Shown here: positions 1 through 64,000 of the stretch, piece after piece | Position numbering within the stretch: position 1 is the stretch's first letter | How the letters are laid out: every line of letters starts with the position of its first letter | Assembly (NCBI GenBank): GCA_022496805.1 | Contig: CM040091.1 | Span: 15,614,336 to 15,678,335 of the forward strand | DNA length: 64,000 nt | DNA from: Pohlia nutans | Taxonomy: Eukaryota > Streptophyta > Bryopsida > Bryales > Mniaceae | Reading direction: 5' to 3' | The notes under the pieces: generated by a model | Seen by the model: only the letters and a program-made list of their open reading frames with translations | The model's database searches: none | Told to the model about the DNA's origin: nothing | Program-made: the position numbers and the translations under genes

Positions 1-1216
1 TTGGTACCTTCATAATATCCAAGAAACACACACTTTTCGGCCTTTGCGTCAAGTTTCGTCCTACGAGCATCCGGTACCTTTGCATATGCAATGCATCCAA
101 AGATGCGCATGTGTGAAATATTAGTCCGCCTCCCACTCCACGCTTCCTCGGGTGTCATGTTTGCAACGGCACTTGTAGGGCACCGATTGCGAGTGTACAC
201 CGCATTCACCACCGCTTCTGCCCAAAGCTCCAACTTCAAGTTTTGAGCATGCAACATGCTCCTTGCCATCTCCACAATGGTTCGGTTGGCACGCTCTAAA
301 ACTCCATTTTGTTGAGGGGTATGCAGGGCCGATGTTTGGCGCGCAATGCCTTTTTTCTTCAAAAACTCATCAAACTTGTTGGACATGAATTCGTCGCCGT
401 TGTCGGATCGAAACACCTTGATCTTCTTCTCGGATTGCTTCTCCACTAATGCCTTGAACTCGTTGAACTTGTCAAAGCACTTGCTCTTCGCCTTGATTGG
501 ATAGAGCCAAATCTTCCTTGAAAAATCATCAATGAAGGTCACAAAGTACTTGCATCCCCCCATCGACGGAGTCTTCATTGGGCCACACACATCCGAATGA
601 ACGATTTCCAAAAGCTGCGTGGCACGAGTTGCCGCTTCACCCGCAAAAGACAATTGTTGTTGTTTGTCCTCAATGCAACCTTCACAAATGGATGAAGAAG
701 AATCCACATGCGATTGGAGTAGGTCCATACCGCTTACCATGCCACGAAGAGTTTTGACACTCTTGATGTTCAAATGGCCGAGGCGACGATGCCACAACTC
801 TAACTTGTCGTCCTTTGTGCTTGATTGCACCAACGCCGCCGATTCACTCGTATGCACCTTCGAAAACGTAATGTGGTACAAACCGTCGATTTCTTCGATG
901 ATGGCCACTTTCTCTCGACTCGGTGACAACACAAAGCTTCCCGTATCACTAAACTCTACACGCAAGCTTTTGGCAACCAAATGCCGTACCGAAAGAAGGT
1001 TGGCTTTGAGTTTGGGAATGTGGAGGACATCTTTGATAGTGATTGTCTTCATACGACCCCCCACCTCGGTGTTCACTACAATTTGGCCTTTCCCCACGGT
1101 CTCAAGTACCGTATTATCTCCCAAAATCACTCTCTTTGGCAAAATAAGATGATAGAAATGGAAACAACTCCTTTCGGGTGTCATGTGAATCGGGGCACCC
1201 GAATCAACAATCCAAT
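1..1216 (-). CDS. copia pol, partial: protease, GAG-pre-integrase, integrase
   Basis: One uninterrupted frame runs from the post-frameshift gag to the window edge. It shows the protease motif WIVDSGA (about 1216), the GAG-pre-integrase motif LWHRRLGHLN followed by the CX2C of the integrase zinc finger region, and the integrase core. The DDE catalytic set is visible: FIDDFSRK near 519-539, SDNGDEF near 391-415, and NGVLERANRT near 268-310. The order is typical of plant copia polyproteins. The fragment ends in the integrase C-terminal part (KCVFLGYYEGT), so the polymerase half is not in this window. The frame has no stops here, so this part has decayed less than gag. Confidence 0.9.
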
Positions 1217-2101
1217 CACTCACACTACCGTTGCATGATACGTGACTTGCTATGTTTGTGTATTCGTAATCATCATCACTCATGCTTATGTCACATGAGA
1301 CATACCTTGTGGTGAAAGCATACTCATCATCCTTGTCGGTTGTCTTTGTGTTGTTGGCACTCTCGCCCTTCTCATTGTACTTACGTTTGAAACAATACTT
1401 TGCGAGGTGACCCTTCTTGCCACAATAGAAGCATACCTTGTCGCTAGAGCTCCCACTGCCTCCTTTCTTAGATTGCTTCGCCATAAAAGCCGCATTATCT
1501 CCACGAGACTCATTCTCCTTTCGCTGCGAGAGCTCGTGCAACAACCGCGACGTCACATAGTCCAATGTGAGTTCGGAAATGGGCCTCGTCTCCATAGCCA
1601 CAATGAGATACTCAAATGAGGGTGGTAGACTTTCCAAGAGCGTCATCACGATGTCCCCATCCAAGATGGTCACGGCCGCACCGTTGAGTTGATCCGCAAG
1701 TGACTTGAGCTTGTTGATGTGCGCTAACATGTCGTCTTCTTCCTCCATCTTGATGGTGAAGAACTTGCGCCGCAAAAAAAAATGTTGGCCAAACTCTTCG
1801 CTTCGTGAATGTTGCAAAGCTTGGCCCATGCTTCCGCAGATGTCTTGCAGGAACAAATGTGCGCGAGTTGCGAATCCGAGAGATTGAGGGCCAAAATCGC
1901 AAATGCCTTCTTCTCCCTCTTCATGTATGCTTGCATGACGCGAGGGTCCTCAGTAGACTGAAGAGGTTTCTCGCTTCCGTCAACAATCTCCTACAAGTCC
2001 TTCTCGGCTATCACCATCTCCATTTTAAACTTCCACAAGTGGAAATTCACGCCATCAAACTTGTCCACTACTTTGGAACCCTCACTCTCAGAAGACGCCA
2101 T
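1217..2101 (-). pseudogene. copia gag (capsid plus zinc knuckle), broken
   Basis: Translation starts at an ATG at 2101 with MASSESEG and runs through the usual copia gag features (FHLWKFKMEM, then AWAKLCNIHEAKSLANIFF). Two lesions are visible. A TAG at 1991-1993 stands where copia gags normally have Trp (EKDL-stop-EIVDG). A run of nine A's on the plus strand at 1774-1782 is one base short of what is needed to join LANIFF to LRRKFFTIKMEEEDD, giving a frameshift. After the shift the frame is open through the CCHC knuckle (C-X2-C-X4-H-X4-C, about 1390-1437) into the protease. It would have formed the virus-like particle core. The copy cannot make full Gag without suppression and frameshifting. 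Confidence 0.88.
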
Positions 2102-4454
2102 GATGTACAATATGTCTTACCAGTCAACCCTCAAACTCAACACCTATGTGCTTCCAATGCCTCTTCGACAACCGTTAACCTCAAATCAGCACTTTTGTGC
2201 TCCCAATCACTCAATGCACGTAATTGACACCTTTGTATCCCTTAATAGCACTAAATCAATGCTCATAGACTCAAACAAGCTCCTCAAAACCCGAATTGCA
2301 TTGAAATTGCCTAAAACCGCACCTTTGTGCTCCCATGTGCATTCCACAAAAAAACTTTTGAGCACTCCAAGGGCATGAAACACATGCAACACCTTGTCCC
2401 AAGTGCCCAACCGCTCAAATCAAATCGTAGACCCTTCCCTTAGAGCCTCAACACCTCACAAAACACTCGCAATTTCACAAGTGCATCAACTTGAACAAAA
2501 CAATGTTCCGCTTACAAAAGGGTTTGGGAATCAAGAAAGAAGAGCACCAAAGGAAGAAGTTGACTACAAAGAGTGCTCCACTTGCAACTTCAGCCCGTAC
2601 GCACCTCTAAGAGACAAGACTCCTCCAGAAAACTCAAACTGCTCCCTAAAGCTTCAAACCAACCCCTTCCGCAACGACCTCCAACAAAATGCTTCAACGC
2701 AATCCAACACTCACGCAACACACATGAGTGGGCCCATAACCTGTAAAAGGTAACAGAGGAATGCACAAAGCACACACATAAAGACAAGGAATGCGTAGAA
2801 AGAGATATCTTTACTCAAGGGCTCCCCCGCTTAAGTAGTGTACAGGTGACGTGCCTCTTGGCAATCCATATGGGATAACTCAATACTACAGGTTTCCAAA
2901 GTACGTGAAACCCCTTTGGCTTCTAGCAACACTATCCTTCATCTTCTACTTCAACACTATACAAACGTCTTTATTCCACCTCATATTTGTGAAATAGGGG
3001 CATTGTAGAAAAATTAAGGACCTATATCTATTGAGAAGGGGAGCACTCCCCATCACTTTTTCACTCCGATAGTCTAGTTTTAATGAAATGTGCGCTTTGT
3101 TTTAAAAATAACTCTAATGCAGTCTACAACATTTTTTAAATTACATATCATTTGAGTTTTGTGATTTATTTAAAAATACAACATCAACATTATTTTTATA
3201 GAAGATTTTTTTAAAAATAAATAAATAAATATATAATGATAAAATTTAATTTTATAAATGTATAATAAAGTGGTTAAATAAAGAAAATCAAAATAAGTAG
3301 TAAAAGTACACAAGAGATTATATTCCACTGTTATGGAGAAAAAAGATAATCAATTTTATTGAATGGAATCTTTTCCAAAAAAATTCATGAAAGCCAAACA
3401 TTGAAAAAAATTACTAGTTTGATTCGAAATTTAAAAATTCATGAATACGTTCAAACATTTAACGCTTAGAAAAATTGTGGGAAAATTTTAGATTTTTAGC
3501 AATTTGTGAAAATGTGTTTTATGGATGAAAATATGAAATCCATAGTTTTACCTTGTTAAAAGGCCAAGCTACCTTGCCAGTACAATTGATTTTGATATGC
3601 TAAAATAATATTCCACCCTGTTTTGGTAAAAAATTTATGAAAATACATGTTTCACTTGTTTCACTTGAAAGCATTAGAGTTGAAATGTTAATTGAAGACA
3701 TTTGTAAATTTTACAAAAATTGAATATATACATATTTGTAAATAATTAAAGTCACACTCTAAGAGGCATTCTAAATTGATTAAACCATTTGAAAACAAAT
3801 TGTGCATGCATCACCCCAAAAGATAAAGGTGGAATGAAACGAACATCAACATTTTCAAATTTTCTTTTAATTACGGGATTAACTAACATTTAAACTACAT
3901 TTATGTGTATACTTTTCATGCAACAAAGGTGCCCAAATTTTACCTGCAAAAATTGTGTTATTTTCTTTAAAGAAACATAACCGATTTTGTAAGTCCACAC
4001 TGACGACATCACCACACTGACGACATTGTAAGTCTCTCAACCAAAAACAACTCAATTTTTGAAACCAAATGCCGACAACTTTGGTTTCTACTTTCTACTA
4101 AAACCTCCGTTTCTCGGAACTCGAAGGAAATATACGTGGCTTGCCTATTGATTCGGTTCTGGTACTATCGATTCGGTTCTGGAATCATGTTATTTTTCAA
4201 GGGTTTTCGTTTTGTTTGAATTCTGCAATTGAAAAAGTGACTGCACATGCTTCAGAGGGTCGATCTCATAACATTTGTAGAAATCAATGGCTTTTTCTAC
4301 ACTTAACATTGTTTCATCTAAAATTGAGCTGAACCATTATATGTCTGAACTAAAAATTGTGGATGCCCACACTAAATTTTATAAGCACTTTGCAATGGAA
4401 GTATGCCTCTCCATCATAAGCAACTCATCTCAAGCACATGGAGATAGAAATCTT
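2102..4454. other. AT-rich spacer, possible copia LTR remnant
   Basis: No coding region I can support. 2102-2960 may hold the copia leader and 5' LTR because it lies directly upstream of gag, but terminal motifs were not found. 2960-4450 is strongly AT-rich with homopolymer runs and only short chance ORFs. Confidence 0.5.
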
Positions 4455-4655
4455 AAAAAAAAAAATTAGCAGTTTTGAGTAGGTTCTAAGTAAGATTCTT
4501 CTCCGAGTTTGAATTTATTTGTTCTTTGACGAATACACGCAATGTCTTCACGGATTCTAGTGATATAAAATTGTGTTCCATCTAAACTATATTTTTCAAT
4601 TGTATTTGTCATTCTAAAAACTATGAATCATTGGTTTTTTTAGGGGTGTTTTCAT
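4455..4655 (-). repeat. Decayed T1 MITE (TTAA family) copy
   Basis: The stretch resembles the interior of the T1 family (described at 43034-43264) in reverse orientation: an AGCAGTTTTGAGTAGGTTC-like part, then TGATATAAAATT and a GAATCATTGGTTTTTTTAGG-like end. Neither terminus is intact, so this is an old copy. Confidence 0.5.
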
Positions 4656-4856
4656 TGATGACGATTACCTTGTAGGTTGCAGATAGTTGAATGCTTCCCA
4701 AAACATTAAACACCACTCAACTCATTACTTTGTAAGTCTCAGATTCTGCCAGTGGATCTTCCTGTTGTTTTTAAAGAGGATATTTATCCTCAGTTGTGAG
4801 ACACTCCCAAGGACCAAAAATGTATTCACAATGTGACGCTCCTCATTTTTTCACAG

Positions 4857-4925
4857 AGATCTTCATGACAACGGATTCTATGGCAAAATTCCCGACTTCA
4901 GAGACTTTGAGTGGCCACTGACACT
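4857..4925 (+). pseudogene. Isolated leucine-rich-repeat exon fragment (copy 1)
   Basis: A 69-base block lies between an acceptor-like TTTTTTCACAG and a donor-like GTAAG. It reads DLHDNGFYGKIPDF, close to the plant extracellular LRR pattern LxLxxNxFxGxIPxx. Plant LRR receptor genes often encode single repeats in roughly 72-base exons, so this looks like one exon of an LRR receptor-like gene. Neighbouring blocks near 4676-4733 end in a similar ...ACTTTGTAAG and may be further, more decayed exons. No kinase or complete gene is present. The same block occurs at 23135-23203 in the second segment. Confidence 0.45.
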
Positions 4926-5196
4926 GTAAGCTTCTCACTCCAATTGTTTGTTCTCAACTACGAGTACTGAACCCTAAATTTACGTTAGGCAATCATGCTT
5001 ATCGTCGCGGTTTTTTGTTTTTATCATGCTTGAAATTTCTATTGCATATTGGATGCATTTCTTTATGCGTACATTTGTAACTTTAGCTCAATCTTTAACT
5101 TGTTGGATTCTTGAAAAGGAAGATCATAGCTTGACATGTCCTATGATTGTGCATCTAAATCAATTAAGAATAGTAATAGGAACTGGAAATGAAATT

Positions 5197-5951
5197 GGGT
5201 CCGGGCCTAATCACGGTACCCCTTCCCGGACTATCCCGACTTTAGAAGAATGTCCTTTTGGTATTGAAAAAATTATTGGAAAATTACAAAATTTACATGG
5301 TATTACAGATGACATGTTGGTACACAATAATCATGTGCTATATAGGTCAAATTCAAAACTTGAATTTTTTCCTAATTTATCATGTCTAGCACCTGGTCAC
5401 ATTATAGTAGCGAAAGGACTATGTATTTAAGGTTTTTTTATTAAAACAAATATTCATGCACTTTATTAAGTTTATATTTAAGCATATCATATAGTTTCAA
5501 GGCAAAGATATTATGAAATCATAGTCTTTTTAGATTGTGTAAAAATATTTGATTTTTGAAAGTTCTCATAAATAAAGAAATATAGTAAAACATCAAATTA
5601 AGAGTTAAAATTAAACATAGATATGACTCAAACGTTGTTTTAGCTAAATTTCTTGTTTATAAACTACTTCACTATAAATTGATATTCCGGATTGAACATT
5701 CCTTTTGTCTCAAATCCGGAACTGAGGCAGTTCCAGATTTGAAGAATAAAGGAATAAAAAGGAATATATAAATTGTTCAATTTTTCTTGCTCAATACTAT
5801 TTTGGATGGAGTATTACAACTTTTACATGAATCTATCATTAAATTCATGTGATTTGAAAATGTGTAATTTTTAGCACACATTAAGTGAATTATAAAATGA
5901 CAGTGTTTTAGTGAGACGGTCCTTTTTGGAACCCATATCAGACCCGGACCC
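5197..5951. mobile_element. 755-bp non-autonomous TIR element with AATT duplication
   Basis: Ends start GGGTCCGGG on both sides, with 18 of the first 24 positions matching between the inverted termini. It is flanked by AATT at 5193-5196 and 5952-5955. In segment copy 2 the same site (GAAATTCCATG at 23469-23479) has a single AATT and no insert, which proves the insertion and the 4-bp duplication. It contains no recognisable transposase. The left part is open (a chimeric frame 5026-5430 runs into it) but encodes nothing I recognise. The superfamily is uncertain because 4-bp AATT duplications are not typical of the common plant groups. Confidence 0.85.
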
Positions 5952-6070
5952 AATTCCATGTTCCTACATATGAGTGCTCACCAAAGTCAATTATCAGTAA
6001 TAATAAGAAATTTAATGACCCATGTGTAAAAGGAGGCGATTTCAGATTACATGCACTTGCCAGAGCAACA

Positions 6071-6127
6071 CTTTGTTGAATAAGAAGCTCTTTGTTGAAT
6101 AAGAAGCTCTTTGTTGAATAAGAAGTA
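6071..6127 (+). repeat. 19-bp tandem repeat, three units
   Basis: CTTTGTTGAATAAGAAGCT repeats at 6071, 6090 and 6109. The matching place in segment copy 2 (about 23589) has one unit, so the expansion, or contraction in copy 2, followed the duplication. Confidence 0.85.
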
Positions 6128-6194
6128 TAAGTTAACTTGATTTTTGAGATTGCGGTGAAAAATGATTTTGAAACAGACAAAATGTGGGTGTTAC

Positions 6195-6323
6195 GTTTTA
6201 TCAGGAGGTAGAAACTTAAAAATTGTTCTCTCGCCAGCTTGGATTTTCGGGCTCGGTTTGCGGCGGTGTATGTTCTCTTTTTGCAATGGAATTTCACCGT
6301 TTGTCTCAAAAAATAAAAAATAA
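6195..6323 (+). mobile_element. Short retroposon-like insertion with A-rich tail
   Basis: About 129 bp absent from segment copy 2. It is flanked by direct repeats of AAAATGTGGGTGTTAC (6179-6194 and 6324-6339), while copy 2 has this 16-mer once near 23659-23674. The right end is an A-rich tract (CAAAAAATAAAAAATAAAA). A 14-16-bp target duplication plus a 3' A-rich tail is the signature of LINE-mediated retroposition (SINE or processed RNA). I could not match the body to a known small RNA, and no clear pol III box was found. Confidence 0.75.
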
Positions 6324-6360
6324 AAATGTGGGTGTTACATTGTCTAATGCGTATGCGTAT

Positions 6361-6480
6361 GTGTTAACGGAGCTGCAGGATACACAGCGGATGCTGCCAG
6401 AGAGTCTCGGCATTCCTCTGCAGGATGCCATCACGCAGGAGCTTGCCCATCTCTATTTTGACAAGGTGCAACAAAAATAA
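6361..6480 (+). pseudogene. Unidentified coding-like fragment (ELQDTQRM...)
   Basis: After the retroposon, the frame reads VLTELQDTQRMLPESLG and on to LAHLYFDKVQQK before a stop at 6478-6480. Base composition is markedly more gene-like than its surroundings. An acceptor-like GCTGCAG precedes GATACACAG and a donor-like AAG-GTGC follows, so it may be a single exon carried into the segment. Segment copy 2 (about 23700-23815) has the same stretch with a one-base deletion after DTQ, which breaks the frame. I do not recognise the protein. Confidence 0.4.
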
Positions 6481-6539
6481 ATCTTTCGCTTCCTCAATTT
6501 CAATTTTCGTGAAAATATTACTCTGAAAATTTGGATTTC

Positions 6540-6825
6540 TCTTCAGATGTCATGAATTTGCCAGTTTTTTTGGAGAATTAGGGTTAGGGTTTTGTTGAAA
6601 TGTGAGCACGCCTTGCTCATGTCTTGTATTATGTCGCATCGACGAGGAAATTCTAGATTCCATGACTCTATGGTATATGGGTTTTTGGGGTTTTGGTTTC
6701 ACGAATTTGCAATTTTGTTTTGTGAGAATTAGGGTTAGATTTTGTTGAAATGTGTGCACACTTTGTGCTTGTTTCTTGTTTCGTGTCGCATTGACGAGGA
6801 AGTTTTAGATTCCATGACGATATGT
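6540..6825 (+). repeat. Two imperfect tandem units of about 150 bp
   Basis: ATGAATTTGCCAGTTTTTTT...AGAATTAGGGTTAGGG, TTTTGTTGAAATGTG, then GACGAGGAAATTCTAGATTC, is followed by a second diverged round from about 6703. Segment copy 2 has only the first unit (23882-24027) before it diverges. Confidence 0.7.
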
Positions 6826-6829
6826 AGAT

Positions 6830-9070
6830 TTGTGTGGAACAAGTTTTGAAGAATTTACGGCTCTATATATGTACCAATGTATCATAAGATATCGATCGTC
6901 ACTAGTAATGCGAAGAGCAGCGAAGCCTTAGTTTATTTGTAGATTTTGTATAGTGTGCTACAGTGTAAAGGGTGTGGTTGAGCAAGACATTAAGAATGTT
7001 ATGTATGGATATTAGTCACTATTCATGCCTACAATATGTCCAAATTTCATGTAACTATGGATGAAGGCTTTCCTACACCCTAAATCCACATATGAAAATC
7101 GACCATTTTCTTGTGAAGGCGTTCTCATGGTACGGGTGAGTGAAAAAATTAGTTCAAAGTGATGGATTTTTGAAGAAAATGGACTTTGGAAAATTCTAGT
7201 TAATTTTTTGTAAATGATGAATGTATGAGATTTTGAAGGCTTAGGGATATGAGGGATATCCTCGGGGATGCACTCTACACTCCGTTTGAGAATCACGTGC
7301 GTTCATGACCCCCTTTGAAAACCCCCTTGTATACGAGGGATTTTATATCTAAAACTTTTGAATACATATCTATTCCATTCTAAATATATGTTTAATGTAT
7401 GTATAGGTCAACATTTTCTTCTCTAAATATGTCTATTGTATGTATACGTAATACAGCAATGTTCAAATTAATATCCCTCTTGTGCACTCACGTATACTCG
7501 TACATGTTTAGTACAGTGCACCCCCCGAGGGGATATCACGCAATGTACTTTTGGCTTGATTTATTTTTGGGCGACTGCCCTGCTACGACCACATTAGTAA
7601 AAAGTACAATGTAGTGTAAAAAAGAGCGTAAAGAACTAGAATTTCATTAGTGAGATTTTCACATGGTCTCATGTGACTAAATGTTGAATAATTACAAAAT
7701 TATATTCTAAAATTAGAATCCATTTATTCTATGATATTTAATAAGCCTCAAAAATATAATAATGGAGAAATGTGCAAGATTATAAAACTCATATGAAGAG
7801 TTTGTTTCTTAAAAACACATGTACATATGGTGATTTAGTGAAACATAAAATTTATATACCAAAAATAGTGTGGGAAGGCCTAAACCATTAAAAAATCTTT
7901 TTTTGCAACAAATTGATTTTTTACACTGTTATTACAAATCAAATTGATTGCATTAAAGATGAGTAATTTGAAAAATAAATTTGATTAGTATCACAATTAA
8001 ATAAGAAGTAAGATGCAATTGAAAATATGTTTCTAATTAATTTTTTCCCACTACATTCAGTAAGTAGTTCAGTTACTACTACCGAGACTACTAAATGTTC
8101 AGAAAGTAGGTATGATAGTGAACTATGGCGCAAAAGAAAAATCCATTATTTTTCAGTTAGACTGAAAAAGAAAATCTTTTTTCTTCGAACAAAGCCTAAG
8201 GGTTCACAAAGGATAATTTGTTAACTTATTAACTTTGATATTATCATTAAAACCTAATTGAGCACACACTTGAATTGATTTTTTAGGGCCAAGTCCAATT
8301 TTTATTTGTTATGCTCTCGGGTCTTTGAAAGAGAGTAATGAGGAGCGAAAATGCCCTGAAAGTGTCCACAGACGCCCGTCAATATCACTTCTGATAGTGC
8401 TCTCCAAAGAGCAACTTATGTCACAAGGCGTTATTGAATTGGAATTCAATTTTTATTTTTTTTAAGGCATGGTGATATTCTTTGCATGGTCTTTGTCAAT
8501 CTCAAATGATCAATAATGGACCCCAAAACGCATGTCTTAGCAACACAAGCCAAGAATGACCATGCACAGATTACCCCTTTACGTATGAGAGTTGCGCCTC
8601 ATACTGAGTTTCATGATGAATGCAATTACTATCTAATTAAGGGCACAGCAAAAATCGGCCTTTTCACAAAGCCTAATCTGCTTTCACTCGCCGTACTAAA
8701 AGAGTCTCAGTTGATTTCCTTTCCTTTAGCTACTTAGATGTTTTAGTTCATTAAGTTTTGAAAGTCCAAAATAGGATTGACCTTATGACTGTAGTCAACG
8801 AACTCATACTAATGTTAAGATATGTCGCAAATTCAAATACGTTTTGATCAATCAACAAAGTTGATTCAAGCCGCAGGGTGTAAGATTAAATTAGTTCCTA
8901 AAATATATGACATGATTTATTTTTATTTTCCTTGTTTTTTATGTAGGATTTCATTTCGATATTGTATAACTTTTTCTTTACAAACTTCAACTGAAGAGGT
9001 TTACAACTTTTGATGCTGGTAGAAAATTGAGTTACTTTTTGATGATCAATTCCAATACAACAAATGATAT
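6830..9070. other. AT-rich spacer with one dispersed repeat
   Basis: No gene supported. 7284-7510 (AATCACGTGCGTTCATGACC ... GTTCAAATTAATATCCCTC) is related to 50838-51015, so it is a dispersed repeat. The rest holds only short chance ORFs. Confidence 0.5.
7284..7510 (+). repeat. Dispersed repeat related to 50838-51015
   Basis: Shares in order a CGTGCGTT-TGACCCC block, CCCCTTGTA, a TATGT-TTGTATGTATA block and GTTCAAATTAAT-CCTC-TTTGTGCACTC with the second site. Ends are not defined. Confidence 0.6.
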
Positions 9071-9076
9071 ATTAGG

Positions 9077-9341
9077 CTTGAGGGTGGTTGCAAGCTACGG
9101 TCACCTAAGCTTTTTGTAGCGGTCGTGCACCTGCAAATCTTTAAAAATCAATTAAGACAAATGTAACAAATATTTTCAAGAAATTTTAATTTTCTAGAAT
9201 TCTAAGATGTTTTTGGAAGGTAGGAAATTTTTAGGATTTTCAAAATCATTGTTATGTTTGTCTTAATTGATTTTTTAAGATTTGCAGGTGCACGACCGCG
9301 ACAAAAAGCTTGGGTGACCGTAGCTTGCAACCACCCTTGAA
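9077..9341. mobile_element. Foldback/MITE with arms of about 85 bp
   Basis: The left arm begins GAGGGTGGTTGCAAGCTACG and the right arm is its inverse, ending in CGTAGCTTGCAACCACCCTT. The arms stay complementary through ACCTGCAAATCTT and AATCAATTAAGACAAA, about 85 bp with few mismatches, around a spacer of about 90 bp. The corresponding area is missing from segment copy 2, so the exact target duplication cannot be read. Confidence 0.8.
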
Positions 9342-10065
9342 GCAAAGAACGCAAACTGCGGAGATTAGTACTGGATTTGTACCCAACTCCAATTACTTCC
9401 AAAAAAACACAAAAGAATGTGGCTTCCATAAACTTGACTTTTTTTATATTATAAACTTGGCACAGAATCCCGCCATTGGTTTTTTTGTACTTCACGATCA
9501 CATATCAAAGCCCACTTTGAAGCCAAGCGCGACATTTCCATAAAAGGTCAACACTCTCGTTGTTTTAAATCAAAAAGGTAGAATAGGTGTCTTTACTCGT
9601 GTAGGGCCAATTTTGAATTTCCCTTGTGCTTTTAGTCTCTGAGGAAATCTCGATGCTATTTTTTCTAAGGCTAAATACGCCTATTCTTGTGTAGCAAGAG
9701 TTTTCTTGCGGATTGTCTATGATAACCTTTGCTATGCATTCTCTACCTTCCGCTTTCATTTCTATAAAACGTATTAAGTTTATGTCCACTAAAGTCTTTC
9801 ATTCTCGAAACAAAGAAAGCAAGCTTTGCTCCGGCTAAGGCTATCTTACATATAAGATCAACATACATATCTATACGTCCTACCACTCTAAGAATGTTCA
9901 CAAAAGAGAAGATTACCAACTTCAAGGAATAGTAAGAAAAAATCCATGAGACTAAGTATGAATTTTTTTGCTATTATACATTTTTGTTTATTTTTACCTT
10001 TGGCTCTTCACAAATCACGAATCGACACATGTCCTGTCTTTTGTTGAAGATTCTTTTCTCCATGT
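9342..10065. other. Spacer, no gene identified
   Basis: Short frames on the minus strand (9565-9789 and 9743-9925) have slightly more balanced composition than the surroundings and might be organelle-derived, but I recognised no gene. Confidence 0.3.
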
Positions 10066-10965
10066 TTGTACATTTTGGGAGACTTGTATTGCACCGTATT
10101 AATGCATATGTATAGGATTTACAATAGTTCAAATCAAGATTTCCATTCATTTGCAATGGATCTCTAAAGGAATCCTCTACACCTCCTCGTACATAAAATT
10201 AATTTTAAAGAAATATTACATTATTCAACACTTTACAAAAGACATAACCACATAATTGGTCACCTGTACTATTATATTTTGTTGTATGGACATTGATGTG
10301 GTGCCTCAAATGGACTTTTGATTTATATATTGTACTGTACAATGGGCTTTACAAAAGCAACCCGATTCTACAAAAGAAACAAAACCCAACTCCACAAAAG
10401 GAACCTAATTCTATAAACGGAACAAGAGTACTTTGTGACTCTTTACTCTTTACAAAAAACATAATAATTATATATTATATAATGCACTATAGTGCAAACA
10501 CGCTATGTAGGACAGTTGCATTGTAAGAACAGTCATGTCGAACTTATTCCAACAAATGCTTATTTAATCTATAATATAACACAAACTATGCACACATGCT
10601 CATGAACAAAATTTTGTTGTAAGAACTCCCAATCATGCTAGATACCGACATGAGCCAACCTAATCTATTATATAATATTGACTATGCATGCACACTCAAA
10701 CCCAAACCATTTTGTTTACGTTGTTTTTGATACTCTAGTTTATTTTTATTTTTTTATGATCACTTCAAATTGCCAACATTAAAGAGTAAAAAACAACCCC
10801 AACCCCAACCCAAACTCAAACCCACCCAGGGGTACTCTACCTCAACCCAAACCCAATTAAAACCAACTTGTCTGCGCTTGTCTACCTCTTTCAGAACCTC
10901 ATGACGACAATTTCCCTGCTAAAATTGCCAAGCACAAGCCAACCTAGTACTTCATAGTTCATATT

Positions 10966-11239
10966 CACTGGGAACTTTGACTGGTTTAGCCGGGGCTAAA
11001 CTGGGGTGGTTTAGCCCCCTCTTTAGCCCCCCTTAGCACTATGTGAAAAATGGGGGGGGCTAAATTTTTGTACCATTAGCCCCCATTTTAGCCCCCTTTT
11101 TGTACAATTAGCCAGGGCTAAAACACAAATTAGCCGGGGCTAAAATGGAAGATTTGGGTTTAGCTGGGGCTAAACTGGGGTGGTTTAGCCCCCCAAGCCA
11201 GTTTAGCCCCGGGGGCTAAACTCTCCAAAGCTTCCAGTG
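10966..11239. mobile_element. 274-bp CACTA-like MITE
   Basis: Termini are CACTGGGAACTTTGA at the left and the inverse of CACTGGAAGCTTTGG at the right. It is flanked by ATT on both sides (10963-10965 and 11240-11242). Segment copy 2 has one ATT and no insert at 25505-25507, which proves a 3-bp duplication. CACTR ends, 3-bp duplications and clustered subterminal repeats are the hallmarks of CACTA (En/Spm) elements. Here the interior is filled by a palindromic subterminal motif, GGTTTAGCCGGGGCTAAA, and variants in both orientations. It has no coding capacity. Confidence 0.88.
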
Positions 11240-11372
11240 ATTGTTGTACTATATATCACTGCATAATTGTGGCTGTGTGGTATACCATCTAAAACTTAAA
11301 ATTTAAGCATAAATTGATGGGACTACATCAGCTTCGTGTCAGTGCATTCAAAGGCCAAGTTTCATGAGTCTC

Positions 11373-11636
11373 TTAATCGATCTTGGCATGGATGTGGCTT
11401 CGTATGTTGCCTTCTGTGAGCGGAGGACCCAACAAAGCAGCTCCAACATCAAAACGTGGTTGCGCAGGACCCAACAGAGGAGCGGCAGGTACTGCCGCAG
11501 GCTGACGTCCTACACCAGCCACACCTGCCCCATTCGGAGCTAAGGCCTGCTGGTGGCCGTGCAGTGCATTCACTTGCCCCATCTTTTGTAGCACCAACTC
11601 CAGCTGATTGAAAAGTGGCCCTTTTCTAGATATCAT
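11373..11636 (-). CDS. Conserved 87-aa ORF, Ala/Pro/Gly-rich (copy 1)
   Basis: ATG at 11636 to TAA at 11373. The N-terminal third (MISRKGPLFNQLELVLQKMG) could form an amphipathic helix, and the remainder is rich in Ala, Pro and Gly (RQPAAVPAAPLLGPAQP) and probably disordered. The second segment carries an intact counterpart at 25637-25900 with about 12 base differences in 264 and no stop or indel. I recognise no family. It might be a true small gene, an exon of a larger gene or a fragment of a mobile-element protein. No promoter or splice context was resolved. Confidence 0.35.
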   Translation of the reverse strand: MISRKGPLFNQLELVLQKMGQVNALHGHQQALAPNGAGVAGVGRQPAAVPAAPLLGPAQPRFDVGAALLGPPLTEGNIRSHIHAKID

Positions 11637-11697
11637 AAACCAAAGAATTCATCGCCAACAACACGCACAGAACGTCAGAAATTGTCGCACAGAACGC

Positions 11698-12274
11698 GCA
11701 TAACATTTAGTAGTCTTCAAGAGGGGTGCCTTTTTGTTTCATCCACCTTAATTTATAGAGTGAGCAGTGATTTGTATTTGAATGGACTATTGAATCAAAT
11801 AAATAATTACAGAACACTATTGAATGTGATTGAGAAGTGCTTTGAGTTCCTGTGCACCATGGTTGATTGCTCTTGCTCAATGCCACATGTCCTCGTAGCT
11901 ACTGATGTGATGAGCGAAGTCACTAAATCCCCCGGTGGTCTTGAATGAATGGGGACAAAAGTGCCCCTATATTTGTCCTTGTCAGGGCCCACCTTAAAAA
12001 ACAACCCCCTCCTCCAATGGTTTTTTATTCCCAAATAGGTGCCCCTGGGATAATTTGAGGCCGTAGGCTCCAATTTTGCAAAAAAATTTGCCAAAAAAAG
12101 GGGTCTTGGTGCCCAAAATAGAAATTTCAGAAAAGGGGGGGGGGCCATGAACAGTGTCTCGCAGGGGTCTCGCATTCAAGACCACCGGGGGATATAGAGA
12201 CGGGGTGTGATGAGGAATATCCCACATCAATTGTCAGAGAAAGGCAGCAGTAACCAAGGCTACTGAATGTTATG
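11698..12274. mobile_element. TIR element carrying a nested second element
   Basis: Ends are CATAACATTTAGTAG and the inverse of CATAACATTCAGTAG. Segment copy 2 lacks the insert (CAGAACGCATGG near 25954). A GC duplication of 2 bp is the simplest reading, but one base is ambiguous. The element contains another complete element at 11929-12191, so it was present before that insertion. Confidence 0.75.
11929..12191. mobile_element. 263-bp MITE with perfect 19-bp TIR, nested
   Basis: Perfect terminal inverted repeat CCCCCGGTGGTCTTGAATG at both ends, inserted inside the 11698-12274 element. The interior is G/C-tract-rich with no ORF of note. Flanks are AT on both sides, so the target duplication may be 2 bp. 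Confidence 0.82.
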
Positions 12275-13330
12275 GCATGGGGACATGCATGTTGAGACAC
12301 AAGAAATACATGCCATATTCTTTGTATTCGTTATATTTGTTATATATTCAAGTATTCGCTACATAAAGACTTTTTGCAGTCTTGTTTTTATCTTCGACTT
12401 GAAAATAAAATGTTTTATCTCTTTACTAGTATTTTTATATAAATGATTAACAACTAACAACACCAGCTTTTAGAATTTCATTATAGAATCATTATAATTT
12501 AGCATTATAATTTTTTGTTTTCAATTACTATTTTTAAGATGAAATTTTGAAAATCTGAAATTCGTCTGAAAATCTGCAAAAGTCTCAATATAACGAATAT
12601 GGCTTTAGTCAGGTATAATACTCGTTTTCTAGTCTGAGAAACGCAGACAAGAAATTTTCAGACTTAGAAACAATCTAACTGTAATCTCAAACCAATTAAA
12701 AGGCATTCCCAGTCCGGCCTGAGATACGCATTTCCAGTCTGAGAAACACACCGTTTTAAACACATCCGGCCACTACCGATACTGATTATTAGAACTACGA
12801 ACGCTTACTTCAAATAAAAACAACAAAAATCGGTGCAGATCTTGTCCCCCAAATCACAGTGATAGTTTCAACACAAGAAGTGTTAGTGCTTTCAATATAT
12901 AGAAGCTGGAAGTGTCGACTCAATCAGTAGTTTCAAGATGGTGCTAGAAGTAGGTGAATCGCTGGCTGTAAATGCATTATTAATTGATAGCTAGCTAGCT
13001 CGATCAATACGTACAATATTTGGATCCGGAGCGAATTTGTCAGTGCAGTCGAGCTTAAATGTGTGTGAAAACAGAGGACTCAAAGGCATTAGCTTCAATT
13101 GTGCGTGTGAAGCTGGAAAAAATTAAGGAATGGAAACTAAGTGACATACATGCAAATGGATGAGAGGAGTCAGTAACTTACAGAAAGAAAGTTCAAAGCC
13201 CACTGGAGTTCAAATGCTGGAAGCAAGCGCAGCAACAACGCCACCACAGAGGGAGAGGGAGCTCCCACAAGTTCCCTAGTCCCTATTTATTGACACCTTC
13301 GGATCATAATAACGAGCACCTAGTCGTGTA
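12275..13330. other. Segment unique DNA, no gene identified
   Basis: Matches 25964-26960 in segment copy 2 almost base for base, apart from a 25-bp difference near 26697. It contains only short ORFs not conserved in both copies. Confidence 0.5.
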
Positions 13331-13570
13331 GTCTCTGCCTTAGTATTTATCCTAGATTTACATTATTTTATGGCTGTGTTCGTACTGTTTAGTCATGTAA
13401 CTCCTTGAAAATTAACTATTTCCGAGGCTCTTCCTGGTGGGACATTGCTTAGTCATGTAACTCCTTGAAAATGAACTATTTCCGAGTCTCTTCCTGGTGG
13501 GACACTGTTTAGTCATGTAACTCCTTGAAAATGATGTATTTCCGTAGTCACTTCCTGGTGGGGCAGAGAC
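13331..13570. mobile_element. Foldback element, GTCTCTGCC ends, with 60-bp tandem units
   Basis: Bounded by GTCTCTGCC and its inverse (GGGGCAGAGAC, ending at 13570). Inside are three 60-bp units starting AGTCATGTAACTCCTTGAAA at 13391, 13451 and 13511. The same ends and the TCCTTGAAAATGA-type core, inverted, occur at 15910-16016 and 31675-31792, so this is a family. Confidence 0.7.
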
Positions 13571-14680
13571 AACAACGAGCATCTACTGGTGTAGTCCGTC
13601 GACTTTGCCTTAGTATTAATCCTAAATTTATTTTTATGGCTGTGTTTCTACTGTTCAGTCATACTGCTCAGACATACTGTACTACTCAGTCATATACCGT
13701 TCAGACCACTCTCCACCAATGAGCTTGCCCACCTATATACGTGAAACTCATAACCCTACTTCTCTGCAAGCAGACGTGAATCAATGACCAATCTCGGTGG
13801 AATGGGTTTGTATTCTCACGCAATAAAGGGCTCCCCTTTGTTTGTGTCAAATTAAATTAAATTAAATCAATGAATGGACAGACTTTTTTGTCTTATTACT
13901 TGAATTGGCCAGTTTAACTGGACCGTGGGTCCGGGGCAGAGCAGGTACGAGGCTCTACTGCTCTAGGCTTGCGACTACTACAGTGAGAAGTGGAAAACTC
14001 CCGAAGGTCGCAAATCGCGGATGTATTTGGTACTGTTCAAGTTTCCCGGCCTCAAATTTAGTAACTTGGATTCTCTTCAGGTCGTTTTAATCCCTAGGCG
14101 ATGAAACAATCATCGATGATCAATAGAGGAGCTGGGTCCCATGTTTTGCTTCTAACATGGAATTTCGTCAGTAAACACAAACTATTTCTTAAAACGATCT
14201 TTCATAGCAGTTGTCCAGAAGAAAATAATAGCAGTTCCGTCGTATAGACCTATGAAAATTTTCAATTTTTCATAGACGAATGAGACCTCACTGTTCATTC
14301 GGAATTTCAATAATAAAATCGGGAATGAAAAAAACTCGGAACTTCAGTTGTTCTTACCAATAGAAAGTCTGGAAGCCATCAAACTATCAATTTCACATAC
14401 CTTTCGAGGTTGTTTACTGTAGTGAAAATTGCTAGCTGGACGTCCGTTCCTGTTCATTGATTGTTTACGTGTAGAAGTGTAGAGTGGTGGAATTTCATGA
14501 ATCTTGTGCATCTATCGTTGGTGCATGGCGTCCGGAGTCTCGGAAAGACGAGGAGGTGGAAGTGAAGGGACCAAGGCCAAAGTCAAGCAGGCTGTCTGAC
14601 AAAAGTGATCTGGCTCTCCCAAATTGCTGGCTGCGGACCCAAAATCCAACAAGCTGGACATGGACATACCATTCTCTAGG

Positions 14681-14963
14681 AGTTCCACTGTTCGCCCTTG
14701 GAAATCAGCATTCCAGGCATTCTTTAGGAGTTCCACTGTTCACCCTTGGAAATCAGCATTCCAGGCATTCTTTAGGAGTTCCACTGTTCGCCCTTGGAAA
14801 TCAACATCCCACTCATTCTTTACGAGTTCCACTGTTCGCCCTTGGAAATCAACATCCCACTCATTCTTTAGGAGTTCCACTGTTCGCCCTTGGAAATCAA
14901 CATCCCACTCATTCTTTAGGAGTTCCACTGTTCACCCTTGAAAATCAGCATCCCATGCCAGAA
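14681..14963 (+). repeat. 48-bp minisatellite, six units
   Basis: Units start AGTTCCACTGTTCGCCCTTG at 14681, 14729, 14777, 14825, 14873 and 14921 with exact 48-bp spacing. Because 48 is a multiple of three, long frames stay open on both strands, but these lack ATG-anchored support and are not called as genes. The matching place in segment copy 2 holds a different 30-bp repeat instead. Confidence 0.92.
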
Positions 14964-15162
14964 TAGTTGCATGAATCGTAATTTTTTAGAGAATCAAAGC
15001 CATAGCTTGGCAGCTCAACAAGGTTTTGTTATTTTAATTGTTTATGCATGTTCTACACCATCAATTCCTTGTTCAAATGTTGATTTCTGCACAAGCAAAA
15101 GGGTGTGTTGTAGTACTAGCTAAAGAATGTTATGGAACCCAAACTCCTATCTGTTTGTTCAA

Positions 15163-15188
15163 TAATAATAATAATAATAATAATAATA

Positions 15189-15230
<42 letters not shown>

Positions 15231-15260
15231 ATTATAATTATAATTATAATTATTATTATG
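15163..15260. repeat. (AAT)n/(ATT)n microsatellite, self-complementary
   Basis: About nine AAT units are followed by about sixteen ATT units and then an ATAATT series, so the tract can fold on itself. Segment copy 2 has only a short ATT run at about 30808. Confidence 0.95.
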
Positions 15261-15909
15261 TTTAGCAAATAAAATGTCATTCATTAATGAATAAAGTATT
15301 GTATTCCATTGAACCAAACCCAAAGGACGGCAGGTAGAAGATCCAAAATTTTCCCTTGAAACAAGCAGTTAGTGGCGTAATCTTCGACTTAGTATTTTCT
15401 CCATATTTACTTTTGCATCTTGTTGTTATTGTCTAAGAGTGTAATTCTTGAAAACAAAGCGTTTTGTAGTCTCTCTCCTTATGGATCTCTGAGATAACAA
15501 AAGCCACAGGCAGACGTTGAATAATAAAAACAGGTAATAAAATTTCTCAGAAGGATGTTAATGAAAGTTTCATTTTTAGTGTCATTGATTTTGTCCAATC
15601 TTGAGCTGCCGGGTAGTAAAGATCTTTCACAAAGTTCAGTCTTCTAAAATGCATGTCCAATTGACAAGCATAATTATATCTAACGTGAAGATTTGAAAAA
15701 TCTAAAAGTAGGTTGAACAGGCGTTTCACTAAGTTAAAAGTTTGTAAATGAGCAACCCTGACAAGGGGTGGTCAAAAACCAATGGAGTATGTCACAGACT
15801 ATGTCACAGACTAGTACTTTGATTTTTGCCCCTTATTATTTTGTGATTGTTACTTGCTAACTGACCCATTCAACTGACCCCTCCAAGTCATATTTGGTTG
15901 GAGTTTGTT

Positions 15910-16016
15910 GTCTCTGCCCCACTATAAAAATGATTCATTTTCAAGGAGAATTTACATAGGTGAACAGTGTGAAAAAGTTGTAAAAGTAAATCTAGTATAA
16001 ATAGTAAGGCAGAGAC
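15910..16016. mobile_element. GTCTCTGCC-ended MITE
   Basis: Begins GTCTCTGCCCCACTATAAAA and ends AGTAAGGCAGAGAC. It contains ATTCATTTTCAAGGAG, the inverse of the core seen at 13331-13570. The counterpart in segment copy 2 is at 31675-31792. Confidence 0.65.
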
Positions 16017-16247
16017 TACCCAACTAGCCACTTGTTGTTATTCTTGTGTTGTAAATAATTCTTTTCCGCCCCAAAGGCCCAACTAATGAATTTCTAAAAT
16101 TTGTAGATAAATTTTTTAAATATAAAAATATACAAAATCTTCCGTCCCAATAGCCCAACTGCCGTGATGCGGGCAGACAGTGTTTCTTGCAGAACTAGGC
16201 GTATTCTGCCTCCGCCCGACACCGTATCACAGGAAGATAAATATAAG

Positions 16248-16376
16248 ATTCCCATATGAGAAACGGGGACAAATTTCCCACAATTGTAACTTTCCCAGAT
16301 CAAAAATACATTACAATCATCTCAAGAAAGTTACAATTGTGGGAATTTTGTCCCACTTCCCATATGAATTCCCATG
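16248..16376. mobile_element. Short foldback element (GGGACAAA...)
   Basis: The left arm contains CCCATATGAGAAACGGGGAC and CCCACAATTGTAACTTTC. The right arm is the inverse (GAAAGTTACAATTGTGGG, then GTCCCACTTCCCATATG). Arms are about 45 bp with a small loop of about 25 nt. Segment copy 2 lacks this stretch. Confidence 0.7.
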
Positions 16377-16876
16377 TGGGAATGTCAGTTTATTTCTGCC
16401 AGTGTATTCTCCCTACTTCCTCTGCTTGGATCTGCCTCGTCCATTAGGGTTTATTGTTAATCTTCTCTCTCATCTGTGATCCCACAATATTCACCATGAC
16501 TCTCAGCCGCAGCTGCCTCATTCACCAAAATGAATGTTGAGACTCTATTTGCGAATGCATTGAAGAGTCATTCCAAAGCTTGTACAGGAAAAAAGTTCAG
16601 TGTGAAGCCCAATATTGGGTAAAACAGTTGGTTATAGTGAAAACGCTTACACATACCCTGTTTTATCTATATGTACAGTACATGTATATGAATATGTATG
16701 TGAGATAGTCAAACATGCAGTATGGGTGCTGTGTTTGATACCAAGATACAAAAGTGCAAAACAGGCCCCGTGTCCGCTCACATGCATCAAATCACCTAAT
16801 ATTAACGCCCTCCTAAATAACAAAGCTAAGTCCATATGTCCATGTCCATTAACCACTAGTAATAATTGTGGAATAT

Positions 16877-16949
16877 TGTGCTTATATTTCTGGCTTCTTG
16901 TGACCAAAAGCACTCAGCACTAACACAAGAAGCCAGAAATATAATCACA
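16877..16949. repeat. 73-nt hairpin, 26-bp stem with one mismatch
   Basis: The left arm 16877-16902 (TATATTTCTGGCTTCTTGTG in its perfect part) pairs with 16924-16943, extending to 16949 with one mismatch. The loop is 21 nt. The size and near-perfect pairing resemble a young plant miRNA-like foldback or a very small MITE. It is absent from segment copy 2. Confidence 0.6.
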
Positions 16950-17546
16950 GTGCCAGGCGCGGTTTCATCCTTTTTCATTTATAGTAAGTGAAAAAGGACA
17001 CATTTCCTACTAGTGAACTTATATGGTACCCTAGTCCCCTATGGACTCAACCAGAGTCTCATGTTCCGCTTCAACATGCTTGATATCTGCTCCTTGTTTC
17101 GCACGAACGACCAGCACATTACCAATCTCAGCTGCGGAGTTCGACGTGACCCAAAACAAGTGGAGCCACCAACTCTGATGAAGAACTTTGGGCCACCAAT
17201 ACCACCGCGTTGACCACCTACAGCCATCTAATTAATATATCAGCATACCAGTGTTTCGCAGATCAAAAGACGAAGCTACGTAATAGGGACCTAACTCAAA
17301 ACAAGTTAGAAGAAACAATGTCATCACCACATTGCATAGTACACCAATTGGATGTCATGGAACACCTTTACTTACGTTGGGGGTGCTTGCAGCAAACAGT
17401 ACATCAAGAATTTAGGATCTCACTGATTTTAAGGATTTCCATGCGACATCCGATATTTCATCGGTTCGTACATTATTCGCATAGATTCCACACTCGTAGC
17501 GCATATCTGCAATTACAACCACATGCTCTTCAAAAGTAGAACCAAC

Positions 17547-17700
17547 TTAACCCCTAAGAAACCAAGGATTCACGGTTTTCAAATGACCACTTTGATCAAT
17601 GATCGTATATTAAAAACAACGATCAATAGAATCAGTGAAGAAAATAGCATATGTTGGTTAAAGACGATATTCCCTTCATGACTTCCTGGAAAAAACAACC
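17547..17700 (+). repeat. T1 MITE fragment, left end
   Basis: TTAA at 17547-17550, then CCCCTAAGAAACCAAGGATT and the T1 interior (TTTTCAAATGACC, GAATCAGTGAAGAA). The right end is missing. It is present at the same place in segment copy 2 (32732 onward), so it predates the duplication. Confidence 0.65.
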
Positions 17701-17896
17701 CTTGTCTTGGAGAATTCGCAACCGTCAACTCACCGTTTCTTATTTGAAGCAGGGTCCAAGTCATACTAACTCCTCAGGTTTCAAAGCACCACTCGCCCAG
17801 ATGTAAAACAGAATTCAGGTCAGTTCATTTGCCAACATAATTAATTCCAGAAAGAAAGCAAGAACTGAAATTTCAAAACCACATAAAAGCAGGATT

Positions 17897-18103
17897 TCAA
17901 ATTTGATATGCTTTCATTAGGAAGAAAAAACACTGATTTGCCATGTAGGGTTTCCAAAAACCCCCAAAACTATCATCCTCAATCTGAGTTTCATTATAAT
18001 AATCAATGCCCTCAACAAGATTGCTATCATCCATCATTTGCAAAACCCTAAACCTTAGTCCCTCAAAAGTGCAACATCTCATCTGTCCAGCATCATGAAG
18101 CAT
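17897..18103 (-). CDS. Short conserved ORF of unknown function (copy 1)
   Basis: Reads MLHDAGQMRCCTFEGLRFRV and continues through MMDDSNLVEGIDYYNETQ to a stop. The residue mix, with an acidic middle and few low-complexity runs, is more protein-like than most frames here. Segment copy 2 keeps it open at 33082-33288 with few changes. It could be one exon of a decayed gene. No family recognised. Confidence 0.3.
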   Translation of the reverse strand: MLHDAGQMRCCTFEGLRFRVLQMMDDSNLVEGIDYYNETQIEDDSFGGFWKPYMANQCFFFLMKAYQI

Positions 18104-18141
18104 ACATAAATTCTAGAAGTCTAGAGGTAGTCTTAACAAAA

Positions 18142-18350
18142 TTAACCCCTAAAGGACCAAAATGACAAATCCAATTGATAAGACAAAACAGAAAAATACA
18201 ATTAAAATGCGGTCAGATTTCATCACCGGGATCAGTGAAGAACATCATATGTGTTGATCAAAATAGAAACAAATTTTAATCAAAGGAAGACCATATAGAA
18301 CTTGCTCAAACATGCTGAGAAAACATGAGGTTCACTTTGGGTTGTTTCGC
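18142..18350 (+). repeat. T1 MITE fragment, left end
   Basis: Starts with TTAACCCCTAAAGGACCAAA (TTAA just upstream of the CCCC) and continues with the T1 interior, but lacks the right terminus. The counterpart starts near 33327 in segment copy 2 with CCCCCCAAAGGACC. Confidence 0.65.
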
Positions 18351-18390
18351 AAATGTTGGGTCTGTTTTGCAGAATGTGCAAACTAATCGA

Positions 18391-18703
18391 CATCAGGGAT
18401 TTAGGTCCTTGAGCAGTGATATTTAACGATTTTTGTATAACGTTCGATATTTCATAGGTTTGTACATTTTTCGCACGGATTTTGCACTGATTTCGCGCTA
18501 ATTCTGCATTGCATCCGTACACCTTCTACATTGAATCCGTACGCCTTCTACATTCACTCTTTTTGTTATCAACAAAGTGCGGATTCCGTGCGGAATTAGC
18601 ATGAAATCTGTGCAAAATCTGTGAGAAAAATGAACCAACCCATGAAATATCAGATGTCGCACAGAAATCATTTAAAATCCGTGGGGTTCTAAATTCCTGA
18701 TGC
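18391..18703. mobile_element. Foldback element with imperfect arms of about 125 bp
   Basis: The left part (CATCAGGGATTTAGGTCC ... TCGCACGGATTTTGCAC) is an imperfect inverse of the right part, which ends in ATTTAAAATCCGTGGGGTTC TAAATTCCTGATG. The counterpart at 33579-33863 keeps the structure with a 27-bp deletion. A related half element lies at 17398-17540 and near 32571. Confidence 0.7.
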
Positions 18704-19634
18704 GAGGTTTTTTTGTTGAATGTGCAAGCTAATAAAGGCTGAACACATTTGTCTCTCTTCTTCTTGGCACCTTTCTCATGTTTTCATGTATCTCGTTGTT
18801 TTCTGTTTCATTACTCAAGCTGATTGCAAGTTGACCAAGGTTAGTGTTCTTTCAAGCACGTTGGTTTTTGCAAGTCCAATCAGGGTGTGTAGCTCTAAAA
18901 TCAAGATTTCGTGTGCAATTTCAAGCAACTTACCAGTTCAAGCGCCCAAGCTTGGATCCACATTTAAGCAACGAAGAAGCTGAGCTCGTCAAACCGCAAA
19001 GCTGCTCAAGGGCGTTTGTATGGGTATGGTCCACTAGAATTCATGTCCCTGAGCACTCTTTTGACGATTTAAAGAATTTGAAAAATCCATTTGAGAAAGA
19101 GAAAATATTTTTGTGAAATCTAAAGTGGTAAGAATAGATCGTTCTGATGAAAGAGAAAAAAATTTGATAGAGAATTAAAAATAAGGCATTATATTTTAAT
19201 GGAGTATGAAACAAAGGGTAAACTAATGCATTGTCACAGTGCATAATATGCAGTGTGAATTCTAAAAGAGAAGGAGAGCCGATGGTTGGGGATGGAATTT
19301 TGAGCTATGGATTTTTCCAGTGTTCAAGTATGTGAAGAAAAATATCATTTAATTTTTCAAATTTTAAAATGTGTTATTTTTGGGAGGAATGAATTGTTTC
19401 TCTATTTTTAAAAAAACTTTTTTCATGGATTTCTTCTTTGAATGTACTTGAGAATGGAATTATACAAGTTGGATCGTTTTTAGATTTTTAAATGTAGAAT
19501 CAAATATGAATTATATTTACATTCAAATTTTTATCATAAATTGGTAAAATTGCTATTAAAATGGGAGTTTTGATATTCAAAATCTTCAACATAAAATCAC
19601 TTTAACATTCTAAAGTTTTGTTTTTTGGATAATT

Positions 19635-19924
19635 GAGTTAACCGAAAAGAAGCCCATCTAACCTCCCTTTTTGCCCTCCTTCTAACCTCTCTTTTGAACT
19701 ATACTTGGGTTGAATAGTGTCGTGTCATAACTTGTCCCCTTGTGGGCCATGGGCTTGGAGCTTTGGTAGGAGGTGTGGAGAATAATGACAGTGGCTTGCT
19801 TTAGATTGTCTCCCAACTCATCATGAACTAGTTTTTGCTCTATTTGTATTTCAATATGAGTTCAAGAGGAGTTCAAGAGGAGTTTGCTAAAACTTTCCTC
19901 TTTGAGCAGACTTTTCGGTTAACT
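19635..19924. mobile_element. MITE with GAGTTAACCGAAAAG termini
   Basis: GAGTTAACCGAAAAG at the left and its inverse CTTTTCGGTTAACTC at the right, 290 bp. Full-length relatives are at 34775-35064 and 56494-56814. The latter has clean ACT duplications, so the family makes 3-bp target duplications (PIF/Harbinger or CACTA type). Confidence 0.82.
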
Positions 19925-20770
19925 CTAACATGTACATAAATCTAGAAGATGGTTTACTCTTTTTTCAATAAATCATTGCTACATAATTTCCAATGAAAGT
20001 TATTTTTTAAACAAAATGCTCGTAGTGCACAAACATGCATCAAAATGTAGTTAGCTCGTTAAGAATAGTTAGTGGACTATAGCATACAAACGGCTTCAAC
20101 TCCCAGCATCCACTTAATCCTTAAACGTCAAGAGGGCCTGGACCGGGTAGCCCGGAAGGCATCTAAATTTTTGGAGGAAGAAATTTTTTTTATTTTTTTT
20201 TGCAAAAACGGCTTTGCAGTGCACTGCTGGCTAGCACTCTAGCACTCTAGCACTGCGGCCATAGGCTTGGAGCTTTGGTAGGAGGTGTGGAAGTCATTGC
20301 GAGGTGTGGAGAATAATGACAGTGGCTTGCTTTAGATTGTCTCCCAACTCATCATGTACTAGTTTTTGCTCTATTTGTATTTCAATATGAGTTCAAGAGG
20401 AGTTCAAGAGGAGTTTGCTAAAACTTTCCTCTTTGAGCTGACTTTTCGGTTAACTCTAATATGTACATAAATCTAGAAGATGGTTCACTCTTTTTTCAAT
20501 GAATCATTGCTACATAATTTTCGAATGAAAGTTATTTTTTGAACAAAATGCTCAAAGTGCACAAATGTGCATCAAAATGTAGTTAGCTCATTAAGAATAG
20601 TTAGTGGACTATAGCATACAAAGTTACAAACGGCTTCAAGTCCCAACATCCACTTAACCCTTAAACGTCAAGAGGGCCTGGACCGGGCAGCCTAGAAGGC
20701 ATCTAAATTTTTGGAGAAAGAATTTTTTTATTTTTTATTTTTGCAAAAACGGCTTTGCAGTGCACTGCTG
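19747..20770 (+). repeat. Internal 512-bp tandem duplication in segment copy 1
   Basis: The block from CCATGGGCTTGGAGCTTTGG (19747) recurs from CCATAGGCTTGGAGCTTTGG (20259). It contains most of the GAGTTAACC MITE and the left part of the T4 element. Segment copy 2 has the block once (about 34885-35400). Confidence 0.85.
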
Positions 20771-21022
20771 GCTAGCACTCTAGCACTGCAGCACTACTGA
20801 ACTTCAGCTGCCCCAACCTCAAAACTTGTTCAAATTGATGACTTTGATTGCTTACCAACGATTCCACAATCTCTCAAATGAGGCAAAAATTTGGTATCTA
20901 GATCGTTTTTTCAGTAGCTTTCCAACGCACCAATCCTCGCTTGATTTGGTTGAGAAAATCAACTTTTTTCTTCATTATTCTCTTTTAACTAAGCCCATGG
21001 GGCTTACCTTGACGTTTAAGGG
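20658..21022. mobile_element. T4 MITE, TTAA-flanked (365 bp)
   Basis: TTAA at 20654-20657 and 21023-21026. The ends are CCCTTAAACGTCAAG and its inverse CTTGACGTTTAAGGG. TTAA flanks with CCC-starting termini follow the piggyBac rule. The counterpart at 35257-35626 shows it was in the segment before duplication. Confidence 0.85.
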
Positions 21023-21220
21023 TTAAGCTTCAAACACCGGCTCATCTCATCCAAACCGTAGTGCCAACTCTAAACCCCAGCGCTACACCCTACAAACACA
21101 AAATAATCTTCATTGAAGCGCATCTAATGGAAGTTGCAAGGAAGAGAGAAGACGAACAGTAAACCCTAATGGGAGAGGCAAAAATTGTTGCTGACCAATA
21201 GTAGGAATGGGAGTATTTAA

Positions 21221-21787
21221 CCCCTAAAGGACCACACCTATGTTTCTCTCCAAACACTCCAAAGTATCCTTTGTCATAAAAAGACAAATCGTTTTTAATC
21301 CAAAACCTTTTTGACCAATTCAACCGTAGGATATTTTAACCAACTTGAATTTATTACAACCTAAAAAATTTCAACCGTTCAAGGTTCTTCAATAGTAAGA
21401 TTATAAGCTTCAAAGTTGTTTGCATTTTTTTTTTGGCTTGATGCCCCAAGTTTGAAACTTTCTGAAAATGCCCAAAATGCAAAGTTTAGTCTCAAATTTG
21501 TTAAAATGAATTTGGCAGTTCTGTATATGGGGGCGTTAGCTCACTATGTACCAAAATTTAGATGCATAGCTCATTGTATGAAAAATTTCAAGAGTTGCCC
21601 GCAATTAGGTTTTTCACCTTTGCATGACTGTATCTTTTGATTAATACATCATCTACGTATGCAAATTACGAACCCATCTTCGTTACAAAGAGTAGAATCA
21701 CCACAAAAAATCTCAATAATTGAGGATCAATACTCATTCCATACTCAGCTGACCGAACTTGGAAAATCAGCCTTGGTCCTTTAGGGG
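21221..21787. mobile_element. T1-type MITE (567 bp) with proven TTAA duplication
   Basis: TTAA at 21217-21220 and 21788-21791. The ends are CCCCTAAAGGACCA and the inverse of CCCCTAAAGGACCAA. Segment copy 2 has GGAGTATTTAAAGGGTATAG with one TTAA (36218-36221) and no insert. So insertion after the segmental duplication generated an exact TTAA duplication. The interior differs from the 230-bp T1 copies in the transporter introns, so this is a longer relative sharing termini. Confidence 0.93.
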
Positions 21788-22024
21788 TTAAAGGGTATAG
21801 GGCGGGGAACAAGCCCAAAATATTGAGTTCCAAATTATCTCTACACCATATTTTTCAGTAAGTTTTAGTGCACATTTGAGTATTAGAAGTGATTTTATTT
21901 TGAAATTTTTTAAGCTAAGAAAATTTAGAAGGTTTAGTCATTTTCCACCTCCAAAAAGATTTTTTTGATTTGAAGTTTTTTTGCCTGAGATAGACAAAAT
22001 TCAGAGAGGTTTTGAAGAATGTAC

Positions 22025-22994
22025 AATAGGGTGACATTCAAATTGGCCGTTTAGTAGTTCCAGGGATAGTGTCCTACACTGCTGCCAACTTTGACACCCT
22101 CCCCAAAGCTGAGAAATTGTTATTTTACCATGAAAATTTGGGGACAGCATCATCATTATGTTGAAAACATGCATACCAAATTTCAAGTCCAGGAGACTTA
22201 TACAAAAAAACTTATGCAAGATCTACCAACATGGGATAGTAGCTAGTGTCACAACTACCAACTTTGACACCCTCCCAAGAATTGAGGAAATTTTTTTTTC
22301 CCATGAAATTTTTGGAGCAAAAACATTTTTATGTTGTTTGCATGTGTGGAGGATTTCAAGTCCAAAAGACCCATACAAAAAATAATATTCCAAATCTACC
22401 AACATGTGTAGTTTTGAGAAACATGTTGATAGATATGGAATAACGTTTTTTATGTATGTCTTTTGGCTTTGAAATTTATCCCACATGTTACTAGCGTAGA
22501 GATGATCTTGTGCCAAAAATTTCATTATGTATCAACAAAAACTCAATCCTAAGGAGGGCGTCAAAGTTGGAAGTAGTAAAATGGTTTTCCCCTTTGTTTC
22601 TCAAAACTACACATGTTGGTAGATTTGGAATATTATTTTTTGTATGGGTCTTTTGGACTTGAAATCTTCCACACATGCAAAAAACATAAAAATGTTTTTG
22701 CTCCAAAAATTTCATGGGCAAAAAAAATTTCCTCAATTCTTGGGAGGGTGTCAAAGTTGGCAGCTGTGACACTAGCTGCTATCCCATGTTGGTATATCTT
22801 GCATAAGTTTTTTTGTATAAGTCTCCTGGACTTGAAATTTGGTATGCATGTTTTCAACATAATGATGATGCTGTCCCCAAATTTTCATGGTAAAATAACA
22901 ATTTCTCAGCTTTGGGGAGGGTGTCAAAGTTGGCAGCAGTGTAGGACACTATCCCTGGAACTACTAAACGGCCAATTTGAATGTCACCCTATTA
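22025..22994. mobile_element. Giant palindrome (970 bp), foldback element
   Basis: Ends AATAGGGTGACATTCAAATT and its inverse. The arms of about 400 bp (22025-22430 and 22595-22993) are near-identical inverses, and mirror-image ORFs on opposite strands confirm this. Each arm holds two diverged units of about 170 bp built around CCAACTTTGACACCCTCCC and CTACCAACATG, and the centre holds a further unit. TAC flanks both sides (22022-22024 and 22995-22997). Segment copy 2 has a single TAC (36449-36451) and no insert. No transposase is present. Confidence 0.92.
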
Positions 22995-23134
22995 TACATG
23001 AATTGGATGATAAGATAATGTGTTGTGATCGATTGTGTATAGTACACTAAATTATTTTTTAGTTTAACGAAGGAAACGTGCAAAATCAAGTAATATTTGA
23101 CCTCCAAAAAGAATTTTATGATCTGAGGTCACAG

Positions 23135-23203
23135 AGATCTTCATGACAACGGATTCTATGGCGAAATTCCCGACTTCAGAGACTTTGAGTGGTCACTGAC
23201 ACT
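23135..23203 (+). pseudogene. Isolated leucine-rich-repeat exon fragment (copy 2)
   Basis: Same 69-base block as 4857-4925 with two silent-looking base changes. Because the segment copy starts within the acceptor sequence, any upstream exons are not part of the duplication. Confidence 0.42.
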
Positions 23204-24027
23204 GTAAGCTTCTCACTCCAATTGTTTGTTCTCAACTATGAGTACTGAACCCTAAATTTACGTTAGGCAAACATGCTTATTGCTGCGGGTTTTTGTTTTA
23301 TCATGCTTGAAATGTCTATTGCATATTGGATGCATTTCTTTATGCGTAGATTTGTTACTTTACCTCAATCTTTAACTTGTTGGATTCTTGAAAAGGAAGA
23401 TCATAGTTTGACATGTCCTATGATTGTGCATCTAAATCAATTAAGAATAGTAATAGGAACTGGAAATGAAATTCCATGTTCCTACATATGAGTGCTCACC
23501 AAAGTCAATTATCAGTAATAATAAGAAATTTAATGACCCATGTGTAAAAGGAGGCGATTTCAGATTACATGCACTTGCCAGAGCAACACTTTGTTGAATA
23601 AGAAGTATAAGTTAACTTGATTTTTGAGATTGCGGTGAAAAATGATTTTGAAACAGACAAAATGTGGGTGTTACATTGTCTAACTCGTATGCGTATGTGT
23701 TAACGGAGCTGCAGGATACACAGTGGTGCCACCGGAGAGTCTCGGCATTCCTCTGCAGGATGCCATCATGCAGGAGCTTGCCCATCTCTATTTTGACAAG
23801 GTACAACAAAAATAAATCTTCCGCTTCCTCAATTTCGATTTTCGTGAAAATATTGCTCGGAAAAATTGGATTTCTGTTCAGATGTCATGAATTTGCCACT
23901 TTTTTGGAGAAATAGGGTTAAGGTTTTGTTGAAATGTGAGCACGCCTTCAGTTGCTTATGTCTTGTATCATGTCGCATTGACGAGGAAATTCTAGATTCC
24001 ATGACTCTATAGTATATGGATTTTCGG

Positions 24028-24569
24028 GGTTTACCAATGAATTATCTTTAAGTTAATTATATGAATGCCAAATTTGAAGGCCAAAAAATTCACCAAAAAA
24101 AAGTTATTCAAAATTAACCAACATAGTAGTCAAAGCTGGTAGCAATGAAATGGTTTACCCCATTTGTTTCCCTCAACTACACATGTTGGTAGATTGTTAA
24201 TATCTTTTTTTGCATTAGTCTTTTGGCCTTGGAATATTTACCATATGTTATTAACAGAAAGAGGTTTTTGTTACAAGAATTTCATGGAAAGAAATAAAAT
24301 AATACAATCTTTGGGAGGCTGTCAAAGTTGGCAGCATTAAAAAAATTTCCACAGCTACCAATGTTGGTAGATTTTGTATAATTTTTTTTTGGTGAATCTT
24401 TTGGCCTTGAAATTTGGTATACATATACTTAACTTAAAGATAATTCTTTCATAGAACTTTCGTGGTAAAACACCAATTTTTGAGCTCTCGGGAGGCTTTC
24501 AAAGTTGGCAGCACTGAAATTTTTCTGACTGCGAATTCAAAAATGACATTTTGATTGGTACCCCACTGT
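24028..24569. repeat. Relative of the giant palindrome units, in segment copy 2
   Basis: Occupies the place where segment copy 1 has 6687-10067. It contains two diverged units with GTCAAAGTTGGCAGCA and CTACACATGTTGGTAGATT, the same motifs as in 22025-22994. Its outer parts are loosely inverse (TTATCTTTAAGTTAA... and ...TTAACTTAAAGATAA), suggesting a smaller foldback member. Confidence 0.65.
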
Positions 24570-25636
24570 ACATTTTTGGAGACTCGTATTGCACCGTATT
24601 AATGCATATGTATAGGATTTACAATAGTTCAAATCAAGATTTCCATTCATTTGCAATGGATCTCTAAAGGATCTACACCTCCTCGTGCACAAAATTAATT
24701 TTAAAGAAATATTACATTATTCAACACTTTACAAAAGACATAACCACGTAATTGGTCACCTGTACTATTATATATTGTCGTATGGACATTGGTGTAGTGC
24801 CTCAAATGCACTTTTGATTTATGTATTGTAATGTACAATGGGCTTTACAAAAGCAACCCGGTTCTACAAAAGAAACAAAACCCAACTCCACAAAAGGAAC
24901 CTAATTCTATAAACGGAACAAGAGTACTTTAGTTAGTGACTCTTCACTCTTTACAAAAAACATAATAATTATGTATTATATAATGCACTATAGTGCAAGC
25001 ATGTTATGTAGGACAGTTGCATTGTCAGAACAGTCATGTCGAACTTATTCCAACAAATGCTTATTTAATCTATAATATAACACAAACTATGCACACATGC
25101 TCATGAACAAAATTTTGTTGTAAGAACTCCCAATCATGCTAGATACCGACATGAGCCAACCTAATCTATTATATAATATTGACTATGCATGCACACTCAA
25201 ACCCAAACCATTTTGTTTACGTTGTTTTTGATACTTTAGTTTTATTTTATTTTATTTTATGATCACTTCAAATTGCCAACATTAAAGAGTAAAAAACAAC
25301 CCCAACCCCAACCCAAACTCGAACCCACCCAGGGGTACACTCTTACTCAACCCAAACTCGAACCCACCCAGGGGTACTCTTACTCAACCCAAACCCAATT
25401 AAAACCAACTTGTCTGCACATGTCTACCTCTTTCAGAACCACATGACGACAATTTCCCTGCTAAAATTGCCGAGCACAAGCCAACCTAGTACTTCATAGT
25501 TCATATTGTTGTATTATAAATCACTGCATAATTGTGGTCATGTGGCATACCACGAAACCTTAAAAATTAAGCATAAATTGATGGGACCACATCAGCTTCA
25601 TGGCAGTGCATTCAAAGGCCAAGTTTCATGAGTCTG

Positions 25637-25900
25637 TTAATTGATCTTGGCATGGATGTGGCTGCCTATGTTGCCTTTTGTGAGTGGAGGACCCAACATA
25701 GCAGCTCCAACATCAAAACGTGGTTGCGCAGGACCCATCAGAGGAGCAGCAGGTACTGCCGCAGGCTGACGTCCTACACCAGCCGCACCTGCCCCATTCG
25801 GAGCTAAGGCCTGCTGGCGGCCTTGCCGTGCATTCACTTGCCCCATCTTTTGTAGCACCAACTCCAGCTGATTGAAAAGTGGCCCTTTTCTAGATATCAT
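25637..25900 (-). CDS. Conserved 87-aa ORF, Ala/Pro/Gly-rich (copy 2)
   Basis: Counterpart of 11373-11636 in segment copy 2, the same length and start, with roughly nine residue changes (for example RQGRQQ for LHGHQQ and the last residue Asn for Asp). Both copies remaining open is weak support for coding. The changes include several non-synonymous ones, so there is no sign of strong purifying selection. Function unknown. Confidence 0.35.
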   Translation of the reverse strand: MISRKGPLFNQLELVLQKMGQVNARQGRQQALAPNGAGAAGVGRQPAAVPAAPLMGPAQPRFDVGAAMLGPPLTKGNIGSHIHAKIN

Positions 25901-27064
25901 AAACCAAAGAATTCATCGCCAACAACACGCACAGAATGTCAGAAATTGTCACACAGAACGCATGGGGACATGCATGTTGAGACACAAGAAATACATGCCA
26001 TATTCGTTGTATTCGTTATATTTGTTATATATTCAAATATTCGCTACATAAAGACTTTTTGCAGTCTTGTTTTTATCTTCGACTTGAAGATAAAATGTTT
26101 TATCTCTTTACTAGTATTTTTATATAAATGATTAACAACTAACAACACCAGCTTTTAGAATTTCATTATAGAATCATTATAATTTAGCATTATTATTTTT
26201 TGTTTTCAATTACTATTTTTTTTGATGAATTTTGGAATAACTAGCATTCGTCTAAAAATCTGCAAAAGTCTCAATATACCGAATATGGCCTTTCAGGTAT
26301 AATACTCGTTTTCTAGTCTGAGAAACGCAGACACGAAATTTTCAGACTTAGAAACAATCTAACTGTAATCTCAAACAAATTAAAAGGCATTCCCAGTCCG
26401 GCCTGAGATACGCATTTTCAGTCTGAGAAACACACCGTTTTAAACACATCCAGCGACTACCGGTACTGATTATTAGAACTACAAACGCTTACTTCAAATA
26501 AAGACATAAAAAATCAGTGCAGATCTTGTCCCCCAAATCACAGTGATAGTTTCAACACAATCTGAAGTGTTAGTGCTTTCAACAGAAGCTGGAAGTGTCG
26601 ACTCAATCAGTAGTTTCAAGATGGAGCTAGAAGTGAATCGCTGGCTAAACATGCGTAATTGATAGCTAGCTAGCTCGATCAATACGTACAATATTTCGAG
26701 AGGTATAGCGCAGATCGTGACGGACTGGGATCCGAAGCGAATTTGTCAGTGCAGTCTAGCTAAAATGTGTGTGAAAACTGAGGACTCAAAGGCATTAGCT
26801 TCAATCGTGCGTGTGAAGCTGGAAAAAATTAAGGAATGGAAACTAAGTTAGTAACTTACAGAAAGTTCAAAGCCCACTGGAGTTGAAATGCTGGAAGCAA
26901 GCGAAGCAACAACTCCACCACAGAGGGAGAGGGAGCTCCCACAAGATCACAAGTGTGTCGATGAACCGCCGACTACATCCTATTTATTGACAGCTTGGGA
27001 TATTAATAATAAAATACAGCAAGGCCTCCTTACATGCTGGGTGAGTGGGTAAATTTTATAATTG

Positions 27065-27230
27065 AAATTTCGTATGAACAGTGAGTTCATACTAGTAATT
27101 CCCCGGTTCCATCTTTCCACGGGGGTACAAAACGATTTACGTTACCGCTTTCATGTGGACCCGGTGGACCGTGGATCGGAAAGGGGGGCGCTGGGGAATT
27201 GGTATGAACTCACTGTTCATACGAAATTTC
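27065..27230. mobile_element. MITE with TIR of about 38 bp
   Basis: The left end AAATTTCGTATGAACAGTGA and onward to TAATTCCCC is mirrored at the right by GGGGAATTGGTATGAACTCA ... TACGAAATTT. The GC-rich core has no ORF support. A related CACTGTTCATTCGGAATTTC sequence occurs once in each segment (14296 and 29658). Confidence 0.8.
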
Positions 27231-27570
27231 AAATAATAAGATTCGGGGGCTAGGATGTTGTATCGGGAACCTCCCGTGTATTATCTCGTAATCCGACTTC
27301 CCTGCAGTCGTCCACCCGCGACACTCAGGCGCGGTGAGTGAGGGGAGCTCGATCGCTGGTAGGGACAACATGGGCCCTCCGATCCGGCTGCAAGATCGCA
27401 CGGCCAATCTCGCAACACGTGGCATTAGTTACACAGGCTGACTGAGCTTACTGTCGGGCCGCGGTTTCAGGTGGCAGCTCTGCACGGATTTTTCAAGGGG
27501 GCAGAGTATTCCGTTGCCCGAGGTCATGGGGTTGCTGAAATTCAACTGCAGCCCAAGGCTGCCCAAGGTC

Positions 27571-27812
27571 GTGGAGAACACACTTCAGAACTCACTTTGC
27601 TTCACACTAGCTCACACTCTAAGGTTGATTGTCCAGAAACCACCAACCTTAAGCAATCTGGCCTATTTTTGTCAGTCCTAAATTTGAAAAAAAACATGAC
27701 CGCATTTGAAATAGGTTTTGGTGTGGATTGCAAAAATTTGCAACATCTAATTCGCATTTGTCAATTTTATACAAAATTTCAAAGTGGAAAGTAACTTGTG
27801 ACCCAAATCTAA
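27571..27812 (+). repeat. Dispersed repeat, inverse of 32072-32290
   Basis: Shared in inverse orientation: GGTTGATTGTCCAGAAACCA, CATGACCGCATTTGAAATAG, TGCAAAAATTTGCAACAT and TTACTTTCCACTTTG-type blocks. Confidence 0.75.
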
Positions 27813-28103
27813 CCTCTAGGTTTCCCCACGTTCACACCATGTGGTACTAACTTTCACTCATAATGATACCCAAAACCACCAACTATTTCTTTGCAGTGCT
27901 TGGCGTGCCATTGGTCACCTTGGATAGTGAAATTAGTGGTTTTGGGTCTCAATTGTGGTGGTCTCAAGAAACTTAAATCTACATGTCATAATTGGGGGAG
28001 GTGGTGGTTTTAGGACTTCCTACTTTAGAACACACTCTATTCTAAAACATACTCTGCTTAAGACCACGCTAGCTCCACACAAGCTAAATCACCGCAAAGT
28101 TAA

Positions 28104-28365
28104 CCCCTAAACATATCAACCCTTTGAACACAAGTAGATGCTAACCTCAAAAATAGATATTAGCACAACTCGGATGTACATAATGTGTACATAACAGGAC
28201 CATTGCAAGCATAAAATCTACCTAGCAAATTTGACGTACTTGCATTTGGCGGCCTCTCCAATATTATCAACATCTTCCTATCACAAAAGATTTACTTTAA
28301 TTGATAAAAAAAATTAATAGGCTTGCAAAGATGACTTGGATGAAAGTCATCCTATATCTTTATAT
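28104..28365 (+). repeat. T2 MITE fragment, left end
   Basis: TTAA at 28100-28103, then CCCCTAAACATATCAACCC and the T2 interior (AAGTAGATG, AGATATTAGCA, GACTTGGATGAAAGTCATCC). The right terminus is lost. Compare the complete copy at 53123-53444. Confidence 0.75.
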
Positions 28366-28671
28366 GATTTATTTTATTAACAATAAAAATAAGATAATAC
28401 TAGAAAATAAGATAATATAACCCTAATCCCAACATGCCTAATAACTTAACCCCAACCCCAATTCCTTTAAATGTTAAAAGAATTCAACAGAACTTGTGAG
28501 AGCTTTAGGAACTAAGTTAGAGCTTGTTGTTAACGGCAATAATTTCAGCAACCCCATGACCTCGGGCAGCGGAATACTCTGCCCCCTCGAAAAATCCGTG
28601 TAGAGCTGCCACCTCAAACCGCGGCCCGAACAGGAAGTTCAGTCACCCACGACACTCAGGCGCGGTGAGTA

Positions 28672-29093
28672 ACGTAGGCAACCTATTTCCGATCACCTTA
28701 AGCAATTCAGCATACTTCCGGTGGAGTAACAAATAGGAAAATAATTTTGCAGTGTAGGGAAATAGATTTGAAGAAGGTAACATATTTTTGAACAAATTTT
28801 GGGGCAATATCAAATTTACTACGAATTTTCAAAGTGAAGATTCTCTCCAACCCGTTCTCGCAATATAGACTGACCTATTTCCAAGAACTGTAAAACTAGA
28901 TTTCGAGAACACATGATATCATACTAACTTGGTCACAAGTTTCCATTCTAGGCGCCAATCCTTCCATATTAAGAAAAAACATGTTTCTGTCAGCGTTTGT
29001 GGATGAATTCAAAAATAATGCAAGTCTATGCACGGAAATATGTCACCCTATACTGCGCAAATGGGGGCCTGATCGGAAATAGGTTGCCTACGT
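28672..29093. mobile_element. 422-bp MITE with TA duplication
   Basis: The ends ACGTAGGCAACCTATTTCC and its inverse match over about 24 bp. TA lies on both sides (28670-28671 and 29094-29095), as in Tc1/mariner (Stowaway-like) elements. Removing it rejoins GGTGAG-TA-ATCCGACTTCC, a junction related to that seen at 27293-27320. Confidence 0.85.
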
Positions 29094-29351
29094 TAATCCG
29101 ACTTCCCTGCAGTCGTCCACTCCAGCAAGTGACGTAAATCGATGCAGACTTTCTTGTCTTATTAGTAGTTTGAATTGACTAGCCGAACCAGACCGGGGCA
29201 GCATGTAAGGAGGCTCTAGGCTTGCGATTATTGTACAGTAAAAAGTGGATAACTCACGAAGATCACAAATCGCGGATGTATTTGGATGTGTTGGAGTTCC
29301 CCGCCTCAAATTTAGTAACTTAAATTTTCTTCAGGTCTTTCTAATTTTCGG

Positions 29352-30056
29352 TCAGACAGCCTGCTTGGCTTTGGCCTTGGTTCCTTCACCTCCACCTTAT
29401 TAATTTTTTCCACGTTTCTCCGAGACTCCTGACACCATGTATGAACAGCTGTTGGGACGATGGACGCACAATCATGAAATTCCACCACTCTAAGTTACAC
29501 TTCTACACGTAGACAATCAATGAACATGAACGTATGTAAAATAAACTATTTTTTTAAACAATCTTTCATAGCAGTTCATTGGAAGAAAATCACAGCAGTT
29601 CCGTCGTAGTATAGATCTATGAAAATTTTCAATTTTTCATAGACGACGGAGGACCTCACTGTTCATTCGGAATTCCAATAATAAAATCGGGAATGGAAAA
29701 TACTCGGAACTTGTTCGTACCAATGCATGGAAAGTCCGGAATCCATCAAACTATCAATGTCACATATGTATGCTCACAGTGAAGTTGCACCCAACCCTGT
29801 TCACGGCATCCGGACCCTCCGTGATTGTTTGCTGTAGTGTAAATTGCAAGCTGGACGTACATTCCTGTTGATGATGGCCGGACCTAAGTTAGCAATCTCC
29901 TCTTCATTGATTGTCTACGTGTAGAAGTGTAGATCGAGTGGTGGAGTGCGTCCAGAGCTGTTCATACATGGCGTCCGGAATCTCGGAAAAACGTGAAAAC
30001 ACATTCAAGAAGGTGGAAGTGAAGGGACCAAGGCCAAAGTCAAGCAGGCTGTCTGA
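29352..30056. repeat. Long inverted repeat, arms of about 170 bp, segment copy 2 only
   Basis: GGTCAGACAGCCTGCTTGG at 29352 is mirrored by CCAAAGTCAAGCAGGCTGTC ending at 30056. The arms include TGATTGT-TACGTGTAGAAG and span about 170 bp around a spacer of about 370 bp. Segment copy 1 has just one arm (about 14455-14600), so the other arm was added by an inverted duplication here. Confidence 0.8.
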
Positions 30057-30090
30057 CCAAAAGTGAACCGGCTCTCCCGGAGTATAGCTA

Positions 30091-30275
30091 GAATAGTTTC
30101 CTGCATGGACCAGAAATCCAGAATAGTTTCCTGCATAGGCCAGGCATCCAGAATAGTTTCCTGCATAAGTTAAGCCAGGAATTCAGAATAGTTTCCGGCA
30201 TAGGCCAGGAATCCAGAAGAGTTTTCGGCATAGGCCAGAAATCGAGAATGGTTTCCTGCATAGGCCAGAACACTG
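30091..30275 (+). repeat. 30-bp minisatellite, six units
   Basis: Units begin GAATAGTTTCCTGCATAGGC at 30091, 30121, 30151, 30186, 30216 and 30246 (one unit is 35 bp). More scattered units occur at 30535-30590. It stands where segment copy 1 has the 48-bp minisatellite. Confidence 0.88.
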
Positions 30276-31380
30276 TCCGGGAAAATCGGCGGCTAGTTAC
30301 AAGTGAGCAGGTTTCTATCGAATTTCCAATCGATTTTCCAAAATAACTGGTTGCATCTTAAGAATAGAGACAAAAAAAAATCGGACTAAATGATTAAGAA
30401 TTAGTGATATTTAGTATTTATAAAAAAAACATACATGATATATTCTTAAAAAATTGATTGGTTTGGTAAAATAATGGAAATTGATTGGTTGGTTCAAAAA
30501 GTATCCTGAATATTGGGCTAGAAATCCAAAATAGTTTCTTGCATAGGCCAAAATAGGCCAAAATAGTTTCTTGCATAGACCAGAATAGTTGCCACCAATC
30601 CTGGGAATCATAATTTTTTGAAGAATCAAAGCCATATTTAGCTAAAGGTGGCTTGGCAGCTCAACAAGTTTTTGTTTTTAATTATTTATGCGTGCTCCAC
30701 ATCATCAATTCCTCGTTCAAATGTCGTTTCTCTGCACAAGCAAAAGGGTGCGTTGCAGTGCTAACTAAAGAATGTTATGGAGCCCAAACTCCTACCTGTT
30801 TGTCCAATTATTATTATTTTCAGAGGAGGGCTTCCCAATTGACATGGTCGCTTCAGAGGCCATCTGTTGGCAGCTTTGCTTAAGTTGCTTTGATGATTTC
30901 CATTTCCATTGAACCAAACCCAAAGGACGACAGGTGGAAGATCAAGATTTTTCCCCTGAAACAGTCGGTTAGTCGCAGAATCTTTGACCTAATATTTTCT
31001 CCATATTTACTTTTGCATCTTGTTGTTAATGTCTAACAGTGTAATTCTTGAAAACAAAGCGTTTTGTAGTCTCTTCTTGTGGGGTAGAGACGACAAAAGC
31101 CACATGCATAGGTAGAAAAACAAAAACAATTAATAAAATTTCCCACAAGGATGTTTATGAAAGTTTCATTTTTAGTGTCATTGATTTTGTCCAATCTTGA
31201 GCTACCGGGTAGTAAAGATCTTTTACAAAGTACAGTCTTCTAAAATGCATGTCCAATTGACAAGCATGTATCCAATGTGAAGATTTGAAAAATCTAAAAG
31301 TAGTTTGGAAAGATGTTTCACAAAGTTAAAACTTTGTAAATGAGTAACCCTGACAAGGGGTGGTCAAAAACCAACAGTGT

Positions 31381-31573
31381 ACATCAGAATAGTTGGGCGA
31401 GACTATTTTGGTGCCATTTTGACACCCAAGGCTACATACAAGTCATTTTAGTGTCATTTTATCCATACCAAGGTGGTATGAAGGTTGACACCGAGATTGA
31501 TACCAAATTATCTTAATTGCATTTCAATGCTCCATCATAGCACCATGTTTACATGCCTTGAAGTTTCTGATGT
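31381..31573. mobile_element. T6 MITE, ACATCAGAA ends
   Basis: Ends ACATCAGAATAGTTGGG and the inverse of ACATCAGAAACTTCAAGG. It is absent from segment copy 1 at this point. A relative occurs at 53454-53632. Confidence 0.78.
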
Positions 31574-31674
31574 ATGTCATAGACTTTGATTTTTGCCCCT
31601 TATTATTTTTTGATTGTTACTTGTTAACTGACCCATTCAACTGACCCCTCCAAGTCATAATGTCATATTTGGTT

Positions 31675-31792
31675 GTCTCTGCCCCACCAGGGGGAGAGTA
31701 TAAAAATGATTCATTTTCAAGGAGAATTTACATAGGTGAACAGTGTTAAAAAGTTGTAAAAGTAAATCTAGGGTAAATAATAAGGTAGAGAC
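31675..31792. mobile_element. GTCTCTGCC-ended MITE (segment copy 2)
   Basis: Orthologous to 15910-16016 and slightly longer, with an extra AGGGGGAGAG after the first CCACC. Confidence 0.6.
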
Positions 31793-32071
31793 TAGACTAT
31801 CCACTTGTTATTCTTGTGTTGCAAATAAATTTCTTCCGCCCAGGCCCAACTAATGAATTTCTTAAATTTGTAAATAATTTTTTTAAATATAAAATTATAC
31901 AAAATCTTCCGTCCCAATGGCCCAACTGATGGGAGCTCAATATTTTGGGCTTGGACATGACAGTCGGCCCGTTCCCTGCTACGGTTGGTTGTCCTATTAC
32001 CAACCACTGCCCCAAAACCAATCACCCTAATTTCTATATTTTCAAAGGGAAGATGTACCTCATTTGTACAT

Positions 32072-32290
32072 TAGAGCATGTGATCCGTTTTGGGTCACAG
32101 GTTACTTTCCACTTTGGAATTTTGTATAAAATTGACAAATGCAAATTAAATGTTGCAAATTTTTGCAATCCTCATCAAAACCTATTTCGAATGCGGTCAT
32201 ATTTTTTTTCAAATTTAGGACTGCCAAAAATAAGCCAGATTGCTTAAGTTGGTGGTTTTAGGACAATCAACCTTATGTTCCCCTTGGACA
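32072..32290 (-). repeat. Dispersed repeat, inverse of 27571-27812
   Basis: See 27571-27812. This copy sits in a stretch (about 31928-32308) found only in segment copy 2, beginning ATGGGAGCTCAATATTTTGG. Confidence 0.75.
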
Positions 32291-32731
32291 CTCCCGTTCC
32301 CTGCAGAGTTCGTGACCCAAAACAAGTCGAGCCACCAACTCTGATGAAGAACTTTGGGCCACCAATACCACCGCATTGACCACCTACAGCCATCCAATTA
32401 ATATATCAGCATACCAGTGTTTCGCAGATCAAAAGATGAAGCTACATAATAGGGACCTAACTCAAAACAAGATAGAAGAAACAATGCCATCATCACATTG
32501 CTTAGTACACCAATTGGATATGTCATGGAACGCCTTTACTTACATTTGGGTGCTTTTAGCAAACATCACATCAGGAGGACCTCACTGATTTTTAACGAAT
32601 TCTATGATTTTTAACAATTTCCATGCAACATCTGATTCTTCATGGGTTTGTACATTTTTTTTTGCATAGATTCCACACTCATAGCACATATCTGCAATTA
32701 CAACCACATGCACTTCGAAAGTAGAACCACC

Positions 32732-32885
32732 TTAACCCCTAAGAAACCAAGGATTCACGGTTTTCAAATGACCACTTTGATCAATGATCGTATACTAAAA
32801 ACAACTGTCAATAGAATCTGTGAAGAAAATAGCATATGTTGGTTAAAAACAAAATTCCCTTCATGACTTCCTGGAAAAAACAACC
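32732..32885 (+). repeat. T1 MITE fragment, left end (segment copy 2)
   Basis: Counterpart of 17547-17700, beginning TTAACCCCTAAGAAACCAAG. Confidence 0.65.
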
Positions 32886-33081
32886 CCCGTCTTGGAGAAT
32901 TTGCAACCGTCAACTCACCGTTTCTTATTTGAAGCTAGCAGGGTCCAAGTCATACTCCTCCGGTTTCAAAGCACCACTCGCCCAGATGCAAAACAAAATT
33001 CAGGTCAGTTCATTTGCCAACATGATTAATTCCAGAAAGAAAACAAGAAATGAAATTTCAAAACCACATAAAAGCAGGATT

Positions 33082-33288
33082 TCAAATTTGATATGCTTTC
33101 ATTAGGAAGAAAAAACACTGATTTCCATGTAGGGTTTCCAAAAAACCCCCAAAACCATCATCCTCAATCTGAGTTTCATTATAATAATCAATGCCCTCAA
33201 CAAGATTGCTGTCATCCATCATTTGCAAAACCCTAAACCTTAGTCCCTCAAAAGTGCAACATCTCATCAGTCCAGCATCATGAAGCAT
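33082..33288 (-). CDS. Short conserved ORF of unknown function (copy 2)
   Basis: Counterpart of 17897-18103. Differences are mostly single residues (LMRCC for QMRCC, DDGFGG for DDSFGG), plus a local shift near the C-terminus (FLETLHGNQ against FWKPYMANQ). Function unknown. Confidence 0.3.
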   Translation of the reverse strand: MLHDAGLMRCCTFEGLRFRVLQMMDDSNLVEGIDYYNETQIEDDGFGGFLETLHGNQCFFFLMKAYQI

Positions 33289-33326
33289 ACATAAATCCTA
33301 GAAGTCTCAAAGTAGCTTAACAAACT

Positions 33327-33535
33327 TAACCCCCCAAAGGACCAAAATGACAAATCCAATTGATAAGACAAAACAGAAAAATACAATTAAAATGCGGTCA
33401 GATTTCGTCACCGGGATCAGTGAAGAACATAGTATGTGTTGATCAACATACAAACAAATTTAATCAAAGGAAGACCATATAGAACTTGCTCAAACATGCT
33501 GAGAAAACATGAGGTTCACTTTGGGCTGTTTCGCA
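33327..33535 (+). repeat. T1 MITE fragment, left end (segment copy 2)
   Basis: Same insertion as 18142-18350, so older than the segmental duplication. Confidence 0.6.
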
Positions 33536-33578
33536 AATGCTGGGTCTGTTTTGCAGAATGTGCAAACTAATCGACATC

Positions 33579-33863
33579 AGGAATTTAGGACCTCATTGAT
33601 TTTTAACGACTTTTGTATAACATTCTATATTTCATAGGTTTGTACATTTTTCGCACGGATTTTGCATGAAATTCGCGCTAATTTTGCATTGAATCCGTAC
33701 ACCTTCTACATTCGCTCTTTTTGTTATCAGCAAAGTGCGGATTCCATGCGGAATTAACACAAAATCTGTGCAAAATCTGTGTGAAAAATGAACCAACCCA
33801 TGAAATATCAGATGTCGCACAGAAATCATTTAAAATCCGTGGGGTTCTAAATTCCTGATGCAA
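33579..33863. mobile_element. Foldback element (segment copy 2)
   Basis: Counterpart of 18391-18703. The internal CATTGCATCCGTAC repeat is shortened. Confidence 0.7.
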
Positions 33864-34774
33864 GGTTTTTTTTTTAATGTGCAAGCTAATAAAGGCTGAA
33901 CACATTTGTCTCTCTTCTTCTTGTCACCTTTCTCATGTTTTCATGTATCTCATTGTTTTCTGTTTCATTACTCAAGCTGATTGCAAGTTGACCAAGGTTA
34001 GTGTTCTTTCAAGCACGTTGGTTTTTGCAAGTCCAATCAGGGTGTGTAGCTCTAAACTCAAGATTTCGTGTGCAATTTCAAGCAACCTACCAGTTCAAGC
34101 CCCCAAGCTTGGATCCACATTTAAGCAACGAAGAAGCTGTGCTTGTCAAACCGCAAAGCTGCTCAAGGGCGTTTGTATGGGTATGGTCCACTAGAATGCT
34201 TGTCTCTGTGCACTCTTTTGACGATTTAGAGAATTTGAAAAATCCATTTGAGAGGGAGTAAATATTTTTGTGAAATCTAAAGTGGTCAGGATAGATCGTA
34301 TTGATGAAAGAGAAAAAAATTTGATAGAGAATTAAAAATAAGGCATTATATTTTAATGGAGTATGAAACAAAGGGTAAACTAATGCATTGTCACAGTGCA
34401 TATTGGAGAGAAGGAGAGCCGATGGTTGGGGATGGAATTTTGAGCTATGGATTTTTCCAGTGTTCAAGTATGTGAAGAAAAATATCTTTTAATTTTTCAA
34501 ATTTTAAAATGTGTTATTTTTGGGAGGAATGAATTGTTTCTCTATTTTTAAAAAAACTTTTTTCATGGATTTCTTCTTTGAATGTACTTGAGAATGAAAT
34601 TATACAAGTTGGATCGTTTTTAGATTTTTAAATGTAGAATCAAATATGAATTATATTTACATTCAAATTTTTATCATAAATTGGTAAAATTGCTATTAAA
34701 ATGGGAGTTTTGATATTCAAAATCTTCAACATAAAATCATTTTAACATTCTAAAGTTTTGTTTTTTGGATAATA

Positions 34775-35064
34775 GAGTTAACCGAAAAGAAGCCCATCTA
34801 ACCTCCCTTTTGCCCTCCTTCTAACCTCTCTTTTGAACTATACTTGGGTTGAATAGTGTCGTGTCATAACTTGTCCCCTTGTGGGCCATGGGCTTGGAGC
34901 TTTGGTAGGAGGTGTGGAGAATAATGACAGTGGCTTGCTTTAGATTGTCTCCCAACTCATCATGAACTAGTTTTTGCTCTATTTGTATTTCAATATGAGT
35001 TCAAGAGGAGTTCAAGAGGAGTTTGCTAAAACTTTCCTCTTTGAGCAGACTTTTCGGTTAACTC
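34775..35064. mobile_element. MITE with GAGTTAACCGAAAAG termini (segment copy 2)
   Basis: Orthologous to 19635-19924 and almost identical. Confidence 0.82.
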
Positions 35065-35256
35065 TAACATGTACATAAATCTAGAAGATGGTTTACTCTT
35101 TTTTCAATAAATCATTGCTACATAATTTCCAATGAAAGTTATTTTTTAAACAAAATGCTCGTAGTGCACAAACATGCATCAAAATGTAGTTAGCTCGTTA
35201 AGAATAGTTAGTGGACTATAGCATACAAACGGCTTCAACTCCCAGCATCCACTTAA

Positions 35257-35626
35257 TCCTTAAACGTCAAGAGGGCCTGGACCGGGTAGCCCGGAAGGCA
35301 TCTAAATTTTTGGAGGAAGAAATTTTTTTTATTTTTTTTTGCAAAAACGGCTTTGCAGTGCACTGCTGGCTAGCACTCTAGCACTCTAGCACTGCGGCAC
35401 TGCTGAACTTCAACTGTCCCAACCTCAAAACTTGTTCAAATTGATAACTTTGATTGTTTACCAACGATTCCACAATCTCTCAAATGAGGCGAAAATTTGG
35501 TATCTAGATCGTTTTTCAGTAGCTTTCCAACGCACCAATCCTCGCTTGATTTGGTTGAGAAAATCAACTTTTTCTTCATTATTCTCTTTTAAATAAGCCC
35601 ATGGGGCTTACCTTGACATTTAAGGG
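35257..35626. mobile_element. T4 MITE, TTAA-flanked (segment copy 2)
   Basis: TTAA at 35253-35256 and 35627-35630. Ends TCCTTAAACGTCAAG and CTTGACATTTAAGGG, each slightly diverged. Confidence 0.82.
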
Positions 35627-35688
35627 TTAAGATTCAAACACCAGCTCTTCTCATCCAAACCCTAGTGCCTACTCTAAACCCAGCGCTA

Positions 35689-36084
35689 AGGTAGAGGTGC
35701 CAGAAACAGTGCAAATTTCAGGTTTGCTTACTTAGGACACTGTTGGAAAAAGTTTAGAATTTTTTAATGGTCCGCAAGGTCAGTGCAAATCCTTCCCCCC
35801 AAAAAACACATTTTTCGAGTAAGTCTATAATTTCTTGTGAATTTTTGAGTGTGGACTCATAGAGTGGCCATAAACTGTTCATAGGGTCCTGGTTTTCATG
35901 ACAGGTTCGCTTCTCAAAATAAAGCGCTTCTGCACCAATCAGAAGCATTCAATTTTTTGAAGCAGGGACGGAATTAATGCACTCTAGGAAACTTTCTGGA
36001 ACCAGGCTGGGTAAATTTATGGAATCTGGTCCTGAAGCCTAATGCACGGTTTTCTGACCCGCACGGTTTTCTGCACCTCCACGT
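35689..36084. mobile_element. 396-bp MITE with proven TA duplication
   Basis: Ends AGGTAGAGGTGCCAGAAAC and the inverse of ACGTGGAGGTGCAGAAAAC. TA lies on both sides (35687-35688 and 36085-36086). Segment copy 1 has CAGCGCTACACCC with one TA at about 21080, so the empty site is known. TA duplication indicates Tc1/mariner type. The ends resemble the intron element 42445-42652. Confidence 0.9.
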
Positions 36085-36579
36085 TACACCCTACAAACAC
36101 AAAATAATCTTCGTTGAAGCGCATCTAATGGAAGTTCCAAGGAAGATAGAAGACGAACAGTAAACCCTAATGGGAGAGGCAAAAATCGTTGCTTACCCAT
36201 AGTAGGAATGGGAGTATTTAAAGGGTATAGGGGAACAAGCCCAAAATATTGAGTTCCAAATTGTCTCTATATCATATTTTTCAGTAGATTTTAGTGCACA
36301 TTTGAGTATTAGGAGTGATTTTATTTTGAAATTTTTTAAGCTAAGAAAATTAGAAGGTTAAGTCATCTTCCACCTCCAAAAAGATTTTTTTGATTTGAAG
36401 TTTTTTTGCCTCAGATATAGACAAAATTCAGAGAGGTTGTGAAGAATGTACATGAATTGAATGATAAGATAATGTGTTGTGATCAATTGTGTATAGTACA
36501 CTAATTTATTATTTAGTTTAACGAAGGAAACGTGCAAAATCAAGTAATATTTGACCTCCAAAAAGAATTTTATGATCTG

Positions 36580-37180
36580 TAGGTTTTATGCTTGAGTTAT
36601 CCACATTTTTGGAAATAAGTTTCACCGATAATTAAGAGATAACGAGAAGTGAGAGGACTTGCACATATCCTACATTCATTGTTAGTACTAGTGCATTGAA
36701 TTTTGTATAATGCACAAGGCTTTATTCCGGGGTCCACAACTCACATGTATAAAACGTAATGCGCTTTTGTGCATCTTTGATATACCACTTAGTTGTGGCC
36801 AAATTTCATTTTGAATTTGGAAAAAAAAATTGAAATTTTTCAATTATGGTTTTAAGTGTTTAACTCAATTTTCGTACTTTAACTAATTATTGGACATTGC
36901 TCTACTCTTTGGCTATGGTACCTTGGAGCAAAACTCATCTAAAGCTAGACATCATTGAGGGCCAATTTTTATTGGGGGACCTAAAGGGGTCGAGGTTTAG
37001 ACCTCCAGGCTTTAATCACGGCTTTAATATTGCAAAACTCCATTTGCAGAGCCGAAGGGATTGGAGGGTGAACTAGAGGCTACTTTCGAGGATGTATGCA
37101 GTGAACAAATTTGAGAAATATTGTTAGTTGCGTCCGTCGACAATCCGAAGAAGCTTTCCAGTTGTAGTTTCCAATGAATA
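36580..37180. other. AT-rich spacer right of the duplication
   Basis: Unique sequence after the segment end. No gene recognised. Confidence 0.5.
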
Positions 37181-37553
37181 CTACCGTACCTTAGGGGCAG
37201 CTTCGGCAAAAAATAATTCCAAATCAAAATGTCGAATAAAAAAATTAATTATGTTGCCTATTTGCCGGAAAACCATGAAATTAAATTAGATGAATGATGA
37301 AATATCATGAAATTGAATACATGAACTAAAAATAAAATAAATTAAAAATGTAAAGAGTGATCACATGAAGTCCACTAAAATAACAAACATTCAATGAAAC
37401 TTCATCAATTGTGGATGAAAGTCGAATTTAAAGTTATTTATTTCCTGAAAAGTTGAATTTTAAAAAATTACTTTTTTTTTGCCGGACATCAAAATTTGAA
37501 ATTAATTAATTATTCGACGGAGGAGTGATGAAGCTGCCCCTAAGGTACGGTAG
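37181..37553. mobile_element. 373-bp MITE with 24-bp TIR
   Basis: CTACCGTACCTTAGGGGCAG plus CTTC at the left is perfectly mirrored at the right (GAAGCTGCCCCTAAGGTACG plus GTAG). The interior is AT-rich. The target duplication is not clear. Confidence 0.85.
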
Positions 37554-37725
37554 CCTCTGACCCCATAGTCCTGTGATTTATAGAATGGCAAATGTGTCAT
37601 TTATAGAATGACAAATGTTGGAGCTTGGAATGGAATAAGGTCCCTTTACCTTATGAAAGAAAATTCTAGTATGCCTCACACAAACGTGGCTAGATAGTAT
37701 GACATGGTTGTTTTAATGAATTTGT

Positions 37726-37805
37726 TGAAAGTTGTAAGGTGGCATATGAAGAGTGAAAGTTATAATGTTGAGTTTCATTCTTCATATACTACCTCACAAC
37801 TTTCA
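37726..37805. repeat. 80-nt hairpin, 33-bp stem, miRNA-like
   Basis: Left arm 37726-37758 (TGAAAGTTGTAAGGTGGCAT ...) pairs with right arm 37773-37805 over 33 positions. Only four positions differ from perfect pairing, and on the plus strand two of these become G:U pairs. The loop is 14 nt. It is not part of the neighbouring 37181-37553 MITE. It could be an evolving miRNA locus or a tiny foldback element. Confidence 0.55.
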
Positions 37806-39254
37806 GTTCACTCAAAGTAAAGTTCCCTAAAAGTAATCATAGTCATAACACCTCGTACAGTCGCTGGAAATAAGTCTTACCATCCTCCTTCCTTACAGTT
37901 AATTGCACCATTTTCCAATTTGCCATTATCACCACTTTCTTCTATTATTTTGCCACAAATTTTTGCACACATGCAATACACTTGCCAAGTATGCATTCTA
38001 AAAAGATTTAGAATTTTAGGACCAGTTCTAAATTTATAGTGCATTTTGGAAAACTAAGGTGCAATTTGTTGTAAGGTAAGGGAGTGGGCAAAACTTATGT
38101 CTAATGATTGTACAAGTTGTCAAGCTAGAAATTTTGCATATTGATTTTGGCAAACTATTTTATCAAAAAGATTTGTATGACAAAAAAAAATCGATCTTGA
38201 AAATTATTTGTACAATACTTGGCCATTAGGGGTAGCAAAAGTTAATTCCAAAAAGAGAAGCCCAAATCTTTAGGAAGTTATTTTTTCAAAAGAAATCTAT
38301 TTTCTATGGTGAAAAGAGAATCTTATACAATATCTACATAATCTTAGAGAATATTTGTATAATTTTGGCAAAATAAACAAATATTAGGCAGGGCTTGATA
38401 GCCAGGTACAATATCTACTGAGATAGAATCTGTTAAAAAAATTGAATTGTTTTATAGACATATGTTGAACTTGCTACCCTACCCAGCGTCAAGATCAACA
38501 CCTTATGCCAAATAATAATATTTTCACCATACATAATTAAGAATATTCCAAAATTTATCATCAAGATTCCCATTTCACCATACAAAATAGATTTTTATTT
38601 TTTATTTTTTATTTAAATAAATAAGTTTTCCACAAAAAATTTGTGGGTACGTGGGCACGGTACTACTGTAGTCTCAACTGTCAAATATTCCCCTTTCAAA
38701 TGAGCCTCCAAAAAAATCAAAACAGGAAGTGCAAGTGATCGCACAAATCAAATGCCAATTGTGAGAGACCACAAAAGTCATTAGGGGCCCCCAAGCCAAG
38801 AATACTAAATGTGGCGCCAAAGGACCGCGTCCACCACCAAACTCCAGGAACAGTCAGCACAAGAAAAAATATATATATATATATATTTTTATTCATTAGA
38901 AAGTTACTAGCAAATAGTAATGAATTGAATGGAAGGAAATAGAACCAAAATAATAATATTATATTGAGAGCCCTGTGCACCCCTGCTTTTTCCCCAGGCA
39001 CATGGCAGCTGGCGTTGGTGGGCTCATGCCAAGTGTCATGGGCAGGGGTTAATATCTTGCCAAGTGGACCAGAATTGCTATTCTTGTTAAAGTCAGTTTT
39101 TTTCCAATCAGTGCTTTGGCTACGTGGCTCATCCCCACTTGTGGGTCTTGTATTTTCCCTATCCCCATATTATTATTCTGACATGGGTGCCTTTTCAGGT
39201 AAAATTCAGGGTTCGGCCCGTGTAGGATGAAAAACTATTAATTAGGGGGCGTAG
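37806..39254. other. AT-rich spacer
   Basis: No gene recognised. A (TA)n tract lies near 38867-38885. Confidence 0.5.

Positions 39255-39320
<66 letters not shown>
39255..39320. repeat. (AAT)n/(ATT)n microsatellite
   Basis: TAATAATAATAATAATAATA runs straight into ATTATTATTATTATTATTAT, so the tract is self-complementary. Confidence 0.95.
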
Positions 39321-39321
<1 letters not shown>

Positions 39322-39399
39322 GTTGGCCTGAAGACCATCGTGAATGGATGGATAAATGCATGGAGAGTTTGTTGGGGTAAGTACACTAATTCTCCCATT

Positions 39400-39620
39400 T
39401 AGTGAAGGAGGGTTCATAGTGCGTTTGAGAAATTAGTGAAGGGGATACTAAATATCATTATGATGTAAAATTGGGATGATATGAAGATTTTCAACCATTT
39501 AGTAAAAATTAAAACCCTAAAATTTGGCAAAACGATGCGTGCATTAGGAATTGGTAGTATGCGTACTAAATGAGATAATCATTTATTGACGTCTCTTGGA
39601 CATGCGTAACGAGGTTCACC
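39400..39620 (+). repeat. Dispersed repeat related to 49300-49475
   Basis: Shares AAATTAGTGAAGG, GATACTAAATATCATTA, GATGTAAA and GATATGAAG, and the GCATT-GGAATTG...ACTAAATGAGATAATCATT end, with the second site. Confidence 0.7.
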
Positions 39621-40605
39621 CTTGTTGCCTCTTTGTAGGTTCTAATAGAGATATGGGACCTTGAATAAACACACTCTAAGTGGACGATAGGGTTGGCATA
39701 AATGAGCTCATTTCCTATTTTTTATTTTTAAAAAAAGCTAATCGCATGGAACATTTGAAAAATATTCTTCAATATTTTCTTTTTCACAATGCAAAAAAAA
39801 TAAATTGAAAAGATAATTTCCCAAAAATACTGGAATTTATTTTTAGGCCAACCTTGCCCTCCACCTACATTACTTTTAATACACAGTTGGCACATAAATA
39901 TGATAATAAATTGCATTGTCATAGCATAATAGAGCAACGGGAGTCGACACCTTTTTGCAATGGGACCACAATCTAGCTACAATTAAAAACCAAGCCATTT
40001 ACATGGCAATGATATGATAGTCTCAAAATTCATGAAATACAAATGACATCCCTGCATTACTTTAAAAAGTGGATCATTATTCTTTCGATTCAATTTTAAA
40101 AAGGGTGCTCCATTGTATTTCTCTATTATGCTACGGTGGAGTGCAAATTGTGGGACCGATTTTGATATTTTGATGGAGGCCATATATGACACCATTTCAT
40201 CATCTCAAAAGATCACTCATTCATGGTATCCAAGAGTTCCGTCTCAAACTTGCAGTAATGTGGTGGACTGATTTTTGACCAGCAGATGCAAATGCTCTAC
40301 GCCACCTGCCTGTATGTGGTATTGGTTTACAGCAGAATAAGATACCCTCATAAACATTTAGCAATAAAAATTTGAAAATTTTCAAGAATAAAAGAAAATC
40401 AATGATACAAATAATAATATAAAGAGTATTCTTTTTAAATTAAATCTCTCCACTATTTAAAAAAAAACACGAATTGAATTTTGGACTCTTATAGTTTTCT
40501 TATAATTTTGCATATAGTCATGACTTTTGTGGATTATTTTTTGGCGACCCATCTGTGATTCTATGATATACTTAAAAGAATGTGGCTATTTAACCCAAAA
40601 TAAAA
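39621..40605. other. AT-rich spacer
   Basis: No gene recognised. Short frames only. Confidence 0.5.
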
Positions 40606-41374
40606 AAATAAAATAAAAAAACAAGCAACTACACTACGAGGAGCTCTGACCGAAAGAGAATAGGTGAAGGATGAGAATGCATTTTCAATGGAATCATAGA
40701 TGGAATGCATTTGCTACAGTCATCTTTAGCCCAAAAAAACGAGTGTCCCTGCAATACCTCTTCCCTATGGTCAAAGCCAATAAAAATCCCTCAAATTCCT
40801 TTTGAGATAAATAGCACGTCAAAATTTCACACAACCACTCATTTGGCTACATATTGCCCCCAAAATAAAAATAAAAATAAAAATAAAGTAAAACAAGCAG
40901 CTACGCTACGAGGAGCTCTGACCGAAATAGAATAGGTGAAGAACGAGAATGCATTTTCAGTGAAATCATAGACAAAATATATTCACTACAATGACATTTA
41001 ATCCAAAAATACGAGTGTCCCTGCAATACCTCTTCCGAACAAAAATCCCTCCAATTCCTTTTGAGATAAATAGCATGTCAAAATTTCACACCACCTCTCA
41101 TTTGGCGACATATCACCCCCAAAATAAAAGTAAAGTAAAACAAACAGCTACGCTACGAGAAGCTCTGACCGAAACAAAATAGGTGAAGAACAACTTACAA
41201 TGCATTTTCAGTGAAATCATAGACAAAATAGATTTGTTACAGTGATATTTAACCCAAAAAAATGAGTGTTCCTGCAATACCTCTTCCCAATAAAAATCTC
41301 TCAAATTCCTTTCGAGCACGTCAAAATTTCACACAACCACTCATTTGGCGACATATCGCCCCAAAAATAAGAAC
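40606..41374 (+). repeat. Three tandem units of about 250-270 bp upstream of the transporter
   Basis: Each unit carries ACAAGCAGCTACGCTACGAG, GAGCTCTGACCGAAA, ATGCATTTTCAGTGAAATCA, GAGTGTCCCTGCAATACCTC, CCTTTTGAGATAAATAGCA and ends CCCCAAAATAAAAA. The ACAAGC start occurs at about 40620, 40891 and 41139. The array ends about 560 bp before the transporter ATG, so it may lie in its promoter. Confidence 0.85.
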
Positions 41375-41375
41375 A

Positions 41376-41935
41376 AAAACAAAAACAAAAATGCTAGTGG
41401 CCATTTCTCTCGTGAGAAAGTGAAAGAAAAAGAGAGGCGGAGATATCGAGGCAGCGAGCGAGAAGGGTTTCACCGCATGAACGGGAAATGCTGGCTACAA
41501 GAAAAAAAAAAGCTTTACCGCCGCTTCTTCTCCGTCTCCCACCAAAACCCATCACTCTTTCTAGTACTCTCACTTGCTACAAGAGCCTCGGCAAGCTTCT
41601 CTCACTCTCAAGCACCTCTCTCTCACACACACACAATCACACAATCACAAGCGTCAGTCTCATTTTGTGGGAGCAGACACCGGATTTCTTCAAGCAAACT
41701 GACGCTCAACCAATTCCATTCTTCCCTCTCAACTTCAAGCTTCCGTTTCCGTTTCTCCATTTATACGTAGAGCCTCAGTTTTGTTGATGAATTCCTCACA
41801 GAATCTCGCCTCGGTTGCAACAATGTGCATTCTCTGACCCAGGCTTTTTCCAAACCCATTCAGCAACCGGGATCATCTCGTATAAATTCTGGTTTCAGTG
41901 TGAGTGGGGGATCAGCTATTTGTAAATAGGCATTT
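41376..41935 (+). promoter_or_regulatory. Promoter/5' leader region of the sugar transporter
   Basis: GC content rises and CT/CA-rich tracts appear (CTCTCTCACACACACACAAT, near 41608), common in plant 5' leaders. No TATA box was fixed with confidence. The short open frames here do not join the transporter frame. Confidence 0.35.
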
Positions 41936-44900
41936 ATGTCAAGCGCTTTGTACAGTAGCCGGTGCGTGAAGGGAGCATCCCCGCTCTCGAGGGTGGGTTT
42001 CTCGTACAATGGGATCGTGTTCAATCCTTTGTGCGAGTTGCGTACAAAACGAGGAGGCTGGAATTTGAATGGTCAGTTACAGGCGCGGGCGGCTTCGGCG
42101 TCGGAATTCTCTCGGCAAGACAGTGTGGGAAGAAGGAAGCGAGGCGGGAGCATTGAACAGCCGAGTAGTAGCAGTGGGCTTTCCAACAGTAAGAGTATTC
42201 GCAGCCCTTCGTTGGGCTTGTTTGTGGAGCGCACCAAGAATGCCGTTCATTGGAGTAACGCCAAACGACCTCGCCCAAGAGCTACTGTCATTGAGAAGAA
42301 ACTCAAGCGCTCCTTGACTGCTGAACGCCTTCAAGCTCCTGGTATACCAACTCACCGCTTGTTTCATTTTTGTTTTACGAAAGAAGTGGTGTGTATGTTG
42401 GAGCAGGTTTTTTTTTAATCTTTTGCTTTACTAAAGAAGTGGTAAGGTAGAGGGCTCCAAAACCAACAGGGTTCTAATTCCAACAGAATTTAGACCATGC
42501 ATTTATTTTAAAACACACATCATAGAGCTCTTATTGAATGTTGACCAAAATGATAAGCTATCTATGATCTACTTAGATTTAGGTTCTAGGATGATTATCG
42601 TGCGTAGATTCTGTTGGAATGAGAATCCTGTTGTTTTCGGAGCCCTCTACCTTACATGTTGGTACATTGTTGAAACTTTGCCGGAGCAAGTTTTTGCTTT
42701 ACGAAAGAAGTGTGTATGTTGGTACATTGTTGAAACTCGCTGGAGCAAGTTTTTGCTTTACGAAAAATTTGTGTGTATGTTGAAACTTGTTGGAGCAGGG
42801 GTCGGTTTAGTCTTTTGCTTTACGGAAGAAGTGGTACATTGTTGAAACGGGGTTGTTTTTTGATTTTTGTGAAGGTTTTTTGATTAATATGTTTTGGTTT
42901 CCTTTTGCTTCAGGGAATTTGAAACATAAGGCGCCTGTGTTACCTGTGCCTGCATGGCAGTTGTCGTTTCCACACGTTGCTGTTGCGACTCTCACGTCTG
43001 TGCTCTTTGGCTACCACATTGGGTGAGTGTTAACCCTTTAAGGACCAAGAATTCGTGGTTTACAAATGACAAATTCAATCATTCATATAATGAAAAGTAT
43101 GATTCAGATAGGACCAAATTTTATATCACCAAAATTAGTAAAGAACATTGCATGTGTTGACCAAAAACATAAATAAATTTGAACAATAGAAACTTCACAT
43201 AGAACCCGCTCAAAACTGCTTAAAAAACATGAACCCAAATTTGGCCTTCTTGGTCCTTAAAGGGTTAAAAAATAATGGTTGTTGTTTTTGTTGTTTTTGA
43301 TTGATTGATTTTTAACCTCTAGAGCTCAAATTGGGCCTCGTGTATTTAAAGCATTTTTGAGTAGGTCCTATGTGGAGTTTCTTTTGTTAAGTTAAAAAAT
43401 AATAATTCTCACATACAATGCTTTTTCTTCACTGATTCTGGTGATATAAAATTTGGTCTTATCTTCATTATATTTTTCACAATACGATCGATTGAATTTG
43501 ACATTTTAAAGCAATGAATCCTTGGTTATTTTGGTTCTTATATTCGTTGTTCTTGATTAATTTATGAGATGGCTAAATATGGGAGCGTTTTGGTTTGGCA
43601 GGGTTGTGAATGTTCCTCTTCAATATATCGCCAAAGACCTTGGATTTGCTGGCAATGCCCTCATTCAAGGTACACACAGCATCAATTACCCTCTCATAAT
43701 TTGAGGTTGTGATGCTCTTTTTATATTGACAGTATTGTTTGTTGTCATTGGCAAATATAATAAGAAGCTTTGTTACATGAATTGCAGGGTTCGTTGTGAG
43801 CATTTGCCTCGTCGGTGCATTCCTGGGTTGTGCTGCTAGCGGTATTGTTGCTGACAAATATGGTAGAAGACGAGCTTTTCAATTGAGTTCTATCCCTATG
43901 ATCTGTGGTGCTGCATTCAGGTAAAAATTTACTTGTGGCCTCTTGAAGATTAAAGGTGTTGTGCTGATTGTACACTTATAACTCTTTTATATCACCTTTT
44001 TGATAACTGAGCTCACAAACAAGTGCCTAATCACAGGTTTACACAATTATAGCCAAATTTGGAGAGTGTGATAATAACGAGGTGTTATTGATGTGATATT
44101 GGAGAGGTGCTTTAGAAGCCATTTCTTCCATTTTGGGATATGTCTGATTAGATTGCATTCCTTTTGTGCAGCGCCCTCGCACTAAACGTGCCTGTTATGC
44201 TCCTCGGACGATTTCTTGTGGGAGCAGGATTAGGTCTTTCTGGCCCAGTTACATCTCTTTATATTTCTGAGGTATGTCCCCATACTTGATGAAAACAGCT
44301 TTGTTTTTTATGCATGTTTAGAAGCCCAAATTGGGCCTCTGTGTTTTTTTCAGCAGTTTTGAGTGGGTCATATGTGGACTTCCTTTTGTTCAAGTTTTTT
44401 TTTTTTTTTTTTTTTTTTTTGACCCACACATGCAATGTTTTCCAGTGATTTCGGTGACATAAAATTTGATCTTATCTGAATTATATTTTAAATTGAATTT
44501 GTCATTTTAAAACCATGAATCGTTGGTTCTTTAATGGTTAAAATATTCTTCTGTTTCTTCTACTGAATGTGTGCATGTTGGTATCTGAGCAGGTTTCTCC
44601 GATTCATGTGAGAGGAACCAATGGCAGTCTCCTGCAAATTGCAGGTTGTATTGGAATTCTGTCTGCTCTAGTAGCTGGCCTCCCTGCAGCGCATGTTGCT
44701 GGATGGTAAGTAAATAATTCATTTAACATGATTGTATAATGAAATTTTTTATACTAAGATGTATTGTATATATTATGAGTTACAAATCGTATTTCGAGAA
44801 CTGTTTTTTTCCCTACCTCTAGTGTTAACCCCTAAAGGATTCATGGTTTTAAAATGAAAAATTGAATTGATCATATTGTGAAAAAGATAATTCAGATGAG

Positions 44901-47900
44901 ACTGAGTTTTGTATCACTAGAATCAGTGAAAAGAAGTGCGTATGTTGGTCAAAAAACAATCAAATTTGAACAAAAGGAAGTGTACATAGAACCTACTCTA
45001 AATTGCTAAAAGAACATGAGGTGGGTTTCTTGGTTCTTTAAGGGTTAACTTTGTAGCGTTGGTTAACTGACAATGATCAGTAAAGGGTAAAGAGAGACAA
45101 CATCCAGGGATGTCTTTTAAACAGTTTTGAAATGCAAATGTGCAGGTGGAGGGTTTGTTTTGCGCTGTCAACTATTCCAGCCGTTTTGCTTGCTGTAGGA
45201 ATGCAATCATGTGCTGAAAGTCCCCAGTGGCTCTTTAAGGTAAAAAGACTTTTTAGAGTACCAAGTTTTTCTCAATCCTTGATGAAACTGTAAAATGGTG
45301 CTATGACTTTACAAAGGTTAAGGAGACTTGTTTTTTTTCTATTGTAGCAAGTCATTTGACAATTTGTTGTCTCCTGCTCAGCAACGGAAATTGTTCAAAG
45401 CAAAGAAGGAATTTTCAAGGCTATGGGGCGCGGAACAAGTGAAGTCGGCTATGAATGAACTTTCTCGAGGGGGACAAGATGATAATAATAAGGGTGGAGC
45501 TTCTTGGAAGGCTTTAATTGAGCCACGCTACATCAGAGGTGAAAATGCACACATTAGTTATTAACCCTTAAAGGATCAATATTAAAATGATACTCCCTCC
45601 GTCCCAAAGTTAGTCATGTTTGAAAGTCATGTCTAAAAGTGCTTTTTTAAGTAGTTCAAAAAAATACTTCCTTGTGGCTAATTTTATTTAGGTTGCAATG
45701 AACACATGCAATGTTCTTCGATCATTCTAGTGACATAATTTGAAACCTTTTTTAATCATGTTTCTTACAATATGATCAATGAAATTGGCTCAAAGAAATA
45801 CCAAGCAAACAAGTTGGACAATAACTTTGGGACGGAGGGAGTATTCAATTGATCAGATTGTGAAATTATAATTCACATGGGACCAAATTTTATACCACCA
45901 GAATTAGTGAAGAACATTGCATGTATTGGGTAAAAAATCAAATAAACGAGAACAAAAAAGTTCATATGAGACCTACTCAAAACCGCTAATAAAAAATGGG
46001 CTTCTTGGTCCTTTAGGGGTTAAAAAATTAAGGTTTTTTTCCTTGACGTGATTCACATACTCAGGTTTAATTTGATTTCCTGCATTTCTCTGACAAAAGT
46101 ACCGTGGTTTCGTTACGTTTGCAGTTGTGATCATTGGTGCAGTACTATTTGCGTTTCAACAATTTGCTGGCATAAATGCCATCTTCTACTTCTCATCATC
46201 TGTTTTCAAGAGTGCTGGTCTTACCTCTGAAGTAGGGGCAAGTGTTGCTGTGGGAGTGGTGAACCTAATTGGTAAATGAATCCCTCTGCTTTGCTCTTCT
46301 CTTGCAAATGCACGTTGGCGATTTTTTTTACTCTATTCTTGTATATTGAGGGGTTTAGGGTTTATGTTTCTGATGCGGTTCTCTGTTCCATGCAGCTTCT
46401 TGTCTGGCATGCTACTTGATGGATAAAGTGGGTCGACGCACTCTTATGATATATAGTTTCACTGGAATGGTGAGTTCATCTTTAATTGTGAATTTCAAGG
46501 TTTTAGTTTCAAAGGAACATTTACAAGTTGGTTTTTATATTGAGCAGGTCTACAAAATTTCGGAACTTTTTTGGTAACTAACGTATATGAGTTCAGGAAG
46601 AGTCCAATGACATAGTAACAACGATTCTTTATAGCAAATTGATATTGGAGATTGTGAAATTTCTTGATGCTTTTTATTAATGTGACGTTCTTGTAAATTT
46701 GCAGGGTTTGGCTATGGCAGTACAAGCAGCCACAGCGTCTATACCTGCATTGAGTTCAGCCAAAGGAGTAGTGGCACTTGTGGGCACTTTAGTGTAAGTA
46801 ATTCCTGGTTTTTTTGAATTGATTTTGCCTTAATGTTAGATAGCAGTTTGTTGACTTTTGGATAGAGCATTTAAGATGGAATGGCTTAGGATGACTGGTT
46901 TAGGTACCAATTAATTTTTGGGTTAATTCCCTTTTCATACTACTTAAAAATGAAAATTCTTGCCAAATCTGAGTTTGTGAGTCCAAACCAATTTCTATTT
47001 TGTTTGGTACTTTAGGTGCTTTTATGGCTTATAATATAAATTTTGTAGCAAATCCATCGAGCTTTTGAGTTTTGATCGATGGTTTTAACCTTTAAATTTT
47101 TTTTTACCTGGATGCAGATATGTATTCATGTTCGCTCTAGGTGCAGGACCAGTGCCAGCATTGATATTGCCTGAACTCTTTGCTGATCGGATTCGCGCGA
47201 AAGCCCTGTCTGTTGCAATGTGTGTTCATTGGGTAAGCTCTTTCTGTCACCTACTACTGTGCAGTACTCTTTGATTCTTCACCCATCTTTTCTTAATAAC
47301 GTGACATGCCTATTAAGGGCAAAGGATTCATAGTTTTACATCAAGACCAGTTCAATTATTGCATTGTGAAAAAGATAATTCAGATGTGACCAAATTTAAT
47401 ATCAGTGAAGAACATTGTATATTGCGTTGGTCAAATTTTGAACAAAAGGGAGCCTACATAGGACCTGCTAAAGAAAACATAGGACCTACTCAAAACTGCT
47501 AAAGAAAACACGAGGCACAATTTGGGCTTCTTTGTGAACCCCTAAAGTATTCACGGTTTTAAAATGACAAACTCAATAGATTCTATTGTGAAAATATAAT
47601 GAATATGGAACCAAATTTTTGAATAACATTACATGTGTTGGTCAAAAAACAAACCAAAAAAAGTTCACCTCAAAAAGGCTAAAAATGAAACACACGAGGC
47701 TCTATTTGGGCTTCTTGGTCCTATAGGGGTTAACTTGAAAGTTGATTACAGTACCTTTTCAAAACATTGATTTCTATCATTCAAACATTTAGGGCATGAT
47801 TTCTTCTCACATTTTAACCCCCAAAGGACCAAGAAGCCCAATTGGGCTCCATGTTTTTTTTTTAAAAATTAGTAGGTCATGTTTGGACTTTCTCTAGTTC

Positions 47901-48337
47901 AAATTTATATGTTTTTTGACCAACACATGCAATGATCTTCACTAGTTCTAGTGATATAAAATTTGGCCCCATTTGAATTATATTTTTCACAATATGATCA
48001 ATTGAATTTGTCATTTTAAAACTGTGAATTCTTGGTCCTTTAGGGGTTAAAGCTTCTGAAATCATTTCTTTTGTTACGGAAGCAACCAATTTTGGCAAAT
48101 CACGTTCCATAGAAATGTTTTTTCTGACTAGAGTTTTGGAAATGAGTGCTGCAGGTAGCCAATTTCACGGTGGGATTGACGTTCCTATCTTTGTTGAAGA
48201 AGCTGGGGACTGGCAGTCTCTATTCAGGGTTTGCATGCATTTGTCTGGCTGCTGCTCTCTTTGTGAGAAGATACGTGTTGGAAACCAAAGGTCGGTCACA
48301 GGGGGAAATTGAAGCTTTGCTGATGGCAAATATCTAA
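41936..48337 (+). CDS. pGlcT: Plastidic glucose transporter, pGlcT type (MFS sugar porter)
   Basis: Exports glucose from starch breakdown across the inner plastid envelope in the pGlcT family. Exons: 41936-42341, 42914-43022, 43602-43669, 43788-43920, 44172-44271, 44593-44705, 45146-45239, 45382-45538, 46125-46271, 46396-46469, 46705-46793, 47118-47232, 48155-48337. All junctions are GT-AG and in frame, giving 595 aa. The Ser/Arg-rich N-terminus (about 1-120) fits a chloroplast transit peptide. The MFS core follows, with motifs DKYGRRR (217-223), ESPQWLFK (334-341), QQFAGIN (405-411), DKVGRR (452-457) and ETKG (578-581). Arabidopsis pGlcT is somewhat shorter, the extra being N-terminal. The exon 8 acceptor at 45381 was chosen because it keeps phase and gives LFK-QRKLFKAKKEF, which aligns with the family. 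Larger introns are full of MITEs (see 43034-43264). The family call is strong; the exact substrate is inferred. Confidence 0.93.
42445..42652. mobile_element. MITE with TA duplication in transporter intron 1
   Basis: Inverted ends AGGTAGAGGGCTCC match for about 45 bp in total. TA lies on both sides (42443-42444 and 42653-42654). Ends resemble 35689-36084 (AGGTAGAGG), so probably the same Tc1/mariner-like group. Confidence 0.85.
42656..42850 (+). repeat. 60-bp tandem units in transporter intron 1
   Basis: ATGTTGGTACATTGTTGAAA, GGAGCAAG and TTTTTGCTTTACGAAAGAAG repeat about three times, with partial units also at 42372-42440 on the other side of the MITE. Confidence 0.75.
43034..43264 (+). mobile_element. 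T1 MITE, full-length (231 bp), transporter intron 2
   Basis: TTAA at 43030-43033 and 43265-43268. Ends CCCTTTAAGGACCAAGAA and its inverse TTCTTGGTCCTTAAAGGG. Interior hallmarks of the family are AAATGACAAATTCAAT, CAAATTTTATATCACCA, AGTAAAGAACATTGCATGTG and CTCAAAACTGCTTAAAAAAC. It has no coding capacity. This is a good reference copy for T1. Confidence 0.92.
43312..43535 (-). repeat. Decayed T1 MITE, transporter intron 2
   Basis: Reverse-oriented T1 interior (TTTTTGAGTAGGTCCTATGT, GATATAAAATTTGGTCTTAT, CACAATACGATCGATTGAAT) with eroded ends. Confidence 0.75.
44310..44540 (-). mobile_element. T1 MITE, transporter intron 5
   Basis: Reverse orientation, from AAGCCCAAATTGGGCCTC to GAATCGTTGGTTCTTTAATG GTTAA. 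Interrupted by a poly-T run at about 44396-44420. Confidence 0.8.
44829..45044 (+). mobile_element. T1 MITE, full-length (216 bp), transporter intron 6
   Basis: TTAA at 44825-44828 and 45045-45048. Ends CCCCTAAAGGATTCATGG and TTTCTTGGTTCTTTAAGGG. Confidence 0.9.
45565..46019 (+). mobile_element. T1 MITE with nested Stowaway, transporter intron 8
   Basis: TTAA at 45561-45564 and 46020-46023. Ends CCCTTAAAGGATCAATATT and TTCTTGGTCCTTTAGGGG. The T1 body is split by the 45593-45841 element. Confidence 0.9.
45593..45841. mobile_element. Stowaway-type MITE nested in T1
   Basis: Ends CTCCCTCCGTCCCAAAGTTA and its inverse, the classic Stowaway (Tc1/mariner) terminus, with TA on both sides (45591-45592 and 45842-45843). 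249 bp. Confidence 0.93.
47313..47535 (+). repeat. T1 MITE copy, degenerate ends, transporter intron 12
   Basis: T1 interior (AGGATTCATAGTTTTA, AGATAATTCAGATG, CTCAAAACTGCTAAAGAA) with a short internal duplication of the ACATAGGACCTGCTAAAG part. It abuts the next copy. Confidence 0.75.
47539..47729 (+). mobile_element. T1 MITE, transporter intron 12
   Basis: Left flank TGAA (mutated TTAA) at 47535-47538 and right TTAA at 47730-47733. Ends CCCCTAAAGTATTCACGG and TTCTTGGTCCTATAGGGG. Confidence 0.85.
47818..48046 (-). mobile_element. T1 MITE, full-length, reverse, transporter intron 12
   Basis: TTAA at 47814-47817 and 48047-48050. Ends CCCCCAAAGGACCAAGAAG and CTTGGTCCTTTAGGGG. Confidence 0.92.
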
Positions 48338-49655
48338 TCTCAGAAAACCTCAATGAAATTTGATCATTTGATTCATACGGTGCGGTTATCAGGGTTAATT
48401 AGACTCTGGTTCCATTTGTGGCAAATCTCAAAAGAGGTACCCAAATTGGGAAGAGGCTGGTTACCAATACCGAGATTGTTGAGGATTATTGAGAATCCAA
48501 GCTAGAAACGTTGTAGTACTGTACAGTTAGAAAAAACAGTAGTAGTTGTAGCATGGCAAGCCGTGTTGTGAAGGCTTCACTCACAGCAACGGTGTAATTT
48601 TGTAGCTCCTAGGGTTTCTGGGTTGGTGTGATTAAGCTTAGCTTTTTCTGTTCTCACAATCAGAGAGATTTGAGTGTAAATATATGCACTTAAAAATTAG
48701 TTTTACCGTGGATAAAATCTTCATTTTCTCTTGCTTCATGCCTGTGTGTTGTGCTTTGTCTCATCACATTGAACTCCTTCAAGAGAGAAACTCTGGCCTG
48801 AAGGGCCAGCGTGAATAAAGGGTCTGTTAGGGGAAGTGCTAATAACCTGGTAAGTAGGACCAGGTTAGTGTGTGCAACTCCTTCAATGACATGCATTTAT
48901 CATAATTTTTCCACTTTTTGGCTATTAAGATAGTTTGCATGTAACTTTTTCTTATGTTGATTGCAAAGATAATCACACCTAAATGCAACAATTTAATCCC
49001 TAAACGTCTTTACCCCTCTCCATAGTTTGCATGTAACTTTTTCTTATGTTGATTGCAAAGTTAATTGCACCTAAATGCAACAACTCCATATTCAGCAGTG
49101 TTGTTGAAATATGCATTATAAAATGCAACTAAGAGGGATATTTTGAACTTGATGTATGAATAAAAGTTGTTTATTATAAATTTTAGATTGTATTCATACA
49201 ATTAGATCTACAATTGCTATCACCAACATTCTTATATGAAATTTGAAATTTGAAACTTGAAATTCAATTATGAATAAGATAATGACAATATGTGGATAGT
49301 GGACGCGTGTGGGAAATTAGTGAAGGTGATACTAAATATCATTACGATGTAAATTAGCGTGATATGAAGGTTTCAGCCACTCAGTAAAAATTTCGGTCGT
49401 CACTAATTTTGAGATTTGGAAAAATAGAGTGCATGCCTTGGGAATGAGTATCACACGCACTAAATGGAATAATCATTGTAGTAGACTTAAAATGTTCCAG
49501 AATATTTTTGGATATTTTTAAATATTTCATTGAAGTTGTTAACTTATTTGACACTTTTCAAATTAGATAGTGGACATTAGGTGTTTACGCTTAATATGAT
49601 ATGAAGAAAAAAGAGTCGAACAATTTTGACTTCTTCAAAGCAACCCTGTCATGTC
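48338..49655. other. 3' flank of transporter and spacer
   Basis: 3' UTR of the transporter is expected in the first few hundred bases; the polyadenylation site is not fixed. A 60-bp direct repeat (GTTTGCATGTAACTTTTTCT) occurs at about 48931 and 49024. 49300-49475 is a dispersed repeat related to 39400-39620. Confidence 0.5.
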
Positions 49656-49659
49656 TTAA

Positions 49660-50521
49660 CCCCTAAACGTACCAACCCTTTGAAGAGAGGTAGATTCTAG
49701 TGTCAAAAGTAGATATTAGCATGGCTTAAATGTACATGAAGAGTACATGAGAAGACCATTGCAAGCATAAAATTTACCCAACAAATTTGACATACTTGTA
49801 GTTGGAGGCTTCTCCAATATTATCAATAGTTCCCCATCACAAGAGATTTATCGTAATTGGTAGAGAATTTAATAGGTTTTCAAAGGAGACTTGGATGAAA
49901 GCCATTTAACCCCTAAGTGCCCAATCAACCATATTATGCTTGATTTTTGGTCAAACATCCAAAAAATCAAGTGTTTTAGATTTATTGTAGTTGGTATTTC
50001 CATTAGATGTTTAAGTTAAGTTATGATACATCTTTTGACCGTTGGGATTGGAAAATAGAATTCATTTGAAGTTTTTCCACCGTTGAGAAATTTGAAATTT
50101 GAGTGTCCAAAATACAAAGGGCTTTCTAAGAATGCTCCAATCATAGGTCTCTTTTATTTTTTTCACTTTCATATTTTTACTACTTGTAAATGTATCTTTT
50201 ATCTACTTTAAATAAAAAAATTGATATTAAATTTGACAAATATATATTTATTTTGAATTTTTATCTTGTTTACATAATAAAATTTGTAAATATTCAAAAT
50301 ATCTTCCAATCATGTTGAAATTTTCGTCATACCTTCATAGTGCTGATGACTATCAATGAAAAAATATAAATCATCCAATGTGATGTTTCAAGTATGCAAA
50401 TTGTAGTGATTTGACTTTTTCAGAATAGGTGAGGACATTTAGGGGTTAAGGTTGTATGAGAAAGTTACAATGGTTTGAATCTGTTCATGATCCAGTTTCT
50501 GCACGCTAGGACGTTGAGAGG
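49660..50521. mobile_element. T2 MITE carrying a nested T3 element
   Basis: TTAA at 49656-49659 and 50522-50525. Ends CCCCTAAACGTACCAACCC and the right end CTAGGACGTTGAGAGG, diverged. The interior matches 53123-53444, with a break at GAAAGCCAT where the T3 element sits. Confidence 0.85.
49910..50445. mobile_element. T3 MITE (536 bp), TTAA-flanked, nested in T2
   Basis: TTAA at 49906-49909 and 50446-50449. Ends CCCCTAAGTGCCC and the inverse of CCCCTAAATGTCC. The undisturbed T2 copy at 53123-53444 shows that the insert interrupts T2 sequence. Confidence 0.87.
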
Positions 50522-50525
50522 TTAA

Positions 50526-50891
50526 AACACCTATTCTTGCTTAGAGACTCATACTAAACAAAGAAAATTAAAATCTCATAAAACGCACTCTAGGTTGTGA
50601 CCTTCATAAGATAATGTTAGCTCATTAATGCATTGATGATTTTTGCATGGCTTGAGCATTTGCATGATAAATGCTCCCCGCCTTCCATCCTCACAATTGT
50701 GTGTGAAGACACTCATGCTAAAACTATAACAACTCTTTAAGTGCCTTGGTTACCACAGTTTCTCATGCATTTGTAATTTGAATGAAATTTCTTCATAGTA
50801 GATGGAGCCCACGGGGGTACATTCTTTATTTAACATTGGAATCGTGTGCGTTTGTGACCCCTTTAAAATACCCCTTGTACAATTAGAATAT

Positions 50892-50925
<34 letters not shown>

Positions 50926-51400
50926 CCCTATTTGCACCCTTAAATATGCTTCTTGTATGTATATATAGTATGGGGTAGTGTTCAAATTAATTCCTCTTTT
51001 GTGCACTCTTTTATGTGTGTGAGGACATAAGCTTTGGCATAGAATTAACACTTTTTGAACCAAAACAGTAAGAAATTGTGTAATGCAAACTTGCATGGAG
51101 AGAAGTGGGAATCAAAAAAGAAGTCAAGAAGTTATAGAAAATAACCTAGAGTGTGTAGCCACTGTCTGATATAGTGACACATGTGTCACATTTCATGAAG
51201 TAGGTTATGGACTACACGATCGACGAGGGACGGGAGTTGGCACCTTTTGAACTACTAAAGAAAGAAAGCTAGTCCTACAACACTTGCATGGAGTGAACTT
51301 GTACTCAATCAAAGAAGAAGGCACAAAGTTATGAAAAACAACCCTTGAGTGATTAATCAACCATGTTGTGCATTACAAGGAGGAAGGCATCGCATTTCAC
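50526..51400. other. AT-rich spacer with dispersed repeat and (AT)n
   Basis: 50838-51015 is related to 7284-7510. An (AT)n tract lies at 50897-50925. No gene recognised. Confidence 0.5.
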
Positions 51401-51412
51401 TTGGTAGGTGCG

Positions 51413-52055
51413 TCAAACGGTGCCACTTCGCACTCACTTTCTAGATGCTCAAAACTTGGTGAGTGCGATTCGTCACGTAAGACAAGTGTGTACAGTGAAC
51501 TTTGACATTGTTTTGAGTGAGAAGCAACACCTGTGCTAATAGCAGTGCCACCTCGGAGAAACTCACCATTGAAATATAAACTCACCATAGGTTATAAATT
51601 CACGTGGTTCACCTCACATAACTTTTGCAGTTCACCTCACTTCAGTTCACTACAAGCAGGCGTTGTTTCTCACTCTGGAGGATCTTGCTCATGGTCGCTT
51701 TTCACTCTACACTCTTGTCCTACCTCATGAATCGCACTCACCAAATTCAACCAAAAAATTGGTGAGTGCAAAGTGGCGCCGTTTGATTCAAAGGAGTGAA
51801 AAGCGACGCCTTCTTCTTGTAGTGATTCCCTGTGTCTCCAATAACCCTTTGTCCGGTGGGCACTGGTTCATTGTCGCTTTTCACTCTACACGCTTTTCCT
51901 ACCTGACAAATCGCACTCACCAAATTCAACCAAAAAATTGGTGAGTGCAGATTGACGCCATTTTGATTCATAGGAGTGAAAAGCGACGCCTTCTCCTTGC
52001 AGTGATTCTCTGTGTCTCCAATGACCCTTTGTCCGATGGGCACTGGTTCATTGTC
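51413..52055. repeat. Nested direct and inverted repeats (GGTGAGTGC family)
   Basis: A block of about 186 bp (GGTCGCTTTTCACTCTACAC ... CACTGGTTCATTGTC) is tandemly repeated at about 51693 and 51877. Each block has the local inverted repeat CACTCACCAA...TTGGTGAGTG. The left end TCAAACGGTGCCACTTCGC (51414) is the inverse of GTGGCGCCGTTTGA near 51772. Confidence 0.75.
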
Positions 52056-52294
52056 AAACGAACATACACTTTATTCACGCCGGCCTCAAAAGAGATCCGG
52101 AGTTTCTATGTATCTATCTGATTCTCTGTGGAAATGTGCACAAATTGTAATGCCACTTTTCCCCTCCTACTTCCATGGACAATTTCTCAAACCCATGAAA
52201 GTTGGACCTAAAGAACCCCAAGACCCCCAAGACGGTTTTGATGACACCTTGTTTTTGATGTCACTTTGTCGTTTTTGCTCAAGGATTCCCAGCT

Positions 52295-52732
52295 ATGAAG
52301 AGGAAGGATTCGAGCTCGGAGGCGGAGCCAATTCGGCAAGCCATGGACGATGAAGCAGGTGTCCCCGTGCGCACATTCAAGGGAAGACCCTCCTTGAAGA
52401 AGCGGCATTGCATCGCAAAGGAGGACCACAAGATCGCCAAGTTGAGGGACCTGACCATGCGGGTGCAAGTCGCCATCACTCTGGCGAGGGCCGCCGCTAT
52501 AATCCGCGAGGCTGAGATTATCGAGGAGCAGAACATGCGCATGTTGTTTGCCCCACCTGCCAAGAATCTCCCACCTGACGCGATGGAGTGGCTGCGACTA
52601 CAGAGGCTGCTGGTACTCAAAAATTTGAAGAAACGAACCGAGGCGCCGGAATCGACTGAGTGGATGCAACTGCGGAGGCTGCAGGAGCTTGCAAAGTTGA
52701 AGAAAAAACTTGAGGTAGCACTGGCGTCGTGA
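52295..52732 (+). CDS. Putative 145-aa helical protein, unknown function
   Basis: ATG at 52295 to TGA at 52730-52732. GC content and codon use stand out sharply from the AT-rich surroundings. The N-terminus is hydrophilic (MKRKDSSSEAEPIRQ), then a basic stretch (GRPSLKKRH), then long charged helices. Two similar repeats near the C-terminus (AMEWLRLQRLLVLKNLKKR and STEWMQLRRLQELAKLKKK) are probably coiled-coil. No signal peptide or membrane segment. The layout is faintly like the basic, helical C-terminal regions of plant NAM-associated proteins, but I cannot assign a family. It could be a single-exon gene or the last exon of a captured gene; an acceptor-like TTGCTCAAG precedes it. Confidence 0.5.
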   Translation: MKRKDSSSEAEPIRQAMDDEAGVPVRTFKGRPSLKKRHCIAKEDHKIAKLRDLTMRVQVAITLARAAAIIREAEIIEEQNMRMLFAPPAKNLPPDAMEWLRLQRLLVLKNLKKRTEAPESTEWMQLRRLQELAKLKKKLEVALAS

Positions 52733-53065
52733 GAATTAGGGTTTGTTGCATGCTGTGCAGAATTTTCTCCCATCAATCAATCAATCGCACTTAGTTGCTT
52801 TGTTAGTTTTCGTTGCAATTGCCTCACAAGTTTATTAGTCTCTTCAGGAGTGAGCTTCACTAATTGCCTTGCTCGTTTTTGCAATCACCTCTCTCTCCCT
52901 CAATCGTGCATGTTTCAATTAGCACCGTGACTGTGTGTTTTGCGGGAAGACGTTCAATTCCGGTGCAGCGAAGCCAGTGTGATAGAATTTATCTTGAGGT
53001 AGGGTATCGTAAATGCAATTAGGCACACTGTACCGATGAGAGAACTAGCATCAATCCTGGACAAC
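52733..53065. other. Spacer downstream of the 145-aa ORF
   Basis: May contain its 3' UTR. No other feature seen. Confidence 0.4.
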
Positions 53066-53093
53066 ATTTAGGGTTTAGGGTTTTAGGGTTTGG
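53066..53093 (+). repeat. Short plant telomere-type repeat (TTTAGGG)
   Basis: ATTTAGGGTTTAGGGTTTTA GGGTTTGG is about three and a half TTTAGGG units. This short a run may be a telo-box rather than a telomere relic. Confidence 0.7.
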
Positions 53094-53122
53094 CGCTTAC
53101 AAGTGCCAGTGGAGCTTGTTAA

Positions 53123-53444
53123 CCCCTTAACGTACCGATCCTTTGAACGCAAGTAGATGTTAGCCTGAAAAATAGATTTTAGCATGACTCAAATGTACAA
53201 TAAGTGTACATGAAAGGACCATTGCATGCATGAAATCTACCCAACAAATTTGACATATTTGCATTTGGAGGCCTCTCCAATATTATGGACCTCTCCCCAT
53301 CACAAGAGATTTACTCTCATTGGTAGAGAACTTAATAGGCTTGCAAAGGTGACTTGGATGAAAGTCATCCCACATTGCATGAAAAAGTTACAGGACTTTG
53401 AATCCGTTCATGATCCAGTTTCTGGACGTTGTGACGTTTAGGGG
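53123..53444 (+). mobile_element. T2 MITE, full-length (322 bp)
   Basis: TTAA at 53119-53122 and 53445-53448. Ends CCCCTTAACGTACCGATCC and GGACGTTGTGACGTTTAGGGG (19 to 21 bases), inverse with a few mismatches. The reference copy for T2; other members are at 28104 and 49660. Confidence 0.9.
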
Positions 53445-53453
53445 TTAAGGAGA

Positions 53454-53632
53454 ACATCAGAAAAGTTGGGCCAGACTATTTTTTGCCATTTTGACACCAA
53501 AGATCGCATACGGGTCATTGTAGTGTTATTTTATCCATACTAGGTTGGTATGGAGGTTGGCACCAAATTATTCCAATTGCATTTCAATGCACCATAATTT
53601 CACCATGTTCACATACCTTGAAGTTCCTGATG
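53454..53632. mobile_element. T6 MITE, ACATCAGAA ends
   Basis: Starts ACATCAGAAAAGTTGGGCC and ends CCTTGAAGTTCCTGATG. About 80% like 31381-31573 by eye. Confidence 0.7.
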
Positions 53633-53885
53633 AAGGAGAAAGAATGTTGGGAAGAAGCGATTTTCCTGCTTTCTGTGACAATCCTCTTGCGAAATTGGTG
53701 TGGTGGTTGGAATTTGTGCATTGGAAGGAGAGGACTTGATCCCCTTCTTGCAACATTTGGTACAATTCCTTTGCATTTTGGAGTTGATTGCTTAGTAATT
53801 TGTTTGCAGTGTTTCTTTTTTTTGCTGTGGGATTGATGGTTGTGGTGGGAGTACAAGGAAACATGTACATGACCTTCTTATGCAA

Positions 53886-54208
53886 TAGGGGTTGTCACAC
53901 ATCCTCCACTCCATTCTCAATCTTCAAAGAACGAGAATGTGGCACGCTCTCCTTGAATGGTGGAGGTCCCATTCTCTGAAGATTGAGAAATTTCATTCTT
54001 CTCCTCCAAAGGTGAAGAATGGAGAATGGAGAATGGCCCATGCTCGGAGGATGAGTGACCAATTAACAACTTCTATTCTCCATTCTCAATCTCCACAAAC
54101 CACAAAAGGGGTGTCACACTTTTTTCATGGAGAAGGTGTACTACTAGTTCCTCTTTTCTCTCATTCTTCGGAGAAGTTCCATTCTCGTAGGATGTGTGAT
54201 AACCCGTA
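53886..54208. mobile_element. hAT-like MITE (323 bp)
   Basis: Ends TAGGGGTTGTCACACATCC and the inverse of TACGGGTTATCACACATCC. ATGCAA lies on both sides (53880-53885 and 54209-54214). TAGGG-type ends fit hAT, whose duplication is normally 8 bp; only 6 bp match here. The interior has many inverted CATTCTC/GAGAATG motifs. Confidence 0.75.
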
Positions 54209-54376
54209 ATGCAATGGGGGTGTCTTTGGAGTTCAAGCATGCTTGCATAAAGGTATGTTTGCACTTGCTATCCGGAGTGGCAATTCTAGCAAAGTGAATG
54301 TACTGCAAAGGTGTACCTCATTTCATTCCTAAGACTCTTACTACCATCACTCTTCCCATCAAGTGCAAACATACCT

Positions 54377-54598
54377 GCTCAAGAAGTCCAAATTGGGCCT
54401 TGTATTTTTTTTTAGCAATTTTGAGTAGATTCTATGTGGACTTCCTTTTGTTCAAATTTGTTTGTTTCTTGACCATCATATGCATTATTCTTCATTGATT
54501 CCAATGATACAAAGTTTTGTCTCATCTGAATTATATATTTCACAATATGATTAATTGAATTTGTCATTTTAAAACCATGAATACTTGGTCCTTTAGGG
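54377..54598 (-). repeat. T1 MITE, one end intact
   Basis: Reverse-oriented T1 from AGAAGTCCAAATTGGGCC to TACTTGGTCCTTTAGGGG followed by TTAA. The left terminus is missing. Confidence 0.8.
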
Positions 54599-54751
54599 GT
54601 TAAACCTATAAATGCATGCACGATTCATTCTAGTTTCTAAGCATTGCATGCACTTGGTTGAACTTACAAATGCTTGTACTATACATTGGGGTTCAACAAG
54701 TCTACGTAATTTTTGTACTGTCATTGACGTTTACACTTCTCATTTGCACAG

Positions 54752-54886
54752 AAATGGTTGAATGAGCATGAAATTTTGAATACAACATTGCAACTTCATG
54801 AACAGCATATGTGCAAAAGCACTTTCTGTCCCTTTCTCGTCAAGTATCAGACACAAAGTGTCCCTACCGACGTTCCAGGGAACAAG
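54752..54886 (+). pseudogene. Exon-like open block, possible Helitron-protein remnant
   Basis: 135 bases (45 codons) without a stop, between an acceptor-like TTTGCACAG and a donor-like AAG-GTGTG. It reads WLNEHEILNTTLQLHEQHMC and then has further spaced Cys/His. A QxHxC...C...C-x-F/H spacing occurs in plant and bryophyte Helitron replicase-helicase proteins, but the match is weak and no helicase motifs are nearby. Confidence 0.25.
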
Positions 54887-54982
54887 GTGTGTGGTTTTCA
54901 TAGAGTCTTGAAATGTTACCATAACAATACAATAAAATTTTAAGTTTTTGTTGCTGCCAAATGGGCAAATGTTGTATTAACC

Positions 54983-55115
54983 TTTAAAGAATCAAGAAGC
55001 CAAATTGAGTCTATGTTTCTCTTTTAGCAATTTATAGTAGATCATATGGAGAATTTTATTTCTCCAATTTTTTAATTATTTTGACCAACACATCCAATGT
55101 TCTTTATTCCGTCGA
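54983..55115 (-). repeat. T1 MITE fragment
   Basis: Starts at TTAACCTTTAAAGAATCAAG and continues as reverse T1 interior, then is cut off near 55115. Confidence 0.65.
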
Positions 55116-55424
55116 CAAGGTACTCGGAGAGGGTTTTAACCCAAGAAAATTACAAAGGAAATTTTTGGCGTCGGCGTGGTCGTGGTCGTCGTCAGCCTAT
55201 GTTTCTCTATTTCTCTGTTTCTCAAGCTCTTGTCTTTGTTTCTCTGCTTCGTTTCCATCGGGTGTCAGTGCCCATGAACAATTCCAGGTCTTGCCGTGAC
55301 TCGGTTGGCTGGCTTCAAGCGGCTTCGTATCCATCGGGTCCTGCAAGCGCGATTCACCAGTCGAAAGCTCCGCAAGCATTTTTTCCTTATACTCTTGTTT
55401 GTTTTTTTGGCGTCTGGAAGGAGA

Positions 55425-55632
55425 AGCCGCTGACACCAGGACTCTTGAGCATTAATGCACGCCGAGCTGAGACAAGATCAAGGAGGCGTAGGACAAGATT
55501 ATGGAGGCGCACCGGCGCGTCATGCAGACCAATCATCCGGATGCCGGCGGTAGCGATTTCATTGCGTCGAAGATCAATGAAGCAAAGGACAATCTTCTCG
55601 GCCAAAAACGCGGCAGTGGCTCAGCCTTCTAG
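55425..55632 (+). pseudogene. TIM14: TIM14/PAM18 (mitochondrial import J-protein) fragment
   Basis: The last 43 codons (55501-55632) read [17 protein letters not shown] and then [12 protein letters not shown] to a GSGSAF end. This is the C-terminal J-domain part of TIM14/PAM18, the inner-membrane co-chaperone that stimulates mitochondrial Hsp70 in the TIM23 motor; the HPD motif is intact. Just upstream, GACAAGATCAAGGAGGCG is repeated as GACAAGATTATGGAGGCG with a TAG between them. A RREAA-like stretch near 55425 is shifted in frame. The N-terminal membrane anchor was not found. It is most simply a broken retro- or captured copy. Alternatively the TAG forms an acceptor (GGCGTAG-GACAAG) of a real last exon. 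Confidence 0.72.
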
Positions 55633-56105
55633 GGTAAAAATCCATCCTCTTCTAAATTTTTTTAGGGTTTCGTAATGATAACCTCTTGAGTTTGATGGCG
55701 TGTCTTTAGCGAGAATCGAACGTCATATCAATAGATGGAATTCGAGTGTAGAACTTCGGATTAAGTTGTGAATACACTCCTCATCTGGAGATTGGACCCC
55801 CTGCTAGAAAGCATCTGTTTGTGTGAAAATGACTTCAGTTTCTCACGATCGACACTAAGATCTTGCATTATAGAACAAGAGCTGTAAAATGATTTGTATT
55901 GCAATCAGAAGACCGAGGCAAAAGGAGATAATGCCACTGTTGCAAATGTCAGTGATGCAGATGGCCCTATTGGGCGTTTTAGACGCTCAGGGGTGAAGCT
56001 CATCAGATTGTAGCATATCATTGCTTTGCAAGTAACATGCATTGAAAAGATATGGAAGCTCAAGGCACTTGGAGTAAAATCCAAATTTTTTAGGGTTTTG
56101 ATAGT
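55633..56105. other. Spacer with diverged internal duplication
   Basis: Phrases such as AGCTCATCAGATTGTA-CATATCATTG, CATGCATTGAAAA-ATATGGAAGCTC and GATCGAA-GTCATATCA occur here and again at 56186-56330, so the stretch is an old tandem duplication. No gene recognised. Confidence 0.55.
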
Positions 56106-56185
56106 GTTCATGATGATACTTAAGCCATCTTAGGGTTTGATGGCGTGTCTTCCTCTTGAGTGATGGCTTAAGTATCATCATGAAC
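56106..56185. repeat. 80-nt hairpin with perfect 24-bp stem
   Basis: 56106-56129 and 56162-56185 are exact inverses (core ATGATGATACTTAAGCCATC) with a 32-nt loop. It lies between the two halves of the 55680-56330 duplication. It could be a foldback from an inversion or a miRNA-like precursor. Confidence 0.7.
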
Positions 56186-56493
56186 TGTGGAGTTTGATTA
56201 GCGAGGATCGAATGTCATATCATTCAAGGGGTAGAAGTTTGATGAATACGCCCCTTCTGGAAGATGTTTGAGCTCATCAGATTGTAACATATCATTGGGA
56301 TCATGCATTGAAAATGTATGGAAGCTCTAGGCTGCAGAAGAACTCGAACTTCAGCAGTATTGGTTTAGACTACCCCCAGAACGTCATCAACTGTTTGACT
56401 CAAAGTTCCCATGTCCGTTTTGTGTTGCTAGTAACATAATAAAACGTTGCAGACATTCGTGCATGATCTGTTGGCAGTCTGGCCTGAGATACT

Positions 56494-56814
56494 AGAGTTA
56501 ACCGAAAAGAAGGCCATGGAACTTGCCTTTTCAACCTCCTTCTAACCTCTCTTTTGAGCTCTCTTTAGCAATGTTTGAGTTGAATAGTGTGTGTCATAAC
56601 TTGTCCCCTTGTGGGCCATGGGCTTGGAGCTTTGGTAGGAGGTGTGGAAGTCATTGCGAGATGTGGAGAATAATGACAGTGGCTTGCTTTAGATTGTCTC
56701 CCAACTCATCTTGAACTAGTTTTTGGTCTATTTATATTTCAATATGAGTTCAAGAGGAGTTCAAGAGGAATTTGCTAAAACTTTCCTCTTTGAGCTGACT
56801 TTTCGGTTAACTCT
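56494..56814. mobile_element. MITE with AGAGTTAACCGAAAAG ends and ACT duplication
   Basis: Ends AGAGTTAACCGAAAAG and its inverse, flanked by ACT at 56491-56493 and 56815-56817. Best-preserved member of the family also at 19635 and 34775. The 3-bp duplication suggests PIF/Harbinger or CACTA. Confidence 0.87.
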
Positions 56815-56817
56815 ACT

Positions 56818-58617
56818 GAGACTGCAATTTCACATGTGAGGGTCAGATTCAGACAGTATTATGTCGAAATCTAATTTCCACATCATAATGTCGAAACTGA
56901 CCATGACGTAGGGTAATGCAGACCATGTGCACACGTGCGGAGAATTCCATGGTCGCACTCCAGAACGGCCAACCTAGTTGATTATGGATAGAGTATGACA
57001 CTGGATGGAGTAGTACGTACGATTGACTGAGACGTCAGTGGAAGTCACCTTCTTCATGATTGTCCTGTGTGGACTTTGATGTTGGCTCTTGAACAAACGG
57101 ATTCTCCAGGTATTCAAGCCGGCCACTCAAAGTTCTTCTTGGTCGAAAACGGCATCACAGGAGCATTCCGATGCTCGGTCCAGCATGGAACTGGTCAGCC
57201 CAGGTACAACAAAGTCTGACTCACAGCGTATGAGAGTGAAGTGGAGGCTCTAAGAGAGAACACAGTCAGAGACGATGACATCAACAACGTGACGAAATCC
57301 GATGCACTAGGCTCGGCTATGGTCTAGGGAAAATGAGAGCAAAGAAATTATCCGTATGAATGAATTGCCTAGGAGACTAGAACTGGAGCTCTCAAGTGCA
57401 TCTGGACAAGTAAATGGATGGTGTATCCAACCCAGCCCCACCGAGGAGATTTCAATTTCTTGCGTGTAGCTTAATGTAAGTTAGAAAATCATGCTACAAG
57501 AAAGAAGATACCTATCGTGTCAAAGTTTTGCTTTGACAAATCTCACGGGATCTATCAGCTGAATAATAAGTCACGCGCAAGACGCCTGCCACAGGAAGAT
57601 GGGGTTAGGGTCAATACTTTGAATAGTTATGTAGAGCTGGGAGATACATATTTGACAAGTCCAAAGAAATTTACGTGAATGTACGTATTACTCAGGATCC
57701 ATATGAGAACTGGTCCAGCAGTGGGCGAATTTTGGACGACCCGGGTGAAGTAAAGTCCGCTCATGAGAATGACACACTGTAACAGTGACCACACCGTGTC
57801 AAGCAGTGAAACGAGTACCACCCATGTGTTTCGACCTAGTCCAGGCGAAAGCGATCAAACAGGTGTCTTTTTCTTGAATAAGCTTCCAAATTTTACCTCT
57901 GAATAGAGCAGCTGGCTAGCACATAATTTTATAAACCCTACTGGCCTGAGTAAGTGAGAATCTCGCATATATATTGCTCTCAAGCTGGAAGTAGAGATAC
58001 CGGAATGTATGCTGATATGCCACTGCAAGGACATCCGTCACACCTTCATCCTTCGTATCGCAAGCATTATCTTATCCCGGCCAGGAAATGCTGAGCAGTC
58101 TTCCTAAGATTCACCCAAGCTGCCAGGCCCTGCGGTACAAGATGAACATAGGTAAGAGCAATCTCGTTGCAATATAAGATTGGTTTGACTTGCCTAAGCT
58201 TATTAGAAAACACTGTTCTTTGCTCTTTGCAAGAAATTCAGCAGCAAATTAAGAACACGCTCATAGAGCATGCAGAAGACAAGAAATCAGGGATCTATCA
58301 TCTAAGTAGACTAGTAAACCGACTACATGTTCTCAAGGCCTATAAATATATTGAAAGTGGGGTAAAGCACAGCCGGTAACCGATGTCCACCCTAGCCAGG
58401 ACAGATCCGAAATCAAAATTGCTTGAAAGGAAATGCATACCAAGACGGGCTGATGAGCCTGGCAGGAGATCCTCCAATTGAGCAGCATCGCATCACCAAA
58501 CCACTGGTCCTGCTACCAGTGTGAGCACAGATCTGACAGAAGGCTCACAGACAATATATCTGCAACTCATTCGAGGTCATTTGGATACAAGATGTAACAG
58601 ATGACAACGGATATTAA
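56818..58617. other. Unrecognised moderate-GC stretch downstream of the GRAS gene
   Basis: Composition is less AT-rich than the spacers, yet no ORF longer than about 70 codons is present and I recognise no protein. It lies downstream of the GRAS stop codon, so it could contain its 3' UTR, a decayed gene or a non-coding transcript. Confidence 0.35.
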
Positions 58618-61600
58618 TCAAAAAATCTGGCGCAAACTTGAAGAGATTTTAGGTTCCCACACTGAACAGGCATGCACGATTGCGTTGTTGATGCCCATGA
58701 GAAACCATCCTTCATCTTTACCGACCCCGTAGTCTTTGTGAAACGTAGCCATCATGGCTGTAATTTTGGAGAAAACATGTGGGTTGAGCGGCCGTAGAGT
58801 GAAACCTGCTCGTTGCAGTCGGTTCTGCCATTGCCGATATGGCTCAGCGCGTTCGACTCTAGTTTGTCCTTCACAAGCAATGATATTCAAAAGCTGCCGA
58901 CTGAAAAACTCCCTTTCGATTATTACTCTATCTGGATCATCAGGGGGCATAGATATCTCCATCCCATCAAATATTGCTGAGTAATGCTTGACGCTCTCCC
59001 GAAAGCGGGTCATGAAAAATGGAGCATTATACCCTCCATTTAACCCCACAAAAACAAATACCTGCACATTTGATCCACAATTCAGCTGATGATGTAATAG
59101 ATATATAATTTAGCCAATAGTCGCTGCATCGGATGCAGTAGAAGGGAAATTTGAGAATAATACATCGTCAAACATACAGTTCACTCGCAGAGTTCTCGTT
59201 GTTAACGTCTAGGCAAGATGTCATATACTAACGCTTTCAACAGTTGGGATACTGGGCCACACTAGTAGGAATTAAACAGGAAAGTAGTTGAGAGGGTTAG
59301 GTATGAACATTGTTGATACTATCGGGGTTATATGAGTACCTTGGGGTTCATGCTTCGGATCCTTCTTAGCACAAGTTCACGAGGACTTGTGGCCATTACC
59401 GACTCGTCCAGAAGAGTATGCAGCCTATCACTGCACACTGCAAGGACTTCATCGTCTCTCAAATTCATGTCCCTAGCCGTAAATGATTCCCAGTTTCCAG
59501 CCAGTGGGACAAATTCAAACGGTACACCGTAGGACTTCGCAAACTCCGCCAGCCTACGTCCCGTTTCATTTATCTTCAAGGCGGGGTCATTTCCTGGATA
59601 TGCGTAATCAATACCTGCCATTGGAATAAAGAAGCTTTATAAGAGGTTCAACTATGTATTTCAACATCTGCTTGTCTTGTACACGATCAAACCTTAATAC
59701 AACTAAACAGGCCGAACGTTAATGTAATATTGTATCCTAAAAGTGTGAAGGTTAGACTGAGGTCGTAGATACCTGTTATACGAAGATGGGGGGCACCTCC
59801 TGGCCTTAGTGCTAATTGTTGCATGAGTCCCGGAAATTCAGTTCCATATTGAATTCCGTAGAACACCACATGAACACGACTAGCACCTTCAAAGGCTTCT
59901 AGTACCGTTCCCATGGAAAAAAAGTGGGAAAGTTTGATGTAAGGGCAATTCTCGAAGTACAGGCGAATGGCTTTGAATGTAGACACAGCAGAGGGGCAGT
60001 TGTTCGTGGTTACCGTATAGAGCTGTTCACCAGTCCCCGACATTCGTGCCACCTGCAGGGCAAAAGAACAGCACCGAAGGTTAACTTCCTTTCTGAGGCT
60101 GGACGAAAAGAGGACGTCCACGAACTGTACAAGCAAAGCAAGAAGGATATATAGCCAAGTGAATAAGTCATTCTGTACTCTTAAGAGCGGGTGCACATGA
60201 TGGCTAATAACATAAAGCATAATTGATCTGTACAATTTAATTCATCTGCGACCATTCGACAATTTCCTCATCTGCAACCATCGCAAGTCTGAAACTGACG
60301 GTATTCCAGAAGGTGATCACCAGAAAACTTCCATGCCGTTTTAACAACCTCAATCATCCTGCCTCTAAGCTTTCAAGGAAAAATATACAAATTCGAAGTT
60401 CTACGCTAACGTAGGGCATATGCAGCACAACTTGGGTAACAAGTCGGTGCCTTTTTGACGCTTTGGTTAAGAATTACTTATGCGATTATGTTCTAGCCCC
60501 TGTGGGGTTTGAGCAAAGAGCTAACTGACCAGAGCTTCCATAAGATAATGCGCCAATCGTTCTGTAGCAGTCCCGTAGGGTGATGAGTTCAGCCGTAGTT
60601 CAGCTAACAAATCCGTCGCCAGACGATCATTGCCCTGACTCACTGCAAGCGCGCACCTGCGACATAGCATTAACTTTGAAGAGGTCAAAAATTCAGTGTG
60701 CATCTGAATCTCCAGCAATTTTTCGGTTCTTGTGTTCAGCGTAAGACGATAGAAATGAACCAAAGAAATAGCTTGCGGACGTTCCACAGCGTTTTGTCAG
60801 GACCTCGCCATTGTTAACTGAGAGCCATGGCTGGCGGGATAAAACTTGAAACGTCCTAACACCGAAGCATTCCTCCAGCAATGAAATCTTTGAACAAAGG
60901 CTAGGGAATAACAATACCTGTATAGCAATTCGGTCAGACTCCCGCAGGAGGAGGACGCGACAGCACTGTCAACCGAGGACTTTGAACTTCCCGCCCCACA
61001 GAGAAGCCTGTTGAAGTCGAAGTTGGAGGATGGCGTGAAGTTTTGATTAAGGGTTTTTAAGTATAATCTCCAATCCTCATCTAAGTACATTAGAATTGTA
61101 TCTGTCTCGGTCGAAGTGCTGGGATCCATATTACCAAAACTAATCGACACATCCGCTATGTGTTTGCTAAGCACGCAAGCGTACGCCTCCATAATCGTCC
61201 GAATCGTAATTTCGTCTGGTGGACTGAAGTCGGCTCTCACGCAGATCTCGTCATTTGAACATTCGGTATCACCAGAATCACACAATGTAGAGCTCGGAGA
61301 AATGAGTTCAGCAATCTCCTTGGCCATTGCTTGATAAGCACTACTTTTTTCAATCGTGCTTATTTCTGATTCAGCATCGTAAGACTCTGCGTCCTCCCAG
61401 CGACTCTCGTAACCTACCACATCGGATTCCTCACACTCAACTAGGCCAATAAGTCCAGAAATCTCCTTCGCCATAGCCTGGTACGCACTAGTCTCGTGTA
61501 CCATAGACTTTTCTTCTTCCAGGTTCTCCTCCATAAGTATGGCATCGAGATAGCTAGCCAACGGCTGTGTCTGTGCTTCGAAGTCGACTGAGCCACTGCT

Positions 61601-62101
61601 ACTATCTCCAGATTCTGTGATGCCAGACAACTGCCCGGATATACTCCGACTTTCACTCGAAAGGGTAAGGGAACCACCGCGCGACTTCAATGCTTGTAAA
61701 CGACCATTGCCGGCACCGCCTGGCGCTGGACGTACATTCCATTTCAACAAAGAAACTGATCGCGGAATATCTGTCTTCAGGGAATAGCATTTCAGTTCCG
61801 GGAGTGCAAACCTGGGAATAAACACTGTTGATGCATTCAGTCTCGGCTTGTGAAAAAATAATTTTTCTGGCCCTTCCTGACTGCAAACTGGCGAATCTGG
61901 AGCAGAAACCACTTCTGACGAAGAAGATTCTGAACCAATTCGCCTTCCTACCAGGACACCTGAGAGAGGAGCAGACGCAATACGTCGTTGCAGTTTCGGT
62001 CTGTGAGACTGAAGCCATGCTTGCTGTAGCAAACTCTCTAACGGCGAGATTTCAGCACAACTTTCTCGAGAAGATCCCTCCCCTCTCCTGCTTCCTAGCA
62101 T
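58618..62101 (-). CDS. GRAS transcription factor, LISCL/SCL14 subfamily
   Basis: Nuclear transcriptional regulator; SCL14-type members co-activate stress and detoxification genes with TGA factors, and the lily founder acts in microsporogenesis. Exons: 60918-62101, 60530-60656, 59773-60052, 59340-59614, 58618-59061, all GT-AG and in phase, 769 aa. The N-terminal half holds the LISCL acidic motif YLDAILMEENLEEE followed by SAYQAMAKEI, which recurs about 50 residues later. GRAS parts in order: LHRI (YRCALAVSQGND), VHIID region (VHVVFYGIQYG at 497), RITGIDYAYPG, LHRII, PFYRE region (GGYNAPFFMTRFRES, LLNIIACEG) and a diverged SAW end (SVWEP). The VHIID aspartate is replaced by Phe, which is odd. 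The frame extends upstream to 62206 but without an ATG and with a TAG just before, so ATG 62101 is used. Four introns inside the domain are unusual for GRAS. Confidence 0.92.
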
Positions 62102-63204
62102 ACCTGCAACAATCTCGACAGCCACTTGTTCTCTGCTTCGAATCGTCGTTGTAGACGACCTCTTCTTTTTCTTCCACAGCGCCCCGGCCACCACCTCGAA
62201 TTTCACTCTCTATGCCCTACACTACACCCGAAGTCTCCACAACGCCAGTTCCATAATACAGCAGTCTGAAGTTCGAGGATCTCAAAGTCAGTCAGTCGGT
62301 CGGCGCAAGAAATCGCAGGCCAAATCCAAAAAATTGCTCCGACAAGCATTCAAATCTCCGAAACGATGCATCGTGGACACCACGAGTCTAAGATAAGAGT
62401 CTACGGTGCCAAGTCGCAAACTAATGCCGCATTTCGCTAAATACTACTTTTATAACACCGAATTCAGGGAAAATACGCTGTATCTCACAAACTATTTTTC
62501 GTCTTTCTGGAATCCGTGACTTCATTCTTGGAGCACAGAACCCGAGAAAAGAAACAACGACTCTAGGGACGGAATGAAAGGACTCTGTTACTTCTAATGA
62601 TAAGGCGGCTGACTCGTCCTCATGGCTAACTTAACTTAACCAGAAAGGCAACTATCTGCGCACTTGTAACCTAGCATGTGGAACTCCAGCAACTGAACGG
62701 CGTGGCAGACGAGCACTCGGGGAGCTCCCGGGAAAAGCGGCGGCTAGGGTACTGAGATCGGTGGCGGTATCACCAATCGCAACAAAACACAACAAAGGCA
62801 GGGTCGCCTGCTACTTGTGGTCTCAAATAGTTGATCACGTTCAAAGGCCAGGGTCGGAGTGCATGGCGGGAGAACTAATGAAGAGTGTAGATATTCTATA
62901 CTTCCCGAAAAACTTTGAAAAACAAAATAGGCGTTCGGAAGCGCAAAAAATAAAGATAAAGAAAGAGGCAGATGGAATCAAAATCCCGACAACGAAGTCC
63001 TGCCGTTCCATGTGCCTTGATTCCATGGCACCATGATTCCTTCCTCTATCATGGGCTCACGCACTCCGTCACTGTGCCTGCCACATCGTTTGCCTGCATA
63101 TCAACCAGTGTGCATATCCTACATTGCAAATCTCCACAGAAAAGACGGCGAAATCCAACTCCGCGTGCTCCCGAAATTCTGCAACAATTGCAGTACATCG
63201 GCTA
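62102..63204. other. Upstream flank of the GRAS gene
   Basis: Should contain the GRAS 5' leader and promoter (transcription leftwards). A CAG-GT just before the ATG could be an acceptor of a leader intron. Small plus-strand frames (62761-63036) are not supported as genes. Confidence 0.4.
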
Positions 63205-63520
63205 AAGGCCGCTTCACACTATGGCCGAGAGGCCACCAATCTACGGATTGTAAGAAACCAAGAATTTGGCCTCTCCACCTTTCACACTAGAGGCTAAAGT
63301 CCAAAGGCCGTATCCTTCCAAAATGCCTACATGGCAACACTTTTTGACCAAGGCGACGGACTCTCGAAACTATGGTCGAGAGGTCGTCCATTTTTTTCAC
63401 AAAAAATCAAAACTATATTTTATTGCCTATTTTTAACCAATTTTTTTGGACTCTCAACAAAGTTTGGTCACTCGATCCCACAGGCTCTCGACTTGGATGG
63501 TCATAGTGTGAAGCGGCCCT
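63205..63520. mobile_element. MITE with GGGCCGCTTCACACTATG ends
   Basis: Left AAGGCCGCTTCACACTATGG and right the inverse of AGGGCCGCTTCACACTATGA, 316 bp. The interior has subterminal CTCTCGAC/GTCGAGAG motifs. The target duplication is not clear. Confidence 0.82.
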
Positions 63521-64000
63521 AAGTGACAAACTCTACAAACATGGTAGTTTCTCGCACTGTGACAATCTAAAAGTGATAAGCTCAGGAGTTTTTCTTTTTG
63601 AAACAAATGGATGTTTTATTTCCATTGCACACCAACAGATCATAAACATCACACTGTGCACGAAAAGAGCACATTTCCAAGAGCACATTTCCAGTATCTC
63701 CTTGTAGGTGATTTTTTTGGATTTTTCTTCCTACAATATATGGATTAAACCCAAAGCTCCTAATCATTTCCTACTAAGAGCGACACTCCACCGTAACATG
63801 AGGCCCGGGAGCAATCCCCGTCATGCTCGGGGTTCCTATCAAGGCTGAACCAAGCATTATTAGCCCTCGTGCATCCAACCGGAATTTCACCTAGGTAGCT
63901 TAAAGTCAGTCCGGACCTAGCTCAAGAGTTGTTTTTTATTTTTTATTTTTTTTAACAACCGGATAGCTCAAGAGATTTTCATTATATACAATGCCCAATT
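63521..64000. other. Right-edge spacer
   Basis: No gene or repeat end recognised. Confidence 0.4.

Follow-up and report, generated by a model that had tools for sequence, protein, structure and literature searches.

T1, an element of 567 bp, is very probably a high-copy piggyBac MITE in a land plant, served by a DDD transposase of the PF13843 type that is encoded elsewhere in the genome. It lies in the window, the whole stretch of 64,000 nucleotides analysed here (C7:15614336-15678335), within a whole-genome set of 697.8 Mb in 332 contigs. The sequence-only reading had placed an insert at 21221-21787 between two TTAAs; these coordinates are exact, and the insert ends in a perfect 14-bp terminal inverted repeat (TIR). 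The features of T1 and of its empty site are the following:

21217..21220, no strand: left TTAA target duplication of T1
21221..21787, plus strand: T1, non-autonomous piggyBac-type element, 567 bp
21221..21234, plus strand: left TIR of T1, CCCCTAAAGGACCA
21774..21787, minus strand: right TIR of T1
21788..21791, no strand: right TTAA target duplication of T1
36218..36221, no strand: empty site with a single TTAA in the other segmental copy

The inverted arms of T1 are 14 bp long and 100% complementary, or 18 bp counting the TTAA, and the element starts with CCCCT, one base off the strict CC[C/T]T motif of piggyBac. Its longest stop-free stretch is below 90 codons and, lacking a long frame, T1 must rely on a transposase encoded at another locus. 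A weak test of the window with one insect sequence as the only query found no remnant of a transposase, and a plasmid collection search and an exact-pattern search of a viral collection gave no match. The host is taken as a land plant because the light-harvesting family has 131 exon-by-exon matches in the genome and the window has GRAS-domain exons (58621-60241, minus strand). The light-harvesting matches form arrays on seemingly paired related contigs (C11, C12, C1, C2 and others), a hint of an old genome duplication. The window also holds a Copia-like polyprotein fragment, named by eye, at 3-1949 on the minus strand.

By self-comparison, the window holds a segmental duplication in tandem, its copies at about 4851-23129 and 23129-36584, with T1 in the first copy. 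When T1 and one TTAA are removed and the flanks are joined, 352 of 369 aligned positions are identical to 36082-36452. The junction itself is free of gaps, 7 gap columns lie elsewhere, and the JC distance is 0.048. This alignment bears out the earlier observation that the other segmental copy lacks T1 and has one TTAA in its place, at 36218-36221. The further statement, that the element is proven by its empty site, stands as regards a precise empty site and falls short as regards insertion after the duplication, excision being seamless. For the same reason the empty site is evidence of mobility and not of direction. Passages of PMC7351741 describe the restoration of one TTAA upon piggyBac excision, and T1, if a piggyBac MITE, might have been lost seamlessly from copy 2 rather than inserted into copy 1. 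We consider this rather unlikely, although nothing decisive speaks against it, a third copy of the site not having been found within the window. Against a consensus of 28 copies, the T1 of the window differs by 4.95% and the remaining 27 by 1.2-3.2%, and the age of T1 here may be about that of the duplication. Since the divergence of T1 is close to the JC distance between the flanks of the segmental copies, either order of duplication and T1 insertion is possible.

A second insertion, at 22026-22994 (about 970 bp), is likewise present in copy 1 and absent from copy 2; it has 405-bp inverted arms with 98% identity, and the duplication at its flanks resembles TACA. Another repeat occurs in four places, 19628-19927, 20257-20458, 34768-35066 and 56488-56815, with inverted GAGTTAACCGAAAAG ends in three.

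The preference for TTAA was followed from the window to the whole genome. Within the window, CCCCTAA comes after TTAA 14 times and after each of seven other AT tetramers 0 times, while the TIR core, with up to 3 mismatches, follows TTAA at 18 of 24 sites. Genome-wide the 14-mer CCCCTAAAGGACCA has 18,800 exact copies, as against 1 for the reversed control, and 15,723 of them (83.6%) are preceded by TTAA. A genome search with T1 gave 2,723 first-look candidates, of which 40 were scored; these are 92-100% identical, and 38 of them cover all 575 query bases. The sequence-only reading had suggested aligning T1 copies and looking for TTAA at their flanks. In 28 of the 40, located on 14 contigs and with their ends set by internal homology, TTAA is found at 28 of 28 left ends and 26 of 28 right ends, the two misses being a TTCA and a one-base shift; the query held both TTAAs, and this sample leans slightly to intact ends. 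Among the 19 of these 28 copies that were located by an exact internal 22-mer, position -4 is T in 19 of 19, while position -5 is T in eight, A in six, G in three and C in two. Counting TTAA-bounded pairs with inverted ends matching at 11 of 14 positions proved non-discriminating, with 25 for TTAA and 4-33 for six other tetramers; it is the CCC start that sets TTAA apart from other tetramers, and not the inverted-pair count. A table of 26 ends had been chosen on TTAACC and was left out as a test of TTAA preference.

Several other families in the window are flanked by TTAA:

20658..21022, plus strand: family E element, TTAA on both sides, also present in the other segmental copy at 35257-35626
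43034..43264, plus strand: family A MITE copy, TTAA on both sides, TIR CCCTTTAAGGACCA
44829..45044, plus strand: family A MITE copy, TTAA on both sides
45565..46019, plus strand: family A MITE copy, TTAA on both sides, broken by a Stowaway-like insert
47818..48046, minus strand: family A MITE copy, TTAA on both sides
49660..50521, plus strand: family B element carrying nested element C
49910..50445, plus strand: element C nested in B; the sister B copy at 53123-53444 is colinear without C
53123..53444, plus strand: family B element, TTAA on both sides

The Stowaway-like insert, at about 45593-45841, has CTCCCTCCGTCCCAAAG ends and TA flanks. The TIR of family A is 16 bp long, and the copy at 43034-43264 begins with CCCT. 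In family A the presence of TTAA goes with the quality of the TIR: it precedes 12 of 12 ends that match at 11 or more of 14 positions, 2 of 6 with 9-10 matches and 0 of 9 with 8 or fewer. These 27 ends lie within the window and were located by internal homology, using a model built from seven copies whose TTAA ends were visible when they were chosen and from which 20 columns per side were then trimmed. One of the 12 well-matched ends, at 32736, is the segmental duplicate of that at 17551, and two ends with TTAA, at 18146 and 33330, fell outside that search range. Element C provides another empty site: after removal of C and one TTAA, its family B host aligns gap-free to the sister at 53119-53448. 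The sister reads CCCA where TTAA is expected, and this site therefore tells how long the duplication is, but not which letters it has.

The genome has a large set of piggyBac transposase domains. The piggyBac transposase domain PF13843 has at least 116 matches scored among 1,305 first-look candidates, on 22 contigs, with a best E of 1.6e-81; many matches are without stop codons, and those listed run from profile position 1-5 to 347-349. Contamination is argued against by their occurrence on 22 contigs, chromosome-scale ones included. At the sites that correspond to D268, D346 and D447 of the moth piggyBac, its catalytic residues according to passages of PMC7351741, D stands in 20/20, 19/20 and 20/20 loci, respectively, the exception being N in L012. 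The frames that cover PF13843, stop-free in the match, are 1,102 aa long in L014, 1,083 in L028 and 1,002 in L010 and L018. The domain sits in the C-terminal half of these frames. In L014, L010 and L028 an N-terminal extension of ~500-620 residues, Gly/Arg-rich in L014, precedes it and has no Pfam match.

Of the at least 116 loci, 23 were read over 7-10 kb, 20 of these at 9.9 kb. Among the first 20, 11 could be given paired TTAA-CCC ends and the other 9 could not, the 11 boundaries being mostly picked on TTAA; in the 20 loci the TIR core follows TTAA at 23 of 39 sites. Four copy pairs have boundaries set by the stop of homology instead, which falls within one base at the outer TTAA edges, with CCC ends adjoining and the transposase inside. 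L010 and L018 are 99.4% identical over 5,038 bp, L023 and L028 95.4% over 5,131 bp, L014 and L017 89.7% over 5,577 bp, and L009 and L011 match in two pieces, at 89.9% and 94.3%. Another copy, L057, has an identity of 97.5% with L014 over 5,557 bp and ends at the same limits. The ends of one member of each pair are:

L017: CCCCTCAAGGCCCAAG/CCCCTCAAGGCCCCTG
L010: CCCTCAAGCGCCTAAA/CCCCTAAACGCCGGAG
L023: CCCTGTAACGCCTGAA/CCCCTAAACGCCGGAG
L009: CCCTTAACTGCCGGCG/CCCTAAAATGCCGGAC

These ends bear a family likeness to those of the window MITEs. In the downstream pieces (1.2-1.3 kb) of three more transposases, TTAA-CCCTTT occurs at the usual distance in L061 and L062 and is absent from L060, and L004, read over 4.2 kb, has no TTAACC[CT] end. 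A family A copy starts at the very TTAA that ends the autonomous L010 (L010 6891-6894; L002 4045-4048), one TTAA being common to two elements.

A protein search with the L017 transposase matched 120 of 2,492 candidate proteins. The two nearest relatives are unnamed (55 and 61%), while the named ones, at 27-35%, are nearly all animal, with one labelled as a gammaproteobacterial MAG. In a FastTree of 57 sequences, one quick tree with midpoint rooting and only the core of the moth sequence, the 20 loci and ten unnamed proteins group together with a support of 0.98, apart from the named animal proteins. The plant loci form several deep branches in it, some joined with low support, and this depth suggests that they have been resident for long and do not stem from a single recent arrival. 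PF13843 had 0 matches in 14 control genomes, which are uninformative on plants because the light-harvesting family was matched among them only in Synechococcus.

The MITEs can be linked to the transposase-bearing elements to different degrees. The right end of family A matches the left end of L017 at 86% over 36 bp including TTAA (E 6e-6), and their likeness beyond the TIR has a z of 7.0, reached by 0 of 200 shuffles. L022 and L059, two transposase loci with 94.6% identity over 1,951 bp, carry TTAA-CCCTTTAAGGACCA where the usual spacing to the domain would place a left and a right end, respectively; only one end of each lies within the stretch read. This sequence is the TIR of the family A copy at 43034-43264 and matches the T1 TIR at 12/14 positions. 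A protein search with L059 scored 94 matches, none of them a third copy with more than 51% identity. For element C, the left end compares to L019 with a z of 3.0 (3 of 200 shuffles, among 22 comparisons) and a 35-bp blastn match joins it to L021 (E 6e-4), which weakly suggests that C derives from the L019/L021 type.

T1 itself shares its 14-bp TIR with family A. The sequence-only reading had called for a DDD transposase gene with TTAA-flanked termini of this kind, and PF13843 genes do lie between CCC-type ends, although the exact ends of T1 were not among them: no complete transposase-bearing element with the 14-bp T1 ends was found in the 23 loci read over 7-10 kb, and the best transposase-linked ends (L017 left, L022 left, L059 right) match at 12/14. 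The subterminal bases of T1 were compared to 22 autonomous ends and none was clearly above chance, the best z being 2.6; a visual likeness of the right subterminal part of T1 to the right end of L014 failed shuffling. We infer that the partner of T1 would be a piggyBac of the group of these transposase-bearing elements.

The piggyBac assignment of T1 is supported by the TTAA-flanked T1 copies together with the PF13843 transposases between CCC-type ends. It rests on transposases and not on termini alone, because the PF13843 elements end at TTAA/CCC and keep the DDD triad. The features of piggyBac that are present include the TTAA target duplication with a precise empty site, TIRs within 12-19 bp (14 bp in T1, 16 bp in family A) and a PF13843 transposase inside elements with such termini in the same genome. 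Sola3 too has TTAA as its target. Kolobok also duplicates TTAA, but its termini read 5'-RR...YY-3', as passages of PMC9587614 describe, while those of T1 are CC...GG, and a Kolobok identity was rejected on this rule. In the search made, which used the PF13843 profile, transposases of other superfamilies were not met at these termini. With the transposase genes between CCC-type TTAA termini belonging here to PF13843, an origin of T1 in one of these other TTAA-targeting superfamilies, Kolobok or Sola3, is very improbable.

It is even harder to accept that T1 is a MITE of the PIF/Harbinger (Tourist) or Tc1/mariner (Stowaway) type, with a TSD of 3 bp or 2 bp, respectively, that mimics TTAA. The position of the cut within TTAA cannot be read from DNA alone, as TA plus A/T, TTA and TTAA give the same letters. 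However, a TA or TWA target would leave position -4 variable, and the outermost T is invariant (19/19) while the next base out varies; on the four invariant bases TTAA, both the 3-bp TWA TSD of PIF/Harbinger and the TA TSD of Tc1/mariner were rejected. The transposase-bearing elements with such ends are, moreover, piggyBac.

If T1 is a piggyBac MITE, a piggyBac (DDD, PF13843) transposase encoded elsewhere in the genome would bind its ends, cut where CCC meets TTAA, by way of a TTAA hairpin, and join T1 into a TTAA target, giving a copy between two TTAAs; departure of T1 would leave one TTAA. The moth piggyBac is cut via a TTAA hairpin, joined to TTAA and leaves one TTAA on excision, as described in sections of PMC7351741. 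By analogy, the transposases found here may move T1 in trans with the same hairpin chemistry.

On balance, the plant is probably home to a radiation of autonomous piggyBac elements of its own, one both long-standing and recently active, with several deep transposase lineages, a near-identical pair and MITE offspring in thousands. Its elements would be of 5.0-5.9 kb, with open frames of about 1,000-1,100 residues and a long N-terminal extension. The insect piggyBac has been borrowed for plant work as footprint-free, according to passages of PMC10905368, and such a radiation, if true, would provide a plant transposition system that is native and leaves no footprint, with the stop-free piggyBac frames as native candidate transposases for plant biologists. 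Elements of this kind may sit under the wrong superfamily, or none, in plant annotation.

Most discussion of piggyBac concerns animals, fungi and protists. The statement of the sequence-only reading that it is seldom reported from land plants needs correction, as listings exist. PiggyBac is among seven angiosperm MITE superfamilies (PMC10004981), 1,230 repeats of a fern are labelled PiggyBac (PMC6890710), and Table 2 of PMC4438587 gives it for all groups studied, land plants included. A MITE survey of 207 plant genomes recognizes five superfamilies plus Micron, and a term search in its main text (PMC12550479) met neither piggyBac nor TTAA. Because of these listings the piggyBac kind of MITE is already known in plants. 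The angiosperm PiggyBac MITEs of PMC10004981 share the assignment of T1 and are known from its accessible part by superfamily name only, without sequences. No description of an autonomous piggyBac in a land plant was found in the literature searched, which held few subscription journals and no supplements.

The piggyBac of Trichoplusia ni (PDB code 6x67) is similar in its TTAA duplication, 14-bp CC-type ends, PF13843 domain and conserved D268/D346/D447. It differs in host, in a length of 2,472 bp as opposed to 5.0-5.9 kb for the autonomous elements read here, and in a protein of 594 aa as opposed to frames that reach 1,102 aa in the loci read and carry a long extension at the N-terminus. Kolobok (T2-MITE) has the TTAA target of T1 and, unlike it, AG/RR termini. 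The coral piggyBac MITEs (CMITEs), as described in passages of PMC2872659, resemble T1 in the TTAA TSD, in TIRs such as CCCTTTAAGCCCTA and CCCCTCAGTGTCCG and in an empty allele, but they are about 100 bp long and live in an animal, while T1 has 567 bp and family A 230 bp. The same source gives a TIR of 12-19 bp and a CC[C/T]T start as the piggyBac criterion, and counts as piggyBac-type its coral family III, which is one base off CC[C/T]T like T1. The notable part is the diverse set of autonomous piggyBac elements, with near-identical copies and open frames, in a land plant.
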